Shown one piece after another: positions 1-64,000 of a stretch of DNA of 64,000 bases. Position 1 is the first letter of the stretch. Each line of letters begins with the position of its first letter. The translations under genes were made by a program, and so were the position numbers. This stretch comes from Pectobacterium araliae (lineage in GTDB: Bacteria; Pseudomonadota; Gammaproteobacteria; Enterobacterales; Enterobacteriaceae). Location: positions 1,550,001 to 1,614,000 of the forward strand of contig NZ_AP028908.1 of the NCBI RefSeq assembly GCF_037076465.1, written 5' to 3'. Below the pieces are notes generated by a model, which made no database searches, had not been told where the DNA came from, and saw nothing but the letters and a program-made list of their open reading frames with translations.

Positions 1-1
1 G

Positions 2-220
2 GCGCTGAGCGGGCTGGCGGGCGGTATCGCGGGCTGTGTCGCCGGTTGGGGGCTGGCAAAAGCGATTGGCCTGATGCTGTTTGGCGTACCGTTGAGTTTT
101 GCGTGGATCGTCATCCCTTGCGTATTGGTGATCTCGATGCTGATCGCCATTATCGGAACGTGGTTCCCGGCGCGCCGGATTGCCAAATTGTATCCGGTGG
201 AGGTGCTGTATGGGCGCTAA
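2..220 (+). CDS. ABC transporter permease, FtsX/MacB type (3' end only)
   Basis: Only the last 72 codons and the stop are present; the frame is open from base 2, so the gene starts outside the window. The residues form two hydrophobic stretches and end with the sequence PARRIAKLYPVEVLYGR, the typical C-terminus of FtsX/MacB-type permeases, where a last membrane helix is followed by PARR(A/I)..(x)P...L. The next gene, another permease of the same type, starts inside its last codons (11 bp overlap), so the two are probably translationally coupled and form a heterodimeric membrane channel with the ATPase at 1354-2070. Two such permeases, an ATPase and a thioredoxin-like lipoprotein is the arrangement of the distal part of the P19/FTR1 iron-uptake operon known from Campylobacter and Yersinia; that assignment is inference because the diagnostic upstream genes are not visible. 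Confidence 0.85.
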   Translation, partial: ALSGLAGGIAGCVAGWGLAKAIGLMLFGVPLSFAWIVIPCVLVISMLIAIIGTWFPARRIAKLYPVEVLYGR

Positions 221-1349
221 TGGCTGGATGAACAGTATGTTCTGGCGTCTGGTGTTCCGTGCGCTACGACTGCGGATGCAGCGCGTTAGCGTGGTGTTCG
301 CGGCACTGATGGTCGGGGCGGCGATTGTGACAGCCATGTCTGCCGTCTATTTCGATATCAACGCCAAAATGAGTCAGGAATTGCGCACCTTTGGCGCAAA
401 TTTTTACATTGGTCCGGCGCGGGGAAATTCACTTCCACAAAGCACATTTCAGCCAATTATCGATAACGCACCGGCTGGCTTGATCAATGCATCCAGCCCT
501 TATTTGTATGGCATGGCGCGTACGGAGCTGGAAAAAGTGGTGCTGATGGGCGTGTGGTTCGAATCACTGCGGCAGTTGGCTCCGTATTGGCAGGTCACGG
601 GTAACTGGATTGGCGTGAGCTTTGACGATCGTAATGCCATGATCGGGGTGAAGCTGGCGGAGCGGTTGAACGTCAAAGTTGGCGACAGCATCACGCTGGT
701 GGGCGACGGCGGGAAGCAGCGGTTGCAGATTAAAGGCATCGTGGAATCTGGCGATGCAACGGACAACATGCTGATCGTGAATCTGGAACTGGCGCAAAAG
801 TGGCTGGATAAAGAAGGCGCAATCAGCAATGCCCTGCTGAGCGTCAGTAACGATCTGGGGCAGGTCGATCGTTTCGCTGCACAACTTCAGCAACAGTATC
901 CGCAGTTGGAGATCCGCCCGATTCTGAAAGTGTCGGCATCGGAAGGTCAGGTGCTGAATAAAATCAAAGGGCTGATGGGGCTGGTTTCGGCGGTGATCCT
1001 CGTCTTGTCTTCACTGTGTGTGAACACCACGCTGATGGCGATTGTCGGCGAACGCGCCCGCGAGTTTGCGTTACAGAAGGCGCTGGGCGCGAGTGGACGA
1101 GACATCATCCGGCAGATGCTGGCAGAAACCGGCATTATCGCGTTGGCGGCCGTGGTGTGTGGTTCGCTGGTAGGTTATTTGCTGGCTCAGGTGCTAGGCA
1201 TGGCGGTATTCAACGCGACCATTTCGCTGCGCTTGCCAGTGTTTCCGCTCACGCTGGGGCTGTCTTTGCTGGTTGCGGCGGTTGCCGCTGTGGTTCCCAC
1301 TCGGCGGGCGATTTATGTTGAACCGGCCAAGGTTTTGAAAGGAGAGTAG
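210..1349 (+). CDS. ABC transporter permease, FtsX/MacB type
   Basis: A 379-residue inner-membrane permease. An N-terminal helix at roughly residues 22-42 is followed by a periplasmic MacB-PCD-like domain of about 200 residues (it contains 'GANFYIGPARGN' and 'VGDSITLVGDGG'), then three helices near residues 255-275, 305-325 and 340-365, ending PTRRAIYVEPAKVLKGE. This is the FtsX/LolE topology. The start at 210 is chosen because a GGTGGAGGT ribosome site sits 5-13 bases upstream and it overlaps the previous stop by 11 bp; the longer frame from 180 lacks this. It is the second of two permeases in the operon and is followed 4 bp later by the ATPase. Substrate is not evident from the protein; context suggests the accessory ABC unit of a Fet-type ferrous iron system, possibly driving periplasmic redox or export rather than import. 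Confidence is high for family, low for substrate. Confidence 0.9.
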   Translation: MGANGWMNSMFWRLVFRALRLRMQRVSVVFAALMVGAAIVTAMSAVYFDINAKMSQELRTFGANFYIGPARGNSLPQSTFQPIIDNAPAGLINASSPYLYGMARTELEKVVLMGVWFESLRQLAPYWQVTGNWIGVSFDDRNAMIGVKLAERLNVKVGDSITLVGDGGKQRLQIKGIVESGDATDNMLIVNLELAQKWLDKEGAISNALLSVSNDLGQVDRFAAQLQQQYPQLEIRPILKVSASEGQVLNKIKGLMGLVSAVILVLSSLCVNTTLMAIVGERAREFALQKALGASGRDIIRQMLAETGIIALAAVVCGSLVGYLLAQVLGMAVFNATISLRLPVFPLTLGLSLLVAAVAAVVPTRRAIYVEPAKVLKGE

Positions 1350-1353
1350 CTCG

Positions 1354-2070
1354 ATGTCTGTAGAAGTAAACGTGCAGGAAAGGATGCAGGCAGCGGAGGC
1401 GGTGATTGAAACTCGCCAGCTCTATAAACGCTTTGGTCAGGTGACCGCACTGGAAGATATCAATATCCGCATCGCACGCGGCGAATTTGTTGCGATCATG
1501 GGCGCATCTGGGTCGGGTAAAACCACGTTGATGAACATTCTTACCTGTCTGGATACGGTAAGCGAGGGGCAGGTGCTGTTGGACGGCGTCGATGCCGCTG
1601 GGCTGGACGAGGAAGGGCGACGCCAGTTCCGTGCCGATAAGATTGGTCTGGTGTTTCAACAGTTCCACCTGATTCCATTTTTGACCGCGCTGGAGAATGT
1701 GATGCTGGCGCAGCATTACCACAGCGTGGTGGATGAAGCCGCAGCGCAGCGCGTACTTGAACAGGTTGGGTTGGCGCATCGCGTGGATCACTTACCGAGC
1801 CAGCTTTCCGGCGGGGAGCAACAGCGTGTCTGTATCGCCCGCGCGCTGGTGAATGAACCTCCGGTGATTTTTGCCGATGAACCGACGGGAAATCTGGACG
1901 AAGAGAACGAACGACGGGTGCTGGATCTGCTGAAAGATTTGCATCAGCAGGGGCGCACCATTGTGATGGTGACGCACAATCCTGAGCTGGGGCGGTTTGC
2001 CGATCGTATTATCCGCCTGCAACACGGCAAGTATTTCGGTGAAGAGGTGAATCATCATGAAATGGCGTAA
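1354..2070 (+). CDS. ABC transporter ATPase, LolD/MacB type
   Basis: A 238-residue nucleotide-binding subunit. The Walker A motif GASGSGKTT lies at residues 50-58, the Q-loop in LVFQQFHL, the signature LSGGEQQR near residue 150, and Walker B with [12 protein letters not shown] near residues 168-178, a form (DEPTGNLD) typical of the LolD/MacB/FtsE branch. An AAAGGAGAG ribosome site precedes the ATG. It follows the permease by 4 bp and overlaps the downstream lipoprotein gene by 14 bp, so it belongs to one transcript with them. It would energise the two FtsX-type permeases upstream. As elsewhere in this operon, the assignment to a P19/FTR1-linked iron system is inferred from gene order only. 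Confidence 0.92.
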
Positions 2071-2554
2071 TGGGATTACTGCACTTTGCCTGCTGGGCGC
2101 ACTGGCGCTGAGCGGCTGTAAGGAAGAACAGGTTAGCGTCGGGGCGCAGGCTCCGGCGCTGGCGGCCTACGATCTGGCGGGGCAGCAGGTCGATCTGTCG
2201 CGCTGGCAGGGGAAAAGCGTCTATCTGAATTTCTGGTCGTCGGGCTGTGGCGGCTGCATGATTGAAATGGGGGCGCTGGAGAAGCTGAACAAGGAATACG
2301 GTGATAAAGTGGTCGTTGTGGCGGTGAACACCGATCCTGACGGCGTGGATATCACCTCGATGCTGGCGCACCATAACGTGACGTATCCGGTGGTGCGCGA
2401 TCAGTTGGGTATAACCAAAGAACGCTATCAGGTCAGCGGCACGCCAACCTCATTTATTATTGATGCGAACGGCAAGGTAACCGATCAGCATCAGGGCGCA
2501 AGGGATGAAGCGCAACTGACAGCACTGTTTCAGAAGCTGGCAAGCCGGACATAA
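2057..2554 (+). CDS. TlpA/ResA-like thioredoxin-fold lipoprotein
   Basis: A 165-residue thiol-disulfide protein anchored in the cell envelope. A lipoprotein signal with lipobox LSGC places the acylated cysteine at residue 21. The redox motif is CGGC at residues 64-67 (after FWSSG), rather than CxPC, and the cis-proline loop is seen in 'GTPTSFIID'. Length and fold match the AhpC/TSA-Redoxin group of TlpA-like proteins. It starts inside the 3' end of the ATPase gene (14 bp overlap). In P19/FTR1-type iron operons one or two such periplasmic thioredoxins close the operon and are thought to act in redox handling of iron or of system cysteines; here that role is inferred from position. No clear terminator is seen between its stop and the convergent gene. 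Confidence 0.88.
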   Translation: MKWRNGITALCLLGALALSGCKEEQVSVGAQAPALAAYDLAGQQVDLSRWQGKSVYLNFWSSGCGGCMIEMGALEKLNKEYGDKVVVVAVNTDPDGVDITSMLAHHNVTYPVVRDQLGITKERYQVSGTPTSFIIDANGKVTDQHQGARDEAQLTALFQKLASRT

Positions 2555-2585
2555 CAACCGACTTGCCTTATTTCCTCACTGGCCT

Positions 2586-3563
2586 TCACTCTGCCCGTGA
2601 AACCGGCACCTGCACTTCTACCACGACAGGTTCCGGTTTCACCCGCATGGCATAAATTACGCCAACAATCAGGCAGGTGATGCCACAGAACGTCAACAAC
2701 GGCGGCCAGGATTGCCGGATGATGAAGGCATAGGTCAGTCCAGCCAGTGTTTCAAACACAATCAATGGTCCTACCAGCACCGTCGGCAGACGCTGGCTGG
2801 CTTCGTTCCAGAACAGCGTGCCGATCCACGAACAAAACAACCCAATCGCCAGCATCAGCGGGATGAAAACTTCAGGCCGTGGGCCGAACGGCTGCGTAAA
2901 CGTGCTATCCGTTAGCGCCAGATGGCCGCACACCAATATATAACCCAACAGCGCCAGCGGTAGCGTGACCAGACCTTGCGCCGTGGCCCAGGTCGTCGGT
3001 GTATTGCCTTTGTGGTCGCGCAGCCAGCGGGCGTTACGCAGCGGATACCAGGTCCAGCAAATGACTGCGCAAAATGCCATCGCAATACCGCTGGCGTAAC
3101 GCCATAAATCGAATTCAACGGTGGTTCCTTTCAGTTCGGCAATATTGACGCAGACCAATCCGGCGGCAATCAGCAGCAGCGAGGGCAACAGCCGACGCCA
3201 GGCCACGCGGCCATCACGCTTGCTGTACAGCACATTCGCGGTGACGGAAATCACCACGGGTAGCGTGCCAATAATCATTGTCGAGATCGGTGCGCCCGTG
3301 CGCTGAATCGCGCTGGCGAGCAGAAAGTAGTACAGCAGATTGCCGATAATCGTAAGCTTCGTGGCTTCCAGCCAGTCGCTGCGGGTTAACTGGCGCAGAC
3401 GACGGCGATCGAGCCACGCCAGCGGTAAGGCGATCAGCCCAAAAGCCAGATAGCGCCCGGTGGACTGCAAAGCGGCAGAGTAGTCCGGTACGATCAAGGG
3501 GCCGACGAAAATCAGTCCCCACATCAGCCCGGCGGCAAGCGCAAATAAAACACCAATCAGCAT
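2586..3563 (-). CDS. EamA/DMT-family transporter
   Basis: A 325-residue inner-membrane protein with about ten predicted helices, beginning with a short cytoplasmic tip and 'ALAAGLMWGLIFVGP', and carrying two EamA-like halves. The second half contains 'LPTVLVGPLIVFETLAGLTYAFI', typical of drug/metabolite exporters. It ends in a short charged tail. The family exports small metabolites, amino acids or drugs; no substrate can be read from the sequence. It lies downstream of, and on the same strand as, an AraC-type regulator at 3660-4493 with a 96-bp gap, so the regulator may control it. The ribosome site before the ATG is weak. Confidence 0.85.
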   Translation of the reverse strand: MLIGVLFALAAGLMWGLIFVGPLIVPDYSAALQSTGRYLAFGLIALPLAWLDRRRLRQLTRSDWLEATKLTIIGNLLYYFLLASAIQRTGAPISTMIIGTLPVVISVTANVLYSKRDGRVAWRRLLPSLLLIAAGLVCVNIAELKGTTVEFDLWRYASGIAMAFCAVICWTWYPLRNARWLRDHKGNTPTTWATAQGLVTLPLALLGYILVCGHLALTDSTFTQPFGPRPEVFIPLMLAIGLFCSWIGTLFWNEASQRLPTVLVGPLIVFETLAGLTYAFIIRQSWPPLLTFCGITCLIVGVIYAMRVKPEPVVVEVQVPVSRAE

Positions 3564-3659
3564 GATAAACCCGTTTGTTCACAATATTTCATCGCGCCAG
3601 TCTAGGGAGAGTCGGCAACGAATTATTGTAGGATATTGCTGTTTATTATCAGAAGGGGA

Positions 3660-4493
3660 CTAGCGCTGAATTGGATAAACCTGCTTTTGATAGCGAATCG
3701 GTGTGACGCCGTAGCGCTGGGCAAACGTGCGGGTCAGATGTGCCTGATCGGTCAACCCGACGGCGACGGCGACATGGGCGGCCGCCATACCCTGTGCCAG
3801 GCGTTGCTTGGCTTCATACAATCGAATCGCCATCAGCATCTGGTGTGGCGTCACATGAAACTGGGCTTTGAACTGGCGTAGGAAATGATACGGACTGAGG
3901 GAAACCAGCGCTGCCAGCTCTTTTAAGGTGATCGTGTGGGCGAAATTCTCCCGCAGATAGGCTTTCACCACATCAAAGCGATGGAGCGGTTCAACAATTT
4001 GACGCTGTGCAATACGCGCATGGGGGCGGAAAAGCGCAATCAGCGACAGCAGCAAACTCTCACTCGCCAAGGGATCGGTCGTCTGCCACATGGCGGCTAG
4101 CGTCATAGCCAGTTGGCGTGCGGTCGCAGGATCGTGGCGCACGACGTCGGTAAACCACCAGCCTTTCTCGCCGGAGACGTTTTCCAGCACATCGGGCGGA
4201 ATGTAGATCATACGATAGCGCCAGCCGTCTTCCGTGGCGGACTCCCCCGTGTGTAATTCATCAGGGTTCATCAACACTAACGAATCGGCAGGCGCAATGT
4301 GCCTGGCACCACGATAACGGAATTGCTCTGCACCAGCGTCAATGGTGCCGATGCCAAACGCTTCGTGCGTGTGTGGTTCAAAGGCATAGCGGCAGACATG
4401 CGCATGGTAAAGCTCGATGCTGGGCAGCGTCGGCAAGCGCCGAAACTGGGCATAGTCTCTTTCATCGGTAAAGTGTTCCGGTACGCCCTGCAT
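3660..4493 (-). CDS. AraC-family transcriptional regulator with cupin sensor domain
   Basis: A 277-residue regulator. The N-terminal half has the AraC cupin pattern: 'FEPHTHEAFGIGTI' with the HTHE metal/ligand-type motif, then 'LMNPDELHTGE'. The C-terminal half holds two helix-turn-helix units, the first around 'TLKELAALVSLSPYHFLRQFKAQF' (cut here for brevity) and the second around 'HVAVAVGLTDQAHLTRTFAQRYG'. The start at 4493 was chosen because it has an AAGGTGG ribosome site 6 bases upstream; the frame stays open another 59 codons to 4670 but that extension is not AraC-like. Such regulators typically sense a small molecule and control an adjacent transporter; here the downstream EamA transporter on the same strand is the natural candidate target (inference). 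Confidence 0.88.
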   Translation of the reverse strand: MQGVPEHFTDERDYAQFRRLPTLPSIELYHAHVCRYAFEPHTHEAFGIGTIDAGAEQFRYRGARHIAPADSLVLMNPDELHTGESATEDGWRYRMIYIPPDVLENVSGEKGWWFTDVVRHDPATARQLAMTLAAMWQTTDPLASESLLLSLIALFRPHARIAQRQIVEPLHRFDVVKAYLRENFAHTITLKELAALVSLSPYHFLRQFKAQFHVTPHQMLMAIRLYEAKQRLAQGMAAAHVAVAVGLTDQAHLTRTFAQRYGVTPIRYQKQVYPIQR

Positions 4494-4853
4494 GCTGCCA
4501 CCTTGTCGCTGATTCTGACCGTCATCATAGCAGCGATAGCACGCCAGCTTGAAGGAGAACGCTCTATTAGGATGCGAGGAAAGACTGAAAACGGGAATAA
4601 AGCGCCGAGGTAAATAGATCATAAAGGCATAAATCATAGCGAAATGGTTGATTGGTGCGGTGTGTAACATAAATGGGTTTTTATTTAAATATTTGATTTT
4701 GCTGTTTATATATATTCCTTGTTAGGTAATCTCTCTTGGTAGACATACCGTTAGTATAAAAAAATATAATCAACTCCATTTGCTTATTTGTTCTGTCTCT
4801 CATTCCTTGGATCAATGTTGTTATCTGTAATAAAAAGAGCAAAGGAGTGAAAG
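4494..4853. other. AT-rich divergent intergenic region
   Basis: About 360 bp separate the AraC regulator (minus) and cbl (plus). It is markedly AT-rich, with runs such as TTTATTTAAATATTTGATTTT near 4680. No protein-like frame is convincing, although the AraC frame remains open to 4670. Promoters for both genes must lie here, but no single -35/-10 pair stands out. Confidence 0.5.
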
Positions 4854-5807
4854 GTGAACTTTCAGCAACTGAAAATTATTCGTGAATCAGCACGGTGCAA
4901 CTACAACCTGACCGAGGTAGCGAATACGCTGTTTACCTCTCAATCCGGCGTGAGTCGTCACATCCGCGAGCTGGAAGAAGAGCTGGGGATTGAAATCTTT
5001 ATCCGTCGGGGTAAGCGCCTGTTAGGCATGACCGAGCCGGGAAAAGAGCTACTGGTGGTGGCAGAGCGCATTCTGAATGACGCCAGCAACATTCGTCGGT
5101 TAGCGAATGTTTTCACCAATAACGATACTGGGCAACTGGTGATCGCGACCACGCATACGCAGGCGCGTTACAGCCTGCCGCCGGTGATTAAAGCTTTCCG
5201 TTCTTTGTATCCACAGGTGCGTCTGGTATTGAATCAGGGCACGCCGGATGAAATTGTGGCGATGCTTCATTCCGGCGAAGCCGATATCGGCATTGCCAGC
5301 GAACAATTGATTAACGATCCCTCACTGGCGGCGTTCTCCTATTACCGCTGGCACCATTCGGTGATTGTACCGGAGCATCATCCGCTGACGCAGGTGCCGG
5401 TGATTACGCTGGAGATGTTGAATGCGGAGCCGCTGATTACCTATCGTCAGGGGATTACCGGTCGTTCGCGTTTGGATCGTGCGTTTCAGGCAGTCGGCAT
5501 GTCACCGGATATTACGCTGAGCGCGCAGGATTCGGATGTGATTAAAACCTATGTTGAACTGGGGCTTGGCGTCGGGATTGTGGCTGATATGTCATACGAT
5601 CCCGTGCGTGACAATGGTCTGGTACGGTTGAATGCCGAGCATCTGTTTGAGGCCAATACGGTCTGGTTGGGGCTAAAAAAGGGTCAGTTACAGCGTAACT
5701 ACGCCTGGAAATTTATTCAGCTGTGTAATACAGAGCTCTCGCTGGATGATATTAAAGACAAGGTATTCTCGGATAACGATGAAGCGGTGATTGACTACCA
5801 AATCTGA
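4854..5807 (+). CDS. cbl: LysR-type sulfur-starvation regulator Cbl
   Basis: A 317-residue CysB/Cbl-type activator. The winged helix-turn-helix spans about residues 5-65 with 'NLTEVANTLFTSQSGVSRH' and 'FIRRGKRLLGMTEPG'; the effector domain contains the family signatures 'TTHTQARYSLP', 'ITYRQGITGRSRLD' and 'SAQDSDVIKTYV', and the protein ends in DYQI exactly as E. coli Cbl does. The start is a GTG at 4854 preceded by an AGGAG site 6 bases upstream. In E. coli Cbl works under CysB control to switch on ssu and tau genes for sulfonate use when sulfate is scarce. Here it lies about 4 kb from an Ssu/Tau-like gene cluster, which makes that cluster its likely target (inference). Length and sequence are standard for the family. 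Confidence 0.93.
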   Translation: MNFQQLKIIRESARCNYNLTEVANTLFTSQSGVSRHIRELEEELGIEIFIRRGKRLLGMTEPGKELLVVAERILNDASNIRRLANVFTNNDTGQLVIATTHTQARYSLPPVIKAFRSLYPQVRLVLNQGTPDEIVAMLHSGEADIGIASEQLINDPSLAAFSYYRWHHSVIVPEHHPLTQVPVITLEMLNAEPLITYRQGITGRSRLDRAFQAVGMSPDITLSAQDSDVIKTYVELGLGVGIVADMSYDPVRDNGLVRLNAEHLFEANTVWLGLKKGQLQRNYAWKFIQLCNTELSLDDIKDKVFSDNDEAVIDYQI

Positions 5808-5833
5808 GCCGCGACACACTTTCCTAACCTGAT

Positions 5834-5861
5834 GCCCAGCCAGCATTTTTTCTAGCTGGGC
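5834..5861 (+). terminator. Possible terminator after cbl
   Basis: GCCCAGC (5834-5840) pairs with GCTGGGC (5855-5861) around a T-rich loop, 27 bp after the cbl stop. There is no U-run directly after the stem, so termination strength is doubtful. Confidence 0.45.
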
Positions 5862-6230
5862 GGATGTCTTCCTTTCTGTATCGTTGCGATTTTTTGCCAC
5901 GTGACGCCAGCCGTTTTCTGTTCTTGATTCAGCATAAATATGATTTATCGTGCCGATAATCTGCTTGATCTAATCGTGGTGGAATAGTAGCATTCCTGCC
6001 ATAACAATAACTTATGTGATTGTTTTTGTTAAGCGATACAAATAGTTGCGCGTTTTTATTGAATAATTATGTTAACGGATTTTGTGTCGCAGTAGAAAAA
6101 TAACGATAGCAACCAGTCAAATATTCTTACTAGTCAATCACCTCCACGTTGATTTTTTCGGTTCGTATTGCGCCGGAGTCGCGCTAGCGCCATGTTTGTG
6201 ATGGCGGGGAGTTTAAAACGGAAAATGACG
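5862..6230. other. Intergenic region upstream of gltP
   Basis: About 370 bp without a credible gene. The central part (5930-6130) is AT-rich and presumably carries the gltP promoter. A TGTGATTG half-site near 6014 recalls a CRP half-site, but no matching second half was found. Confidence 0.4.
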
Positions 6231-7547
6231 ATGAAAACACAAAAAATCAGCCTTGCCTGGCAAATCCTTATTGCGTTGGTTCTTGGTATAGCACTCGGTG
6301 CCGTGCTGCATGAACAGCAGGAAAGTCGCCAGTGGCTCATCAGCAATATTCTCAGCCCTGCGGGCGACATCTTTATCCGCCTGATTAAAATGATTGTTGT
6401 CCCCATTGTTATTGCCACCCTGATTGTCGGGATTGCGGGTGTAGGAGATGCCAAAAAGCTCGGACGTATTGGCTTCAAAACTATCCTCTATTTTGAAATC
6501 ATCACGACAGTGGCGATTATCCTGGGCATCACGCTAGCCAACCTCTTCCAACCGGGTCATGGCATTGACATGTCGACGCTGACAGCCGTTGATATCTCGC
6601 AGTATCAAAAGACAACGGAGCAGGTGCAGAGTGGGTCACATAGTCTGGTTGGCACGATACTGTCGCTGATTCCGCCGAATATTTTCGCGGCAATGGCGCG
6701 TGGTGACATGTTGCCGATCATCTTCTTCTCGGTGCTGTTTGGTTTGGGTTTGTCTTCGTTGCCTAAAGAACATCGTGACCCGCTGCTGAACGTCTTTCGT
6801 GGCGTGTCGGAAACCATGTTTAAAGTGACACACATGATCATGCGTTATGCCCCGATTGGGGTGTTTGCGCTGATTTCCGTTACGGTTGCCAACTTCGGTT
6901 TCGCTTCGCTGTGGCCATTGGCTAAGTTGGTGATGCTGGTTTACGCGGCGATTTTCTTCTTCGGGTTGGTCGTGCTCGGTGCGGTGGCGCGGTTGTGCAA
7001 GCTGCGTATTACGGTGTTGATTCGTATCCTGAAAGATGAACTGATCCTCGCGTATTCCACCGCCAGCTCAGAAACCGTGCTGCCACGCATCATCGAAAAA
7101 ATGGAAGCCTATGGTGCGCCGAAATCGATTACCAGCTTCGTCGTTCCGACTGGCTACTCCTTTAATCTCGATGGTTCGACGCTGTACCAGAGTATTGCGG
7201 CCATCTTTATCGCGCAGCTATACGGCATCGACCTGTCGATTGGGCAGGAGATCGTACTGGTGTTGACGCTGATGCTGACGTCCAAAGGCATTGCGGGCGT
7301 ACCGGGTGTGTCGTTTGTCGTGCTGCTCGCCACGTTGGGCAGCGTTGGTATTCCGCTGGAAGGCCTGGCATTTATTGCGGGCGTTGACCGTATCCTCGAC
7401 ATGGCGCGTACGGCACTTAATGTGGTGGGGAATGCGCTGGCGGTGCTGGTGATTGCCAAGTGGGAACACCAGTTCGATGAAAAGAAAGCACAGGCCTATG
7501 AGCGTGAGCTAAAAGGGATAAGTACACAGCCTGCTCAGCAGGGATAG
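6231..7547 (+). CDS. gltP: Glutamate/aspartate:proton symporter GltP
   Basis: A 438-residue dicarboxylate/amino acid:cation symporter. From the first residues (MKTQKISLAWQILIAL) to the C-terminal 'NALAVLVIAKWEHQF' it follows E. coli GltP (437 residues) almost throughout. Diagnostic transport-core motifs are the serine-rich loop 'STASSETVLPRI', 'GYSFNLDGSTLYQ' and 'SKGIAGVPGVSFVVLLATLGS'. It imports L-glutamate and L-aspartate with protons across the inner membrane. The ATG at 6231 is chosen to match the family length; an alternative ATG at 6225 would add two residues, and the upstream open frame is not homologous. It lies alone between cbl and the hydroxyacid dehydrogenase, and ends at a strong hairpin. 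Confidence 0.95.
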   Translation: MKTQKISLAWQILIALVLGIALGAVLHEQQESRQWLISNILSPAGDIFIRLIKMIVVPIVIATLIVGIAGVGDAKKLGRIGFKTILYFEIITTVAIILGITLANLFQPGHGIDMSTLTAVDISQYQKTTEQVQSGSHSLVGTILSLIPPNIFAAMARGDMLPIIFFSVLFGLGLSSLPKEHRDPLLNVFRGVSETMFKVTHMIMRYAPIGVFALISVTVANFGFASLWPLAKLVMLVYAAIFFFGLVVLGAVARLCKLRITVLIRILKDELILAYSTASSETVLPRIIEKMEAYGAPKSITSFVVPTGYSFNLDGSTLYQSIAAIFIAQLYGIDLSIGQEIVLVLTLMLTSKGIAGVPGVSFVVLLATLGSVGIPLEGLAFIAGVDRILDMARTALNVVGNALAVLVIAKWEHQFDEKKAQAYERELKGISTQPAQQG

Positions 7548-7578
7548 TTCTGGCAACAAGAAGCTGGCAAGAAAAAGA

Positions 7579-7614
7579 GAAACGGGTGCATTGATTATTC
7601 GATGCACCCGTTTC
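7579..7614. terminator. Strong hairpin between convergent gltP and the dehydrogenase gene
   Basis: A perfect 13-bp stem (GAAACGGGTGCAT at 7579-7591 with its complement at 7602-7614) and a 10-base loop. On the minus strand the stem is followed by a CTCTTTTTCTT tract, so it best serves the minus-strand gene; it may also stop gltP transcription. Confidence 0.8.
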
Positions 7615-7639
7615 CATTTGGAATGAATGGCGATGCTCA

Positions 7640-8743
7640 CTATGCCGCGTGGCTGTTGATCGTATTCTCTTCCAGCGTTTGTGTTCGCCATAGCGCCTGT
7701 TCAATACGTTCGGCATCCGTTGCGAAAGGCAGACGGGCGGCAATTTTCGGTGCAATTTTCACGTTCTGCGCAATACTTTCAACTAATTGTTGGCGTTCAC
7801 TCAGGCCAAGGGCACTCAGCGTCATTGGGCTACCGTAGCGACGTAACTGTGAGAACAGCTCTTCGCGGTCGGTGTCGTTATCGTGCTCCAGAAACGCCTG
7901 TGCGGCCAAACCAAAACCCACTTTCTCGCCATGCAGCCAGTCATGCAGTTCCGGCAGACGTGTCATACTGTTGTGAATGGCATGGGCGACGCCGATACGC
8001 GGCACCTCATCTTTCATGCTGTTTGCCACGCCAGCCAGTGCGATAACGGCGTCGATTACGCGGCGTAGGGCTGGCGTGATCAAACCTTGCTCATTATCCG
8101 CAAGGGCCTGCTCGCCGTATGCATTAAATGTGTCCACGGCCAGCCGTGCCGCCTGCGCTTTAAGCGCCAACGCCAGCCCATCATCGCCGTGACGCAAATA
8201 AGGCTGAAATTCGTACCACTTTGCCAGCGCATCCACGATACCGGCTTTGAGATAGCGTGGAGGGCTGTGGGCGATAATCTCGCTGTCTACCAGCACCCAT
8301 AGGGGTAAGCGCGTCAGTGGAAAGGGGCCGTTGTGTGCGCCACTGTCACTGTAAATCACACTGATCGGCGACCAGGCGGCACAGGTCGCGGCAATCGTCG
8401 GTACGGTGATGACAGGGAACTGCCCCAGAATGTCACCGACGGCTTTGGCTGCATCCAGCACGCGCCCGCCGCCAATGCCTAAAATCAGTTCTGCGCCGAA
8501 TGTTCGTGCCTGTGCGGTCAGCGCTTCTATCGCTGGTTTGGTGCAATCACCCGGCAAAAATTCGACCTGATACCGTAGGCTATGTTCATTGAGACTGCGC
8601 TCGACGGCATCGGCTGTCTTTTCCCACGCCTGCGAGCTGGTCACAATCAACAACGTGCTGGCGTGAGGGGCAACATAGTCGCCGACAGAACGAATGACGC
8701 CATCACGATTCAGATAGGTTTGTGGCGCTTGTATTGCAATCAT
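7640..8743 (-). CDS. Iron-containing alcohol dehydrogenase family, HcxA/YbdH-like
   Basis: A 367-residue NAD(P)-dependent dehydrogenase of the glycerol dehydrogenase branch. The nucleotide-binding motif is 'ILGIGGGRVLDAAKAVG' (residues about 93-109). The metal site region contains 'GIVDALAKWYEF', with further histidines in 'VAHAIHNSM' and 'ELHDWLHGEKVGFG', the usual Fe-ADH pattern. E. coli YbdH (HcxA) is the closest remembered relative; it reduces 2-oxoacids to 2-hydroxyacids. The gene lies downstream of the SsuABC-like operon on the same strand but behind a terminator-like hairpin at 8817-8855, so it may have its own promoter. The presence of an HcxB-like (Ldh_2) gene at 11949 in the same cluster suggests shared 2-hydroxyacid chemistry. 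Function is inferred from family. Confidence 0.8.
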   Translation of the reverse strand: MIAIQAPQTYLNRDGVIRSVGDYVAPHASTLLIVTSSQAWEKTADAVERSLNEHSLRYQVEFLPGDCTKPAIEALTAQARTFGAELILGIGGGRVLDAAKAVGDILGQFPVITVPTIAATCAAWSPISVIYSDSGAHNGPFPLTRLPLWVLVDSEIIAHSPPRYLKAGIVDALAKWYEFQPYLRHGDDGLALALKAQAARLAVDTFNAYGEQALADNEQGLITPALRRVIDAVIALAGVANSMKDEVPRIGVAHAIHNSMTRLPELHDWLHGEKVGFGLAAQAFLEHDNDTDREELFSQLRRYGSPMTLSALGLSERQQLVESIAQNVKIAPKIAARLPFATDAERIEQALWRTQTLEENTINSHAA

Positions 8744-8816
8744 GTTTGCGATCTCTCATCTCTGTGGGAAAAGACAAATCAGTTGTAACAGCGATAGGGA
8801 GCGTCGCAAAAGAACA

Positions 8817-8855
8817 ATTCTGGCTATGAATGGGCAGATTTTGCATAACCAGAAT
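8817..8855 (-). terminator. Terminator of the SsuABC-like operon
   Basis: ATTCTGGCTATG (8817-8828) pairs with CATAACCAGAAT (8844-8855) with one mismatch. Read on the minus strand it lies just after the permease stop and is followed by TGTTCTTTTG, a moderately U-rich tail. Confidence 0.6.
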
Positions 8856-8860
8856 GACGT

Positions 8861-9727
8861 TTAGCGCTGCATTCCCCAGCGTTTCACCGTGACCTTTTCG
8901 ATAGTGGAAAATACCAGTCCTTCAACCAGCAGCCCGATGATGATGACGGAAGCCAGTCCGGCGAAAACGCGATCGGTATAAAGCTCGTTACGGTTCTGGA
9001 AGATGTACCAGCCCAAACCGCCATTGCCGCTGGATGCACCGAATACCAGTTCGGCGGCGATCAGCGTGCGCCAGGCGAATGCCCAGCCGATCTTCAGGCC
9101 AGAGAGGATCGATGGCAATGCCGCAGGGATCAGAATGGCATTGATGTAGCGAAAGCCGGTCAGGCCGTAGTTGCGGCCTGCCATACGCAGCGTTTCCGAA
9201 ACGCCAAGAAAACCGGAATAGGTATTCAGCGCCATCGGCCACATTACGGAGTGGACGAGCACGAAAACCAGACTCTTTTCCCCCAGCCCAAACCACAGCA
9301 GCGCCAACGGTAGCAACGCAATCGCGGGAAGCGGGTTGAACATGGAAGTCAATGTACCTAAAAGGTCGCGGCCAAAACGGGTGGACACTGCCAACGCGCT
9401 GAGCGCTAGCGCGAGCAGGCTGCCGATGATATAGCCTTTCAGCAGCGTGCCGAGTGAAACCACCATCTTATTCGGTAGTTCGCCGCTAGCGAGATCGTCG
9501 CGAAATGCCTGAAACGTTTGCAGGAAGCTGGGCAACATCAGATCGTTATTCTGCCAGCGAGCACCTATTTCCCACAGGAATAGCAGCCCAGCCAGCAGCA
9601 CGAGCTTGCGAACCCAAGTCTGATTCCACAGGCGGGTTACCAGCGGCAGAGGCTGAGTGAGGGTAAAATCTTTCAGCGGCGCCAGTTCACGCTCATACTC
9701 AGGCCGCACGGGGGGCTGAATGCTCAT
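8861..9727 (-). CDS. Sulfonate/taurine-type ABC transporter permease (SsuC-like)
   Basis: A 288-residue inner-membrane protein with about six helices and the BPD_transp_1 fold. The cytoplasmic coupling segment reads 'RNYGLTGFRYINAILIPAALPSILSGLKIG' in outline (EAA-loop region), followed by 'WRTLIAAELVFGASSGNGGLGWYIF', which is characteristic of the NitT/TauT (SsuC/TauC) group. The start at 9727 has an AAGGTGA site 6 bases upstream and overlaps the ATPase gene by 29 bp; the longer open frame is rejected. With the ATPase and binding protein upstream it forms a complete importer of a sulfonate or related organic anion. The exact substrate is unknown. Confidence 0.9.
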   Translation of the reverse strand: MSIQPPVRPEYERELAPLKDFTLTQPLPLVTRLWNQTWVRKLVLLAGLLFLWEIGARWQNNDLMLPSFLQTFQAFRDDLASGELPNKMVVSLGTLLKGYIIGSLLALALSALAVSTRFGRDLLGTLTSMFNPLPAIALLPLALLWFGLGEKSLVFVLVHSVMWPMALNTYSGFLGVSETLRMAGRNYGLTGFRYINAILIPAALPSILSGLKIGWAFAWRTLIAAELVFGASSGNGGLGWYIFQNRNELYTDRVFAGLASVIIIGLLVEGLVFSTIEKVTVKRWGMQR

Positions 9728-10553
9728 AGGGTTCACCTTGCGTGGATGCGGCAGGCGAACGCGTGTCGGCATCGGTTGGAAAAAGAAGATGGTGAATGCG
9801 CTGTGCGGTGGTTTGAAAAGCTTCACTGCCCTGATCGTTCAGTGTGAATTGGTGGCAGTTGATTTCCGCCCGCACGCGGCCTGGGTGCGGTGAGAGCAAC
9901 AAGATGCGACTGCCGACGATCAGCGCTTCCTCAATCGAGTGGGTGACAAACAGCAGCGTGCAGCGCACCTCTTCCCACAGCGCCAGTAGTTCTTCCTGCA
10001 TTTTGCGGCGGGTCAGTGCATCCAGTGCCGCGAACGGCTCATCCATGAGCAGCACTTTCGGCTGCATTGTTAGCGCCCGCGCGATGGCGACGCGTTGTTT
10101 CATCCCGCCGGATAAGGTATGCGGATAGGCATCGGCAAACTTCGCCAGCCCGACCTTATCGAGAAAATAACGGGCGCGCGCTTCCGCTTCGGCCCGTGTT
10201 GCCTGGCGGCTGGCAACCAGCGGAAATAATGTATTCTCCAGCACGGTTTTCCACGGCGGCAACTGGTCAAACTCCTGAAAGACCATGATGCGGTCTGGGC
10301 CCGGCCGCGTAACACGCTGGCCGTCGAGGCGGATTTCACCGTCTACCGGAGACAAAAAGCCGCCGATGGATTTGAGCAAACTGGATTTACCGCAGCCGGA
10401 AGGCCCTAACAGCACAAAGCGCTCGGCGGGAAAGACGTCAAAACTCACATCATGAGTAGCACGTACCAGACTGTGCCGCGTGCGGTATTCCAGCCCGACC
10501 CGATCCACTTGCAATAGCGGTTTGCTGGCAGCGTCGTGAGAGTGGTGTGTCAT
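9699..10553 (-). CDS. Sulfonate/taurine-type ABC transporter ATPase (SsuB-like)
   Basis: A 284-residue ATP-binding subunit. Walker A GPSGCGKSS is at residues 50-58, the signature 'LSGGMKQRVAIARAL' follows in mid-protein, and Walker B is 'VLLMDEPFAALDALTR', the wording typical of the SsuB/TauB family. 'MVFQEFDQLPPWKTV' is the Q-loop region. The start at 10553 has an AGGAGA site 6 bases upstream; the alternative start eight codons further out has none. The gene lies between the binding-protein gene and the permease gene in one operon (57-bp gap and 29-bp overlap). Expected to be induced by sulfur limitation through CysB/Cbl, by analogy with ssu and tau; no operator was recognised. Confidence 0.92.
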   Translation of the reverse strand: MTHHSHDAASKPLLQVDRVGLEYRTRHSLVRATHDVSFDVFPAERFVLLGPSGCGKSSLLKSIGGFLSPVDGEIRLDGQRVTRPGPDRIMVFQEFDQLPPWKTVLENTLFPLVASRQATRAEAEARARYFLDKVGLAKFADAYPHTLSGGMKQRVAIARALTMQPKVLLMDEPFAALDALTRRKMQEELLALWEEVRCTLLFVTHSIEEALIVGSRILLLSPHPGRVRAEINCHQFTLNDQGSEAFQTTAQRIHHLLFPTDADTRSPAASTQGEPYEHSAPRAA

Positions 10554-10610
10554 GCTTGTTCTCCTGCGTAGCGACAAGGGTTCTCGTCGAATGAATCTGA
10601 CATTGGTCGT

Positions 10611-11633
10611 TTAGCTACCCGGCTGGTCATGGATTTCAGCAAAGAAATAGTCTTTCCAAGAGGCGGCTTTGTTTTTCAACACGCCAAGCTGTTGCAGTTT
10701 TTCGGCATAAACATAGGTGCGCTCTGGCGTGATGGTAAAATCGATCTCAGGATCGGAGACGATACGTTTCACGAGCTCAGGATCCAGCTTCGATTTCTCG
10801 ACCCGAATATAGGTTTCGGCCGCTGCGGCTTTATCGGCTTTGACGATCTGCGAGGCTTCCTTCAGCGCTTCGTAAAAAGCGCGGTAGGTTTTCGGATTTT
10901 CATCATGAAATTTCTGCGTGGTATACAGCACGTTAAATGTTGCCTGACCACCCAGCACATCGTAAGAGCTAAGAATTTTGTGCACATTGGCATGTTCCAG
11001 CGCCTGATATTGGAAAGGCGGACTGGAGAAGTGGGCATTGATTTCGGAACCACCCGCGATTAGCGCCGCACTGGCATCGGGATGCGGCAGGCTGACGGAA
11101 ATTTTGTCGAAGCGTTTGAAATCCTCTGTCCCGTAAAGCTTTGCGGTTTCGATTTGCAGCGTGCGTGACTGGAAGCCAACACCAGCAGCGGGCACGGCGA
11201 TACGATCTTTATCGCTCAGGTCGCGAATGGTTTTCACCGCCGGGTTATTGCTGAGCAAATAGTTGGGCATAGAACCGAGCGAGGCGATCGCTTTTACATT
11301 CTGACGACCCTGTGTGCGATCCCACACGGTGAGCATCGGTGGGACACCGGCGGAGGCCACATCCAACGCGCCGGACAGCAGCGCTTCGTTAATTGCCGTC
11401 GCGCCAGACAGCGTGCGCCAGTCTACCTTGATATCCAGCCCTTGCTGCTTACCATGCTTTTCTATCAGGCTTTGGTCGCGCACCACATCCAGAATCAGAT
11501 AACCAATACCAAACTGTTGTGCAATGCTAATGGTGCCTTCGGCATTGGCACCACATGCCGTTAATGTTAGGCCAATCACAGCGGCAAGGCGTGTGAAACG
11601 CGTCGATTTTTTCGCGGGTAGTGAGTGATTCAT
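10611..11633 (-). CDS. Sulfonate/nitrate/taurine-type periplasmic binding protein
   Basis: A 340-residue ABC substrate-binding protein of the NMT1/SsuA-like group. The export signal runs through about residue 31; its end, 'LTLTACGANAEG', offers both a lipobox (LTAC) and a signal peptidase I site after ANA, so it may be either a lipoprotein or a soluble periplasmic protein. The core has 'TAINEALLSGALDVASAGVPPML' and 'AAVPAAGVGFQSRTLQIE'-like segments (the latter reads AVPAAGVGFQSRTLQ), typical for the family. The start at 11633 was chosen because the signal peptide begins there. It is the first gene of the minus-strand operon and is divergent from the Ldh_2 gene. The substrate is not deducible; sulfonates are the best guess from the neighbours. 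Confidence 0.88.
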   Translation of the reverse strand: MNHSLPAKKSTRFTRLAAVIGLTLTACGANAEGTISIAQQFGIGYLILDVVRDQSLIEKHGKQQGLDIKVDWRTLSGATAINEALLSGALDVASAGVPPMLTVWDRTQGRQNVKAIASLGSMPNYLLSNNPAVKTIRDLSDKDRIAVPAAGVGFQSRTLQIETAKLYGTEDFKRFDKISVSLPHPDASAALIAGGSEINAHFSSPPFQYQALEHANVHKILSSYDVLGGQATFNVLYTTQKFHDENPKTYRAFYEALKEASQIVKADKAAAAETYIRVEKSKLDPELVKRIVSDPEIDFTITPERTYVYAEKLQQLGVLKNKAASWKDYFFAEIHDQPGS

Positions 11634-11948
11634 TATCGGTGTCTCATTATTAATAGTAATAGGGGTGGCAATAAAATTAGAGAAAAACGACAAGGTATTA
11701 TTTCAATAAATCATTCGTCGGAATAATGAATTAAAGAAGTCATCCTATTTTCTTAGCGGCCCGCTGCTAAAGTGTTTTTTGGAATAAGTTAGAATAAAGG
11801 TGATTTTAAATAGCCATGCGCACGAAAAAACAAGCAAGCAACCGCCTTAGCTAAATATTCGCTATAGATAGTTTTATTTTTCAGTTATGGATAAAGACCT
11901 GCGCGTTATAGTGAGCCTACATTTCTATTTCAGTATACAGAGAATAAT
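11634..11948. promoter_or_regulatory. Divergent promoter region of the two sulfur operons
   Basis: A 315-bp AT-rich gap between the minus-strand SsuABC-like operon and the plus-strand Ldh_2/TauABC-like operon. It must hold both promoters and probably shared regulatory sites (CysB/Cbl expected from pathway knowledge), but no clear operator or -35/-10 pair could be named by eye. Confidence 0.5.
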
Positions 11949-12971
11949 ATGCCTGTTTTTAGCCATCATTATTTACGTGATTATTTGCGGGATCGACTAA
12001 CAGATAATGAGGTAAACGCATCAATTGCAGACATTGTGGCGGATAATCTTGTCGAATCCAGCCTGAAAGGGCATGACTCGCACGGTGTAAGCATGTTGCC
12101 ACGTTATATCGATGCGATTCGTGAAGGCGGACTTTCACCCCACGCACAGGCGGAAAAAACGCTAGATTTCGGCCCGCTGATTTCCTTTGACGGCCAGCAG
12201 GGTTTCGGGCAAGTGGTGGCAAAACAGGCCGTGGCAGAAGGCATCGCTCGTGCACAAACGCATGGTCTGGCGGTGATCAGTCTGGCAAATACTCACCATC
12301 TTGGGCGTATCGGCGCATGGGCGGAACAGGCGGCGGAGGTCGGGCTGGTGTCGCTGCATTTTGCCAACGTGTATACCAAACCGGTAGTGCTGCCGTGGCA
12401 GGGCCAGCAGGCGCGTTTCGGCACGAACCCGTTCTGTGCCGGTATTCCGGTCGAACAGGGTGACCCCGTAATTCTGGATTTTGCTACCAGCGTGATTGCG
12501 GGTAACAAGGCGCGTATCGCGTGGAATGAGGGTAAACAGGTTGCACCTGGCTGTATCGTCGATAATGAAGGCAATCCAACGGTGGATCCACGTTGGCTGA
12601 TGGAACAGCCGTTGGGGGCGCTACTGCCGTTTGGCGAACATAAAGGGTCGGGGCTGTCGCTGGTTTGCTCGTTACTTGGCGCGGCGTTGACTGGTGGGAA
12701 AACGGAACGCACGGCGAAAGGCGAAGGCAAGCAGATTATTAACAGTATGCTGTCTATTTTAATTGATCCGCAAAAATTAGGTGGGGCGGCAACCTATCAG
12801 CAGGAAATTCCAGCGTTATTAGAATGGGTACGCCAATCTCGTGATGATAATGAATTATTACTGCCAGGTGACAAAGAAAAGCAAACCTATCGTCATCGGT
12901 TGGATAACGGCATTTTTGTCGATGATGTCAGTTGGGGGCAATTATCTTATTTAAATAACAATGCGGCCTGA
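11949..12971 (+). CDS. Ldh_2-family 2-hydroxyacid dehydrogenase (HcxB/ComC-like)
   Basis: A 340-residue NAD(P)-dependent oxidoreductase of the malate/L-lactate/L-sulfolactate dehydrogenase family, a fold unrelated to classical LDH. Diagnostic segments are 'GHDSHGVSMLPRY' (residues about 41-53), 'NTHHLGRIGAWAEQ' with the conserved histidine pair, 'RFGTNPFCAGIP' and 'FGEHKGSGLSLVCSLLGAALTGG'. E. coli YbiC (HcxB) and (R)-sulfolactate dehydrogenase ComC belong here. The gene opens a plus-strand cluster with a TauABC-like transporter, a DcyD/CuyA-like lyase and a racemase (gap to the next gene 58 bp). In that setting sulfolactate or a similar sulfonated hydroxyacid is an attractive substrate, but simple 2-hydroxyacids fit the sequence equally well. 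Confidence 0.85.
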   Translation: MPVFSHHYLRDYLRDRLTDNEVNASIADIVADNLVESSLKGHDSHGVSMLPRYIDAIREGGLSPHAQAEKTLDFGPLISFDGQQGFGQVVAKQAVAEGIARAQTHGLAVISLANTHHLGRIGAWAEQAAEVGLVSLHFANVYTKPVVLPWQGQQARFGTNPFCAGIPVEQGDPVILDFATSVIAGNKARIAWNEGKQVAPGCIVDNEGNPTVDPRWLMEQPLGALLPFGEHKGSGLSLVCSLLGAALTGGKTERTAKGEGKQIINSMLSILIDPQKLGGAATYQQEIPALLEWVRQSRDDNELLLPGDKEKQTYRHRLDNGIFVDDVSWGQLSYLNNNAA

Positions 12972-13029
12972 TGTATTGGTTTATTAACTTATTTAACTCA
13001 TATTTAATTTAACGCCATAGGAAAGAACA

Positions 13030-14043
13030 ATGAAAAATATATTGAGTGCTGTGGGTGTCGGTAGTTTGTTATTAATGACAACATCTGTACTGGCGGCGGA
13101 AAAGTATCCTGATGAAGTTCGCGTGGCCTACAGCGGCGGCTCACAGGTATTAGTGTTAGCCAAAGCCGACGGTTCGCTACAAAAAGCATTGGGTGCGCCA
13201 GTAAAGTGGGTGCAATTCGCTTCCGGTGCAGATGCGCTGAATTATTTCGCCAGTAACGCGATAGATATCGCCAACTTCGGCTCCAGCCCGGCGACGGCTG
13301 GGATTGTCAGAAAACTGCCGGTAGAGATTGTCGGCGTATCCGGCGTGATCGCGACGTATGAGCGACTGATTGCCAAGTCTGGCATCACTACGCTGAAAGA
13401 GATCGAAGGGAAGCGCGTCGCCTATCCGCCAAATTCAACGGCGCAGTATGCGCTGGAAGCGGCAATCGCGGTCAACAAGCTCGACCGCAGCAAGATTACC
13501 CTTATTCCGCTACGTCCGGCTGAGATGGTAGCGGCATGGAAGCGCGGCGACATTGATGCAGGCTACGTCTGGGCTCCGTTCGCACAAGAGTTGGAGGCTT
13601 CCGCCGGACACGCGATTTTCGCGACCAAAGATCTGCAAAAAGATGGCTACCTGATTTACAACAACTATGTGGTCAGGAAGGCGTTTGCCCAACAGTATCC
13701 AGAAACGGTGGCACGCTTCCTGCGGGTACATCAGCAGAAAGTGGAGGAGTTCCGTCAGGATCCAGAAAAGGCGGCGGCGATTGTGGCAAAAGAAGTTGGT
13801 GCGCCCGTCACAACGGCAACCAATACGCTGTCAGGGCTGGAATATCCGACGCTAGAGCAGCAGGCGACGGAACAGTGGCTAGGTGATGGCACCAATACGG
13901 ATCGCAGCGGCATCGGTCAGGCGGTCGCCAAAACGGCACATTTTCTGGAGAGTATTGGCGAGGTTCGCCAGCGCGATATTCCCGCGTCGTTCGCTGACTC
14001 CATTAATTCCTCTTACCTGAAGCAGGCAGCAAAAGGGAATTAA
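13030..14043 (+). CDS. Taurine-type ABC transporter binding protein (TauA-like)
   Basis: A 337-residue periplasmic binding protein with a signal peptide ending at LAA (about residue 23). The mature part follows TauA: 'VRVAYSGGSQVLVLAKADG', 'DIANFGSSPATAGIVRKLPVEIVG', and 'GKRVAYPPNSTAQYALEAAI'. The GSSP motif and the following region form the sulfonate-binding floor in the family. A GGAAAG site precedes the ATG. It is followed 6 bp later by the permease gene. E. coli TauA binds taurine; the similarity is clear but not complete, so another C2-C3 sulfonate such as cysteate is possible given the lyase and racemase genes downstream. Confidence 0.88.
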   Translation: MKNILSAVGVGSLLLMTTSVLAAEKYPDEVRVAYSGGSQVLVLAKADGSLQKALGAPVKWVQFASGADALNYFASNAIDIANFGSSPATAGIVRKLPVEIVGVSGVIATYERLIAKSGITTLKEIEGKRVAYPPNSTAQYALEAAIAVNKLDRSKITLIPLRPAEMVAAWKRGDIDAGYVWAPFAQELEASAGHAIFATKDLQKDGYLIYNNYVVRKAFAQQYPETVARFLRVHQQKVEEFRQDPEKAAAIVAKEVGAPVTTATNTLSGLEYPTLEQQATEQWLGDGTNTDRSGIGQAVAKTAHFLESIGEVRQRDIPASFADSINSSYLKQAAKGN

Positions 14044-14049
14044 CGGGTC

Positions 14050-14823
14050 GTGAAAAGAACGCATTATGTGTTATTGAGCATCACTGCTGTGGCGGCGGTG
14101 CTCGCGTTGTGGCAATGGGCAGGAGCGGAGCAGTGGGTTGATCCGCTGCTGTTACCGCCGCTGTCGGATATTCTCCTGACCGCTGGAGAACTGGCGCAAG
14201 ATGGCTATCGGCAGGTATCGCTATGGGAACACATTGCCGTCAGCGTCGCTCGGGCGCTAAGCGCTTTTAGCGTGGCGATTATTCTTGGCGTGCCCCTTGG
14301 TCTGTTGATGGGACTATCGCCGCCGATTGCTGCCGTATTTAATCCTTTCGTTCAGTTTCTGCGGCCATTGCCTAAAATCGCGCTGATCCCGCTGGCGGTC
14401 GTCTGGCTGGGAATTGGCGAAGCATCCAAATTCTTTCTGATTTTTATCGCGACTTTTCTCAGCGTCGTGGTTGGTGCCTGTGCCGCCGTGGAGCGCGTGG
14501 AACGTTCCCGTATCCGCGTCGCGCAAACGCTTGGTGCGAACCCTCGCCAGATCTTTTTTCACGTGGTGCTGCCCGATACGCTGCCGGAGCTGTTTACTAC
14601 GGTGCGGCTGGCTATCGGTATCGGCTGGACGTCCCTGATAGCGGCGGAAATGGTCGCCGCGACCTCGGGTATTGGCTGGATGGTAATGAATGCCAGCGCT
14701 TATCTGCGTACCGATATTGTCATGTTGGGTATCTTACTGTTGGGAGGGATTGGCTATGTGCTCGATCTACTCTTGATCGGAGCGCAGCGCATCTTTGTGC
14801 CGTGGGCGGGGAAATCATCATGA
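14050..14823 (+). CDS. Taurine-type ABC transporter permease (TauC-like)
   Basis: A 257-residue inner-membrane permease with six helices. The N-terminal 'WVDPLLLPPLSDIL', the 'FLRPLPKIALIPLAVVWLGIG' segment and 'IGIGWTSLIAAEMVAATSGIGWMVMNA' are typical of TauC/SsuC. The start is a GTG at 14050, six bases after the preceding stop, and the 3' end overlaps the ATPase gene by 4 bp (ATGA). These overlaps mark a tightly coupled operon with the binding protein and ATPase. Confidence 0.9.
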   Translation: MKRTHYVLLSITAVAAVLALWQWAGAEQWVDPLLLPPLSDILLTAGELAQDGYRQVSLWEHIAVSVARALSAFSVAIILGVPLGLLMGLSPPIAAVFNPFVQFLRPLPKIALIPLAVVWLGIGEASKFFLIFIATFLSVVVGACAAVERVERSRIRVAQTLGANPRQIFFHVVLPDTLPELFTTVRLAIGIGWTSLIAAEMVAATSGIGWMVMNASAYLRTDIVMLGILLLGGIGYVLDLLLIGAQRIFVPWAGKSS

Positions 14824-15623
14824 CAGAACAGGCTCAGCCTACTGCACCCCATATTGCTGTAGAACACGTTAGCCTCACGTTTCCATCACAAAGTGGCACT
14901 TTAACGGTGTTGGATGATGTTTCTCTCCAGATCGCCAAAGGTGAATTTGTGGTGCTGCTGGGGCCTTCTGGCTGCGGCAAATCGACCATTCTTAATTTAA
15001 TCGCCGGCTTTGAAACCGCTGACGTGGGACAGGTGCGATGCGGTGGTGCGCCGGTTCGGCGTCCGGGACCATCGCGCGGCATGGTATTTCAGCAGGCCAA
15101 TTTATTTCCCTGGCTCACCGTGCTGGAAAACGTGACGTTTGGTCCACGGATGCAGGGCGCAGATAAAATCCGCATTCAACGAGAAGCAAAAGACTATCTG
15201 GCACTGGTTGGGCTAGAGGGCTTCGAGCAGCACTCTCCGTGGCAGCTTTCCGGTGGGATGAAACAGCGGGTGGCGCTGGCGCGAGCCTGGCTGCCGAACC
15301 CTGAAGTGCTGTTGATGGACGAACCCTTTGGTGCATTGGATGCACAAACCCGTTTGATGATGCAGGAGCTACTGCTGTCCGCCTGGCAGAAAACCGGCAC
15401 TACGCTGCTGTTTGTTACACATGACGTCGACGAAGCGCTGTTTCTGGCCGACCGCGTTGTGGTGATGTCTGCACGTCCCGGCCGTATCGCTGAGACGATC
15501 CCACTGCCGTTTGGTCGTGAGCGGGACATTGAAACGCTGGCTCAGCATCCTGACTATGCCGCATTGAAGCAGCGTATTTTACATCGCGTGCGTGAAGAAG
15601 CGCGCCGTCACCTTAATTTGTAA
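14820..15623 (+). CDS. Taurine-type ABC transporter ATPase (TauB-like)
   Basis: A 267-residue ATP-binding subunit with Walker A GPSGCGKST at residues 48-56, signature 'LSGGMKQRVALARAW' and Walker B 'VLLMDEPFGALDAQTR'. The start at 14820 shares its ATGA with the permease stop and has a GGGCGGGG site upstream; a GTG six codons earlier is less likely. It is followed after 21 bp by the lyase gene. Together with the two genes before it, it completes an importer; the group as a whole is best compared with tauABC. Confidence 0.92.
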   Translation: MTEQAQPTAPHIAVEHVSLTFPSQSGTLTVLDDVSLQIAKGEFVVLLGPSGCGKSTILNLIAGFETADVGQVRCGGAPVRRPGPSRGMVFQQANLFPWLTVLENVTFGPRMQGADKIRIQREAKDYLALVGLEGFEQHSPWQLSGGMKQRVALARAWLPNPEVLLMDEPFGALDAQTRLMMQELLLSAWQKTGTTLLFVTHDVDEALFLADRVVVMSARPGRIAETIPLPFGRERDIETLAQHPDYAALKQRILHRVREEARRHLNL

Positions 15624-15644
15624 TCAATTTCTCAGGAGAACATC

Positions 15645-16658
15645 ATGCACCTTGCCCGATTCCCCCGTTTATCACTCGGTCATTTCCCTACGCCGCTGGA
15701 GGCGCTACCGAACTTGTCAGCGTATCTGGGCGGGCCGACGATTTATATCAAACGCGACGACGCGACAGGATTAGCGACCGGTGGGAATAAAACCCGCAAA
15801 CTGGAGTTCCTGCTTGCCGATGCGCAGCAGCAGGGCGCGGATGTCATCATCACGCAGGGCGCGACGCAGTCTAACCATGTGCGACAAACCATTGCGGCAG
15901 CGGCAAAGCTCGGGCTGAAAACCAAGGTGCTGCTGGAAAAACGCGTGGAGGACTACGGTGAAGACTACCAGCGCTCCGGTAACGTGCTGCTGGATAACCT
16001 GCTGGGCGGTGAAATTATCGATCATCTGCCAGCGGGTACGGATATGCAGCAGGCGATGGAAACGTTAGCGGAATCACTGCGTAAAGAAGGATTGAAGCCT
16101 TATGTCATCCCCGGCGGCGGCTCCAGCCCGGTAGGCGCGTTGGGCTACGTTGCCTGTGCGGAAGAACTGTTGTTCCAGTCCAGCCAGCAGCGTCTGCGCA
16201 TCGATCATATTGTGCATGCGACGGGCAGTACCGGAACGCAGGCGGGATTGGTTACCGGACTGGCGGCAACACACAGCCAGATTCCACTACTAGGCATCAG
16301 CGTCAGAGCGCCGAAAGCGAAGCAGGAAGAGAATGTTTACGCATTAGCACAGCGTACCTGGCAACTGCTGGGGATTCCCGGTGAACTGCCGCGTAGCGCG
16401 GTGCAGGTAAACAGCGACTATGTTGGCAAAGGCTACGGCATTCCCACTGAAGGAACGCTGGAAGCGCTCAGGCTGTTAGCGCAGTTGGAAGGCATTTTGC
16501 TCGATCCCGTTTATTCAGGCAAAGGGATGGCGGGGCTGATCGATCTGATTCGTCAGGGACATTTTCGCGCCGATGAAAACATTGTTTTCATCCATACCGG
16601 TGGTTCGGCGGGGTTGTTTGGCTACCGTCAACTGTTCGAACAAACGGCCGCACAATGA
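15645..16658 (+). CDS. PLP-dependent D-cysteine desulfhydrase / L-cysteate sulfo-lyase family
   Basis: A 337-residue PLP enzyme of the ACC deaminase/D-cysteine desulfhydrase family. The cofactor lysine lies in '[11 protein letters not shown]' (residues 45-55), the substrate-contact loop in '[13 protein letters not shown]', and the phosphate-binding region near '[13 protein letters not shown]'. The gene has an AGGAGA site and follows the TauB-like gene by 21 bp, so it is part of the transport operon. DcyD splits D-cysteine to pyruvate, ammonia and sulfide; the homologous CuyA splits L-cysteate to pyruvate, ammonia and sulfite. Sequence alone does not separate them by eye. A TauABC-like transporter rather than a cystine transporter next door favours a sulfonate such as cysteate (inference); E. 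coli dcyD instead sits with the cystine transporter genes. Confidence 0.85.
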
Positions 16659-17371
16659 GTACGCCACTGATTGGCGTGCTGGGTGGCATGGGGCCGCTGG
16701 CGACGGTCGATCTGTTGCATAAAATCGTTGAAGAAACGCCCGCCAGCCGCGATCAGGATCATGTGCCGGTGGTCGTCTGGAACGTACCGCAAATTCCCGA
16801 TCGCCAACAGGCGCTGGCAGGCAACGGTGAATCGCCGCTGCCGACGCTGTTGCACGCTATCCGGCAGTTGAATCGCCTGTCGGTCAGCCATATTGTGGTG
16901 CCGTGCAATACGGCGCACCACTGGTTTGACGCGTTCGCTGAGGTCAGCCCTGCACCGCTGGTGCATATTGCCGATGCCACGCTGTACGCGCTGACACAGG
17001 CCGATGAGGCAAAAGCATCACCGCGTAAAATCGGGTTGATTGCGACTCACGGGACGCTCAATGCAGGATGGTATCAGCAGCGTTTTGCCGCGCAGTTAGG
17101 TGCGGAAACCGTGGTGCCGAACGAACAGGAAATGACAACGCTTTTTGTTCCGGGGTGCTATGCGGTAAAGCGTGGAGAATTACAGCACGGTGGGCGGTTG
17201 CTGGAGCAGCTTGCGGCACAGTTGGTGGAACGGGGAGCAGAACGTCTGGTGCTGGCCTGCACGGAAGTACCGCCTGCGCTGGAGGCGGTATCGTCACGCT
17301 GGAGGGATATCAGCATCGACCCCACGCGTGCATTGGCACAGGCGTGCGTTCGCCTCTGGCTACAGAGATAA
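16655..17371 (+). CDS. Aspartate/glutamate racemase family protein
   Basis: A 238-residue cofactor-independent racemase. It starts '[19 protein letters not shown]', the standard opening, and has the two catalytic cysteines in the expected places: C84 in VPCNTAHHW and C202 in LACTEVP. The ATG overlaps the stop of the lyase gene by 4 bp, so the two enzymes are very probably made together. In E. coli-type genomes similar proteins (YgeA, RacD) act on aspartate, homoserine or lysine. Coupling to a DcyD/CuyA-like lyase and a sulfonate transporter suggests it interconverts the D and L forms of the lyase substrate, for example cysteine or cysteate; this is inference. A bidirectional terminator follows. 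Confidence 0.88.
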
Positions 17372-17376
17372 AAAAA

Positions 17377-17405
17377 CACCCTGCCAGCGTGCTGCTCACA
17401 GGGTG
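17377..17405. terminator. Bidirectional terminator between racemase gene and dcuB
   Basis: CACCCTG (17377-17383) pairs with CAGGGTG (17399-17405) around a GC-rich loop. On the minus strand the stem is followed by a run of six T (17376-17371), a canonical intrinsic terminator for dcuB; it also sits right behind the racemase stop. Confidence 0.8.
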
Positions 17406-17455
17406 GAGTGACAATCTCATTAAAGCTGCCTATTGCTGGGCGGTTTTTCGGCGGA

Positions 17456-18796
17456 TTACAGGAAGCCGTACATCGCGGCGAACACCCAGCCAAAGACGCA
17501 AGAGGTACTTACGCCGATCAAACCTGGCAGAATGAAGCTGTGGTTGATAACGAAACGGCCGATTTTGGTGGTGCCTGAGCGGTCGAACTGGATGGCAGCC
17601 AGATCGCTTGGGTAGGTCGGCAGAATATAGTAACCGTAGCAGGCCGGTGCTGAGGCCACGATGTACGCCGGATCGACCCCGATGGCCAGCGCAACAGGAA
17701 CTATCGCTGCCAGTGCTGCCGCCTGCGAGTTAACGAATTTGGACACGATCAGCAGGATAATGGCGTAAGCCCAGGGATAGACTTTCACCAACGAGCCAAG
17801 CGTGGATTTGATTTCTTCCAGATGTGCACCGAACATGGTTTCCGCCATCCAGGCGATACCATATACCGCGACGATGGCAATCATCCCCGAACGGAACACT
17901 TCGTTTTTCGAGATTGATGACGGATTGGTTTTGGTTGCGATAATGATGATTGCGCCAGAAAGCAGCATAAACATCTGGATCACCAGGACCATCGACAGCG
18001 GCTTGCCAGCGAAAACCGGACGCAGCTCTTCAACCGCCCCGAGAATGGCCACCGCACCGATAGTTGCCAGAAAAATCCACATGGCGATCCAGTTGCTGCG
18101 CGGCAGTTTTCTGTCTAGCAGCGTAGCGGTATCGCCATACACATACTGTTTGTTTTCTGGATCGGCGATGAATTTCTGAAAGTCTTCATCCTTGTCCAGA
18201 TCCTTACCGCGGAACCAACTGAAAATCCCTATCGCCAAGATACCCAGTAGGGTGGAGGGGATGGTAATTGCGAGCAGATCAAGGAATCCCAGATGTTTAC
18301 CCTGGAAGGTGAAATTAGCCAGCATGGCAACTAGCGATACCACCGCAACAGAAACCGGACTGGCAATAATTCCCATCTGTGCACCGATGGAACTGGCAGC
18401 CATCGGTCTTTCAGGACGGATATTATTCTTGATGGCGACATCATAAATAATCGGCAGGATGGTATACACCACGTGGCCTGTACCGCACAGGATCGTCAGA
18501 ATACAGGTGACAAACGGCGCGATAATCGAAACGTATTTCGGGTTACGCCGCAGCATACGTTCTGCGAGTTGCAGCATGACATCCAGTCCGCCCGATGCCT
18601 GAAGCGTTGCCGAGGCGGCCACCACGGCAATGATGACCAACATGACGTCAACAGGGGGTTTACCCGGTTGCAGTTTAAAGATAAAGACCAGAATAACAAG
18701 TCCGACCCCGCCTAATAAACCCAGCGCGATCCCGCCTTTTCTTGCCCCGTAAAAAAGGCAGATTAGGACAATGACTAATTGAATGATGAAATCCAT
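17456..18796 (-). CDS. dcuB: Anaerobic C4-dicarboxylate antiporter DcuB
   Basis: A 446-residue inner-membrane protein that matches E. coli DcuB nearly residue for residue, for example '[14 protein letters not shown]', '[20 protein letters not shown]', '[20 protein letters not shown]', '[20 protein letters not shown]' and the end '[14 protein letters not shown]'. It exchanges fumarate for succinate (also aspartate/malate) during anaerobic fumarate respiration. The ATG has a GGGG ribosome site 6 bases upstream. E. coli dcuB is followed by fumB; here it stands alone with a terminator. An FNR-like box about 105 bp upstream agrees with oxygen control. The neighbouring genes are unrelated. Confidence 0.97.
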
Positions 18797-18899
18797 AGTA
18801 GCCCCATTGCATTGCTTAATATAATGAAATAATTCGTTAGAATTAAAATAGGTAGAGATTTACTGTGGCTACTATATGGACGGGTTGTTATTTGTTTTC

Positions 18900-18913
18900 T
18901 TGATCTAAATCTA
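18900..18913 (-). promoter_or_regulatory. FNR-like box upstream of dcuB
   Basis: On the minus strand the site reads TAGATTTAGATCAA, nine of ten conserved positions of the FNR consensus TTGAT-N4-ATCAA. Its centre is about 110 bp from the dcuB start codon, compatible with a class II position for a promoter near 18865. E. coli dcuB is FNR-activated. Confidence 0.5.
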
Positions 18914-19520
18914 TTTAATTTTACCTTTATGTTATTTGCTGGAAATAAAAGATCTTGCTCGCAATAATTGAGTATTTTTGATTTATTTAGTTTATTAAGT
19001 GTGATTTTAGTTTGTTAATAATGGGTGTGATCGGCGTTTGACGAGGTTGTTAATGGTCTTTGGGGTGTTTTTTAAAAATAATTAATGCTTTGTTTTTATT
19101 TTGTTATGGCTTGTGTTGTTTTGGTTTCTGTTTTCGTTAATGTTTACCATAAAAAATGCATCTCGATGTTAATTAATCTACCATTAACGGGGTATTTCCC
19201 CATATTCTATTGTTTTTAAATGATTAGTTTAAAAATTGAAAAATGAATCCCTCTTTGGCAATGAAGTCAACATTAGGCCATTGTGGTTTTGTCGGGAAAT
19301 AAAAATCTGCACGTTGATGCGACTCATTCTAGAAATATAGCTGATGTGTTTTTTGTTATTTTTTCCTTTGATGCGAAGGGCGACTATTTTTATAGAGTGA
19401 TTGGTTATTAAGATAAAGTTTCTATAAATTTTTTAGAATATCTGGATAGCGGATATTTCCCTTTCAAAGCAGAATATAGCCGAATATCGGTGTGGTTATT
19501 CTCTTTTTGAGCGGCACCCG
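18914..19520. other. Long AT-rich gene-free stretch
   Basis: Together with 18797-18913 this is a 750-bp gap between the divergently pointing 5' end of dcuB and the 3' end of hasF. It is far richer in A/T than its surroundings and dense in stop codons in every frame. Apart from the FNR-like box no promoter, RNA or protein-like segment could be recognised. It may be a recombination scar or carry an unrecognised RNA. Confidence 0.4.
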
Positions 19521-19558
19521 CTATGCGACTAACTATGCACTATGCGACTAACTGTGCG
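19521..19558. repeat. Short tandem repeat at the 3' end of hasF
   Basis: CTATGCGACTAACT occurs at 19521-19534 and again at 19540-19553, a period of 19 bp with partial agreement of the linker. The second copy runs through the hasF stop codon, so the duplication extended or left intact the gene end. Confidence 0.6.
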
Positions 19559-20903
19559 CGAAATAGGTCGCTAACTGGCGTAATGTCTGCTCATCCAGCG
19601 TGCCTGCGTAGTAACGCAGTTGTAGCCAGGCTGTTAGCCAGGTATAACGCGCTTCGGTCAGGTCGCGTCGTGCACCGTAAAGCTGTTGTTCGGCATTCAG
19701 TACATCAAGGTTCACACGTTCCCCACCCTGAACGCTCTTCTGTGTGGCGGTGACCAGCGCCAGTGCTGATTTTTCTGCCAGTTCATAAGCACGGATTTTC
19801 GCCTGACTGCTGGTGACTAAATTGAACTGGCGGCGCAATTCCGTCTGAATGGTTGCCGTTTGTTCGTCCTTTTCCCGTGCGGTCTGCTGATAGCGCTCCT
19901 TTGCCTGACGCGTTGCGGCAGAGACGCCACCGCCTGCAAAAATCGGTACGCTAACGCGGATACCAATCGACCGCGTATCGTATTTCTGGTTGTAGCTGTT
20001 TTCAGTATCTGATTGCGTGTTACGTGTGCTGGCGACCAGCGTGACCTGCGGCAGGTGACCCGCTCGGTTACGCTCAATGCCGTATTTCGCCACGGCCAGC
20101 GATTGATTTAGCGCCAATAGCTGCGCGTTGTGACGGAGCGCCAGCGATTGCCAGTACTGATAGCCCGCAGGGTGAAGCGGTAGCGCTGTGAAATGCGAGG
20201 TTAATGCCGCAAGTTGCTCTACGCCAACAGGTATACCCAGCAGCGTTTCCAGTTCACGTAGGCTGATATCCAGATTGTCCTGCGTTTCGATGAGCTGTGC
20301 CTCTGTCAGGTTGACCCGCGCTTCGGTTTCCAGCATATCGGTACGGGTGCCTTCTCCCTGCTGAAAAAGACGTTGATTCAGTTGGTATTGTTCGCGATAG
20401 GCGCGCTGCTGTGCCTGAACCAGCGCAATCTGTTCGCGGCTAAACAGCACGTTGGTGTAGGCTTGAAACAGGCGAACCAGCAACTGTTGGCTGGCATCAC
20501 GCAACTGTTCGTCTGCCAGTACGGCGCTGGCTTCACCCTGCTGAAAGCGCGACCACGCTGCGTAGTCGATCAACGGCTGTTGCACGGAAAAGCTGGAAGC
20601 CCGGCTGGTATAATCCCGTTCCGACTGTTGGCCACCCGCTGTAACCGTGGAATCGTTGCGGGATTGGTTGTAGTCATAGGTGACTTTTGGCAACAGTCCG
20701 GCTCGCCCGATATTCTTCTCTTCGCTGTCGGCGTTGCGTGCATGTACGGCTGCCTGAAAAGCAGGATCGTGCGTCAGCGCCTGTTGCCAGGCTTCCATGA
20801 GTCCCAGTGCCTGACTCGGTGCGCTGTAAAGCAGTGTGAGAAAAATGGGTACGGCATAGCAGGAGCGGATCGCCGCGCGGTAAACGGGTGAAAGGCGCAG
20901 CAT
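19548..20903 (-). CDS. hasF: TolC-family outer membrane factor of type I secretion (HasF/PrtF-like)
   Basis: A 451-residue outer-membrane exit duct. It has a signal peptide (cleavage near 'APSQALG', residue about 33) and two OEP repeats rich in long coiled-coil helices, with typical TolC-family stretches 'LLVRLFQAYTNVLFSREQIALVQAQQ' in outline and 'AEKSALALVTATQKSVQGGERVNLDVLNAEQQLY'-like text (key part QGGERVNLDVLNAEQQ). It starts 2 bp after hasE and so completes a dedicated three-component exporter with HasD and HasE. In Serratia the has operon relies on a TolC homologue encoded elsewhere (HasF); here it is in the operon, as in the Prt protease systems of soft-rot bacteria. Its substrate in this setting is HasA. 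Confidence 0.88.
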   Translation of the reverse strand: MLRLSPVYRAAIRSCYAVPIFLTLLYSAPSQALGLMEAWQQALTHDPAFQAAVHARNADSEEKNIGRAGLLPKVTYDYNQSRNDSTVTAGGQQSERDYTSRASSFSVQQPLIDYAAWSRFQQGEASAVLADEQLRDASQQLLVRLFQAYTNVLFSREQIALVQAQQRAYREQYQLNQRLFQQGEGTRTDMLETEARVNLTEAQLIETQDNLDISLRELETLLGIPVGVEQLAALTSHFTALPLHPAGYQYWQSLALRHNAQLLALNQSLAVAKYGIERNRAGHLPQVTLVASTRNTQSDTENSYNQKYDTRSIGIRVSVPIFAGGGVSAATRQAKERYQQTAREKDEQTATIQTELRRQFNLVTSSQAKIRAYELAEKSALALVTATQKSVQGGERVNLDVLNAEQQLYGARRDLTEARYTWLTAWLQLRYYAGTLDEQTLRQLATYFAHS

Positions 20904-20905
20904 GG

Positions 20906-22264
20906 TTATTCCTCGGTCAGTGCCAGATGCAGGCGATCGGAAAGCGGTTTGAACAGATAGTTGAGCAGGGAACGCTCACCGGTACGAATAAAGGCTTCCA
21001 CTGGCATGCCGGGCCGAACATCCAGCCCGGCAAGCTGCTGCTTACCCTGTTCATTGACGCGTATACGTAAGGCGTAATAGGGTTTTCCCGTCTGCTGCTC
21101 GACGAGCTGATCGGCACTGATGAGTGTGACAACGCCGGAAGTACGTGGTGTGGTGCTTTGATTGAACGCAGAAAACAGCAGTTCGACGGGTAGCTCGTTG
21201 CTGACTCTGTCCACCAGTTCGATAGGCAACTGTGCGTCAATCAATAGCGGTTGCCCATCAGGAACGATCTCCATCAACATCTGCCCGCTGTTCACGACGC
21301 CGCCTTCGGTGTGCAGCGCCAACCCGACCACCGTGCCGCTGGCGGGCGCGCGAATGTGCGTATGCTGAAGTTCATAATCCGCCGTTTTCAGCCGCTGGGT
21401 GAGATCCTGAATGGAACGCTGGGTATCGGCGAGCTGGGCGCGTACTTCCTTTTGGTATTCGTTCTGGCGCTGCTGAATCTTTTGTTCCAGCTCGACGACC
21501 TGCTGCTGGAGTTGCACCTGATTATTGCGTTCCTGCGCAATCGCCCCCGCCAGTTGAGCGGCTTGTCGCTCGACGTCCAACAGGCGATTACGGGCGATAT
21601 ACCCTTCTTGTGCTAATGGACGTAATCCGCGTAGCTGCTCACTGACGATCTGGAACTGCGTTTGGCTGCTGGCAAGCAGCGCCTGTGACCCCTGTGACTG
21701 TGCTTTTGCCCCGATGATGGCGGCTTGCATCGCGGCGCGTTCCTGCTGCAACGCCGCACGACGGCTGATGAAGAGTTGCTGCTGGGCGATCTGGATCTGT
21801 TGTATGACGGTGCTGTATTGCTCAGTGGGAGCAGGGAAGGGGAGCGTACCCAGATCGTCGCGCTCTGCGATCAAACGCGCTTCACCCGCGTGCGCTTCCT
21901 GAAGCTGCGTGACGAGATTATCGCGCTGCGCCTGAGCGGGCGTTTGATCCAGCGTAGCAAGAATCTGCCCAGCCTGCACGCGGTCACCATCCCGCACGGC
22001 GAGCGTGGCGATGCGCCCGCTGCTAACAGGTTGCACAGCTTTACGGCTATCCGCGACGACAACTCGACCGGATACGGCGACACCTTTATCCAACGGTGCC
22101 ATGCCTGCCCAAAGCAGCAGACCACCAAAGCCTGCCAAAACCAGCCAAATGCCGTGCTTCAAATAGCGTCCGGCATCAGTATGTAACGGCATCGCTGCAA
22201 CGTTATCCGCCGCCTGATGCTGGGAGACGGTCGACAGTGGTGGGACTTCGCGTAGCGCGGACAT
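20906..22264 (-). CDS. hasE: Type I secretion membrane fusion protein HasE
   Basis: A 452-residue HlyD/PrtE-type adaptor. After a cytoplasmic N-terminus there is one membrane helix at about residues 35-52 ('GIWLVLAGFGGLLLWAGMAP'), then 'LDKGVAVSGRVVVADSRKAVQPVSSGRIATLAVRDGD' in outline, i.e. the lipoyl/barrel-sandwich domain, a long alpha-helical hairpin with heptad repeats (about residues 90-290), a second lipoyl half 'IRAPASGTVVGLALHTEGGVV' in outline, and a beta-barrel end. It joins the HasD ATPase in the inner membrane to the outer-membrane duct. The gap to hasD is 64 bp and to hasF 2 bp. Confidence 0.92.
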   Translation of the reverse strand: MSALREVPPLSTVSQHQAADNVAAMPLHTDAGRYLKHGIWLVLAGFGGLLLWAGMAPLDKGVAVSGRVVVADSRKAVQPVSSGRIATLAVRDGDRVQAGQILATLDQTPAQAQRDNLVTQLQEAHAGEARLIAERDDLGTLPFPAPTEQYSTVIQQIQIAQQQLFISRRAALQQERAAMQAAIIGAKAQSQGSQALLASSQTQFQIVSEQLRGLRPLAQEGYIARNRLLDVERQAAQLAGAIAQERNNQVQLQQQVVELEQKIQQRQNEYQKEVRAQLADTQRSIQDLTQRLKTADYELQHTHIRAPASGTVVGLALHTEGGVVNSGQMLMEIVPDGQPLLIDAQLPIELVDRVSNELPVELLFSAFNQSTTPRTSGVVTLISADQLVEQQTGKPYYALRIRVNEQGKQQLAGLDVRPGMPVEAFIRTGERSLLNYLFKPLSDRLHLALTEE

Positions 22265-22328
22265 GGTTATCCTCTTCCTTCCATGATGCTTTCCTGATGA
22301 CGGGCGTTAGTGAGCAATGTGTTGAGCC

Positions 22329-24176
22329 TCATTTATCCGGCACGGCACGGCGAGACGTCGGCGCGCTGTACACCATACTCAGCCCGGCTGAACCTGGTTC
22401 CTTTGGGATAAAGGTATTCGCGGCGTCGGCTGTTTTAACCGGTGTGGGTTTGGCGTTGGTGGATTGGGTAATAGAAGCCTTAGCGGGTTTAGCTCGCTGT
22501 AGTTCTTTCAGCACCTGCTCTGTCGCGCCGAAATACTGGATCTGCCCAGCGCGTAGGACTAATAGCTTATTGGCGCAGGAGAGCAGAGCAGGCTTATGTG
22601 TGATTAATATCTGCGTGCTTTGATTTTCCTGCTGGGCAGCAATGGCGGCCACTAAGGCTTTCTCGCCGTCGTCATCCAAGCTGGCATTCGGTTCATCCAT
22701 GACAATCAGGCGTGGCTGGTTGTAAATGGCTCTGGCGAGAGCGACGCGCTGTTTTTGACCGCCGGATAGCCCGGCACCGCCTTCACCCAGCGGGGTATCG
22801 TAGCCCTGTGGCAACCGTAGAATCATTTCATGAACGCCTGCTGTGATAGCGGCGGCGACGATCTTTTCTGCATCCGGCTGAGTGAAACGGGCGATGTTTT
22901 CGGCAATCGTCCCGCTGAAAAGCTGTACATCCTGTGGGAGATAGCCGATGAACTGGCCCAGTTCGCCTTTGTCCCATTGGTGCATGTCTGCACCATCCAG
23001 CCTGACTTTGCCGCCGAGGGCGGGCATGGCCGCCACCAGCAGGCGGGCGAGGGTGGATTTACCTGAACCGGAAGGGCCTAAAACGCCAAGCACATCGCCG
23101 GGAGCCAGTTCAAACGTAATATTGGCGAGTATGGGCGTTCGGGTATTGGGGGCGTTGGCGCTGAGTTGCTCTACCTGAAGCTTACCTTCTGGAGCGGGCA
23201 GCGCCATGCCGATCTGTCGTGCTGGGTGATTATCGAGCAAGAGGTTGACACGTTGCCAGGCGAGGCGTGCCTGCATCCACTGTTTCCAGACGCCAATGAT
23301 TTGATCGATCGGGCTGAGTACGCGGCTTACCAGAATGGAACCCGCAATCATCATACCCGGTGTGATATCGCCATTGACGGCCAGTAGTGCGCCCAGACCC
23401 AGCATCAGCGACTGAAGCGCTAACCGGGTGCTTTTCGTCAGCGAGGTGATGTTGGCGCTTTTTTCGCTGGCAACATTCTGATAATAGAGAAATGCGTTGT
23501 GCTGCGTCAGCCAGCGCTCACGCATGGCGGGCAGCATTCCCATGGCTTCGATAGCATCGGCGTTGCGCAAATTGGCATTGGCCTGCTGTGTCGCCTGAAC
23601 GGTATTTTGTGCCGCTAAAGCTAAGGGTTCTCGCGTAAGTTTTTGATTCAACCAGGCCAGCACAATCAGCATAATCGCCCCCGCCAGTGCCATTGCGCCC
23701 AGCCAGGGATGAAGTAAGAAGATCACCAGAAGGTAAACGGGAAACCACGGTGCATCAAAGAAAGCGAATAGCGCGTTTCCGGTGGCGAACTGACGCAGAG
23801 CGGTAAGATCGTTTAAGGCTTGTCCGGCTCCCGCCGTTCCATTCTTGAGATTACTTTCAAACGCGGCGTTGTAGATGCGCTGATTCAGGCGCATATCCAT
23901 CTGTGTGCCGAGTCGGATCACCACGGCACTGCGTATCCATTCCAGTAATCCCATTAATAAAAACAGACCAAGCATCATGATCGTCAGCATCGCCAGCGTC
24001 ATGGTGCTGCTGGAAGGCAGGACGCGGTCATAGACCTGGAGCATATAAATTGCCGGTGCCAGCATCAGCAGGTTGATGACGGCGCTGAACAGGCCAATTC
24101 CCCAGAACCCCCGGCGGTAGGCGGCCAGCGCGTCAATAATCTCCCGGCCTGATGCTGCTGGATGGGGTGCGGGCAT
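22329..24176 (-). CDS. hasD: Type I secretion ABC transporter ATPase/permease HasD
   Basis: A 615-residue exporter of the PrtD/HasD group: an N-terminal transmembrane domain of six helices (about residues 20-320, no peptidase-like leader domain) and a C-terminal nucleotide-binding domain with Walker A GPSGSGKST at residues 367-375, signature 'LSGGQKQRVALARAIY' and Walker B 'LIVMDEPNASLDDDG'. The start at 24176 is preferred because of a GAAGGAAC site 6-8 bases upstream; starts at 24209 and 24275 lack one. The final 60 or so residues, rich in Ala, Thr and Pro, extend past the usual domain. It recognises the C-terminal secretion signal of HasA and drives its export in one step. A 250-bp hairpin-rich spacer separates it from hasA. 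Confidence 0.93.
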   Translation of the reverse strand: MPAPHPAASGREIIDALAAYRRGFWGIGLFSAVINLLMLAPAIYMLQVYDRVLPSSSTMTLAMLTIMMLGLFLLMGLLEWIRSAVVIRLGTQMDMRLNQRIYNAAFESNLKNGTAGAGQALNDLTALRQFATGNALFAFFDAPWFPVYLLVIFLLHPWLGAMALAGAIMLIVLAWLNQKLTREPLALAAQNTVQATQQANANLRNADAIEAMGMLPAMRERWLTQHNAFLYYQNVASEKSANITSLTKSTRLALQSLMLGLGALLAVNGDITPGMMIAGSILVSRVLSPIDQIIGVWKQWMQARLAWQRVNLLLDNHPARQIGMALPAPEGKLQVEQLSANAPNTRTPILANITFELAPGDVLGVLGPSGSGKSTLARLLVAAMPALGGKVRLDGADMHQWDKGELGQFIGYLPQDVQLFSGTIAENIARFTQPDAEKIVAAAITAGVHEMILRLPQGYDTPLGEGGAGLSGGQKQRVALARAIYNQPRLIVMDEPNASLDDDGEKALVAAIAAQQENQSTQILITHKPALLSCANKLLVLRAGQIQYFGATEQVLKELQRAKPAKASITQSTNAKPTPVKTADAANTFIPKEPGSAGLSMVYSAPTSRRAVPDK

Positions 24177-24294
24177 GGGATGTTCCTTCTTCAATAAAAT
24201 CGCGCTCATTCCCACTACATACTGTGGACAAGGGGGAAAGCGGTTAGCCGTACCGCTATTGACGCGGTTTGCCAACGGTCATTACACTCAATAA

Positions 24295-24384
24295 ACCGTC
24301 GCGGTGCCGTACCCGCCATATTTCGAGCTGCGTCCCTGCAACTCGAATTATTGAGGGTATATACTCTCTCCGTACCGCGACGGT
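24295..24384. repeat. Nested palindromes in the hasA-hasD spacer
   Basis: ACCGTCGCGGT (24295-24305) is the exact inverse of ACCGCGACGGT (24374-24384). Inside lies a second palindrome with TTCGAG (24321-24326) against CTCGAA (24342-24347) and TACCC against GGGTA further out. The inner part resembles intergenic palindromes (…TTCGAGTTGCAGG…) that I remember as common in soft-rot enterobacteria. Together they can fold into one long RNA hairpin ahead of hasD. Confidence 0.6.
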
Positions 24385-24392
24385 GTTCACTC

Positions 24393-24424
24393 AAACGGCT
24401 AAAAGCGTCATCTTTTAGCCGTTT
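24393..24424 (-). terminator. Attenuator-type hairpin directly after hasA
   Basis: A perfect 13-bp stem (AAACGGCTAAAAG at 24393-24405 with its complement at 24412-24424) and 6-base loop, starting 3 bp after the hasA stop. On the minus strand no U-run follows, so it may act as a partial terminator or as a 3' stabiliser of hasA mRNA rather than a full stop. Confidence 0.7.
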
Positions 24425-24426
24425 TC

Positions 24427-25014
24427 TTATGCCGCCAGCAGATCGGCGGTTTCGGCAACGCCAACAACGTCAACCACGGTATCGGCAGAAAGTACCGCAT
24501 CTGAGGTTGCTGTCGCGAAGCTCAGGCTATCCAGGCTAGCGTTGATATCAATACCGGCATTGGCTAGCACGTCCAGCAACGGCTGAACCTGACCGCTCAT
24601 CAGACCGTAAACAACCTGATGCACCACGCCTTCACGGCCGCTATCCACGATGCTGGAGAGATCGAGGCCGCTAAAGGTGACCTGAGGTTCTTGAATGGCA
24701 TATTCGGTGCTGGTGCCGCCGCTCAGACCGTCACCAAAGGTCAGTGAATCCAGTTGGCCGTACAGAACGTGGTTAGAGAATTGATACGTCAGGTTGCCTT
24801 CGGCAACGAAAGCGGAGGTGTCGTTATTCGGGCTGACCAGAGAGTATTGCGTCCCGTTATTCCAGGAGGTGCCACCGTAGAACCCCCCCGAGTTGCTGTC
24901 GGTGACGTTACCGTTGGTGTGGTTAGCATTGCCGAATAAAGAGGACCACTCGGTCAGGTACTGGGAGATAGAATAACTGGAAAACTCGGTGTCATACTGA
25001 ATACTTAAACTCAT
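24427..25014 (-). CDS. hasA: Secreted heme-binding hemophore HasA
   Basis: A 195-residue extracellular hemophore. The pattern 'FGNANHTNGNVTDSNSGGFYGG' (key part NHTNGNVTDSNSGGFYGG) is the HasA hallmark and contains the axial heme ligand H32. The second ligand of the Serratia protein, Y75 in GNLTY, is Y77 here, and the supporting histidine is H82; the loop between them is three residues shorter than in Serratia. 'HQVVYGLMSG' is also conserved. There is no N-terminal signal; the C-terminus DLLAA matches the ELLAA-type type I secretion signal. HasA takes heme from hemoproteins outside the cell and hands it to HasR. It sits between hasR (120 bp) and hasD (250 bp). Expression should be iron-repressed and heme-induced through the HasI/HasS pair. 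Confidence 0.96.
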   Translation of the reverse strand: MSLSIQYDTEFSSYSISQYLTEWSSLFGNANHTNGNVTDSNSGGFYGGTSWNNGTQYSLVSPNNDTSAFVAEGNLTYQFSNHVLYGQLDSLTFGDGLSGGTSTEYAIQEPQVTFSGLDLSSIVDSGREGVVHQVVYGLMSGQVQPLLDVLANAGIDINASLDSLSFATATSDAVLSADTVVDVVGVAETADLLAA

Positions 25015-25134
25015 GTTTTATTCCTCATTAATACTCTATCTGATAAACGGAGGCGTTTTGTACCTCCTCTGACAAACCGCGCATCGTGATGATTCGCGGT
25101 TGATTCACTCGCAGGTAATCCCTGCAAAAAATGC

Positions 25135-27831
25135 TTAAAAGCGATATTCAATTCCGCCCTGGATGGTTCTTCCTCTCCCCAGCGTGTATGAAATCGAATC
25201 GCCATAGCTAACGATGTACGCGCGATTAGTGACGTTTTCTATTGCCGCACTGACCTTTACATTATTCGTGACTTGATAGCTGGCGTAGAGATCGAATAGG
25301 GTATATTTGGGCCAGTCGGCGACGTAGAAATTGCCAGTCCCTCCCGCCTGATTCACCGCCGAGCGATCCTGATAGCCTCGGTTGTAGCGAATCACTGCGC
25401 CGGCATCTAATTTACGATCGAATGCTCTGGTGCCAATCGTGAGACTTCCCCGATCGCTCGGCATATAAGAAGACGAGCTAAAAACGGTGCCGTAATTGCA
25501 TTGCTCGTAGTTATTCACGTCATCATAGGGTGTGGCGTAATAATTATTTCGACCGCCTTCGCGTATGACGACGCCGCCAAGCCAGGCCGTGTTTGAGCAA
25601 AAGTCATTTTTGCCAATCATTCTGGTGTAGGTCAGATCGGCATAAAATCGACCCGTGTCGTAATTCAATTGATATTCGATACCGCGGAAACGAGTTTTTG
25701 CCAGATTATTGACATACGCTGCGTTACCGGAACCAGCGCCAGTGTAAACACCGGGTTTAACTCGTCCGATCTCCATATTGATGTAGTTGCTTATCTTGGT
25801 ATCGAAATACGCCACCTTGGCAACCAGACGATCGGATTCTGTAAGCAGCTCGCTGGCCTTAATATTGAACCCCGTTTCCCACGCGGTTGATCGCTCCGGC
25901 GCCAAATAAGGGTTGGGGTATTGCGTTGATGAGGAGTGCGCGCTGCCCGTGGTCAACGTTTCCGTAATGGCGGGTGGGCGCCATGATTTCCCATAATTGC
26001 TGAACAGTTCAAGCCACGTTATCCCCGGTTTAACGGCAATAGCGGCGGTGGGCGAAAGCTTTCCGCTTTCGCTATCCACCTTCCAGAAGTGAGTGTTTCT
26101 GACGGTCGGGCAGAGTGTTAGACGATTTGCCGTGCAGGGATTATCCACCGTATACGGGAACTCGGTGATCTCCATTCCCGTTGTACCGCGCAGGCGATAG
26201 CGGTCATAACGCAGGCCGCCTTCTAGCGTAAGGAAATCCTCATAGCCGTAGGTCAGGTTGGCAAACATGCTGGCTAGGGAACGGTTACCACCTGGTGTGA
26301 CGCCCGCCATGGATTCGCGTGTGGACTCACTGCTGGACTTATCGTAGAAAACGTCAACGCCGTAGTTGGCGTTCAGTTCATGCTGAGCTGGTAAACTGAA
26401 ACGTGAGGTGTTCTGTACCTGCACACCGTAAGTACGCATCCGGCTACGCGTCCAATAACTATTATCGATGACGCTGGTACTGTAGGTGTCTGATTTGTCG
26501 GTCGTATCGACATAATAAAGTTTGGCGCTAAAATCAAGCCAATCGTGATCGTCTGGGTTTAGGTGGTAATCCAATGCGCTGCTGCGTGACATGGTGTTAC
26601 TAAACCCACTTTTTTTCCAACCCAGTTCGGGGAACGTGGTGTTCGTTAACATACTGGGATTGGGCGTGTCTGTCTGAGTCTGCAAATAACTGAACTGGAT
26701 ACGTTGGTTGGCGGGAAGATTCCAGCCTACTTTAGCCAGCCGAGAGCGCATCGTGTGGCCTGAGTCAGTCACTTTGCCATGTTTCAGCGAATCGCTGGCG
26801 CGAAGCGTGTTCTCATCGCTTCCCGATGCGGTGCGAATATCGCCAATTTTGCCTTTATTGCCCGGCCAGTAATCGCCCAGATGACGCTCGCTGGCTCCGA
26901 CTAAAATATCACCGCTTTCGTTACCGAGTGCGAGAATCCCGCTGCCGATAAAATGTGTTCCATTGTCTCCCGTGCTGGCGTGCAATTTTCCGCCCAGTTC
27001 TTTACCCGGCGCCAGAAAATCACTGGCGCTGACGGTATTAAACGTAGCGATACCGCCGAATGCGCCCGCGCCGCCCATACCGCTCGTGGCGCCTTTCTCA
27101 ATCGTAGCGCCGGAGAGCAGTTCTGAATCAATATACATTTGGCCGTTACGCTGCCCGTGACCGCTTTTCTGGAAGTTCTGCCGCATACCGTCAATGTTCA
27201 TATTCACGCGACCAAAGTCCTGTATCCCGCGAATGTTCACCGACAGCGAAGGGTCTTGCTGGCTGACGCTGGAGTACACACCAGCAGATTGTTCCAACAT
27301 ATCGGCCGCGTGGCGGGTAGGGCGCTGATCCATCTGCTCACGTGAAATGACGCTGATGGCGCGCGGTTGTTCATAGATCCAGTCGCCCGGATTGGCGACG
27401 GTAAACGCGCGTACCGTCATCACGTCGTCTATTTTTGCCGTATCGACGTTGACTGAACGAGGGCGCAGAGTAATCACGCCATTGCTGCCGATCTGAAAGT
27501 CGACCGGGTTAGCACCGATCAACTGGCGTAGCCCTTGCTCTGGCGTGAAGCGCCCTTGAAGCGCGGCGGCCTGCATATTTTCCAGTTTGACGTCAGCAAA
27601 AAAGACCTGTAGCCCCGCCTGTTCGGCGAAACGCAGCAACGCGCTGCTCAACGGCTGCGCGCTGATGGAAAAGGCGGTGCTCTGACGAGCCGCTTCCTGA
27701 ACGCTGGCGGCCTGCGTTTCTGCTTGCGCATAGTGGAGCGAGCCAGACAACGACAGTGCGATGCCGACGGCGAGAGAAAGTGGATTCCGTTGTAACAAGC
27801 GGTTGTCTTGCTGTTGTGTTCTTTTAAACAT
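25135..27831 (-). CDS. hasR: TonB-dependent heme/hemophore receptor HasR with signalling domain
   Basis: An 898-residue outer-membrane receptor. After a signal peptide (ending AQA, near residue 37) comes an STN signalling domain, residues about 52-125 ('AFSISAQPLSSALLRFAEQAG', 'TPEQGLRQLIG'), then a TonB box-like 'DDVMTVRAF', the plug ('EQSAGVYSSVSQQDPSLSVNIRGI' in outline) and a 22-strand barrel ending GGIEYRF. The STN domain marks it as a transducer that signals heme-HasA binding to the anti-sigma factor HasS. It imports free heme and heme from HasA using TonB energy. No hasB (TonB paralogue) is present here, so the cellular TonB must serve. A Fur-like site lies about 85 bp upstream. Confidence 0.94.
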   Translation of the reverse strand: MFKRTQQQDNRLLQRNPLSLAVGIALSLSGSLHYAQAETQAASVQEAARQSTAFSISAQPLSSALLRFAEQAGLQVFFADVKLENMQAAALQGRFTPEQGLRQLIGANPVDFQIGSNGVITLRPRSVNVDTAKIDDVMTVRAFTVANPGDWIYEQPRAISVISREQMDQRPTRHAADMLEQSAGVYSSVSQQDPSLSVNIRGIQDFGRVNMNIDGMRQNFQKSGHGQRNGQMYIDSELLSGATIEKGATSGMGGAGAFGGIATFNTVSASDFLAPGKELGGKLHASTGDNGTHFIGSGILALGNESGDILVGASERHLGDYWPGNKGKIGDIRTASGSDENTLRASDSLKHGKVTDSGHTMRSRLAKVGWNLPANQRIQFSYLQTQTDTPNPSMLTNTTFPELGWKKSGFSNTMSRSSALDYHLNPDDHDWLDFSAKLYYVDTTDKSDTYSTSVIDNSYWTRSRMRTYGVQVQNTSRFSLPAQHELNANYGVDVFYDKSSSESTRESMAGVTPGGNRSLASMFANLTYGYEDFLTLEGGLRYDRYRLRGTTGMEITEFPYTVDNPCTANRLTLCPTVRNTHFWKVDSESGKLSPTAAIAVKPGITWLELFSNYGKSWRPPAITETLTTGSAHSSSTQYPNPYLAPERSTAWETGFNIKASELLTESDRLVAKVAYFDTKISNYINMEIGRVKPGVYTGAGSGNAAYVNNLAKTRFRGIEYQLNYDTGRFYADLTYTRMIGKNDFCSNTAWLGGVVIREGGRNNYYATPYDDVNNYEQCNYGTVFSSSSYMPSDRGSLTIGTRAFDRKLDAGAVIRYNRGYQDRSAVNQAGGTGNFYVADWPKYTLFDLYASYQVTNNVKVSAAIENVTNRAYIVSYGDSISYTLGRGRTIQGGIEYRF

Positions 27832-27915
27832 TTTTCGCCTGGTCTGCCATCCGTTAAATCATCAATAAGCATTAATAAACAAAGGGATAATTCACCACAT
27901 TATTCTTAATGAAAA

Positions 27916-27930
27916 TGATAATAAAAATCA
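27916..27930 (-). promoter_or_regulatory. Fur-like box upstream of hasR
   Basis: TGATAATAAAAATCA agrees at 12 of 14 conserved positions with the 7-1-7 Fur consensus TGATAAT-N-ATTATCA. It lies 85-99 bp upstream of the hasR start codon, in a 259-bp AT-rich gap after hasS that would also hold the HasI-dependent promoter of hasRADEF. Confidence 0.6.
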
Positions 27931-28090
27931 TTACCTAAATATGAAGACGGCTGAGATGACAGAACCCGTAAAAAAATATTTAAATTTTTTTCTCCGCAGA
28001 GTTGCGGCCTTGTGAACGTGAAGGGAATTTATGCGTGATTACCACGCCTGAGCAGCATGGCAGGAGTGGGTAAGACAGAGGGAGAAAGGA

Positions 28091-29044
28091 TCAGTACAGA
28101 ATAGTGACGCCGGGCAGAGAAACGGTTTTGGCACCCAGTTCAGTTGCCATGGTTTGCAGTGCGTTATCTAGCTCGTTCAGCGAAAAAATGCCGCTGACCT
28201 GACGTTGGCGCAGTGCTGAACGAGGAATGACGATCGTACCAGAGCGGTACTGATTGATACGTGCGATCACGATAGCGAGCGGCTGTTGATCAAATATCAG
28301 CAGACCACGCCGCCAATCGCCACGCTCGCGACTATTCCAACCGGGAAGACGCGTTATACCTTGTTCTGTATAACGCGCAGCCTGTTCTTCATCAAGCCGC
28401 AGCGCTTGTCCGCTTGCGGCTACCTGAACGCTGTGCTCCACCACGCCGACGGTCGTTATCTGTGATGAATTTTGCACAATAAACTGTGTACCTAGCGCCT
28501 GTGTGGTGCCTGATGCCGCCTCGACCAGGAAAGGCCGTTTTTCCTGTGTAGTTGTCGGGGCAACGGTGAACCAGGCCGAGCCTTGCAGCAATGTGACTCG
28601 CCGTTCTTGCGCGGTGTAAGCAAGAGCAATCGCGCTGCCTGCATCCATATCAACCTGGCTACCATCCGGTAGCGTAACCTGTTTAACCTGACGATCGGCA
28701 TGATAATCCGAGCGCAGCGTTATAATACCGTCTGAAATCCACGTCGTGCCGAGACTGAAGCCCAACAGCAATAAGGCCGCGATTTTCCACTGTGTCGCAC
28801 GGTTGACGCGTCTGCTGGGCAATGTTGCTAGCGGCAGTGGTTGCAGGACCTTTTTTTGCTCGGTACTGAGCGAGCCGAGTCCATGCCAGAGCATCCCCGC
28901 TTGTTCCAAAGCATGATGATGGCGGGGGTCTTGTGCCAGCCAATGCTGAAATATCAGTTCCTGTTCATCCTCCAGCGGCGCTTCGGCCAAACGTATGGCC
29001 CATCGTGCTGCCTGTTGATGGATTTCAGGGGGATAATCGTTCAT
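28091..29044 (-). CDS. hasS: FecR-type anti-sigma factor HasS
   Basis: A 317-residue inner-membrane regulator. The N-terminal 80 residues form the cytoplasmic sigma-binding domain with 'AARWAIRLAEAPLEDEQ' and 'FQHWLAQDPRHHHALEQA' (DUF4880/FecR N-domain); one membrane helix lies at about residues 88-104 ('KIAALLLLGFSLGTTWI'); the periplasmic FecR domain follows with 'VTLPDGSQVDMDAGSAIALAY' in outline and 'VTLLQGSAWFTV'. The C-terminus would contact the STN domain of HasR. In Serratia HasS holds HasI inactive until heme-loaded HasA binds HasR. The gene starts 102 bp after the hasI stop, and the two are probably co-transcribed. Confidence 0.92.
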   Translation of the reverse strand: MNDYPPEIHQQAARWAIRLAEAPLEDEQELIFQHWLAQDPRHHHALEQAGMLWHGLGSLSTEQKKVLQPLPLATLPSRRVNRATQWKIAALLLLGFSLGTTWISDGIITLRSDYHADRQVKQVTLPDGSQVDMDAGSAIALAYTAQERRVTLLQGSAWFTVAPTTTQEKRPFLVEAASGTTQALGTQFIVQNSSQITTVGVVEHSVQVAASGQALRLDEEQAARYTEQGITRLPGWNSRERGDWRRGLLIFDQQPLAIVIARINQYRSGTIVIPRSALRQRQVSGIFSLNELDNALQTMATELGAKTVSLPGVTILY

Positions 29045-29146
29045 GTTATAGGCCTGGAGTGTGTAGGGTCTCTAAATAAGTAGACGTCTGACGGTAATAA
29101 ACCCGTAAATAATTTGTGATTATTTCATTATTGGCAGCTATTTTCA

Positions 29147-29653
29147 CTAAGAGCGGATCGTCAGCATGGCATGCAGTGTCATAGCAAGATGCTTCTCAAC
29201 GGTGCTGAGAGAGATATCCAACTGCTGAGCAATTTGCGCCTGTGTCATGTGTTCAAACCGATGCAGATGAAATATCAACTGCGTGCGTTCAGGCAATGTT
29301 GCCAGTATGTTTGCCAGACGCTCCAGCTCCTGTTGGGCGATTGCCGCCCGATCGAGTTGGGGTGCGGCATCAGGCAGAGCGTCCAGCGTGGTATCCATGT
29401 CGTCAACACCCGTTGCCATCTGCCAGCGTTGCTGATGGCGGACATGGTCGAGCAGCAAATTATTGGCTGTTTTATAGAGATAGGCTTTCTTGTCGTCTAC
29501 ATCATCTTGCTGTTCCAGCCGTTGTGCCAACCGTAAAAAACTCTCTTGCACCAGATCTGCCGCTGCCTGAGGGTCGCGCAGTTTGTGATTGAGATAGCGT
29601 TCTAACCGTTCTGCATAGTGGTTGAACAGCATTCTGAGTTCAGACTCTGACAT
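29147..29653 (-). CDS. hasI: ECF sigma factor HasI
   Basis: A 168-residue FecI-type extracytoplasmic function sigma factor. Region 2 is seen in 'AAADLVQESFLRLAQR' and 'AYLYKTANNLLLDHVRHQQR'; region 4 in 'LPERTQLIFHLHRFEHMTQAQIAQQLDISLSTVEKHL' (outlined; helix-turn-helix at about residues 135-155). It directs RNA polymerase to the hasR promoter on a heme signal. The upstream 140 bp contain a perfect 7-1-7 Fur box, so hasI itself should be repressed by iron. The divergent neighbour is a small ORF and then patD. Confidence 0.94.
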   Translation of the reverse strand: MSESELRMLFNHYAERLERYLNHKLRDPQAAADLVQESFLRLAQRLEQQDDVDDKKAYLYKTANNLLLDHVRHQQRWQMATGVDDMDTTLDALPDAAPQLDRAAIAQQELERLANILATLPERTQLIFHLHRFEHMTQAQIAQQLDISLSTVEKHLAMTLHAMLTIRS

Positions 29654-29789
29654 GCCAACGTCCCGCCAGGTGACCTTCCCGCCGACTCTGCGGCAACAGA
29701 AATCCTTTCCCTTGTCACGGTGCTGCCCATAAAAATGCGTGGCACTGTCCTCGATGGGGTAAGGCCCTGAATAATAAATATGATGTAAT

Positions 29790-29804
29790 TGATAATTATT
29801 ATCA
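29790..29804 (-). promoter_or_regulatory. Fur box upstream of hasI
   Basis: TGATAATTATTATCA is a perfect match to the 7-1-7 Fur consensus TGATAAT-N-ATTATCA and a perfect inverted repeat. It lies 137-151 bp upstream of the hasI start codon in the gap shared with the small plus-strand ORF, so it could in principle act on both. Confidence 0.85.
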
Positions 29805-29912
29805 CATATGACGAAGGGGAAAGCAGAGTTAAATCTTCTTCAGATTGGCGGATTTTCGCCGTCGACTACACTTAATCTTTGTTGACGTATCATTTGATTA
29901 AGAGGAATGACA

Positions 29913-30074
29913 ATGACGACAAAGGACGATCCCAAAGACGTGACAGTCAGCGAAGGGCTGGCAAAAGTGCATGAGGCGTCAGATCAACTGACGGAAGAAG
30001 AAATTGAGGCGTTGGCGGAAGAAGCCAGACAGTCTGCTACGCAGACGAAGAAAGCGTCGGGTAACACGCCCTAG
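29913..30074 (+). CDS. Small acidic protein of unknown function (53 aa)
   Basis: Not recognised. The frame encodes 53 residues beginning MTTKDDPKDVTVSEGL and rich in Glu, Asp, Ala and Lys, with a likely central helix ('QLTEEEIEALAEEARQ') and a disordered basic tail; no membrane segment or cysteine. An AAGAGGA ribosome site lies 6 bases before the ATG (a second in-frame ATG at 29907 is closer to it). The gene is divergent from hasI, with the Fur box about 110 bp upstream, and is followed by the sigma-54-type promoter of patD. Reasons to believe it: good ribosome site and protein-like, biased composition. Without homologues the call remains provisional. Confidence 0.6.
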   Translation: MTTKDDPKDVTVSEGLAKVHEASDQLTEEEIEALAEEARQSATQTKKASGNTP

Positions 30075-30119
30075 TCTGATGCCGCCTGTCGCAGAACGGA
30101 TTGATGCGCAAACATAACG

Positions 30120-30135
30120 TGGCAAGTTTTTTGCA
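30120..30135 (+). promoter_or_regulatory. Sigma-54 promoter of patD
   Basis: TGGCAAGTTTTTTGCA matches the -24/-12 consensus TGGCAC-N5-TTGCA at 10 of 11 positions, with correct GG-to-GC spacing. The expected transcript start is near 30146, about 50 bp before the patD ATG. It fits nitrogen control of putrescine breakdown known in E. coli. No clear NtrC site was found. Confidence 0.75.
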
Positions 30136-30194
30136 CAGACATTTTGCAGATAGTGATGAAAAACACGATCGTTTTCTCTCTGTAAGGAAAATGT

Positions 30195-31619
30195 ATGCAT
30201 GACAAACTACTGATAGAAGGCAAGCTGGTCGCAGGAAAAGGCGAAATATTGCCCGTATTCAACCCCGCAACGGGAGAGCAAATTGCCGCCATCGCGCAGG
30301 CCGATCTGCACCAGGTTGATGCAGCGGTTCTGGCTGCGGAGTCCGCCTTTGCACACTGGGGGCAGACTACGCCGAAAACACGCGCTACGCTGCTGCTACG
30401 GATTGCCGATGCCATCGAGGAAAATGCCGAGACGTTCGCTGAGCTGGAATCACTGAACTGCGGTAAGCCTTATCACGCGGCGCTGAATGATGAGGTGCCT
30501 GCGGTGGCGGATGTGTTTCGCTTCTTTGCCGGGGCGGCACGCTGCCTGAGCGGTTCAGCCGCGGGAGAATATCTGGAAGGACACACCTCTATGATCCGGC
30601 GCGATCCGGTGGGCGTGGTGGCGTCCATTGCCCCGTGGAATTATCCGCTGATGATGGCATCGTGGAAGTTGGCTCCCGCGTTGGCGGCAGGAAACTGCGT
30701 GGTGCTGAAACCGGCGGAGCAAACCCCGCTGACGACATTCTATCTGGCGCATTTGCTGGCGGAGATACTTCCTGCTGGCGTGGTGAATATCCTGTTTGGG
30801 CGTGGTGCAGACATCGGTGATGCGCTGACAGGGCATGAGAAAGTCAACATGGTATCGCTAACCGGTTCGATTGCGACTGGATCGCATATCCTTGCCCATA
30901 CTGCTGCGAGCGTAAAGCGCACGCATATGGAACTCGGCGGCAAAGCGCCAGTGATTGTGTTCGATGATGCTGATGTCGATCAGGTGGTTGATGGAATCCG
31001 CAGTTTCGGTTTCTACAACGCGGGGCAAGACTGCACCGCGGCCTGTCGGCTGTATGTACAGCGAGGGATCTACGATGAAGTCGTAGAAGCACTAGGAAAA
31101 GCGGTAGCGACGCTGAAAATAGGCGATCCACATGATGAAACCACCGAACTGGGGCCGTTAATTACCGAGCCGCAGCTTGAACGTGTGATAGGTTTTGTGG
31201 AACGCGCCAAAGCGCTGCCGCACATCACGGTAGTGACCGGTGGCGGGCGGATGAAAGGGCAGGGATTCTATTTCCAGCCGACGGTGTTGGCGGGGGCGAA
31301 ACAGGAAGATGAAATCGTCCAGAAAGAGGTGTTTGGCCCCGTCATTTCCATTACGCCGTTTGACGATGAAGCGCAGGTGATTGGCTGGGCGAATGCCTCA
31401 CATTACGGGCTGGCTTCGTCGGTCTGGACACGAGATATCGGGCGAGCACACCGTCTGGCCGCGTGCCTTCAGTACGGCTGTACCTGGGTGAACACCCACT
31501 TCATGCTGGTGAGCGAAATGCCGCACGGCGGACAGAAGCTGTCCGGCTACGGCAAGGATATGTCGATGTACGGGCTGGAGGACTACACCATCGTGCGCCA
31601 TATCATGATCCGGCACTAA
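30195..31619 (+). CDS. patD: Gamma-aminobutyraldehyde dehydrogenase PatD
   Basis: A 474-residue NAD-dependent aldehyde dehydrogenase closely following E. coli PatD/YdcW (474 residues). The catalytic cysteine is C280 in GQDCTAACR, the general base glutamate lies in '[10 protein letters not shown]', and '[22 protein letters not shown]' (key PWNYP) is the cofactor entry motif. The end '[20 protein letters not shown]' is also shared. It oxidises 4-aminobutanal, the product of putrescine transamination, to GABA in the cytoplasm. The next gene but one is patA, giving the two consecutive steps; the genes are 327 bp apart and each has its own sigma-54-type promoter. A GTAAGGAAAA ribosome site precedes the ATG. 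Confidence 0.95.
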
Positions 31620-31884
31620 GGATCTTCTGTCTGCCGCAGGGTTCTGTTTATCCTGAACGACAAGCGGGTAAAGATATAGCGCGTTTATCCAGCCCCGGCG
31701 TGCCCCAAAAAAGGGCGCGCTGGACAAAAGTGGGGCATCACAAGATGCTTTGATTTTCCTCATACTGGCATTTGCCATGCTTATCGGTTTTTAATTCCGC
31801 ATATTATTATTTAGTTCAAATCATCTGCTGAATTTTTGGATTAGATCGCATTTTCGTATTTTATTCTGATTTTGGGCGGGCGAC
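31620..31884. other. patD-patA intergenic region
   Basis: About 265 bp up to the patA promoter. An imperfect hairpin (CCAGC…GCGTGCCC against GGGCGCGCTGG, 31689-31723) could slow or stop patD transcription. The second half is AT-rich. No gene seen. Confidence 0.4.
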
Positions 31885-31900
31885 TGGCGTGTTTTGTGCA
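31885..31900 (+). promoter_or_regulatory. Sigma-54 promoter of patA
   Basis: TGGCGTGTTTTGTGCA has GG and GC at exactly the -24/-12 spacing and agrees with TGGCAC-N5-TTGCA at 8 of 11 positions. Expected start near 31911, about 36 bp before the TTG start codon. E. coli patA is also sigma-54/NtrC controlled. Confidence 0.6.
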
Positions 31901-31904
31901 TTAA

Positions 31905-33353
<1,449 letters not shown>

Positions 33354-33396
33354 AAAACAAGACGGAAACACGCAGCACACGATTATGGTCATCCCG

Positions 33397-33429
33397 AAAA
33401 CCAGTCAGCGCCCACTGACTGGTTTTTTT
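33397..33429 (+). terminator. Intrinsic terminator of patA
   Basis: AAAACCAGTCAG (33397-33408) pairs perfectly with CTGACTGGTTTT (33415-33426); the T run continues to 33429. A textbook terminator, usable in both directions because of the A run on the other side. Confidence 0.9.
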
Positions 33430-33456
33430 GTATCGTCACCACTAATGCAGATGCGG

Positions 33457-34443
33457 TTACCTACGTTTACGGGCAATCAGCACATTTAACGGCGTCATGG
33501 GAAATGCCTGATGGCGTCGGGTTTCGACAGAGGTAAAGCCAGCAGCCAGTAACCACTGCGTGAGCTGTCCTTCTCGTGTGACGTGGCGTCCACTCATTTG
33601 CATCGGCAGATAAAATGGCAGCACTGGCGCTGCATCGTTGGCTTCTTCGGCAATTTCCGCCTGTGCGAGAACCAGCGTTCCCTCTGGCGCGAGAACGTGG
33701 TGAAGCGTTGCCAACATAGCGGGAATATCTTCGACAAAATGCAAGAAGGAGGAGCTCCAGATCAGATCGTATTTTCCGCTGGGAAATGCGCCGCTTTGTG
33801 CTGACAGTCGTGCGGATAACCCGGCATCGTCAATATTGCGCTGTGCCACGGCAGCGGTCTGTGGCAGGTCATACACCGTGCCGGAGATCTGAGCGTGACG
33901 CAGTGCCAGCGTAATCGCCACCCAGCCGGGACCACCGCCCAGATCGAGAATGTGCCTGATTTGTGGGAAATCTGGCAGGCTGGAGAGGATTTGCTCGGCA
34001 ATATTTGCCGTTATCGATCGCTGTTCCTGCGCGATTTGTTGTCCTGCCGCCTTGGCCCATGCGGCATCGCGCGGTAATTCGTTCCGTTGCTCAGGCAATA
34101 GTTGGCGCATTCCATCCCCGAGTCCCTGACCAAACTGTCGCAGACTGGTCAGGCGAAAGCACCAGGCATCACCGATAAAACGCGGACTGCTGCGACAGAG
34201 CACGGCGGCACAGGCCGGAGCGGTGCGATAGCCGTCGTGATGGCGTGTCAATAGCTGCATGCTCCACAGGATCTCAAGCAGAAATCCGGTTTTCTCCGGC
34301 TGCCATCCCAGTGCTTCCGCCAACTGTTCCGGCGTAGTGACATCCTCCAACCGATCGAAAATCTGCTGTTCCAACGCAAGATGTAACGCGTCGGCTTGCA
34401 CACTGCTGGCAGCAAGCTGCCATAACGTTTCTAATGGATTCAT
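33457..34443 (-). CDS. SAM-dependent O-methyltransferase family protein
   Basis: A 328-residue methyltransferase of the plant-type/acetylserotonin group. The N-terminal 100 residues form the dimerisation winged-helix domain ('HLALEQQIFDRLEDVTTPEQLAEALG', outlined). The SAM-binding motif I is 'HILDLGGGPGWVAITLA' (GGGPG near residue 170), followed by 'GTVYDLPQTAAVAQRNI' (acidic ribose-binding aspartate) and 'YDLIWSSSFLHFVED'. The substrate is not known. The gene is divergent from an AraC/PchR-like regulator, with only about 50-120 bp between the start codons and a Fur-like site there, so both may respond to iron and the regulator may control the methyltransferase (inference). Confidence 0.82.
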   Translation of the reverse strand: MNPLETLWQLAASSVQADALHLALEQQIFDRLEDVTTPEQLAEALGWQPEKTGFLLEILWSMQLLTRHHDGYRTAPACAAVLCRSSPRFIGDAWCFRLTSLRQFGQGLGDGMRQLLPEQRNELPRDAAWAKAAGQQIAQEQRSITANIAEQILSSLPDFPQIRHILDLGGGPGWVAITLALRHAQISGTVYDLPQTAAVAQRNIDDAGLSARLSAQSGAFPSGKYDLIWSSSFLHFVEDIPAMLATLHHVLAPEGTLVLAQAEIAEEANDAAPVLPFYLPMQMSGRHVTREGQLTQWLLAAGFTSVETRRHQAFPMTPLNVLIARKRR

Positions 34444-34495
34444 AAACGGTCTTTCTCATTGATGGTCAGTCGATAGGGAATATGCTATCTATAAA

Positions 34496-34510
34496 TGAGA
34501 ATGGTTATTA
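34496..34510. promoter_or_regulatory. Fur-like site between methyltransferase and AraC regulator genes
   Basis: TGAGAATGGTTATTA agrees with the 7-1-7 Fur consensus at 11 of 14 positions. It lies about 53 bp upstream of the methyltransferase start and 54 bp upstream of the chosen AraC start, so it could act on both. Moderate match only. Confidence 0.4.
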
Positions 34511-34563
34511 TGTTCATTGTTATGCGAGACGGCGTTTTTCATATGCGAAACGGCGGGGGGAAG

Positions 34564-35502
34564 ATGGCGCAAAGGCAGCAGCAGGGGCGAGAGGGATTAT
34601 CATCAGGCGATCGATGTCGTGTGGGTGAGGTGAATCGTTCTGATTCGCGTCGAACACTGCCGGTCGTTATCGGCGAATGCTGGTCGGATTTCAGCGGTAT
34701 CGATACGGATCTGTCGCTGGCTCGTTCGCAATATCGCCCGTGCCGCGACTTGGTGGAAGAAACGCAGAACCCGCATTCGCAACCGATGCTGGTCATGACG
34801 TTTGCGCTGGCAGGGGAGTCTGCTTATTACGATTGTGGCGGCTCATCGATCTGGTTTCGTCAACAGCATGTCACGATCACGACGTTTGGTGCCAGCGTAG
34901 GCGAACGCCATTATCAGGCTCAACGGCAGGTCGATCAGCTACGACTGCTGGTGGGAAAAACGGCGGCGACTCGCTATTTTGGCGCGAACTGTGCGGAACA
35001 GCTATTCAGTGACGATGGGGTAGCGCTGCGTGCGTTTACGCCCCTATCTGCGGCCAGTCAGGTTCATGTCAATGCGCTGTGCGCTGACGCCGATCCGCTG
35101 AATCGTCATATCCATGCCTTAAGCCTGCTGGTGCAGTATCGGCACGTCCTGAAACCAGAAGAGAAACGAGGCGGTATTCATCCACAGGAGCGGCAGCAAA
35201 TAGATCAAGTATGTTGCTGGCTGCGTGAGCATTTGGCTGAACCGCTGACGCTCGCCTGTATTGCGGCACAGGCAGGAATGAGCGAATCCAGACTCAAGCT
35301 TGGGTTTCATCGCTGCTTTGCGACCACGCCGGGTCAAATGCTATTGCGAATGCGAATGGAACGGGCGCACCAGTTATTGGAGCAGGGATTTCAGGTGGCA
35401 CAGACGGCTTGGCAAGTCGGCTATCGACATCCCGCTAATTTCAGTCTGGCATTTACGCGCTATTTTAACCGTAACCCTAAAATGATTGCGGCACGTAAGT
35501 AA
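34564..35502 (+). CDS. AraC-family regulator, PchR-like
   Basis: A regulator of about 312 residues. The C-terminal third holds two helix-turn-helix units ('PLTLACIAAQAGMSESRLKLGFH' outlined; 'QVAQTAWQVGYRHPANFSLAFTRYF' outlined). The variable N-terminal part, with 'SQPMLVMTFALAGESAYYDCGG' in outline, resembles PchR/YbtA-type regulators that sense iron-siderophore complexes. The start is uncertain: ATGs at 34495, 34510, 34522, 34543 and 34564 are in frame. The last is given because it has a G-rich stretch just before it and clears the Fur-like site, although the spacing is short. It is divergent from the methyltransferase gene, a probable target. Confidence 0.75.
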   Translation: MAQRQQQGREGLSSGDRCRVGEVNRSDSRRTLPVVIGECWSDFSGIDTDLSLARSQYRPCRDLVEETQNPHSQPMLVMTFALAGESAYYDCGGSSIWFRQQHVTITTFGASVGERHYQAQRQVDQLRLLVGKTAATRYFGANCAEQLFSDDGVALRAFTPLSAASQVHVNALCADADPLNRHIHALSLLVQYRHVLKPEEKRGGIHPQERQQIDQVCCWLREHLAEPLTLACIAAQAGMSESRLKLGFHRCFATTPGQMLLRMRMERAHQLLEQGFQVAQTAWQVGYRHPANFSLAFTRYFNRNPKMIAARK

Positions 35503-35785
35503 AATATCCTATTGAAGATAATATGAGCATTTTGTCATAACCTTTTACCATTATTTTCCTTTCATTATATTCCCGTGCGTTATTTAGGCATGTGGTGTCA
35601 TTCTCGGTCGTGAAACCGAGCCTTTGTGTAAATTCTTCTATACTCCATTCAGTAGCACCAACGTGTAATGAATATTGCGGCCAATAAGCTGTTTATTTTT
35701 CAGTGTGCAGTCGGGTGGTTCCTTGTGCATGAAAGAGGGATTTTATTTTTAATAAAGGGTCGCTTTTTAATCAAAGGAAAAAAGG
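35503..35785. promoter_or_regulatory. proP upstream region
   Basis: A hairpin CTCGGT/ACCGAG (35603-35608 with 35615-35620) may end the AraC transcript. CTATACT at 35638-35644 is a good -10 hexamer of the sigma-S/sigma-70 type, recalling proP P2 of E. coli, and would give a leader of about 135 nt. No convincing -35 element was found. Confidence 0.4.
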
Positions 35786-37288
35786 ATGAGATTAAAAAAG
35801 AAAAAAATTGAACCGATGAAAATTCAGGACATTACCATTATTGATAATGGCAGACTCAAAAAAGCCATTACTGCCGCTGCATTGGGTAATGCAATGGAAT
35901 GGTTTGATTTTGGCGTATATGGCTTTGTGGCGTATGCGCTCGGACAGGTCTTTTTCCCCGGAGCCGATCCCGGCGTACAAATGATTGCCGCGCTGGCCAC
36001 GTTCTCGGTTCCCTTTTTGGTTCGGCCGCTCGGTGGGATATTCTTTGGGGCGATGGGGGATAAATTTGGTCGCCAGAAAGTCCTGTCGATCACCATTATT
36101 ATCATGTCGGTGAGCACATTCTGTATCGGCTTGATTCCGTCCTATGAGTCTATCGGTATTTGGGCACCGATATTACTGCTGTTAGCGAAGCTGGCGCAGG
36201 GTTTCTCCGTCGGGGGAGAATATACCGGTGCGGCGATTTTCGTTGCTGAATATTCTCCGGACAGACGACGCGGATTTTTAGGGAGCTGGTTGGATTTCGG
36301 CTCGATTGCCGGGTTTGTGATGGGGGCGGGTGTTGTGGTGTTGATTTCCTCCATCGTGGGAGAAGAAAGCTTTCTGGATTGGGGATGGCGTATTCCGTTC
36401 TTTATTGCCGCGCCGCTCGGGTTAATTGGAATTTATTTGCGCCATGCGCTGGAAGAAACGCCAACGTTCCAGCAGCACGTTGACAATATTGATAAAGAAT
36501 CAAAAGACAGCATTCAATCCCCGCCGAAGATTTCCCTGCGTGAAATTGTGACCAAACAATGGAAAGGTCTGCTGATCTGTATCGGGATGGTGATCACCAC
36601 CAATGTCACCTATTACATGCTGTTGACGTACATGCCGAGTTACCTTTCACACAGCCTGAATTACTCGGAGGATCATGGCGTGATGATTATCATCGCCGTC
36701 ATGATCGGGATGCTATTTGTCCAGCCAGTGATGGGACTGATGAGCGATCGCTACGGGCGTAAACCGTTTGTTATTTGCGGCAGCATTGGGCTGCTGTTGC
36801 TGTCGGTGCCCAGCTTTATCTTGATTAACAGTGATGTAATTGGGCTGATTTTCTGCGGATTACTGATGCTGGCGGTGTTGCTGAATTCTTTCACGGGGGT
36901 GATGGCGTCAACGCTTCCCGCCTTGTTCCCCACGCATATTCGCTATAGCGCCTTGGCGATATCGTTTAATGTTTCCGTGCTGGTTGCGGGTTTTACACCA
37001 ACGGCAGCGGCATGGCTGGTGGAGTTTAGCGGCAATCTGTATATGCCCGCATATTACCTGATGGGCATTGGGCTGATCGGTCTGATTACCGGGATGTCGA
37101 TGCGGGAAACCGCGAACCAGCCGCTGAAAGGCGCGACGCCAGCGGCATCGGATCGAACGGAAGCCAAAGAGTTGTTGCAGGAACAGTACGACAATATTGA
37201 GCAAAAAATAGAAGAGATTGATGAACAGATTGCTGATCTGGAGAAGAAAAGAAAACGGTTGACCGAACAGCATCCTGAAATTAATTAG
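35786..37288 (+). CDS. proP: Proline/glycine betaine:proton symporter ProP
   Basis: A 500-residue MFS osmosensor and osmolyte importer, the same length as E. coli ProP and matching throughout: 'AALGNAMEWFDFGVYGFVAYALG' (outlined), 'DKFGRQKVLSITI', 'GGEYTGAAIFVAEYSPDRRRGF' (outlined), 'SDRYGRKPFV' and 'PLKGATPAASD'. Twelve helices are followed by a C-terminal antiparallel coiled-coil segment ('QYDNIEQKIEEIDEQIADLE', about residues 468-490) that tunes the osmotic threshold in the E. coli protein. It takes up proline, glycine betaine and ectoine with protons under hyperosmotic stress. An AAAAAAGG ribosome site directly precedes the ATG. Confidence 0.96.
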   Translation: MRLKKKKIEPMKIQDITIIDNGRLKKAITAAALGNAMEWFDFGVYGFVAYALGQVFFPGADPGVQMIAALATFSVPFLVRPLGGIFFGAMGDKFGRQKVLSITIIIMSVSTFCIGLIPSYESIGIWAPILLLLAKLAQGFSVGGEYTGAAIFVAEYSPDRRRGFLGSWLDFGSIAGFVMGAGVVVLISSIVGEESFLDWGWRIPFFIAAPLGLIGIYLRHALEETPTFQQHVDNIDKESKDSIQSPPKISLREIVTKQWKGLLICIGMVITTNVTYYMLLTYMPSYLSHSLNYSEDHGVMIIIAVMIGMLFVQPVMGLMSDRYGRKPFVICGSIGLLLLSVPSFILINSDVIGLIFCGLLMLAVLLNSFTGVMASTLPALFPTHIRYSALAISFNVSVLVAGFTPTAAAWLVEFSGNLYMPAYYLMGIGLIGLITGMSMRETANQPLKGATPAASDRTEAKELLQEQYDNIEQKIEEIDEQIADLEKKRKRLTEQHPEIN

Positions 37289-37593
37289 CTTCGTCTTACT
37301 TTTATTTGCTGACAATGTGCGTAGGCAGTGGATAGATCGCAAAGATGCGGCAAGTACGTCCGTTGTAAGCTTGAGCCGCGCAGGTATGAATCTCATCCCT
37401 GAGATTCTCCCTTTCAGGGCCGTCGCAAGCGACGTTCAAAGGCGTTCCTGACGCTTTTGCCCCTGGCGCGGACGCTTTACTCTTCTATTCCATTCCCCGG
37501 TTTTCGTTCCATAAATAGATTCATCAATGATAGCGCCACAGATGAGATGTGGCGCTTTTGTGATGCCTTTTCCTGTTCGATTAGGGTATCTTT
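37289..37593. repeat. Intergenic region with several palindromes, possible dispersed repeat
   Basis: Between proP and the Zur-like box. It contains AATCTCA/TGAGATT (37389-37395 with 37400-37406), CGTCGC/GCGACG (37421-37426 with 37429-37434) and an imperfect AAAGGCGT/ACGCTTTT pair just after. Such a chain of short GC-rich palindromes looks like one of the intergenic repeat families of soft-rot bacteria. No other copy was noticed in this window. Confidence 0.4.
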
Positions 37594-37616
37594 ATTTGTT
37601 ATGTTATAACATATCC
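37594..37616 (+). promoter_or_regulatory. Zur-like operator upstream of the AztD-like gene
   Basis: The core TGTTATGTTATAACA (37597-37611) matches the enterobacterial Zur consensus TGTTATA-N-TATAACA at 13 of 14 positions. It ends 31 bp before the start codon. A near-identical 23-bp site (22 of 23) stands upstream of the Opp/Cnt-type operon at 47068-47090. Confidence 0.8.
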
Positions 37617-37646
37617 AATATTCACAATAACATCACGGAGAGAAAG

Positions 37647-38966
37647 ATGCAGAAAACGACAATCGCAGCGACTCTGGCGCTGTTGATGGGGGCGGGAAGT
37701 GCGAGTGTTCAGGCGCACGATCATGAAATACTGCGCGGACGGTTAATCTTTTCCGATCACCAGAAACCGACGCTCAGCGTGCTGGATCTGGATACTTTCA
37801 AGGTTACGCATACCTTTGACGTCGGCCGGGCGAATGCTTCGCTGGTGCCTACCGAGGATGGTCGATTTACGATCGTCAACCTTTACGATGACGTGGGTAC
37901 GATTACTTTCCTTGATACTGGCCTGACCTATGAATCGCACGATGACCATCTGGACGTGCATAAAGGTGAGCCGCGCCTTCTGCCGCTGCGGGTAACGGGA
38001 GACAAACCGTCGCATATTACCTCGGAGAATGGCTGGGTGGCCTGGTCGTACGATGGTTTACGTCCGTGGGACGGCGCCAGTAAGCCAGAATCGGTCATGA
38101 TCCGTTTGTCGGATCTGGATAGCGCGAATCCCGTGGTGGAGAAGCGTAAAAGCCCGGCACCGCAGCACGGCATCACCGCACCGTTAGGAAATAATCAGTG
38201 GCTGATTTCTGTGCCGAAAGCCGTCTATGCCAAAGGCGACGATAAAACGGTGACGTCGCGCCCTAACGGTTTTGTCGTTTATCAGCAGGATAAGGACTGG
38301 AAAGCGATTGCGGACTTCAATCAGGAGCAGGATCTACAGCGTTCTTGTAAAGAGTTTCACGGCCACAGCGAGTTGAATCACGTTCACGTTTTTGGCTGTA
38401 ACGTGAAGCTGGCTGACGGGGATACGAAAAGTGACGGCGGCGTTTTGCTCGTAAAACAGCAGAGCGGGAAATGGGTATCGCACAAGCTTGCATACCCTGA
38501 CGATCGCCGCACCAGCACGCTGAAATCTGGCTTGCAAGGCACTTATGTGGTTGGAAATTATGGCGGACTGGGCGGACAGCCGTTTAACGCGCTGATTCGC
38601 ATCGATCCTCAGGCCAAAAAGCTCACGGCACAGGATACGTTCTCGGTCCCCGACGGTCAGGCGGTGTGTAAATTTGAGGTCTCCGCCGATGGCAAGCGGG
38701 TCGCGAATCTGACGCCGGACGGCAAGTTGCGTTTGTATGACATTGCGCCAAACTGGAAGCAAATCGCCAGCTTTGATGCGGTTGAGGCGTTCGACTGTGC
38801 TTATGGCGCGAAAACGCCAACGCCGTCGCTTGCTATTATCGGTGGCAGTGTGTATGTCAGCGATCCAGTGAATCAGCGCATTCGTGAATTTTATCTGAAC
38901 AGCGCGAAGCAGGGACTGGATATTAAGATTGATGGTGCGCCTACCGAACTGGCAGGCAAGCGCTAA
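37647..38966 (+). CDS. AztD-like periplasmic zinc-binding beta-propeller protein
   Basis: A 439-residue exported protein. The signal peptide ends at VQA (residue 23), leaving the mature N-terminus HDHE, a metal-binding start. The body is a repeated beta-blade sequence ('LSVLDLDTFKVTHTFDVG', 'SADGKRVANLTPDGKLRLYD') with more histidine clusters: 'ESHDDHLDVHKGE' and 'SCKEFHGHSELNHVHVFGC', the latter flanked by two cysteines. This agrees with AztD, the periplasmic zinc chaperone of the AztABCD importer. The start at 37647 has an ACGGAGAG site; the frame is open upstream but not signal-like. No aztABC genes are adjacent, so the protein is an orphan here. The strong Zur-like box upstream supports a zinc role. 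Confidence 0.78.
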   Translation: MQKTTIAATLALLMGAGSASVQAHDHEILRGRLIFSDHQKPTLSVLDLDTFKVTHTFDVGRANASLVPTEDGRFTIVNLYDDVGTITFLDTGLTYESHDDHLDVHKGEPRLLPLRVTGDKPSHITSENGWVAWSYDGLRPWDGASKPESVMIRLSDLDSANPVVEKRKSPAPQHGITAPLGNNQWLISVPKAVYAKGDDKTVTSRPNGFVVYQQDKDWKAIADFNQEQDLQRSCKEFHGHSELNHVHVFGCNVKLADGDTKSDGGVLLVKQQSGKWVSHKLAYPDDRRTSTLKSGLQGTYVVGNYGGLGGQPFNALIRIDPQAKKLTAQDTFSVPDGQAVCKFEVSADGKRVANLTPDGKLRLYDIAPNWKQIASFDAVEAFDCAYGAKTPTPSLAIIGGSVYVSDPVNQRIREFYLNSAKQGLDIKIDGAPTELAGKR

Positions 38967-38992
38967 AACATCGATTGGGACAAAAACAGTAC

Positions 38993-39010
38993 GTGGGCAG
39001 GGGTGCCCAC
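38993..39010 (+). terminator. Hairpin after the AztD-like gene
   Basis: GTGGGCA (38993-38999) pairs with TGCCCAC (39004-39010) around a GGGG loop, 27 bp after the stop. The tail ACTTTCT is only weakly U-rich. Confidence 0.5.
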
Positions 39011-39069
39011 ACTTTCTACCTGTGGGCAGCGCTTAGCGACCAATGAGCCACAACTGAGTACAAAATGGG

Positions 39070-39094
39070 CAACCGCAGCCGTTAACGGCGGTTG
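39070..39094 (-). terminator. Hairpin after amn
   Basis: CAACCGC (39070-39076) pairs with GCGGTTG (39088-39094) enclosing the palindrome CCGTTAACGG. It stands 37 bp downstream of the minus-strand amn stop; the following CCCATTTTG is a short T tract. Confidence 0.5.
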
Positions 39095-39130
39095 CGTCGC
39101 ACTGGCCGGGGTGAATAGTTTGCAATCCCA

Positions 39131-40591
39131 TCAGCGAAACGGTGGCTCGTTAAAGGTGCGTAGCTTACGTGAATGCAGCTTGTCGCTTTCCGCCCGCAGC
39201 AGATCGATGGCGCAGATGCCAATCTGCAAATGCTCCGAAATTGCCCCTTCATAGAAACGGTTCGCCTGTCCCGGCAGCTTGATTTCACCGTGCAATGGCT
39301 TATCTGAGACGCACAGCAGCGTACCGTAAGGCACGCGGAAGCGGTAACCCTGTGCGGCAATCGTTGCACTTTCCATATCCACTGCGACGGCGCGGCTGAG
39401 ATTAAACCGCAGTGCGGAAGCAGCATAGCGTAGCTCCCAGTTACGATCGTCGGTGGTGACCACGGTGCCGGTACGCAGGCGCTGTTTAACTTCTTCCCCC
39501 GGCATTCCGCTGACCATCTTGGTCGCGTCGTACAACGCGCGCTGCACTTCGGCGATGCTGGGAATCGGGATATCCGGTGGTAGAACGGCGTCCAGTACAT
39601 GATCGTCACGCAGGTAAGCGTGTGCCAGCACATAATCGCCGATGGACTGGCTTTCGCGCAGGCCGCCGCAGTGGCCGATCATCAACCAGGCATGCGGGCG
39701 CATTACCGCGAGATGATCGCAGATAGTTTTCGCATTAGATGGCCCGACACCGATGTTAACCATCGTAATGCCTTTCCCGTGGCGGGAAATCAGATGATAA
39801 GCGGGCATCTGGTGGTTTTTCCATGCCAGATCGGACACCGTCTGCTCGGGGTTAGGTGTTTCGACGGTGATGTAGATCCCCCCCGCGCAGGACAATGCCT
39901 CATAGGGGCTAGCGGGATCGGCAATCTGCGCACAGGCCCAGCGTACAAACTCATCGACATAGCGAGTGTAGTTGGTAAAGAGAATGAATGGCTGAATGTG
40001 TTCCACTGGCGTGCCAGTGTAGTGACGAAGCCGGGCGAGCGAGAAGTCGGTACGCAGTGCGTCAAAGTGCGATAATGGCGATGTGGTAGTGGCATGATAC
40101 AAGCCATCAGCCGTTTCATCCCCAATCTGTGACAGTTCCGTGGTCGGGAAATGTTTCGCGATGCCCGCGCTCATGGAACGATCAAGAATCAGATCGGAAC
40201 CGTCGAGCACGTAGGGGAACGGGATCTCCTGCTGTGATGGGCTGACTTCAATTCTGACGTCATAGTCCCCTTCAAGCAGCGCCAGCTGTTCCGCGAGATA
40301 AGCGCGCAGAAACGCGGGACGGGTGACGGTGGTAGAATAACTGCCGGGATGGGTAAAACGCCCATAGGCACGATGTCGTGGATGTCCGGTTGACTCCCCG
40401 TTCCAACTCACGCGTAAGGCGGGATAGGAAAATAATCCTGCTGCACGCGCATTGGCATCGGGTAGCGTGCCGTGATGGATAAAGTCTCCGATGGCGTCGC
40501 GCAGTGCCGAGACGGCATCATCATACAGCGCTTCCAGTTTATCCAGAGCCTGAGTGACGGTGAGGCTGATGTGGGATTCGCTGCTATGCAT
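39131..40591 (-). CDS. amn: AMP nucleosidase Amn
   Basis: A 486-residue cytoplasmic enzyme that hydrolyses AMP to adenine and ribose 5-phosphate; E. coli Amn has 484 residues. The N-terminal domain ('TVTQALDKLEALYDDAV') is specific to Amn and the C-terminal domain is a nucleoside phosphorylase fold with 'MVNIGVGPSNAKTICDHLAV' in outline, 'HCGGLRESQSIGDYVLAHAYLRDDHVLD' in outline and the purine-site 'VDMESATIAAQGYRFRVPYGTLLCVSDKPLHGE' region (key VDMESAT, SDKPLHGE). The start at 40591 has AAAGGAGAG 3-4 bases upstream; the GTG six codons before it overlaps that site. It is downstream of the Zur-linked operon with a 136-bp gap; co-transcription is possible but not indicated. Confidence 0.95.
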   Translation of the reverse strand: MHSSESHISLTVTQALDKLEALYDDAVSALRDAIGDFIHHGTLPDANARAAGLFSYPALRVSWNGESTGHPRHRAYGRFTHPGSYSTTVTRPAFLRAYLAEQLALLEGDYDVRIEVSPSQQEIPFPYVLDGSDLILDRSMSAGIAKHFPTTELSQIGDETADGLYHATTTSPLSHFDALRTDFSLARLRHYTGTPVEHIQPFILFTNYTRYVDEFVRWACAQIADPASPYEALSCAGGIYITVETPNPEQTVSDLAWKNHQMPAYHLISRHGKGITMVNIGVGPSNAKTICDHLAVMRPHAWLMIGHCGGLRESQSIGDYVLAHAYLRDDHVLDAVLPPDIPIPSIAEVQRALYDATKMVSGMPGEEVKQRLRTGTVVTTDDRNWELRYAASALRFNLSRAVAVDMESATIAAQGYRFRVPYGTLLCVSDKPLHGEIKLPGQANRFYEGAISEHLQIGICAIDLLRAESDKLHSRKLRTFNEPPFR

Positions 40592-40727
40592 ATTCTCTCC
40601 TTTAATCACGCTCTACACATATTCAATTTTGTACTTCGGCAGAGATTAGCTAACAGCGTAACTGAAGATGCATTGACCCGCCATCGTGAAATCTGGCGGA
40701 CAAGTACTGATTAAATGAAGAGTCAGG

Positions 40728-42506
40728 CTAGTGCTTGTGGCGACCGGAGAGATTCGCTGCGCTCACCGCCAGTATCGACAGCACGCCGAGGGCGGCAGCC
40801 GGTGCCAGTACGCCCCAGAAGGCGCGTTCGATATACGGCATACCTTCCGCCAATACGCGTCCCCATTCCGGTGTCGGCGGTGACGCGCCCAGCCCTAAAA
40901 AGCCGAGTGATGCCAGCGCCAGCGCAATGCCGGGTAGCCGCAACATGGCGTGACGGAAAAGGGGACCAATCAGCGCTGGCAGAATATAGAACAGGCTGCG
41001 CCGTATTGGTCCTATGCCGAGAATTGGCAACATCCGAATATAAGGGCGCGCACTGATTTCGGCGACCAGTGCCGCCGTGTGGGCAGCCAGCGATGCCCAA
41101 CTGACGGCGATGACGGCAATCGCCGCGCCCGTTGCCGTTGGGCCGTTGATGGCGGCAACCAGCAGCCCAGCAATCACTGGGGGCAGGGCGTTAGTCACTT
41201 CGATGGGGCCGGTGAACAGGCGTGGGAACAACCCAACCAACAGGCCAATGGCGAGACAGGCCAGCGACACTGCCAGTGCTAACAGGCAGGTATACAACGT
41301 ACCGTGTGCCACGCGTGCCAGTAAATCACGACCCATGGCGTCTGCGCCAAAGGGCAGCGCGAACGATGGGGGTTGCAGGCGTAAAAAGGTGGAGGTAATG
41401 GGATCGCGCGGCAGGCCAGCGAGTAGCAGAAGTGCCAGCAACAGTATGCAGCCCATCGGCAGCCAGATGGCATGACGTGACGCAGGACTACCGCGTTCTT
41501 CCGGCACTGGCATCGCCCCGCTGCGCAGCGCGCGTCCGAGAATCAGTAGCCGCACGGCGCTAGCCGCCATACCCGCGAGCGAAGCGATGAGTAAGAGAAT
41601 GAGCACGCCGACCTGTAATGCGGGGAGATCCTGTGCGGCAGCGGCACCCAGCGTTGCGCGTCCCAGACCGGGAATAGCGAACACTTTTTCGACGGCAATC
41701 GCACCGCCCGTTAGCGATACCAGTACCAATCCTACCAGCGGCATCACGCTGGGCAGCGTGCGTTTCAGCACCGCCAACGCGATATGACGGCGACTTACTC
41801 CCGCCACACTCCAGGTCGTTAACCAATTTTCGCTAAAGGTGGCGGAGAGCGCATCGGCAATAATCCGCCCAAGGTAACCGCCTGCCGGAATACCGAGTGC
41901 CAGCGACGGCAGCACCGCGTAATGCAACCCCAACCAGCCATAGGGTGGAAACCACTGTAGCCAGACGGCACCAACGATCAGCAAAAACGATGCCAGTAGG
42001 AACTCGGGCAGCGCGGTAAATAAGGCGGCAAACAGACCGCCTGAACGGTGAATGTGGCCACGAAGTCCCTGCCGAAAAGTGGGGACGCACAGCACGGCAG
42101 CCAGCGTGAAAGCCACCAGCGCCGAAGAGGCCATCAGCGTGAGTGAAATGGCTACCGCCTGCAACATTCCTGGGAGCACCGGTCGACCAGAAACCCAGGA
42201 AGTGCCTGCATCGCCGTGCAACAGACCGGTCAGCCAATTCAACAGCAACCGCAGTGGGCCGTGATCCAGACCGAGAGACTGACGAATCGCGTTTAGCGTT
42301 TCCGCCGTTGCTTCCTGCTCGCCGGAGCGGGCGCGTAGCAATGCCAGCGCCGGGTCCTGACCGGATAGCCATGGCAGCATACCAATCAGCACCACAATAC
42401 CCGCCAGCGTGAGCAGTCGCGAAAACAGCGGGATCAGCACGCCATATTGTGGACGCTGCGTCTGGTTAATGTTGGCACAGGTGCGGCAGTACAGCGATTC
42501 GCTCAT
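40728..42506 (-). CDS. Fused DppB-DppC-type ABC permease
   Basis: A 592-residue protein that joins two normally separate permeases of the peptide/nickel/opine ABC family. Residues about 20-335 are DppB-like: 'QDPALALLRARSGEQEATAE', 'RQSLGLDHGPLRLLLNWLTG', a six-helix core, and the typical 'IAVEKVFAIPGLGRATLGAA'. Residues about 345-590 are DppC-like: 'ALPFGADAMGRDLLARVAHGT' in outline (GADxMGRD near residue 388), then six helices, 'SLGFLGLGASPPTPEWGRVL', and the end. The first 20 or so residues include CRTC-like text and are unlike DppB. It is the last gene of the Zur-linked five-gene operon and would form the whole membrane channel by itself. No frame break is seen, so the fusion is genuine. 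Confidence 0.9.
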   Translation of the reverse strand: MSESLYCRTCANINQTQRPQYGVLIPLFSRLLTLAGIVVLIGMLPWLSGQDPALALLRARSGEQEATAETLNAIRQSLGLDHGPLRLLLNWLTGLLHGDAGTSWVSGRPVLPGMLQAVAISLTLMASSALVAFTLAAVLCVPTFRQGLRGHIHRSGGLFAALFTALPEFLLASFLLIVGAVWLQWFPPYGWLGLHYAVLPSLALGIPAGGYLGRIIADALSATFSENWLTTWSVAGVSRRHIALAVLKRTLPSVMPLVGLVLVSLTGGAIAVEKVFAIPGLGRATLGAAAAQDLPALQVGVLILLLIASLAGMAASAVRLLILGRALRSGAMPVPEERGSPASRHAIWLPMGCILLLALLLLAGLPRDPITSTFLRLQPPSFALPFGADAMGRDLLARVAHGTLYTCLLALAVSLACLAIGLLVGLFPRLFTGPIEVTNALPPVIAGLLVAAINGPTATGAAIAVIAVSWASLAAHTAALVAEISARPYIRMLPILGIGPIRRSLFYILPALIGPLFRHAMLRLPGIALALASLGFLGLGASPPTPEWGRVLAEGMPYIERAFWGVLAPAAALGVLSILAVSAANLSGRHKH

Positions 42507-42542
42507 AGACTCTTCATCTTTCTGGTTACCGGTGCGTTACCG

Positions 42543-44051
42543 TTATTTCGCCGCAGCAATATGCGTGGCTGAATTGATCAGCGTGCGTTCACGCGGGTCG
42601 CGCAGTGCGTCTTTTACCTGTGCGCCTTCACCCTGAATGACGCGTTCATGCAGCATTGGGATCGCAGCATCGCTGGCAAGGATCAGATTTTCTGCTTGCA
42701 TAATGGCCTGACGGCGAGCCTCTCCGGCGGGAATGGCTGCCGCTTTTTGCAGCGCCTGATCGATTTCCGGGCGGCACAACTGAGCGATATTGAACGACCC
42801 TTCACAGGCAAAGTCGCTGTACAGGTAAGCAACGGGATCGCCGGAGTCTAGCACCGTTGCACGCGATAAAATAAAGGCGTCAAACTTGCCTGCCAGCGCG
42901 TCAGACTCAATCTGCGCATACTCACGTACGACTTGCTTTACCGTAAATCCAGCGGCAGTGAGTTGCTGTGCCAGATAGACCGCGACTTCCGGTAGCTCAG
43001 CGCGATCGCTGAAGGTGGCTAGCGTGATGGTTGCCCCTGCGGGTGCGCCGGCATTAACCGGATTCGCTACGGGTTGGCGCAGCCCGGCAGCCCATGGCAG
43101 CGCGGGACCTAACAACCCTTGGGCGACATCGGCACGCTTCTCATACACGTTATCTACTAGTTGCTGGCGGTTGATTGCCTCGCGCACGGCAGCCCGCATC
43201 GCGGGGTCTTGCATCACGCCATGGCGCGTATTTAGATACAGCGTGTTGGTGCGGGGCATTGGGACTTCATGCACCAGCGATTGATCCAGCAGCGGAGCCT
43301 GAGAAACGGGAATGGCTTCGACAATATCTGCGGTGCCAGTCCGTAAGGCGGCAGCCCGCGCGGTACCATCGGAAACAAAACTGACATCGATACCGCTGAC
43401 CTGTGCTTTCTCACCCCAGTAGCCGTCGAACCGATCCAATACCGCGCTGCTAGTGCCGGTGACGCTACGCAGAGTGAACGGGCCGCTTCCGGTGTTGATC
43501 GGATTAACGACGCGATTTTTACCGTATGCCTGCATGGAGAGGATTGCCAATTGCGGGCTGGATAAGCGCTGTGGCAACAGCGGGTCTGGTTTCGCCGTGG
43601 AAACGATAACGGCGCTATCGCCATCGGCTTTTATCGTTAACTGCACGCCGTCCAGAATACGCGGCTTGGGCGATGCGGTAGACGCCACGGTCAACGCATT
43701 CACTACCGTGGCGACGTTTAACGTGGTGTTGTCATGAAAATGGACGTTCGGGCGCAGTTCAAAACGCCAGGATTTATCATCGATCTGTTGCCATTTCGTC
43801 GCCAGCGCGGGTTGGGCTTCTCCGAGTTTGTCGAGCACCACCAGCGTTTCTGCTGTGCTCCAGCGCGACAGTTTAAAGGCGTCATCGCTCAGCGGCGTCA
43901 GGCCGGAACGGGGTGGCTGGAGCATCGCCAGTTTGATTCGGCCGTCATGATGTGAAACAGGGTGTTCTTCCGGTTCATTGAAGCAGCCTGAAAGCAGTAG
44001 CGTGGCTGACAGCAGGCCGAAAATGGGCCACAAGAAATTAGGCTTATTCAT
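42543..44051 (-). CDS. SBP_bac_5-type lipoprotein binding protein (metal-chelate/opine type)
   Basis: A 502-residue ABC substrate-binding lipoprotein of the oligopeptide/nickel/opine cluster. The lipobox LLSGC puts the acylated cysteine at C23. A histidine-rich stretch ('EEHPVSHHDGRIK') follows the signal. Family segments are 'WRFELRPNVHFHDNTTLNVATVVNAL' in outline, 'NTGSGPFTLRSV' and 'LYLNTRHGVMQDPAMRAAVREAINRQQLV' in outline. The ATG at 44051 has AAGGACAG upstream; one earlier TTG is less likely. It delivers substrate to the fused permease next to it. CntA of Staphylococcus (staphylopine-metal uptake) belongs to the same family, and the operon content and Zur-like site make a zinc-chelate substrate likely, though not shown. 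Confidence 0.87.
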   Translation of the reverse strand: MNKPNFLWPIFGLLSATLLLSGCFNEPEEHPVSHHDGRIKLAMLQPPRSGLTPLSDDAFKLSRWSTAETLVVLDKLGEAQPALATKWQQIDDKSWRFELRPNVHFHDNTTLNVATVVNALTVASTASPKPRILDGVQLTIKADGDSAVIVSTAKPDPLLPQRLSSPQLAILSMQAYGKNRVVNPINTGSGPFTLRSVTGTSSAVLDRFDGYWGEKAQVSGIDVSFVSDGTARAAALRTGTADIVEAIPVSQAPLLDQSLVHEVPMPRTNTLYLNTRHGVMQDPAMRAAVREAINRQQLVDNVYEKRADVAQGLLGPALPWAAGLRQPVANPVNAGAPAGATITLATFSDRAELPEVAVYLAQQLTAAGFTVKQVVREYAQIESDALAGKFDAFILSRATVLDSGDPVAYLYSDFACEGSFNIAQLCRPEIDQALQKAAAIPAGEARRQAIMQAENLILASDAAIPMLHERVIQGEGAQVKDALRDPRERTLINSATHIAAAK

Positions 44052-44061
44052 CAATCTGTCC

Positions 44062-45309
44062 TTATTGATTCACGGTTGAAGCGGATTTAAACGGGCGGCA
44101 GATAACCACCATGGCTAGCGAACTGCACAAGGGTACGGCGGCGAGCAGCACCCACGGAATGGCGGCCTGCGGCGATGGTGTCAGCGCGCGATCGAGCTGG
44201 CTACCGAGTATAAAGTTACCGACCAGTACCGCGATGCCGCCCATCGACGCCAGCGCGCCATAGTGCGCACCCAGGTTTTTGTTGTTGGCAAAGCGAGGAA
44301 TGAGATCCATGCCAACGGGGACGATCAGCATTTGTCCTAGCGTCAGCAGGGTAATTAATGAGATAGCCGGAAGCAGGCGTTGCCAGCCTTCAGGCGGCGT
44401 AGTAGAGGCAAACAGCGCCACGCTAAAGAACGACGCGGCCAGCAGCGCGAAACCCAATGGCAGCATGCGCGCGGCGCCAATCCGGCGGGCAAAACGCGCC
44501 AGTGGGAGCTGTAACCCGATCACCAGTAATGAGGCCAGCACAAACAGCGGGCCGAGATCTTTCTCGCTGCTGCCAGAGCGATGCAGTTCAACTGGGAGCG
44601 CTAAATAGAGCTGGTTGTAGCTGAACAGGTAAGCACTATAGGCGATGATGAACGCGACAAAGCGACGTTGGCGGAAGGTTTCCCACCACGGGGCGATATG
44701 CAATTCGCCTTGATTTTGCTGTGTCGGCGGTAGGCTGAAAAACAGGATGATAAGCGCGATCACAAAGACACCAGCGCCCGCGAGTGCCACGCGCTGGAAT
44801 CCGTACCCGGCCAGCACCGAGCCGAGCAACGGCCCGAGCACGGCACCCAGCTCGCCGCAAATGGCAAACAAGGCGAACCATTCGGAGCGGCTACGCTTTC
44901 CCTCTTTTTCGCTTTGCGTACCGGCCTGCGCCATCAGTGCTTCAATGGCAGGAGAGAACAGGGCACCGCCAACACCCGTCAGACAGGCGCCGAGGATGAT
45001 CGGCCATAGCGAGTCGCCCAGCGCCAGCAGTAAATAGCCGCTGATGCGCACCACACAGCCGCACAGGATAATCACGCGTGCACCGAATCTGTCCGCCAGT
45101 GCGCCGCCGACTAAAAACATGCCCTGCTGAGAAAAGGTACGTAAGCCAATCACTAGCCCGATAGCCCAGCCGGAAAGCAGCATGTCGTCACGCAGGAAAA
45201 TAGCCAGAAACGGCACCACGGCATAAAAGCCAATGTTGAAAACAAGCTGACTACCCAGAAGTAGCGGTGGATAAGGCCGTGGGGCGCGGTTGGCGGTAAG
45301 GTCTGACAT
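44062..45309 (-). CDS. MFS exporter (CntE/MdtH-like position)
   Basis: A 415-residue major facilitator protein with 12 helices. The loop 2-3 motif A reads 'GALADRFGARVIILCG'; motif C-like text 'GVGGALFSPAIEALMAQAG' is typical of the MdtH/drug-antiporter branch. It lies within the transport operon between the second ATPase and the binding protein (10 bp to the latter). In staphylopine and related metallophore loci an MFS protein (CntE) exports the freshly made metallophore, so its presence inside an uptake operon is a clue to metallophore traffic. No biosynthetic gene (nicotianamine synthase-like or opine dehydrogenase) accompanies it in this window. A multidrug role cannot be excluded. Confidence 0.85.
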   Translation of the reverse strand: MSDLTANRAPRPYPPLLLGSQLVFNIGFYAVVPFLAIFLRDDMLLSGWAIGLVIGLRTFSQQGMFLVGGALADRFGARVIILCGCVVRISGYLLLALGDSLWPIILGACLTGVGGALFSPAIEALMAQAGTQSEKEGKRSRSEWFALFAICGELGAVLGPLLGSVLAGYGFQRVALAGAGVFVIALIILFFSLPPTQQNQGELHIAPWWETFRQRRFVAFIIAYSAYLFSYNQLYLALPVELHRSGSSEKDLGPLFVLASLLVIGLQLPLARFARRIGAARMLPLGFALLAASFFSVALFASTTPPEGWQRLLPAISLITLLTLGQMLIVPVGMDLIPRFANNKNLGAHYGALASMGGIAVLVGNFILGSQLDRALTPSPQAAIPWVLLAAVPLCSSLAMVVICRPFKSASTVNQ

Positions 45310-45365
45310 TCAATCATCCGTTATCAAAAATCCCGTTATGGGGAATGGGTTATCGAAGCGATATT

Positions 45366-46211
45366 TTATGGTAAAAAATGCGTTTCAGTGAGCGAATAGC
45401 CAGAGGTTGATAGCGCGGGGACGGCTTGCAACAGACGGGCGGTGTGCGCCTGTTGCGGTGAAGCCAGCACCGCAGCCGTGGGGCGATCTTCAATAATGCG
45501 TCCGCCGTCCATGACCAGCATTCTGTCGCACAGCCCGGCAAGCATAGAAATGTCGTGCGAGACCATTAGCAATCCCATCTTGTTTTGTTCAGTGACCTGT
45601 TGCAGCAGGGTTTTGATCTGCTCACGTAACGGCAAATCCAGGCCGCTGACGGGTTCATCCGCCAGTAAAAAATCGGGGCGAATAATCAGCGCTCGTGCCA
45701 GCGCGACACGCTGCGCCTGTCCACCAGAAAGCTGCCCAGCGGCGTTGTCCAACAGTGTTGTACTGAGTTCGACTTGTTCCATGACGTTGCGCAGGCACAC
45801 TGGTGCATTTTCATCGGGACGCAAGCGCTTCAGCGGCTCAGTGAGAAGATCGGCGACGCGCTGGTGTGGGGCGAGCGAACCTGCCGGATCTTGCGGAATA
45901 TACTGAACGCGGCGGCGATACCACAGCAACGAACGTACCGAACCGGGCTTAATCAGGTTACCGTCACAGTACACCGTGCCACTCTCCGGTGCTTCCAGTG
46001 CCAGCAGCGTTTTCAGTAATGTGGATTTACCGCAGCCCGACGCACCAACCAGGCCGACACGTTCGTGACGGCGTAAATGTAGTGACAGGTCATGAAAAAT
46101 CGCGCTGTCAGGATCGGCCTTTTGCCACGGCAAACGTGACGTCTGACGATAGCGGCTGACGTGCTCAAGGCTTAAAAACGGTGAAGGAACCGCATGCAGG
46201 TGGTGGTTCAT
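45366..46211 (-). CDS. Opp/Nik/Cnt-type ABC ATPase (second, DppF-like)
   Basis: A 281-residue ATP-binding subunit. Walker A GASGCGKST is at residues 56-64, the Q-loop region is 'YIPQDPAGSLAPHQRV' (the QDPxxSLxP wording of the DppF/NikE class), the signature is 'LSGGQAQRVALARAL' and Walker B 'FLLADEPVSGLD'. It overlaps the first ATPase gene by 4 bp. It pairs with that subunit to energise the fused permease. Confidence 0.92.
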   Translation of the reverse strand: MNHHLHAVPSPFLSLEHVSRYRQTSRLPWQKADPDSAIFHDLSLHLRRHERVGLVGASGCGKSTLLKTLLALEAPESGTVYCDGNLIKPGSVRSLLWYRRRVQYIPQDPAGSLAPHQRVADLLTEPLKRLRPDENAPVCLRNVMEQVELSTTLLDNAAGQLSGGQAQRVALARALIIRPDFLLADEPVSGLDLPLREQIKTLLQQVTEQNKMGLLMVSHDISMLAGLCDRMLVMDGGRIIEDRPTAAVLASPQQAHTARLLQAVPALSTSGYSLTETHFLP

Positions 46212-47041
46212 CCGGCAAGCGCTCCGGCAACAGGTAACACATGGGTTGATAAAACATGGGTTGATAAAACATCGTCAGCGCGACGAGCGGCAGCCACCAA
46301 ACTACGGGTATAGGGGGGCTGTGGTGCATTCAGTAGTTGCACCATAGTACCGGATTCAACGATCTGACCATTTTCCATCACCAGACCGCGCTGGCAGAGT
46401 TGGGTGGCGACGGCAATATCATGCGTAATAAACAGCAGTGCAGGTGCATCCGGCTGCGCACTACGTTCCTGTAAGACGCGCAATACCTGCTGCTGAGTGA
46501 TGACATCCAGCGCGGTTGTGGGTTCATCCGCCACCAGTAGCCGGGTTTTGCCAAGCAGTGCGAGGGTAATACAAATACGCTGACGCTGACCGCCGGACAA
46601 TTCGGCAGGGTAGCGCTGCAATAGGTTGGGAATATCGTCCAGCTTCATGGCTGTCAGAAGCGCAGTAAGCTCAGCGGAAGGGGGGGCTTTCAACGCCAGC
46701 GAGAGCTGTTTCCCTAACGGCATGAGCGGATTGAGCGCCGTCGCAGAGTCTTGAAAAACGGCAGATACCCGACTGGTATGCGGGCGCGCCAGCGCGTTCA
46801 ACTGACTGACTTCTTGACCATTTACCTTAATACTGCCGCTAATCTGGCAGCCTGTGGCTGGGGTGCCGATCACGGCTTTAGCGGTGAGGGATTTACCGGA
46901 ACCCGATGCGCCGAGTAAACAGACTCGCTCGCCTGCGAACAGCGTAAAACTGATATCGCTGACTTTGGTTTCGCCACCAATCGACAGGTTAAGGTTCCCC
47001 ACCTGGAGAATGGTATCTGTGTGTCTGTTCCAGTTAATCAT
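46208..47041 (-). CDS. Opp/Nik/Cnt-type ABC ATPase (first, DppD-like)
   Basis: A 277-residue ATP-binding subunit with Walker A GASGSGKS at residues 44-51, 'AVFQDSATALNPLMPLG' as Q-loop region (QDxxTALNP, the DppD/NikD class), signature 'LSGGQRQRICITLAL' and Walker B 'LLVADEPTTALDV'. It is the first gene of the five-gene minus-strand operon; a Zur-like operator lies 27-49 bp upstream of the ATG. Near the C-terminus a 15-bp duplication gives the repeated peptide VLSTH-VLSTH. It overlaps the next gene by 4 bp. Confidence 0.92.
   Translation of the reverse strand: MINWNRHTDTILQVGNLNLSIGGETKVSDISFTLFAGERVCLLGASGSGKSLTAKAVIGTPATGCQISGSIKVNGQEVSQLNALARPHTSRVSAVFQDSATALNPLMPLGKQLSLALKAPPSAELTALLTAMKLDDIPNLLQRYPAELSGGQRQRICITLALLGKTRLLVADEPTTALDVITQQQVLRVLQERSAQPDAPALLFITHDIAVATQLCQRGLVMENGQIVESGTMVQLLNAPQPPYTRSLVAAARRADDVLSTHVLSTHVLPVAGALAG
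46239..46272. repeat. 15-bp tandem duplication in the ATPase gene
   Basis: ACATGGGTTGATAAA occurs at 46239-46253 and 46254-46268, followed by four bases of a third copy. It keeps the frame and adds five residues (VLSTH) near the C-terminus of the first ATPase. Likely a replication-slippage product. Confidence 0.85.
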
Positions 47042-47067
47042 GGTTAACGTATAGGGTTAGTGTAAAT

Positions 47068-47090
47068 GGATATGTAATAACATAACAAAT
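47068..47090 (-). promoter_or_regulatory. Zur-like operator of the Opp/Cnt-type operon
   Basis: On the minus strand the core reads TGTTATGTTATTACA; it agrees with the Zur consensus TGTTATA-N-TATAACA at 12 of 14 positions. The 23-bp site is identical at 22 positions to the one upstream of the AztD-like gene. It lies 27-49 bp before the start codon of the first ATPase gene, the right place for a repressor site. Confidence 0.78.
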
Positions 47091-47224
47091 CACAACGAAG
47101 TGATGCAAAGGAAATGTGATCCAGAGCGTATAAATAACGCTATCGACGCAGCCCTAATAGCTCGCGTCGATGATGATAGTAGGGAGAGTCAATCGTAGAG
47201 AGATACGGTATGTATGCTTAGTGG

Positions 47225-48133
47225 TTACTCGTTGGGTTCCTGACTGAGCTGTGCCAGTTCCGCCGCGCTTAACTGAGTAATCTGACAAACCTGAGCAGGT
47301 TCCATGCCGCTAAGTAGAAGCTGACGAGCAATGTTTCGAGCACTGGCTTTCATTCCTTGCTGTATGCCATGTTTGATGCCTTTTTCAAACCCGATTTTCT
47401 CAAGCTGCTGTGCGATGGTCATGATCGCCTCCCGATCCGTTGACAGAGATTGCGCGATAGCCTCAATAAAATCGGCGGGCTTGGATGTATTGCCGCTCCG
47501 CGCGATGTAAAACAGTATCGCTCTTTTTTGCGGCAGTGGTATCTGCCAGCGTTCAAATAATAGCCCGATATCCTGGGCCAGTTCCAGCATATCTCGTGTG
47601 CGAATGTGTTTTTGCACCAGTTCCAACAGCGCCACGCGGCGATGCGTCTTGATGTCCTCATCCGGTATCACCGTTAGGTCAACTAAAGGAAAGGCGGCGT
47701 TGTAGAGTTTTTCTGCCTGAATAGCGTCAGCAAAACCGTCGAGCCAGCACAGCGTATAGGGATAAGGGCTACGCTGGCCGTGATAAAACAGTAAAGGAAC
47801 GACGAGCGGCAACGTATCGTGACCTTGAGAGAGGTGCTGCTGCATGGCAGCCAGCGCGTAGCGCAGCAGGCGAAACGGCATCAGCTTTTCTGGGCGGCTC
47901 TGATGTTCGATCACACAATAGATATAACCTTGCCCTGTGGTAGTCTGAATTGAGTACAGCATATCCGATATTCTTGCGCGTAGTTCCTCGTCAACAAAAG
48001 AGGCTGATTGCAGTTGTAGCGAACTGAAGTCGCAGATATGCCTGATTTCTTCTGGCAGGTGGATGGCGAAAAAATCCTTTGCGACGGCTGGGTCGCTGAG
48101 AAACTGTTTAAAAATCGCATCATGCGCAGCCAT
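47225..48133 (-). CDS. Rpn-family PD-(D/E)XK nuclease / transposase-like protein
   Basis: A 302-residue protein of the recombination-promoting nuclease (Rpn, formerly YhgA-like transposase) family. The N-terminal 'AAHDAIFKQFLSDPAVAKDFFAIHLPEEI' (outlined) and the nuclease core 'LRARISDMLYSIQT' with 'YIYCVIEHQSRPEKLMPFRLLRYA' (outlined; D, E-x-Q catalytic residues) are standard. The C-terminus ends in 'IKHGIQQGMKASARNIARQLL', as in other members. The start at 48133 has GGGACGG upstream; the longer frame to 48262 is unlike the family. Rpn proteins are DNA endonucleases linked to RecA-independent horizontal transfer and phage defence. No terminal inverted repeats or target duplications were seen around it, so it is not part of a visible insertion sequence. 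Confidence 0.9.
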   Translation of the reverse strand: MAAHDAIFKQFLSDPAVAKDFFAIHLPEEIRHICDFSSLQLQSASFVDEELRARISDMLYSIQTTTGQGYIYCVIEHQSRPEKLMPFRLLRYALAAMQQHLSQGHDTLPLVVPLLFYHGQRSPYPYTLCWLDGFADAIQAEKLYNAAFPLVDLTVIPDEDIKTHRRVALLELVQKHIRTRDMLELAQDIGLLFERWQIPLPQKRAILFYIARSGNTSKPADFIEAIAQSLSTDREAIMTIAQQLEKIGFEKGIKHGIQQGMKASARNIARQLLLSGMEPAQVCQITQLSAAELAQLSQEPNE

Positions 48134-48306
48134 GCTGTTTTTCCGTCCCTGAATAATCTGTAGGCAATGGTAAAAGAAGCGGATATGGGCAGGGAAGAAG
48201 CGCAGAGGACGACTGCGTTGGTATGGAAGGATGTACGCAAGAAAAGTGAGAAATGAAAGCAACGATGCGATCTCACTGGGAGCAAGATCGCGTTAAGGTG
48301 TGAGGG

Positions 48307-50100
48307 TTAGCTCTGTTGCGTGGTCAGCCACTGGCGCAAGCGTTCGGGCTGTTGTGCGCCGCTCAGGCGTGCCTGTTCTTCACCGTTTTCAAGCCATAGC
48401 AGCGTTGGTAGCGTTCTCACCGCCAGTTTCTCTGTCAGTACAATGTGATGATCGGCGTCCAGATAATGACTTGGTAATTGACGGTATTCCTCATTATCCA
48501 GGATCGTTTCTAACTGACGGTAGAGGCTTTTACAGTGGACGCAGCGCTCGGCGCCGACCAGCAGCAGCTGTGGCGTGTCTTGTGCCGCTAACTCAGGCCA
48601 GTCTTCAGCAGTAAGCGGAGCGAAGCGTTCACGGTTGACGGCAAAGAGCTTCGGGCTGCGCTTAAGGTCTTCGCTGTCGGTTGCGACGCATAGGGCATCG
48701 CCGCTCTTTTTATAAGGGCGCGTACCGTCAATACGAATCACGCTAGCGAAGCCGGGGGCGGCGGCTCCGGGTTGACGTAGCTGAGTATTATCGGGAGCCA
48801 TCACGGGTGTTTCCTGTGGGCGCGGCAGCTGTGGCACCCATTCATAGGGAACGCGGTAGGCGCGATACAGCATGTTGGTGTTCACCGTTTTGCCCCAGTA
48901 AGGGGAAATAAACTCCCAGACAATTTCGTGATCGACGGTGACTTCAAACAGTCGACCGTTAGCCCCTTCGTTAATCAAGGTATTGCCGTTGGGCAGGCGT
49001 TGGATATTACTGATATACGGACTGTAAAAACGAAACGCATCGGTCGGATGTGGGATTCCCGCTTCATAGGGCGAGTAGCGCCAGACAATATCCAGCGTCA
49101 CCGGATTGATTTCCAGCACGCGGGAATAATCACGCCAGGCGTTTTTTACCCCGTCCGCCGATGCCGGATTAGGTGCGCCATAGCCCGCCCAGCCGCCGTT
49201 ATCAAACACCAGAATATTGCCTGCGCCGGGTAATCCCGCAGGGATCATATGGGCGTGGTGCTGACCGATAATCCAGCCGATGTGTTTGAGTTCAGGCGTG
49301 TTGTAATGAGGACCAAGCTGCCAGACGATGTTGCCACTCTGCTTGTCGATGATGGCGATGATGTTGGATTCGCGCGCGTCCCAGATGATGTTATCCGGGT
49401 GGAAACGGCTATCACCTTGATCGAACCACGGATTGGGGCCGAGTGCCGACATGGAGTTGATGTGCATCCAGTCGCCCATCCCGCCGCCGCTCTTGCGCAG
49501 GTTAGGATTGTTGTACAGCGCGGTTTTTGCGTCGTCATCAAAACCCAGCTCATCGAAATGGTCGCTGCACCGCCATTCCCATAAAATGTTGCCCTGCCAG
49601 TCCACCTCAATGATGGTGTCGTCGAGCAACAGTTTGTCGCTGATGCGTTCATTGTGCAGGTTGGTATGCGCCAGCAGTAGCGTGTTGCCGCCAATCGACT
49701 GGGGCTCTTGCCCGGGTGCATAATAGCCGACCGGGTTGCCGCTGCGCTGGTAATCATGGTGGACGCGCGCCATCCATTCTGGCGGAAGATCAGGATCGGT
49801 TATGTGCTCATACCCATTGAACTTCCAGACGACGTTGCCGTCCCAGTCCACCTGAATCAGGTCGACCATATCTTGCATACCATAGCGCGAATCACGTTCG
49901 CCGCTGTGTCCGAGAATGTAGCCGCCGGGCAGAATTTTGTTGGGGAAGCCGTGCAGACCTTCCCACAAACGCAGTTCGGTGCCGTTCATATCTACCAGCA
50001 CCGCGCCGCGTTCCAGCGCCTGAAAGACGGTGTAGCCGCCCCAGGCTTTTTCTGGGTTATAAATCGTGGTGCCGGTTGGGTAGACGGATGGGTGTCCCAT
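48307..50100 (-). CDS. Arylsulfotransferase-like protein fused to a thioredoxin domain
   Basis: A 597-residue two-domain protein. Residues about 10-430 form a six-bladed propeller of the arylsulfotransferase (ASST) type, with repeats such as 'LIQVDWDGNVVWKFNG', 'TIIEVDWQGNILWEW' and 'IIDKQSGNIVWQLG', and conserved histidine segments 'LAHTNLH', 'DWMHINSMSALG' and 'GQHHAHMIPAG' (residues 279-289), then 'ILVFDNGG'. Residues about 480-597 are a thioredoxin fold with C520-V-H-C523 and the cis-proline loop 'RTLPTLLWLENG'. There is no signal peptide, unlike periplasmic AssT, so it should act in the cytoplasm. A TGGAG site precedes the ATG. It lies 16 bp after the SsuB-like ATPase gene in a sulfate-ester/sulfonate transport operon, suggesting transfer or release of sulfate from imported esters. 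The reaction is inferred. Confidence 0.85.
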   Translation of the reverse strand: MGHPSVYPTGTTIYNPEKAWGGYTVFQALERGAVLVDMNGTELRLWEGLHGFPNKILPGGYILGHSGERDSRYGMQDMVDLIQVDWDGNVVWKFNGYEHITDPDLPPEWMARVHHDYQRSGNPVGYYAPGQEPQSIGGNTLLLAHTNLHNERISDKLLLDDTIIEVDWQGNILWEWRCSDHFDELGFDDDAKTALYNNPNLRKSGGGMGDWMHINSMSALGPNPWFDQGDSRFHPDNIIWDARESNIIAIIDKQSGNIVWQLGPHYNTPELKHIGWIIGQHHAHMIPAGLPGAGNILVFDNGGWAGYGAPNPASADGVKNAWRDYSRVLEINPVTLDIVWRYSPYEAGIPHPTDAFRFYSPYISNIQRLPNGNTLINEGANGRLFEVTVDHEIVWEFISPYWGKTVNTNMLYRAYRVPYEWVPQLPRPQETPVMAPDNTQLRQPGAAAPGFASVIRIDGTRPYKKSGDALCVATDSEDLKRSPKLFAVNRERFAPLTAEDWPELAAQDTPQLLLVGAERCVHCKSLYRQLETILDNEEYRQLPSHYLDADHHIVLTEKLAVRTLPTLLWLENGEEQARLSGAQQPERLRQWLTTQQS

Positions 50101-50116
50101 AGTGGTGCTCCAGTAT

Positions 50117-50926
50117 TTACGTGTTCAGAGAAGAGGAGATGGCCGCCGTATCGGCTGGCTGCGTCAGGAGTGTGAGCAGATCGCTGCACTGCTGGTGAAA
50201 GTCTTGGCTGTCACGCTGGCGCGGATGTGGCAGCGAAATGGTTGTAATCTGGCGGATACGCCCCGGTCGCGGTGCCAGTACGACAACGCGGTCGGCGAGG
50301 TAGACAGCTTCTTCGACGTCGTGCGTCACCAGCAGGGTCGTGGTGCCTTCTGCCTGATGAATACGACGCAACTCCTGTTGCATCTGCTGGCGAGTCAGGG
50401 CGTCTAATGCACCGAAAGGTTCATCCAACATCAGGATCCGGGGATTGGCGACGAGTCCGCGCGCGATGGCGACACGCTGTGCCATACCGCCGGAAAGTTG
50501 GGCGGGCAGGGCATCGGCAAAATCCTGCAAATGCACGAGCTGAATAAAGTGGTCAATCAAGTGTTGTCGCTCTTTTTCGCTGATCGATTCATTCGCAAGC
50601 CCAAGTGCGATGTTTTGCCGCACGGTCAACCAGGGAAACAGGCGCGGTTCCTGAAACACCATGCCGCGCTCGCGTCCGATACCACGAACAGTTTTTCCTT
50701 CAACCAGCACGCGCCCTTGATAATCGTTGTCTAACCCGACCAACATGCGCAGCAGTGTGGATTTTCCGCAACCGCTGCTGCCGACAATCGCCACCAGTTC
50801 ACCGCTGTGAATCGACAGTGAAAAATCCTCAATCACTGTCAGCGATTCGCCCTGTACGCGAAATTGCTTATGCAGATGGTCGAACCGCACCACGGGTGGT
50901 GACACATCAGGGGAAGGGGACGTCAT
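50117..50926 (-). CDS. SsuB/AtsC-like ABC ATPase
   Basis: A 269-residue ATP-binding subunit with Walker A GSSGCGKST at residues 49-57, signature 'LSGGMAQRVAIARGL' and Walker B 'ILMLDEPFGALDALTR'. The Q-loop region 'MVFQEPRLFPWLTVRQN' is typical of the sulfonate/sulfate-ester group. The start overlaps the permease stop by 4 bp. It joins the double permease and the binding protein encoded divergently at 52738. Sulfur-starvation control is expected from family knowledge. Confidence 0.92.
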   Translation of the reverse strand: MTSPSPDVSPPVVRFDHLHKQFRVQGESLTVIEDFSLSIHSGELVAIVGSSGCGKSTLLRMLVGLDNDYQGRVLVEGKTVRGIGRERGMVFQEPRLFPWLTVRQNIALGLANESISEKERQHLIDHFIQLVHLQDFADALPAQLSGGMAQRVAIARGLVANPRILMLDEPFGALDALTRQQMQQELRRIHQAEGTTTLLVTHDVEEAVYLADRVVVLAPRPGRIRQITTISLPHPRQRDSQDFHQQCSDLLTLLTQPADTAAISSSLNT

Positions 50927-52500
50927 GCAATTTCTCCTGCGGAACGCCAGCGCGTCATCCGCTGTTCCAGACCTAATCCGACGCGATCAAGTATCGCGCC
51001 CGTTAATCCAATCAGCAGCATGCCGCTGATAATCAGAGGCATATCCAGCAACTGTTGGGCGTTGATCATCAGGCTGCCGATTCCGGTGCCGGATGACATG
51101 AAATATTCTGCGCCGATGGTGCCAAGCCAGGCATAAATCAGTGACAGGCGCAGACCCGCGAAGATCGCAGGCGCTGCGCCCGGTAGGATTAAGACTCGCA
51201 GGCGGGTCAATAAACGGAGCTGTAACACGTGAGCGACTTCCTGTAATGCCAGTGAACGTTGGCGAATACCACGATGACTGGCAACCAGCATGGGAAAGAA
51301 GGAGGCGAGTGCGACAAACGTGATTTTTCCGGCTTCATCGTTACCGACCCAAGCGGTCAGCAGCGGTAGCCAGGCAAACAGCGCGATCTGACGTAGCATC
51401 GCGACCGTCGGCGTAAAGAGGGCGTCGCTGGTGGCGTTTAGCCCCAGTAGTACGCCGCCTATGAGGCCGGCGGCAATACCGCATACCGCACCAGCGAGTG
51501 CACGAGTCAGGCTGGCCTGCATCGCCTCGGTAAGTGAACCATCGCGAAAGCCTTGTAGCAGCATGTGCCATACGTCGGCGGGCGGAGGAAGCAAGAGCGG
51601 ATCGATCCAACCGAAGCGGCTGGTCTGCTGCCAAAACAGCAGAAGCAGAAAGGGTAAAACCAGCGCCGATAGGCGGCGAGGCGACGCCGTGGTTAAGCGG
51701 CCGATCGGTGGGGGTGGCCAGAAGACCAGACGGCGCTCCAACTGATTGATCAACCACTCCATCGCCAGTCCTGCCAGTCCGATGGTGGCGATGCAAACAA
51801 ACACGATGTCTAGCTGAAACAGCTGACGTCCCCATACCAGCAAGTAGCCAATCCCCTGAGATGACGCCAAAAGTTCGACCACGATCAGCGATACCCACGC
51901 CTGTGAGAGTGCGAGTCGCAAGCCTGTGAGCCAGGTCGGGAACGCCGCGGGCAGGGTTAATTTGATGAGGCGCTGATGCCACGGCAGGCGTAGCGTGCGA
52001 GCGACTTCCTGTAGCGCATGCGGCACATTACGCACGCCCGTTTGTGTATGCAGCGTCACGGGGATAATGACGGCCTTGATAATAACGGCCAGCTTCAGGC
52101 CGTCATCAATACCGAATAGCACCATAAACAGGGGGATCCACCCCAGCGTTGGGATCTGTGCCAGCACGTACACCGTTGGGTGCAGCAGATGTTCGGCGCG
52201 GCGTGACGCCCCCATCAGCGCGCCAAGTAAGGTGCCTGCGAGTAAACCGGCCAGCAGGCCGCTCGCTAAGCGTTGCAAGCTGGTAAAGAGCTGTGGCAGA
52301 AGATCGTTGTGCCACAGTTCGACGGCGGTGTTGGCGACAAGATGGGGTGCAGGAAGAATCTGAGCGGGCATCCAGCCGTAGTGGGTGCTGATATACCACA
52401 GTGCTAGCAACGCCAGAGGAACGACGAGCGGATAGGCCAGCGCTATCGGCAGCGAAGGCCAGACGATCACGTTTTTTTTCAGCACTATCGACTTATTCAT
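50923..52500 (-). CDS. Double SsuC-like ABC permease (two fused permease domains)
   Basis: A 525-residue inner-membrane protein containing two complete BPD_transp_1 permease domains in tandem. The first (about residues 20-250) has 'ILPAPHLVANTAVELW' and 'LRLALSQAWVSLIVVELLASSQGIGYLL' in outline; the second (about residues 285-525) repeats the scheme with 'IDPLLLPPPADVWHMLLQGF', 'LRLSLIYAWLGTIGAEYFMSSGTGIG' in outline. Normally SsuC works as a homodimer, so this protein can form the channel alone. AtsB of the Pseudomonas sulfate-ester transporter is, from memory, a similarly large permease. The start at 52500 is preferred (GTGGAATAA upstream); starts at 52518 and 52605 have no ribosome site. 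It is divergent from the binding-protein gene. Confidence 0.88.
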   Translation of the reverse strand: MNKSIVLKKNVIVWPSLPIALAYPLVVPLALLALWYISTHYGWMPAQILPAPHLVANTAVELWHNDLLPQLFTSLQRLASGLLAGLLAGTLLGALMGASRRAEHLLHPTVYVLAQIPTLGWIPLFMVLFGIDDGLKLAVIIKAVIIPVTLHTQTGVRNVPHALQEVARTLRLPWHQRLIKLTLPAAFPTWLTGLRLALSQAWVSLIVVELLASSQGIGYLLVWGRQLFQLDIVFVCIATIGLAGLAMEWLINQLERRLVFWPPPPIGRLTTASPRRLSALVLPFLLLLFWQQTSRFGWIDPLLLPPPADVWHMLLQGFRDGSLTEAMQASLTRALAGAVCGIAAGLIGGVLLGLNATSDALFTPTVAMLRQIALFAWLPLLTAWVGNDEAGKITFVALASFFPMLVASHRGIRQRSLALQEVAHVLQLRLLTRLRVLILPGAAPAIFAGLRLSLIYAWLGTIGAEYFMSSGTGIGSLMINAQQLLDMPLIISGMLLIGLTGAILDRVGLGLEQRMTRWRSAGEIA

Positions 52501-52737
52501 TTTATTCCACGAAAGCATCACTGTTGGATGAATAGGGAATAAAAAACAGGTTTCAGTGGTGAACGCCAATGCAATAAAGCGATGGTCGCCGTGCAATAAA
52601 TGCATATGCGTAGCCCAAGCCCGTCAGCGCTGATTTATGCTTTTTTTCGCTTAACAAACCTCTAAATGTTATTTAAGCCTGGCGCCAACGGTTCGCTAGT
52701 TTCATGGCAGATAAAACGGATTATTGAGGAAAACCGT
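52501..52737. promoter_or_regulatory. Divergent promoter region of the sulfate-ester operons
   Basis: 237 bp between the minus-strand permease-ATPase-sulfotransferase genes and the plus-strand binding-protein gene. TTTATTGCA occurs twice (near 52568 on the plus strand in the form CAATAAA and near 52595), a possible repeated regulator half-site. The LysR gene at 53879 is the likely regulator. No -35/-10 pair is assigned. Confidence 0.4.
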
Positions 52738-53868
52738 ATGCAGCACGCTACCCCTTTGGATTTGAACGCTACCTATTCTCGCTGGCGGCAGGGAATGAAT
52801 AAGATGCTAGGTATGACGCTACTGATAAGCGCCGCGCTTGTGTCTACCGTGCAGGCGGACGAGAACGTGAAGCCAGATGCACAGAAGCCGACGGAAATTC
52901 GTATCGGTTTGCCGGATCAAAGCGCGGGTAGCAAGCCCTTTATTCGCGGGCCGTTGGGGCTGGCGCATATTCAAAAACAGTTGGAGCAGGAATTTGAGCC
53001 GCAGGGCATCAAAGTTCAGTGGTCGTTCTTTAAAGGGGCAGGTCCAGCGGTGAATGAAGCGCTGGCGAACAAGCAACTGGACGTTGTGTATCTGGGCGAT
53101 CTGGCAGCCATTATTGGCCGAGCTGGGGGGCTGCCGACGCGGGTGCTGGTCGGGTCGCGCGGTTCTAATTCCTATCTGGCGGCGACACCGGAATCGGGTA
53201 TTCAGCGCATTGAGGATTTACGCGGCAAGCGGATTGCGGTCTACAAAGGAACAGCCGATCAGTTGTCGTTTGAGCGCGCGATTAAAAGCGTCGGGCTGAA
53301 TGAGCGTGATGTACGGGTCATCAACCTGGATTGGACGGCAGGCAAAGCTGCGCTGGCTGCCAGACGTGTAGATGCGGTGTGGGGCGGTGTGTCTCTGCTG
53401 GCACTGCGTAAGCAGGGCATCAATATTGTCACGACCAGTCGAGCGCTGGGCTGGGCGAATACCACGCAGGCTGCGGTGCTGGCGACGCAGGACTTTATCG
53501 ATCGCTATCCGGGCACAACGCAGCAACTGGTGAATGTGTTGGTGGAGAATGCGCAATGGATCGGCGATGCGCAGCACCTACCGGAATACACGGCGCTGAT
53601 GTCTGAACAGAGCCAGATACCGCAGGCCATCTTTCAGGAAGAACTGAAAGCGGAAGATCTCCCCTTCCAAAGCTCGCCGCGCCTCGATCCGTTCCTGCTC
53701 AGCAGCTTGCAGGACAGTATCGAACGGGCGAAAGCGGCAGGGCTGATTCGCAGCACTTTTTCAGCCAGCGACTGGTTTGCCGGAGAGTTTGCCGATCGGG
53801 CATTGAAGGCCAAAGGACTGGAGTCAAATTGGCCGGTGTATGACACCAGCGGTAATCCAACAAAATGA
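52738..53868 (+). CDS. Sulfonate/sulfate-ester ABC binding protein (SsuA/AtsR-like)
   Basis: A 376-residue periplasmic binding protein. It has a long N-terminal region with the export signal at about residues 20-42, ending VQA before DENVK. Mature segments 'EIRIGLPDQSAGSKPFIRGPLG' in outline, 'FFKGAGPAVNEALANKQLDVVYLGDLAAIIGRAGG' in outline and 'EDLRGKRIAVYKGTADQLSFERAI' in outline follow the SsuA/AtsR pattern. The start at 52738 has TTGAGGA about 9 bases upstream; an internal ATG at 52795 would still leave a signal peptide. It is divergent from the permease gene and convergent with the LysR gene (10 bp gap). Which sulfonate or sulfate ester it binds is unknown. Confidence 0.88.
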   Translation: MQHATPLDLNATYSRWRQGMNKMLGMTLLISAALVSTVQADENVKPDAQKPTEIRIGLPDQSAGSKPFIRGPLGLAHIQKQLEQEFEPQGIKVQWSFFKGAGPAVNEALANKQLDVVYLGDLAAIIGRAGGLPTRVLVGSRGSNSYLAATPESGIQRIEDLRGKRIAVYKGTADQLSFERAIKSVGLNERDVRVINLDWTAGKAALAARRVDAVWGGVSLLALRKQGINIVTTSRALGWANTTQAAVLATQDFIDRYPGTTQQLVNVLVENAQWIGDAQHLPEYTALMSEQSQIPQAIFQEELKAEDLPFQSSPRLDPFLLSSLQDSIERAKAAGLIRSTFSASDWFAGEFADRALKAKGLESNWPVYDTSGNPTK

Positions 53869-53878
53869 TCACGAGCGC

Positions 53879-54817
53879 TCACAGGGTCGGTAGTGCCGGA
53901 ACCGGTGAGCGCAGCCTGTCTTGCGCCAATAGCGTTTCGATCATCAATTCGGCCAGCGGCGGCAGCGTTCTCTGGAGACAAGTGACAATCCCGAAGCGGG
54001 TTTGCATGTGTCCCCATTCTGGCGGTGTGCCTGTGAGCGGAATTTCGACCAACTGATGGCTTAATCGCCCTAGTGCAAAGCCATCCTCGCTGGCGAAGCT
54101 GATGGCCTGCGTGTGCCGCAGGATGCTGAAGACAGAATAGATATGGTCACACTGAATTTGCGGGCGATAGTCAGGCTGACGTGTCAGGGCGGCCAGAATT
54201 TTGCGCATGCCGACAGGCATAAAAGGCGAGGCGAGCGGAAAACGCAGGAGGTCGTCCGGCGTCACATTTTCTTGTTGAGCCAACGGGTGTGAGGAATGGC
54301 AGATAAAGAAGCACCGCTGCGGGCTTAATGGCTGCACGTGGAGGCCGGTTTCCATTTCGGCCTGCCAGGTATCCGCGACAATAAAAGGCCACTCGTCGGC
54401 CAGCAGTCGTTCACGCAGGGATTGCCAATTATCCACGCTGTAAGTGACCTTGGCACGCGGCCGTAGTGCATGAAAATGTGCGACCGCTTTGGGGATCAGC
54501 GTGGTAGACGGCGCAGGGCCGCAGCCAAACGTCAGTTCGCCTTCCTGCGCCTCGCTGATCTGCCGCATGTCGGTCATCAGTTCCCAGGAAAGCTCCTGCA
54601 TACGCCGCGCAAACGGCAGTAACGTATTGCCTTGCCACGTCAGTGCAAAGCGTCGGCTCTGACGATCGATAAGCGGGTGTCCCACCGTTTGTTCCAACGC
54701 CTGAATGCTGCGGCTGAACGCTGATTGTGACAGGCAGACCGCTTCTGCGGCCTGTACAAAACTCCCCTGTTCGGCCAGTGCAAGAAAATTGCGTAATTGC
54801 CGTAAATCCAGATGCAT
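53879..54817 (-). CDS. LysR-family regulator of the sulfate-ester module
   Basis: A 312-residue LysR-type regulator. The DNA-binding domain is at residues 3-60 ('LRQLRNFLALAEQGSFVQAAEAVCLSQSAFSRSI' outlined) and the effector domain follows ('LTFGCGPAPSTTLIPKAVAHF' outlined). It is not a CysB/Cbl relative. Start 54817 is chosen over 54850 because LysR proteins begin within a few residues of the helix-turn-helix. Its stop faces the binding-protein gene stop 10 bp away, placing it inside the module. The Pseudomonas regulator SftR, which controls sulfate-ester genes, is a LysR protein in a similar position; that comparison is from memory. Confidence 0.88.
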   Translation of the reverse strand: MHLDLRQLRNFLALAEQGSFVQAAEAVCLSQSAFSRSIQALEQTVGHPLIDRQSRRFALTWQGNTLLPFARRMQELSWELMTDMRQISEAQEGELTFGCGPAPSTTLIPKAVAHFHALRPRAKVTYSVDNWQSLRERLLADEWPFIVADTWQAEMETGLHVQPLSPQRCFFICHSSHPLAQQENVTPDDLLRFPLASPFMPVGMRKILAALTRQPDYRPQIQCDHIYSVFSILRHTQAISFASEDGFALGRLSHQLVEIPLTGTPPEWGHMQTRFGIVTCLQRTLPPLAELMIETLLAQDRLRSPVPALPTL

Positions 54818-54967
54818 GTTGCAGCTACCTACCGTATCAATTTTCCTCACTTTTTAGGCGGAGGTCGGATGCCAACGCAATGAACAAAATGTTATAAGTT
54901 ATAGCGAATTGATTACGCTGGGACCCCAGCGCGCGATTCCACTAGGGTGAGATAGGTGTAGTGAGGG

Positions 54968-55705
54968 TTATAACGGCTCTGGCTTGATGAGCTGTAATTC
55001 CACGCCCAGTCTTATGGCATGTTTGGCATTGAGAACACCGAGTTTTTTTACCACATTGCCGATATGAAATTTCACGGTGCTAATTTTTATATCCAGAATC
55101 AATGCAATTTCTGGATAGGTTTTCCCCATGCTCGCCCAGTACAGAATTTCGTTTTCGCGCTGGGAAAATATCTCTTTATCACTTTGTTTTTTGCTCTGTG
55201 GGCTTTGTGTCATCTCTTTGTAAAACGTGGTGATTTTTTCATGTACAGTAATAAGCAACATTTGTAATTTGTCTTTGTTTTCCTCAACAATATTTTCCAT
55301 ATCTGTTGGCGAGTTTTCTTCAAACATAATCGATAACGCGGCGAGACTGTTATTGTTGTCATGTAAGACAAAAGTATAGCCATTAACAATATCGTATTCT
55401 TTTGACAGATTAAATATTTTGGAAAACTTCAGTTTGGAATTAATAACAATATTATCTTCCCAAGAGAACGGCGAGACTGTGTTGATCGCCGTTAAAATAA
55501 CAGGATCGATATGCTGATAATTATTTTCTTTATACGTATTCACCCATTCTTGTGGGTAATTTGAAATGATCACAACCTGAGACGGATTTTTCTTGTTCAT
55601 GATCATGTAGGCGTATTTCAGGTTGCCATACTGTTTTAACTTTCGGCTGAGATAGGTTTTTATCGTGTTATTGATAATTTCATTATCAGAGCAAAATACA
55701 GACAT
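54968..55705 (-). CDS. virR: LuxR-type quorum-sensing regulator, ExpR/VirR family
   Basis: A 245-residue acyl-homoserine-lactone receptor. The N-terminal ligand domain shows the family's conserved residues in 'EWVNTYKENNYQHIDPVIL' (W, Y, D) and 'PFSWEDN'; 'KIFNLSKEYDIVNGYTFVLHD' in outline is characteristic of the Pectobacterium ExpR group. The C-terminal GerE helix-turn-helix reads 'SQRENEILYWASMGKTYPEI' and 'TVKFHIGNVVKKLGVLNAKHAIRLG' in outline. ExpR1 is normally convergent with expI and CarR with the carbapenem genes; neither partner is here, so the solo regulator VirR/ExpR2 is the best match. Such regulators repress virulence genes until the signal binds. The gene is clearly AT-richer than its neighbours. 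Confidence 0.85.
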   Translation of the reverse strand: MSVFCSDNEIINNTIKTYLSRKLKQYGNLKYAYMIMNKKNPSQVVIISNYPQEWVNTYKENNYQHIDPVILTAINTVSPFSWEDNIVINSKLKFSKIFNLSKEYDIVNGYTFVLHDNNNSLAALSIMFEENSPTDMENIVEENKDKLQMLLITVHEKITTFYKEMTQSPQSKKQSDKEIFSQRENEILYWASMGKTYPEIALILDIKISTVKFHIGNVVKKLGVLNAKHAIRLGVELQLIKPEPL

Positions 55706-56212
55706 GTAACGACCTCAATAAAAGCGAGAATATGCCTATCACATCGACAGGAACATAAAAGTATAGCCCGAACCTATACCTAAGTCTAACTACTGTTACC
55801 CCATGATATCACTTATAATTTTTTCATGAATAGGGCAATTTATAAAAAATTTAAGACAGTCTGTTTTTAAAAAAAATTGTTACAAATTAATTTGCCAACC
55901 CAGGGAATTACCCATAATTTTGCGTCTATTCTGTTTACTGTATTTAGGGTGTGTGGTGTTAAGCCGTGTGCCCTAAATTCAGTTCTCTCCTCATATTTCA
56001 AATCCCCTACGCGTCAACTTTCCTGCGGCTAGGGAACCTCTGCATGGGGAGCGGGATAGTAAATAATCCGTTTTCGCTTATCAAGCCCCATCATCCTTTG
56101 ATGTTCATTATTGCATCGCGTTTTTCCCGTTTTTCATCGTATTTTACCGACAGTGACGTGGCCTTATGTAAAGAGGCGGTGGTGAGGCTAATGTTTTGAT
56201 AACATTGCTATA
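55706..56212. other. AT-rich region upstream of the LuxR gene
   Basis: The first 200 bp are very AT-rich and should carry the virR-like promoter. Further on, short minus-strand protein-like text occurs (for example around 56090-56190, with 'SLHKATSL' and 'KYDEKREKRDAI'), but it is broken by stops and lacks a start. No intact gene is seen. Confidence 0.4.
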
Positions 56213-56598
56213 TCAAATCCTATTTTGCTCGTCAGCATCGGCTGGCAAGAGTGATGATTTGCTGCTGAGCATGTGCAGAGTGGCATCACTTCCCGCAGCC
56301 TGCTCGGTGAACTGGCTGCGACAGAGCAAACGTGCTCGCTCATCTTCCCCAACGTCACTCAGGCTCCAGTCGGCCTCAAAAGCCACCAATTGGCCTAGCC
56401 AGCTATCAAATCGCCGAACCTAAAGATGGATTCTGGTTAAGAGGGGCGTGAGGTTTTCTTCTCTGACAGCATTTCTATCACGATTTGGGATAAGGTGTTG
56501 GCAAATTTTGCCGATATTAAGGGTTCAGGGAATGTTATCTGCACCTCCCGTTGTACTGAAGAGGGTAGATATCCGTTTACTGATCTAATGATTGTCAT
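56213..56598 (-). pseudogene. Decayed coding sequence on the minus strand
   Basis: Two protein-like segments in different frames. The first (56598-56437) starts at an ATG and reads MTIIRSVNGYLPSSVQREV… for 53 codons to a stop; the second (56419-56213) has no start codon and reads through 'SWLGQLVAFEADWSLSDVGE' and 'LHMLSSKSSLLPADADEQ' to a stop. Both have the amino acid balance of real proteins, and the local GC content rises over them. They look like parts of one or two genes broken by frameshift and deletion. I do not recognise the family with confidence; a type VI secretion accessory protein was considered but cannot be supported. Confidence 0.4.
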
Positions 56599-56775
56599 CG
56601 TTGGATGAGTAAGTTGAGGTACTTAACGGTTTTTTTACGTTTGACGCTGGATAAGATTGAAGAATACGACTATCACGTACAGTGGAGCGGCCAGATGTTA
56701 GTTCATGTTTACTCACATCTCGAATGTTGCCTGATTACGCTATACCTATAAATAATGACTCGCACTGAGGAAAGC
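56599..56775. promoter_or_regulatory. cheV upstream region
   Basis: 177 bp before cheV. A flagellar sigma-28 promoter is expected from pathway knowledge, but no TAAA…GCCGATAA pair with proper spacing was found close to the gene; a lone GCCGATAT occurs further up at about 56510. Confidence 0.3.
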
Positions 56776-57741
56776 ATGGATAATTTTCAAAAAGAGATTG
56801 ATGAGAGAACAAACCTCACCTCTGCTAATAAATTCGAACTCTTATTATTCCAGTTGGGCAAATCACCTGAAGGTGGCAAATCTGAGCTGTTCGGCATCAA
56901 CGTGTTTAAACTGCGTGAAATTGTGCCGATGCCTACATTGACCAAAGCGGCGGGTATGAAATCACCGATGCTGGGTATGGTCAACATTCGTGGGCAAATC
57001 ATTCCCGTTATCGATCTTCCTGCGGTAGTGGGTAGCGCAACGGAAACCGGGCTGAATATTCTTCTTATCACGGAGTATGCACGTAGTACGCAGGCATTCG
57101 CCGTGGAATCGGTAGACGATATCGTTCGTCTGGAATGGAGTCAGGTGCTGACTGCGGAAGCTGGCGTGAGTAGTTCATATATCACCAGTATTGCGCGGCT
57201 TGATAACGACAAAGACAGCAACCGTTTGGCGCTGGTGCTGGATGTTGAACAGATTCTGTTTGATATTATTCCCGGCGATCGCGAAACCAAGCTCAAGAAT
57301 TCAGAAGAGAAAACTTATTCCTATACGCCAGGTGCGATTGCCATTGTGGCGGAAGATTCCAGAGTCGCGCGTTCGTTGCTTGAGCAGGGGTTAACCCAGA
57401 TGGGCATTCCATTTAGTATGCACATCACTGGACAGGATGCCTGGAACAAGATTCGGCAAATTGCGAAAGAAGCGCAGTCAGAAGGGCGACCGATTTCGGA
57501 CAAAATCTCACTGGTTCTGACCGATTTGGAAATGCCGGAAATGGATGGTTTTACGCTGACCAGAAACATCAAGCGTGATGAGTATCTGAAGAATATCCCT
57601 GTGGTGATCCACTCATCACTGTCTGGTAGCGCGAATGAAGATCACGTCCGCAATGTGGGTGCGGATGCTTACGTCGCGAAATTTGAGATCAATGAATTGT
57701 CGACGGCGATTCAGACGGTGTTGAACAAGGCGCGTCGTTAA
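56776..57741 (+). CDS. cheV: Chemotaxis coupling/response-regulator protein CheV
   Basis: A 321-residue hybrid: an N-terminal CheW-like domain (about residues 18-165; 'FGINVFKLREIVPMP', 'GMVNIRGQIIPVIDL') and a C-terminal receiver domain (about residues 190-315). The receiver has the acidic pair in 'IVAEDSRVARSLL', the phospho-acceptor aspartate in 'LVLTDLEMPEMDGF' and the lysine in 'AYVAKFE'. CheV couples chemoreceptors to CheA and adapts the response when phosphorylated. The start at 56776 has TGAGGAAA 5 bases upstream; the longer frame from 56755 has none. It stands alone, as in enterobacteria. A strong terminator follows. Confidence 0.94.
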   Translation: MDNFQKEIDERTNLTSANKFELLLFQLGKSPEGGKSELFGINVFKLREIVPMPTLTKAAGMKSPMLGMVNIRGQIIPVIDLPAVVGSATETGLNILLITEYARSTQAFAVESVDDIVRLEWSQVLTAEAGVSSSYITSIARLDNDKDSNRLALVLDVEQILFDIIPGDRETKLKNSEEKTYSYTPGAIAIVAEDSRVARSLLEQGLTQMGIPFSMHITGQDAWNKIRQIAKEAQSEGRPISDKISLVLTDLEMPEMDGFTLTRNIKRDEYLKNIPVVIHSSLSGSANEDHVRNVGADAYVAKFEINELSTAIQTVLNKARR

Positions 57742-57767
57742 TGAGTTGAACGAGAGTGCGATAGCAT

Positions 57768-57816
57768 TCGGCCTCTGTCTCCTCCTTTGCGGGAGAAAGT
57801 AGAGGCCGATTTTTTT
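57768..57816 (+). terminator. Intrinsic terminator of cheV
   Basis: TCGGCCTCT (57768-57776) pairs with AGAGGCCGA (57801-57809), with a small CTCC/GGGAG extension inside, and is followed by seven T (57810-57816). Confidence 0.9.
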
Positions 57817-57871
57817 AGCCATTAATTATCTGAACAACGCCCCCCCTGATAGCTAGGCAGGCGGCAGAAGA

Positions 57872-58711
57872 TTAATCCAGATCGGATGCCTGGTGGCGCT
57901 CGGCGACCTGCTCAGACTCTTCGCCCCAGGTGCGGTTGACCTTGCGACCACGAATCACTGCCGGGCGGGCAGCAATTTCATCAGCCCAGCGTTTCACATG
58001 CGTGTATTCATGCACGGACAGAAACTCTGCGGCGGAGTAAAGCGCGCTCTGTACCAGTCCGCCGTACCACGGCCAGACAGCGATATCAGCAATGGTGTAG
58101 CTATCGCCAGCCAGATAGCGGTTTTCCGCCAATTGACGGTTGAGAACATCCAATTGGCGCTTGGTTTCCATCGTGAAGCGGTTAATCGGGTATTCAAATT
58201 TTTCCGGCGCGTAGGCGTAAAAATGCCCGAATCCACCGCCAACGTAAGGGGCGGAGCCCATCTGCCAGAACAGCCAGTTAAGCGTTTCAGTACGTGTAGC
58301 GAGGTCGTTTGGCAGCAGCGCCCCAAATTTCTCGGCCAGATACACCAAAATGGAGCCAGACTCAAACACGCGAATCGGTTTTTCGCTGCTTTGGTCGAGT
58401 AACGCGGGGATCTTGGAGTTCGGGTTGACGTCGACAAACCCGCTGGAGAACTGATCGCCATCGCCTATCTTAATCAGCCAAGCATCGTACTCGGCACCTG
58501 CATGGCCTAACACCAGCAGCTCTTCCAGCATGATGGTCACTTTCACGCCATTCGGCGTCGCCAACGAATAAAGCTGAAGCGGATGCTTGCCAACAGGCAG
58601 CGCTTTTTCGTGCGTCGGACCCGCGATCGGGCGGTTAATATTAGCGAAGGCACCGCCGGAAGATGCGGGCTGCCAGACCTTTGGCGGCACATAAGTTGGG
58701 GATGTAGCCAT
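57872..58711 (-). CDS. yghU: GST-like disulfide-bond oxidoreductase YghU
   Basis: A 279-residue Nu-class glutathione transferase close to E. coli YghU (288 residues). The N-terminal extension 'YVPPKVWQPASSGGAFANINRP' in outline is specific to this subgroup. The thioredoxin-like domain has 'LYSLATPNGVKVTIMLEEL' with the Thr-Pro-Asn site that binds two glutathiones, 'NPNSKIPALLD' (cis-Pro) and 'VFESGSILVYLAEKFG' (Glu-Ser glutathione contact); the helical domain contains 'NRYLAGDSYTIADIAVWPWY' in outline. The enzyme reduces disulfides and peroxides with glutathione. The gene is monocistronic and divergent from the chimeric regulator at 58855. Confidence 0.95.
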   Translation of the reverse strand: MATSPTYVPPKVWQPASSGGAFANINRPIAGPTHEKALPVGKHPLQLYSLATPNGVKVTIMLEELLVLGHAGAEYDAWLIKIGDGDQFSSGFVDVNPNSKIPALLDQSSEKPIRVFESGSILVYLAEKFGALLPNDLATRTETLNWLFWQMGSAPYVGGGFGHFYAYAPEKFEYPINRFTMETKRQLDVLNRQLAENRYLAGDSYTIADIAVWPWYGGLVQSALYSAAEFLSVHEYTHVKRWADEIAARPAVIRGRKVNRTWGEESEQVAERHQASDLD

Positions 58712-58854
58712 TGAAAATCTCCTTATGCATGAAAAGAGAGCGAGTTAAGTCAACACCATAACAAACTCATGTATTTTACTGATACCGTTCTGTTCTATAT
58801 GTTCCTCATATTGATATAACGTGAGATCCGCACCTTGCCGAACTGCGTGAACGG

Positions 58855-59283
58855 GTGCAAAAAACACAAGTTGAAATGGCGCAAGTGCTTGGATTAAAAC
58901 AACCGACCATGGCGGTAATGGAGAAACTCGGTCGTGGCCTGAAACGTTCTACACTCAAACGTTATATTGAAGCGACCGGCAATGAGCAACGGCTCATTAT
59001 TCTGGAATGGCTTGCCGATCCTCGATCGCATTTTCCAGAACAGCAGGATGGCGATCTGGTTAAGGATGGGGTATGTGTAGGGTTTATCACTGAGAAGATC
59101 GGCCTGAGCCAGCCGACCGTCACCGGTCATCTCCAATATCTAGCGAAAGCCGGAATTTTCACATCGAAACGTATCAAAAGCTGGGTGTTCTACAAACTCG
59201 TCCCTGAGCGTTTAGACGAGGCCGTTGCGGTATTGCCCGAGCTTGCACCGGTTGCCTCGCGTCATCATAAGCCGTCAGAATAG
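58855..59283 (+). CDS. Chimeric XRE/ArsR-type regulator, 5' end apparently lost
   Basis: 142 codons from a GTG; the frame opens at 58825 after a stop. The first 40 residues are the second half of an XRE helix-turn-helix as found in HigA-like antitoxins ('KTQVEMAQVLGLKQPTMAVME' outlined; 'RSTLKRYIEATG'), with a little more of it ('LAELRERV') encoded before the GTG. The rest is an almost complete ArsR-type winged helix ('QRLIILEWLADPRSHFP', 'EKIGLSQPTVTGHLQYLAKAGIF' outlined). No ribosome site precedes the GTG. It reads as a fusion created by a deletion between an XRE antitoxin gene and an ArsR regulator gene. ArsR genes beside yghU-like genes are plausible partners. It may be a pseudogene. Confidence 0.55.
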   Translation: MQKTQVEMAQVLGLKQPTMAVMEKLGRGLKRSTLKRYIEATGNEQRLIILEWLADPRSHFPEQQDGDLVKDGVCVGFITEKIGLSQPTVTGHLQYLAKAGIFTSKRIKSWVFYKLVPERLDEAVAVLPELAPVASRHHKPSE

Positions 59284-59754
59284 GCGTCAAGCCTGGCGCG
59301 GTTCGGGCGGAACCATGCTCATCTATCATGGTTTCAAACGTCTTTCAGCGCGAATAACCAGCCATAGTGCTGTGGAGCGGCGATTTAAAATACATGAAAA
59401 AGTCATCGGAACCTACATTGAAAAACACGATTACAGCGTAATTGAGTCATAACTCTATTTTGAAGGTATCATCATTTGGTGCAATAGCGCGCTTATTATC
59501 CAAGGTAAATAAAGTATTAGCCTCTTGAATATCCGATATCAACTCTTCTTAGTTAGACAAAATAGATACTCGTACAGTATGGAGGGATGCTATCGTAGAG
59601 ATACCATCTGCATATCTATTTAATTCACATGATTAGTTACGATTTTGGTAGGTTGGGCGGATAAAATGACAAAATGCTACGGTAGCAAAGCGACCTTTTA
59701 ATCGCCGTTAAGATACGGCGACAAGTAGCACAATGGTTGTTGTTAACATTTAAT
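59284..59754. other. Gene-poor stretch
   Basis: About 470 bp. A short plus-strand frame to 59452 ends 'IHEKVIGTYIEKHDYSVIES' and looks faintly protein-like but has no start or family. The rest is AT-rich with no recognisable element. Confidence 0.35.
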
Positions 59755-59973
59755 CTATTTGTTTTTGCGGCATAAAAATTTATCTTTTATCACGCCATCA
59801 AAGAAACGGCCTTTAGAAACGACAGCGTCAGAAATAAATTTTTTATAGATAGATTCAGGTACGCCAACATATTGATAGATCTCTTTGTTATGAAATGCTA
59901 TCTCAAGAATGTGCGTCTTTGGGTCATACCCAATTGAATCAATTCGTGACGATGAAACCTGCTGTCGCTGCAA
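59755..59973 (-). CDS. KTSC-domain protein
   Basis: A 72-residue protein of the KTSC family, named after the C-terminal region of lysyl-tRNA synthetase-like proteins. The pattern 'QVSSSRIDSIGYD', 'LEIAFHNKEIYQYVGVPESIY' in outline, and 'SKGRFFDGVIKDKF' is complete. The start is a TTG at 59973 with AAGGGAGA 9 bases upstream, which gives the usual MxRQxVSSS beginning; the longer frame to 60006 does not. The role of these small proteins is not known; they occur widely in accessory regions of enterobacterial genomes. Confidence 0.85.
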   Translation of the reverse strand: MQRQQVSSSRIDSIGYDPKTHILEIAFHNKEIYQYVGVPESIYKKFISDAVVSKGRFFDGVIKDKFLCRKNK

Positions 59974-60247
59974 TGCTTGCTTCTCCCTTGTGTAAAATAA
60001 GAGCAAATAATAAAAGATTTACCGCATGACGCATTGTCGGCGATTATGCTTATTTATTGAATATGTATCAAATTTTTGGCGGGTTGGTTAGTAAAATCGT
60101 TGTTTTAGCATTTTTATGCTGTGAATTTGTTCAATAACGGCAAATTTTTCTGTTTAGTTAGGGGGCGCTGCAAATCTACGATGACGAATAGCGTGCTACT
60201 TTTTTCAGATCTAGCCTGAAACGCAGATTTGCAGTAAGCCAGAATAG

Positions 60248-60496
60248 CTATTCCGGTGCGCATTCGATCCTGTTCCTGCCATTTGCCTTCGCTTGATAGC
60301 GTGCATCGTCTGCCGCCTTTATCAAACATTCATAATCTGGATGACCATTATGCACGGCGATGCCTACACTTATGGTCATTGTCACGCTTTCACCGCTTTG
60401 AAGATGAATAGTGTGATCCTGAATTTTCTTTCTTAGTCGTTCGATGATGGTGTGAGCGGCAACCTTGGGCGTTTCAATGTTCAGTAGCTCGTTCAA
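60248..60496 (-). pseudogene. Remnant of a GGDEF diguanylate cyclase
   Basis: About 82 codons matching the last third of a GGDEF domain: 'HTIIERLRKKIQ', 'VTMTISVGIAVH', 'ADDARYQAKANGRNRIE'. The frame continues a few codons upstream as '…CKRDEKLNELL', where the GGDEF motif would be expected, and then hits a stop. The only possible start is a TTG at 60496 without a clear ribosome site. The active site is destroyed and the N-terminal sensor is gone, so the fragment cannot make c-di-GMP. Confidence 0.75.
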
Positions 60497-60697
60497 CTTT
60501 TCATCTCTTTTGCAATTATGTCGGGTGTACTAAGATAGAAATGATCAATTTTTTGCTTGAATAATCGATATTTAATGACAGTGAGGATTAGCATGTCGTT
60601 GCTAAAAATTAATCATTTCATATAGGAACTATTATTACCGTTGCTGTAAGTGATAATGCCATTTTTTTAATATTAGAAGTTATTTTGAGATAAATTT

Positions 60698-60901
60698 ATG
60701 AAAGTTAATGATTTGGTTACTGTTAAAACCGATGGGAAGACGCGTAGGGAAGGGACTGTTCTGGCTGTGGATACGTTTGAAGAAGGGATAATGTATTTAG
60801 TTGCACTAACAGATTACCCTGCCGGTATCTGGTTTTTCAATGAGATTAACAGTAAGGATGGTACGTTTGTTGAGCCAAAGACGCTGCCGGAAAAAGAGTA
60901 A
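60698..60901 (+). CDS. dsrB: DsrB-like small protein
   Basis: A 67-residue protein that follows E. coli DsrB (62 residues) closely: '[19 protein letters not shown]', '[20 protein letters not shown]' and 'DGTFVEP'. Its function is unknown; in E. coli it is RpoS- and H-NS-regulated and lies beside the sRNA gene dsrA and near rcsA. Neither neighbour is recognisable here. The upstream 100 bp are AT-rich. A bidirectional hairpin follows. Confidence 0.9.
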
Positions 60902-60916
60902 AGGGAAAGACCAACA

Positions 60917-60948
60917 GGCGAGCATTGTCCTAATGAACAATGTTCGCC
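60917..60948. terminator. Bidirectional hairpin between dsrB and the chemoreceptor gene
   Basis: GGCGAGCATTGT (60917-60928) pairs with ACAATGTTCGCC (60937-60948) through 12 pairs with one G-T. It separates two convergent genes; U-runs are weak on both sides. Confidence 0.6.
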
Positions 60949-60967
60949 GCTATTTAGTATCCAGTAA

Positions 60968-62689
60968 TTAGAACGTTTCCCAGTTACCGTTTTTCGTATT
61001 GGTTTGGCGGGGAAGGGCGAGTGATGAATGGCCCTTTGCGTGCAGAGCATTTGACCGAGCGGGCGCTGAAGGAGCACTTGATAGATGGCTGGATAACTTA
61101 AATGTTGCAACGGCTTGGGTCAGTAATGCAGCTTGCTCCTCTAGCGATGCCGCAGCGGCACTGGCTTCCTGAACGAGTGCAGCATTTTGTTGCGTCACGC
61201 TATCCATTTCAGAGATCGCTTGGCCGACCTGCGTTATTCCCCGGCTTTGTTCGTCAGACGCAGAAGCAATTTCACCCATAATGTCGGTGACATTAGTGAC
61301 TGCATCGACGATCTCTTTCATTGTTTGACCCGCGTTATCAACCAAGACAGAGCCACTATTGACCAGGCTTACTGATTCGGAAATCAGTGTTTCTATCTCT
61401 TTTGCTGCTTGCGCACTACGTTGTGCGAGGCTGCGAACCTCACTTGCAACGACAGCAAAGCCACGACCTTGTTCTCCTGCTCTGGCTGCTTCAACCGCTG
61501 CATTTAGCGCAAGAATATTGGTTTGAAAAGCAATGCTGTTAATGACGCTGGTAATTTCAGATATTTTCTTTGAACTGCCCGAGATACTGTTCATTGTATT
61601 GACAACGTTTGCAACGATCTCTCCACCTTGTTTAGCTTTCCCAGAAGCGTTCGCTGCAAGTTGGCTTGCATGGTGAGCATTCTCTGAGTTTTGTTTCACG
61701 GTAGCGGTGAGTTGCTCCATGCTTGCCGCAGTTTGTTCAAGCGCTGCCGCTTGCTGTTCGGTACGTGAGGAAAGGTCTGTGTTACCCGATGAGATCTCTG
61801 TCGAACCTTGATAAATAGAATCTGCGCTTTCCCGAACGGTAGTGACGGTTGTGACCAGCGAGGATTGCATTTGTTGAACGTTGCTGGCTAGCGTACCAAT
61901 TTCATTCCTGCCATAGTGGTCCGTCATTTGAGTCAGATCGCCCTGCGCAATGCGTTGAATTCTCATGACCAACTGGTTCATCGGTTTGATGAGGATTCCT
62001 CGCAGAAGGAAGAATGTCAGAAGCGTTAGAATGGTGGCCAGAGCGAAACTGCTCCCCATCAATGAATACCCGAGTAGCGCATTTTTATGTGCAGTTTCGT
62101 TTAATTCTTTCGCTCTCTGCGTACGGTAAGCGACAGCTTCGAGTAGAAATTTGTTGTAGGCTGAATCTAAAATACGGGTTTCTTCGGATTCAAGGGTGAT
62201 GACTTCTTCAAACAGCCCTTGCTTTGCCGCAGTGAGCATTAACATAAGGCCTTGATTGACATATGCGTCATAGGATTTGCGTAGATCGCTGTCCAATGCC
62301 ATATCCTGAGGTGTTTTAACCGGACGCTCTTCATAGATAAGGAATGCTTTTTTTGACTGTTCCAGGCGTTGTTCAGCCTGCTTCAGGTTGTCATTAAAGA
62401 CCTGAGAGTCGCCAATGCGTGCTGCTGCTGCTGCCTGGATTAGCAACAGACGGGCAGTGCGAAGGTGGTTAGAACTGTTTGAAATTCCCATTCGGGTATC
62501 GATTTCTTGTGTAACGTCATCTAATGATTGATTGCTGCTTTGTAAAAAATAGCTGGATGTGCTGATAGATGCTGCAAATAGCAGCATAATACCACCCAGA
62601 ATAATGATGAATAAGGGAACTAGCCGTAAATTGCTCAGCATGCCAGCCTCGACGTGCTGCTCAGACTTTGAAGTTATTGTCATATCCAT
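60968..62689 (-). CDS. Methyl-accepting chemotaxis protein with NWETF tail
   Basis: A 573-residue Tsr/Tar-type chemoreceptor. Helix TM1 lies at about residues 22-48, a four-helix-bundle periplasmic ligand domain follows to about residue 208, TM2 is at about 209-232, then a HAMP domain and the signalling hairpin. The hairpin tip reads '[20 protein letters not shown]' in outline, the universal MCP motif; methylation helices contain '[19 protein letters not shown]' and '[15 protein letters not shown]'. The last five residues, NWETF, are the binding site for CheR and CheB, so this is a major, self-adapting receptor. The ligand is unknown; the ligand domain is not the Tar/Tsr binding-site sequence in any obvious way. 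Monocistronic. Confidence 0.95.
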
Positions 62690-62998
62690 CCACTCATTCT
62701 CAGGAAATTATGATTTACCATGCCACTCGCGGCGGCATTAGCGTTTAGGTTTTAGTGTCTACATTAATGACAATCCATTAGCTAAACAACCAATGTAAAA
62801 GATAATCGGCATATATTGAGAAACCTTAATCAAATTCGATGCGATCCCGATCACGTTTTTAACGCTTTAAAAAGAAAAGAAAATTACGTGATGTGAAATC
62901 ATACAATTGATAATAAAAAACGAAGAGTCTGACACACTAACTTTATTTATTTGTACTTCAACGCTATTGTGTGGAGTCTATCTTCGGAGGGATTTTTC
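62690..62998. other. AT-rich divergent intergenic region
   Basis: About 310 bp between the chemoreceptor (minus) and the EamA transporter (plus). ATGCC/GGCAT (62719-62738) forms a small hairpin. No gene, and no clear promoter, was recognised. Confidence 0.35.
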
Positions 62999-63925
62999 TT
63001 GGAAAAGCAGACGCATTTTTTTTCTGATAAAAAAATTGTTTTTTTTATCGCCACATTATGTTGTTTACTATGGGGGAGTGCTTATCCTGCCATTAAAAAT
63101 GGCTATGAGCTGTTTCACATTGCGGATAATGATATTCCTGGGAAACTTGTTTTTGCGGGTTACCGTTTCGCGTTTGCTGGCCTGTTACTGTTGGGGCTCG
63201 CGATGCTAAGTGGTCGGTCTATCGGGCGCTTTCAACCGGGGCAGTTAGCTCAACTGACAATCTTGGGAACATTTCAAACATCATTGCAGTATGTTTTTTT
63301 CTATATCGGTCTGGCATATACCACGGGTGTTAAAGGTTCAATTATGAACGCAACCAGTACTTTTTTCAGTGTACTGTTTGCTCATTATCTATACAGGAAT
63401 GATAAGCTAAACCTCAATAAGTTAACTGGTTGTATATTAGGATTCGCTGGTGTAATGGCCGTAAATATTAGCAGTAATGAAATGAGTATTGGTTTCACGC
63501 TGCTAGGTGATGGCTTCGTTGTTATTGCTGCATTTATTTTGTCTGCATCGACAATATATGGTAAGCGGATATCACAAACGATGGACCCAACTATTATGAC
63601 AGGTTATCAATTAGCGATTGGTGGCGTTATCTTAACGGTGTCAGGGTATTGTACAGGTGGATCGCTAGTTATACCCGATTGGAAAGCAGTGCTGATGCTT
63701 GGTTACCTTATTTTGCTATCTTCAATCGCTTTTTCATTATGGAGTCAATTGTTGAAATATAATCGGGTCGGTATGGTTGCACCATTTAATTTTCTCATTC
63801 CCGTATCCGGTACCGTATTGTCAGCGTTGTTTCTTAATGAAAGCATTCTGGAGTGGAAATATTTCTTTGCACTCATCTTGGTATGTTCTGGCATTTGGCT
63901 GGTTAATCGGGTTACGAAGGTGTGA
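62999..63925 (+). CDS. EamA/DMT-family transporter (RhaT/YdcZ-like group)
   Basis: A 308-residue inner-membrane protein with ten helices in two EamA repeats ('IATLCCLLWGSAYPAIKNGYEL' in outline; 'VAPFNFLIPVSGTVLSALFLNESI' in outline). The start is a TTG at 62999, seven bases after a strong CGGAGGG site; this gives MEKQTHFFSDKKIVFFIATL as the beginning. An earlier TTG at 62951 has no ribosome site. The gene is AT-rich compared with the rest of the window. The substrate is unknown; members export amino acids and metabolites. Confidence 0.85.
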   Translation: MEKQTHFFSDKKIVFFIATLCCLLWGSAYPAIKNGYELFHIADNDIPGKLVFAGYRFAFAGLLLLGLAMLSGRSIGRFQPGQLAQLTILGTFQTSLQYVFFYIGLAYTTGVKGSIMNATSTFFSVLFAHYLYRNDKLNLNKLTGCILGFAGVMAVNISSNEMSIGFTLLGDGFVVIAAFILSASTIYGKRISQTMDPTIMTGYQLAIGGVILTVSGYCTGGSLVIPDWKAVLMLGYLILLSSIAFSLWSQLLKYNRVGMVAPFNFLIPVSGTVLSALFLNESILEWKYFFALILVCSGIWLVNRVTKV

Positions 63926-63927
63926 TC

Positions 63928-63962
63928 AGGAAATTATTTTTATTACAACCAGATAATTTCCT
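63928..63962 (+). terminator. Hairpin after the EamA transporter gene
   Basis: AGGAAATTAT (63928-63937) is perfectly complementary to ATAATTTCCT (63953-63962), three bases after the stop. The stem is AT-rich and no U-run follows, so its strength is uncertain. Confidence 0.5.
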
Positions 63963-64000
63963 AATGTTGCATTCTGAAATGTAATGCTTGAGATCGCGAA

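Follow-up and report, generated by a model that had tools for sequence, protein, structure and literature searches.

A conserved Zur-boxed operon of Pectobacterium araliae encoding a putative Opp/Nik-family importer of chelated zinc with a fused permease

Gene content and the fused permease

The window (i.e. the whole stretch analyzed, 64,000 nucleotides of the Pectobacterium araliae genome) contains a row of five minus-strand genes, all of which were recovered as open reading frames (ORFs) at the coordinates and on the strand given in an initial annotation of this DNA. In order of reading, they encode an ABC ATPase of the DppD/NikD type (46208–47041; 277 aa), a second ATPase of the DppF/NikE type (45366–46211; 281 aa) whose gene overlaps the first by 4 bases, an MdtH-like MFS transporter (44062–45309; 415 aa), an SBP_bac_5 lipoprotein (42543–44054; 503 aa) and a fused permease with B-type and C-type halves (40728–42506; 592 aa). 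The ATPases and the MFS protein were identified by ORF, NCBIfam and Pfam analysis, the permease by NCBIfam and Pfam, and the substrate-binding protein (SBP) by these two together with its lipobox and predicted fold. Pfam domains comprised two BPD_transp_1 units in the 592-aa protein, SBP_bac_5, MFS_1, and ABC_tran in two proteins; with SBP_bac_5, two BPD_transp_1 units on one chain and two DppD/F-type ATPases, the row has the makeup of an Opp/Dpp/Nik ABC importer. The SBP sequence shows a lipobox, LSGC, whose GC is near-invariant in 31 homologues. The nearest named families all matched far under their NCBIfam cut-offs: the MFS protein, closest to MdtH-type drug exporters, scored 134.7 bits against the MdtH cut-off of 469, and the SBP scored 184 bits against its best profile, Opp5A/NikA, with a cut-off of 600. 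A promoter-like match overlapping the operon start region was at chance level. No terminator-like site was detected in the interval from the permease gene to amn, so transcripts may run on into amn.

The permease had been described as 592 residues joining DppB- and DppC-like halves. NCBIfam models of the B type (residues 32–307) and the C type (residues 375–578) match the same polypeptide, and thus the fusion is real; the best matches are nickel-type models (Opp1B, Opp2B, Opp2C and NikB). A single unbroken permease ORF was present in 60 of 64 family loci (534–604 aa), the exceptions being split genes in L008, L028 and L061 and a contig end in L043, and in all 20 further loci (572–600 aa).

Zur boxes in the window and in relatives

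A Zur box (23-mer GATTTGTTATGTTATTACATATC; 47069–47091, minus strand; palindromic core 47073–47087) was identified by pattern, matrix and conservation in relatives, its proximal end lying 27 bp from the first start codon (47041). The Zur-like box proposed ahead of this codon is therefore present, and above chance. The core pattern, TGTTATNNTATNACA, was written from the E. coli Zur consensus, with one position relaxed to fit the operon's own site, and matches exactly at three positions across the 4.66 Mb genome: ahead of the five-gene operon, ahead of an AztD-like gene lying 9.5 kb from it, and ahead of aztABC-like genes. Allowing one mismatch gave 22 matches against 15 for a reversed control pattern, so these additional places are mostly chance. 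A matrix built on four zinc-gene sites elsewhere in this genome, with the operon site excluded, gave the operon box a score of 26.4 and the best site in the window outside both boxes 11.4. Among 58 proteobacterial relatives, a scripted search with the matrix placed a box at the start of the operon in 54 (56 after correction), and all 20 further loci likewise had one; the boxes of Rhizobium (10.0) and V. inusitatus (11.4) are weak. An actinobacterial Zur-like core was found at the operon start in four of six actinobacterial relatives, the other two being without the exact core. The family and its Zur-type site are spread over Enterobacterales, Vibrionales, alphaproteobacteria and actinobacteria, and reach from marine bacteria to soil actinobacteria.

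A promoter box conserved with the gene in relatives is what marks a member of the Zur regulon, and the predicted Zur control was upheld by both the genome-wide search and the phylogenetic footprint. Taken together, the strong box, the rarity of its core across the genome and its conservation make it very probable that the operon encodes a conserved zinc importer under Zur control, and the five-gene transporter is probably switched on by zinc starvation. The motif points to regulation, not to cargo.

The second Zur box of the window (37593–37615, plus strand; pattern and matrix) precedes a gene for an AztD-like periplasmic zinc metallochaperone (ORF and NCBIfam), whose start was re-read at 37647 (37647–38966, plus strand). 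The protein scored 117 bits against the AztD model, below the 400-bit cut-off, and its gene is a probable companion of the operon in the same zinc response. In relatives, a Zur-boxed gene for a secreted cysteine protein of ~80 aa sits between amn and aztD; the protein of locus L002 ends CGCPFCTQLRLIGR.

The KEGG quorum sensing map includes peptide/nickel transporter genes. For a P. odoriferum zur deletion, 'ABC transporters' and 'quorum sensing' are reported as enriched categories among the differentially expressed genes (PMC10298282). The operon was not seen in excerpts of the published Zur regulons of V. parahaemolyticus (PMC9817125), S. fredii (PMC7029138) and B. cenocepacia (PMC10563805) or of a Zur regulon review (PMC6103462), and the limited collection of literature searched, partly in excerpt, yielded no description of the five-gene family.

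The binding protein and its distance from Cnt systems

The predicted fold of the SBP is closest to S. aureus NikA, although Foldseek ranked 3t66 and 5u4o first; S. aureus CntA (5yh5) was absent among the 50 structure matches listed, which was not counted as evidence. Sequence-profile scores against solved structures were 155 bits for 3t66, 141 for 5u4o and 125 for S. aureus NikA, versus 79 for S. aureus CntA. In a tree of 54 SBPs, in which some branches are long, deep forks are weak and S. aureus CntA is not included, the 31 family rows and a second copy from L059 formed one clade (100/100) separate from seven SBPs of cnt loci. Neither this tree nor the profile scores place the SBP in a CntA clade: it scored 23–29 bits to six cnt-locus SBPs of one kind and 95–102 to three of the other. 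Judged by sequence, the SBP is a separate clade, nearest to NikA-type nickel proteins and apart from cntM-adjacent SBPs. The columns of Arg97, Arg137 and His416, the E. coli NikA ligand residues, hold Lys130, Gln168 and Ala/Gly/Ser/Thr in the family, column placement being uncertain in so distant an alignment. W100, R137, W398 and Y402, NikA residues also used for pocket comparison, are kept in four cnt-locus SBPs of the first kind and changed in the family SBP; the second kind is likewise without them.

The initial annotation had proposed an Opp/Cnt-type operon akin to staphylopine loci and devoid of metallophore synthesis genes. An Opp/Nik-class importer in a row with an MFS gene is indeed what is found, and the opine dehydrogenase CntM (PF10100) was not detected in the P. 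araliae genome, in the 48 genomes behind the loci (47 of them family carriers, drawn from 49 of the 64 family loci), or in 295 family and 369 class genomes, with a positive control confined to Paenibacillaceae (55 of 197, none Gram-negative). The nicotianamine synthase (NAS)-like CntL (PF03059) was not found in the same genome and the 47 carriers either, using a model that is weak for CntL-type proteins (detected in four of four cnt-locus genomes, at E 9e-12 to 6e-4). Kinship with Cnt was not supported: the SBP lies outside both kinds of cntM-adjacent Paenibacillaceae SBP, pocket residues of the first kind are changed, CntM was not found, and none of the proteins shown from Paenibacillaceae cntM loci matched the MFS protein. 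On these sequence comparisons, the operon does not belong to the Cnt systems by descent.

It could still act as a receiver only, taking up opine metallophores (staphylopine, pseudopaline or yersinopine type) that neighboring bacteria produce. The transporter classes, the MFS gene and the Zur control are as in Cnt loci, and the exporters of zincophore clusters are, in the excerpted account, MFS, EamA or MatE (PMC7438024), and these kinds also occur next to the importer described here. The NikA residues are absent from the second kind of cnt-locus SBP as well, which leaves room for an opine in the family pocket. However, the distance of the SBP from both cnt-locus clades, the residues altered relative to the first kind and the lack of any producer among the 47 carriers, within the reach of the Paenibacillaceae control, make this reading unlikely.

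Candidate cargo and comparison with known importers

Exporter-type neighbors of varied kinds (MFS, MATE and EamA) recur beside the importer. An adjacent MFS gene of the operon's type was found in 24 of 64 loci, not counting that of L038 (9 kb off, other strand). Of the 21 Vibrio or Aliivibrio loci, 20 have a MATE gene upstream of the row, hence upstream of the box; in L051 the MATE gene is 5.4 kb from the row. Since 19 of the 64 loci had neither and the MATE genes precede the box, the exporter may not be a necessary part of the system, or may have nothing to do with it. Such neighbors would fit a zinc ligand that the cell makes by a pathway not yet recognised, be it EDDS-like, NRPS or a small secreted cysteine protein, and exports through the MFS protein, as would the boxed ~80-aa gene of relatives and the Pfam-confirmed chorismate, isochorismatase and NRPS-type genes that follow the importer in Pseudoroseomonas (L036). 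Yet the small-protein gene is truncated in the window while the importer is intact, NRPS-type neighbors occur only in L036, L045 (one adenylation-domain piece, by Pfam) and L047 (by clustering), and neighbor clustering gave no biosynthetic cluster common to the 64 loci; we regard a self-made ligand as improbable. NRPS neighbors were dropped as a general theme. EDDS or aspergillomarasmine remains an idea only, as the literature searched, including excerpts of PMC9252823, gave no importer.

Zinc need not be the cargo if the operon imports peptides or amino acids within a zinc-sparing response. SBP_bac_5 proteins and Dpp-type ATPases, the NCBIfam and Pfam assignments here, belong mostly to peptide systems, but the nearest predicted fold is that of a nickel-chelate SBP, the best permease matches are nickel-type and several relatives have boxed zinc-response genes close to the importer, leaving this reading with a small share of our confidence. 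Much less probable again is uptake of zinc-nicotianamine from plants, the ligand first suggested. The best SBP homologues are proteins of Pectobacterium, a plant-pathogen genus, and several other carriers are plant-associated; however, the same SBP, with many invariant motifs, is 55–58% identical in Vibrio and Aliivibrio, and it is 66–68% identical in Marinomonas. Conservation across habitats suggests one ligand for all of them, and plant nicotianamine is accordingly an unlikely one for the family.

The best explanation, at a probability of roughly 60%, is a Zur-repressed Opp/Nik-family importer of zinc as a small-ligand chelate, with the MFS protein expelling the ligand. When zinc is scarce, Zur would leave the box at 47069–47091 and the row ATPase-ATPase-MFS-SBP-permease would be made. 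The lipoprotein would capture zinc complexed with a small porin-crossing ligand, for example as a chelate of the histidine type or one with a small carboxylate. Together, the two ATPases and the single-chain B+C permease would bring the complex inside; once zinc is set free in the cytoplasm, the freed ligand (recycling) or surplus ligand may be exported by the MFS protein. The imported zinc is most likely bound to a small molecule rather than a free ion; because the NikA ligand residues are not conserved, a histidine-type chelate is a guess. Of the cargo first proposed, a zinc chelate appears reasonable, while Zur control makes nickel or cobalt less likely.

Zinc supply is limiting for bacteria in hosts, plants and seawater. 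More tentatively, and less probably than not, the family may be a zinc shuttle for one conserved ligand that bacteria of plants, gut, soil and sea have in common. Cells would expel the ligand through exporters of interchangeable kinds (MFS, MATE, EamA) and recover its zinc complex by a single-chain Opp/Nik permease, without NAS/opine-dehydrogenase chemistry. If true, bacteria would have in it one more general way of acquiring zinc, next to Znu/Azt, ZIP and opine zincophores. A boxed importer with a strongly conserved SBP in Enterobacterales, Vibrionales, alphaproteobacteria and actinobacteria points to a common natural form of zinc for which no described transporter was found; the SBP could serve as bait for identifying the ligand, and with biosynthesis genes missing, scavenging can be tested directly against own production.

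Among known systems, S. aureus NikA (Opp5A; 3rqt, 4xkr) and NikA-type nickel proteins (3t66) share ~20% identity with the SBP, which differs from them in the E. coli NikA ligand residues and in being encoded by a Zur-boxed row with a fused permease and an MFS gene. Cnt/staphylopine-type loci likewise combine an Opp-class importer, an exporter and zinc control, whereas here the permease is fused and no cntM was found in the P. araliae genome or the 47 carriers. AztABCD and ZnuABC are, like the operon, Zur-boxed in the same genome, but their binding protein belongs to another Pfam family (PF01297, AztC-like protein) than SBP_bac_5. Likened by description, a parallel in use is nik1/nik2 of Corynebacterium diphtheriae, Zur-controlled Nik/Opp-family ABC importers used for zinc, reported in excerpt as NikA/OppA-type importers supporting low-zinc growth (PMC6711530, PMC12445094); dip2162-2165, taken as one of the two, has in these excerpts two separate permeases and one ATPase, whereas the P. 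araliae operon has a fused permease and two ATPases.

Fused-permease importer and its distribution

Reading of the ORFs confirmed the five minus-strand genes at the positions given in the initial annotation, and family matches bore out the classes assigned there: two ATPases (ATPase 1, 46208-47041; ATPase 2, 45366-46211), an MFS protein (44062-45309), a substrate-binding protein (SBP; 42543-44054) and a permease (40728-42506). The claimed union of two permease halves in one 592-aa chain was likewise recovered, with NCBIfam B-type models matching residues 32-307 and C-type models 375-578. The host genome is a single contig of 4,663,678 bases, of which the window occupies 1,550,001-1,614,000. 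An Rpn-family recombination-promoting nuclease/transposase gene (47225-48262), also on the minus strand, immediately precedes the operon. Another ABC set (48307-52605) adjoins an aryl sulfotransferase-like gene; its 560-aa permease, judged by eye, seemingly also carries two halves in one chain.

One scan of genome contigs yielded 79 loci (L-numbers denote loci fetched from relatives' genomes), 64 of which encode a clear SBP homologue (55-96% identical) and 15 a distant one only (23-31%). The best homologues, at up to 96% identity, are Pectobacterium proteins. The 64 loci include proteobacteria (Pectobacterium, Samsonia, Brenneria, Enterobacter, Rahnella, Hafnia, Winslowiella, Pantoea, Lonsdalea, Serratia, Marinomonas, Vibrio, Aliivibrio, Photobacterium, Rhizobium and Pseudoroseomonas) and actinobacteria of three genera (Arthrobacter, Lentzea and Saccharothrix). 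Among sampled genomes, the SBP profile matched 29/295 from the host's own family (18/154 genera; 2 of the 29 partial) and 9/398 from the phylum, own genus counted. The distribution of the family is widespread but patchy. Of the 64 loci, 60 encode the fused permease as a single uninterrupted ORF (534-604 aa). Saccharothrix L059 carries a second, divergent SBP-permease pair (5607-8864; 48% identity), arranged back-to-back with the family member, and an actinobacterial Zur-like core is found near the gap between the two pairs.

Zur boxes and neighbouring zinc-response genes

The Zur-like box proposed in the initial annotation (GATTTGTTATGTTATTACATATC; 47069-47091 on the minus strand, with 27 bp separating it from the operon's first start codon) proved real, its core being rare in the genome and its score high with an independent matrix. 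A whole-genome pattern search found the core TGTTATNNTATNACA at exactly three places: in the operon's box, at window position 37597 before an AztD-like gene (for a predicted periplasmic zinc metallochaperone), and at genome position 3701605 before an aztABC-like set. Allowing one mismatch gave 15 further places, mostly attributable to chance since the search returned 22 matches in all against 15 for a reversed control pattern. Six of these 15 were examined for neighbouring genes; two adjoined zinc genes, znuA/znuCB (2064163) and type B ribosomal protein L31 (1189491), and four did not. Because the core pattern was the E. coli consensus with one position relaxed to fit the operon's site, a separate matrix was trained on the four other zinc-gene sites of the genome, leaving the operon's site out. 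It scored the operon site at 26.4, the training sites at 23.6-30.9 and the best position elsewhere in the window, the two boxes aside, at 11.4. The AztD-like gene and its box occupy 37593-38966, and the aztABC-like genes, Zur-boxed too, are ∼2.1 Mb distant.

Among relatives, an automated count placed a score of ≥14 near the ATPase 1 start in 54/58 non-actinobacterial loci; the four outside the count scored 17.2 (L036) and 14.3 (L061), both in fact ≥14, 11.4 (L054) and 10.0 (L031). Only 12 of 803 other gene starts in the same loci reached 14: four AztD, two flanking a Fur-family gene, two DUF1007, one DksA paralogue, L036's own ATPase 1, L010's small secreted protein and one unexplained (L015). 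In 20/20 further loci, at least four of which repeat L012, L013, L024 and L030, the fused permease is unbroken (572-600 aa) and a box scoring ≥15.7 occupies the corresponding position. The proteobacterial matrix found nothing above the reporting threshold of 9 in six actinobacterial loci. The accessible text of PMC2823685 gives the S. coelicolor Zur consensus as TGAAAATGATTTTCA. An actinobacterial core, TGANAATNATT, occurs exactly once each in L037, L038, L040 and L059, near the row start (0.002-0.006 expected by chance per locus); in L059 it falls inside the SBP ORF when that is read at its longest, and L034 and L039 have no exact copy. Two distinct operator sequences, both pointing to zinc-type control, make a good case that the operon deals with zinc.

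Several further genes were observed around the importer. In relatives, amn is followed by a Zur-boxed gene whose secreted product, ∼80 aa long, bears a CPFC-type motif close to its C-terminus; the gene is longer in L002, L005, L010 and L011 and, by DNA alignment, in L006 and L035, whereas in the window all that survives is the 3' end (39033-39132, minus), box and start having been lost through a deletion that abuts the end of amn. In different lineages the importer has NicO-type transporter genes nearby (L158 6229-7239; L049 4011-5545; L056 4009-5615), accompanied by DUF1007 in L049 and, by similarity, in L056, and in both Vibrio loci this pair carries a Zur-like box of its own. Brenneria has a DksA-paralogue gene a few kb away (L012 13868-14287, with a Zur-like box 27 bp upstream; L014 13917-14396), and in the Marinomonas locus L026 a FolE2 gene (18641-19497) is preceded, at 395 bp from the ORF, by a strong Zur-like box. 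Pseudoroseomonas L036 has, downstream of the importer (10507-16364), genes for a chorismate-binding enzyme, an AMP ligase, an isochorismatase and NRPS-type proteins that look like a catechol siderophore cluster.

Exporter partnership and the cargo

A homologue of the window's MFS lies in or adjoining the row in 24/64 loci; L038 has a 25th, left out of this count as it lies 9 kb away on the opposite strand. MATE genes occur in 21/64 loci: in 19 the gene is immediately upstream of the row or separated from it by one small gene (L048), in L051 it is 5.4 kb upstream and in L058 downstream. Five Rahnella loci have EamA in addition; the exporter Pfam run covered L056 and L022. The MFS gene is inside the row in Pectobacterium and upstream of it in Enterobacter L013, and an MFS of another type lies downstream in L159 and in Serratia L032. 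Since MFS position and exporter type vary among loci, the partnership appears to outlive rearrangement. The exporter may expel the freed ligand. Against such a partnership, in Vibrio the box separates MATE from ATPase 1, and in 19 loci neither an MFS of the window type nor MATE adjoins the row.

The importer is real, conserved and Zur-boxed, and its cargo is most likely a zinc complex. We put the probability of zinc import under Zur control at about 0.85; the whole reading, ligand export included, is also favoured, less firmly.

Relation to known zinc importers

The initial annotation had proposed searching the genome for homologues of the staphylopine-type (Cnt) enzymes CntL (NAS-like) and CntM (opine dehydrogenase); PF10100 (CntM) and PF03059 (NAS; a weak probe for CntL) gave no match there. 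PF10100 was also absent from 295 family genomes, 369 class genomes and 48 genomes behind fetched loci, 47 of them family carriers (49 family loci submitted; L016 and L036 not covered), and PF03059 from the 47 carriers. As a positive control PF10100 matched 55/197 Paenibacillaceae; it matched no Gram-negative genome, so a Gram-negative CntM might escape this model. Ten Paenibacillaceae cnt loci served for comparison. Their SBPs of a first kind (n = 6) scored 359-401 bits against E. coli NikA and 23-29 against the window SBP, those of a second kind (n = 3) 132-141 against GsiB and 95-102 against the window SBP, and the window MFS had no match among the proteins shown from these loci. In a tree of 54 SBPs, 31 family rows and the second L059 copy formed one clade (100/100); seven cnt rows fell in two other places, with deep forks weak and some branches long. 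Of ten residues in the E. coli NikA pocket, W100, R137, W398 and Y402 persist in four first-kind SBPs, and the importer family has none of these. Second-kind SBPs lack the same four residues; the pocket residues alone therefore leave room for an opine ligand. Taken at the sequence level, the importer probably does not belong to the Cnt systems by descent.

Peptide/nickel transporter genes figure in two KEGG maps, 'ABC transporters' and 'quorum sensing'. In the accessible text of PMC10298282, zur deletion in P. odoriferum gave 72 DEGs (56 up) enriched in these two maps, which would fit derepression of the operon's counterpart. The C. diphtheriae NikA/OppA-type loci nik1 and nik2 are, in the accessible parts of PMC12445094 and PMC6711530, among six loci supporting low-zinc growth, and a set of this type, dip2162-2165, is Zur-regulated; on these accounts the principle of a Zur-controlled NikA/OppA-type zinc importer is already known. 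The dip2162-2165 set has separate permeases, whereas that of the importer is fused. The importer class is thus known; new relative to it are the missing ligand, the swapping of exporters, the wide distribution and the fused permease.
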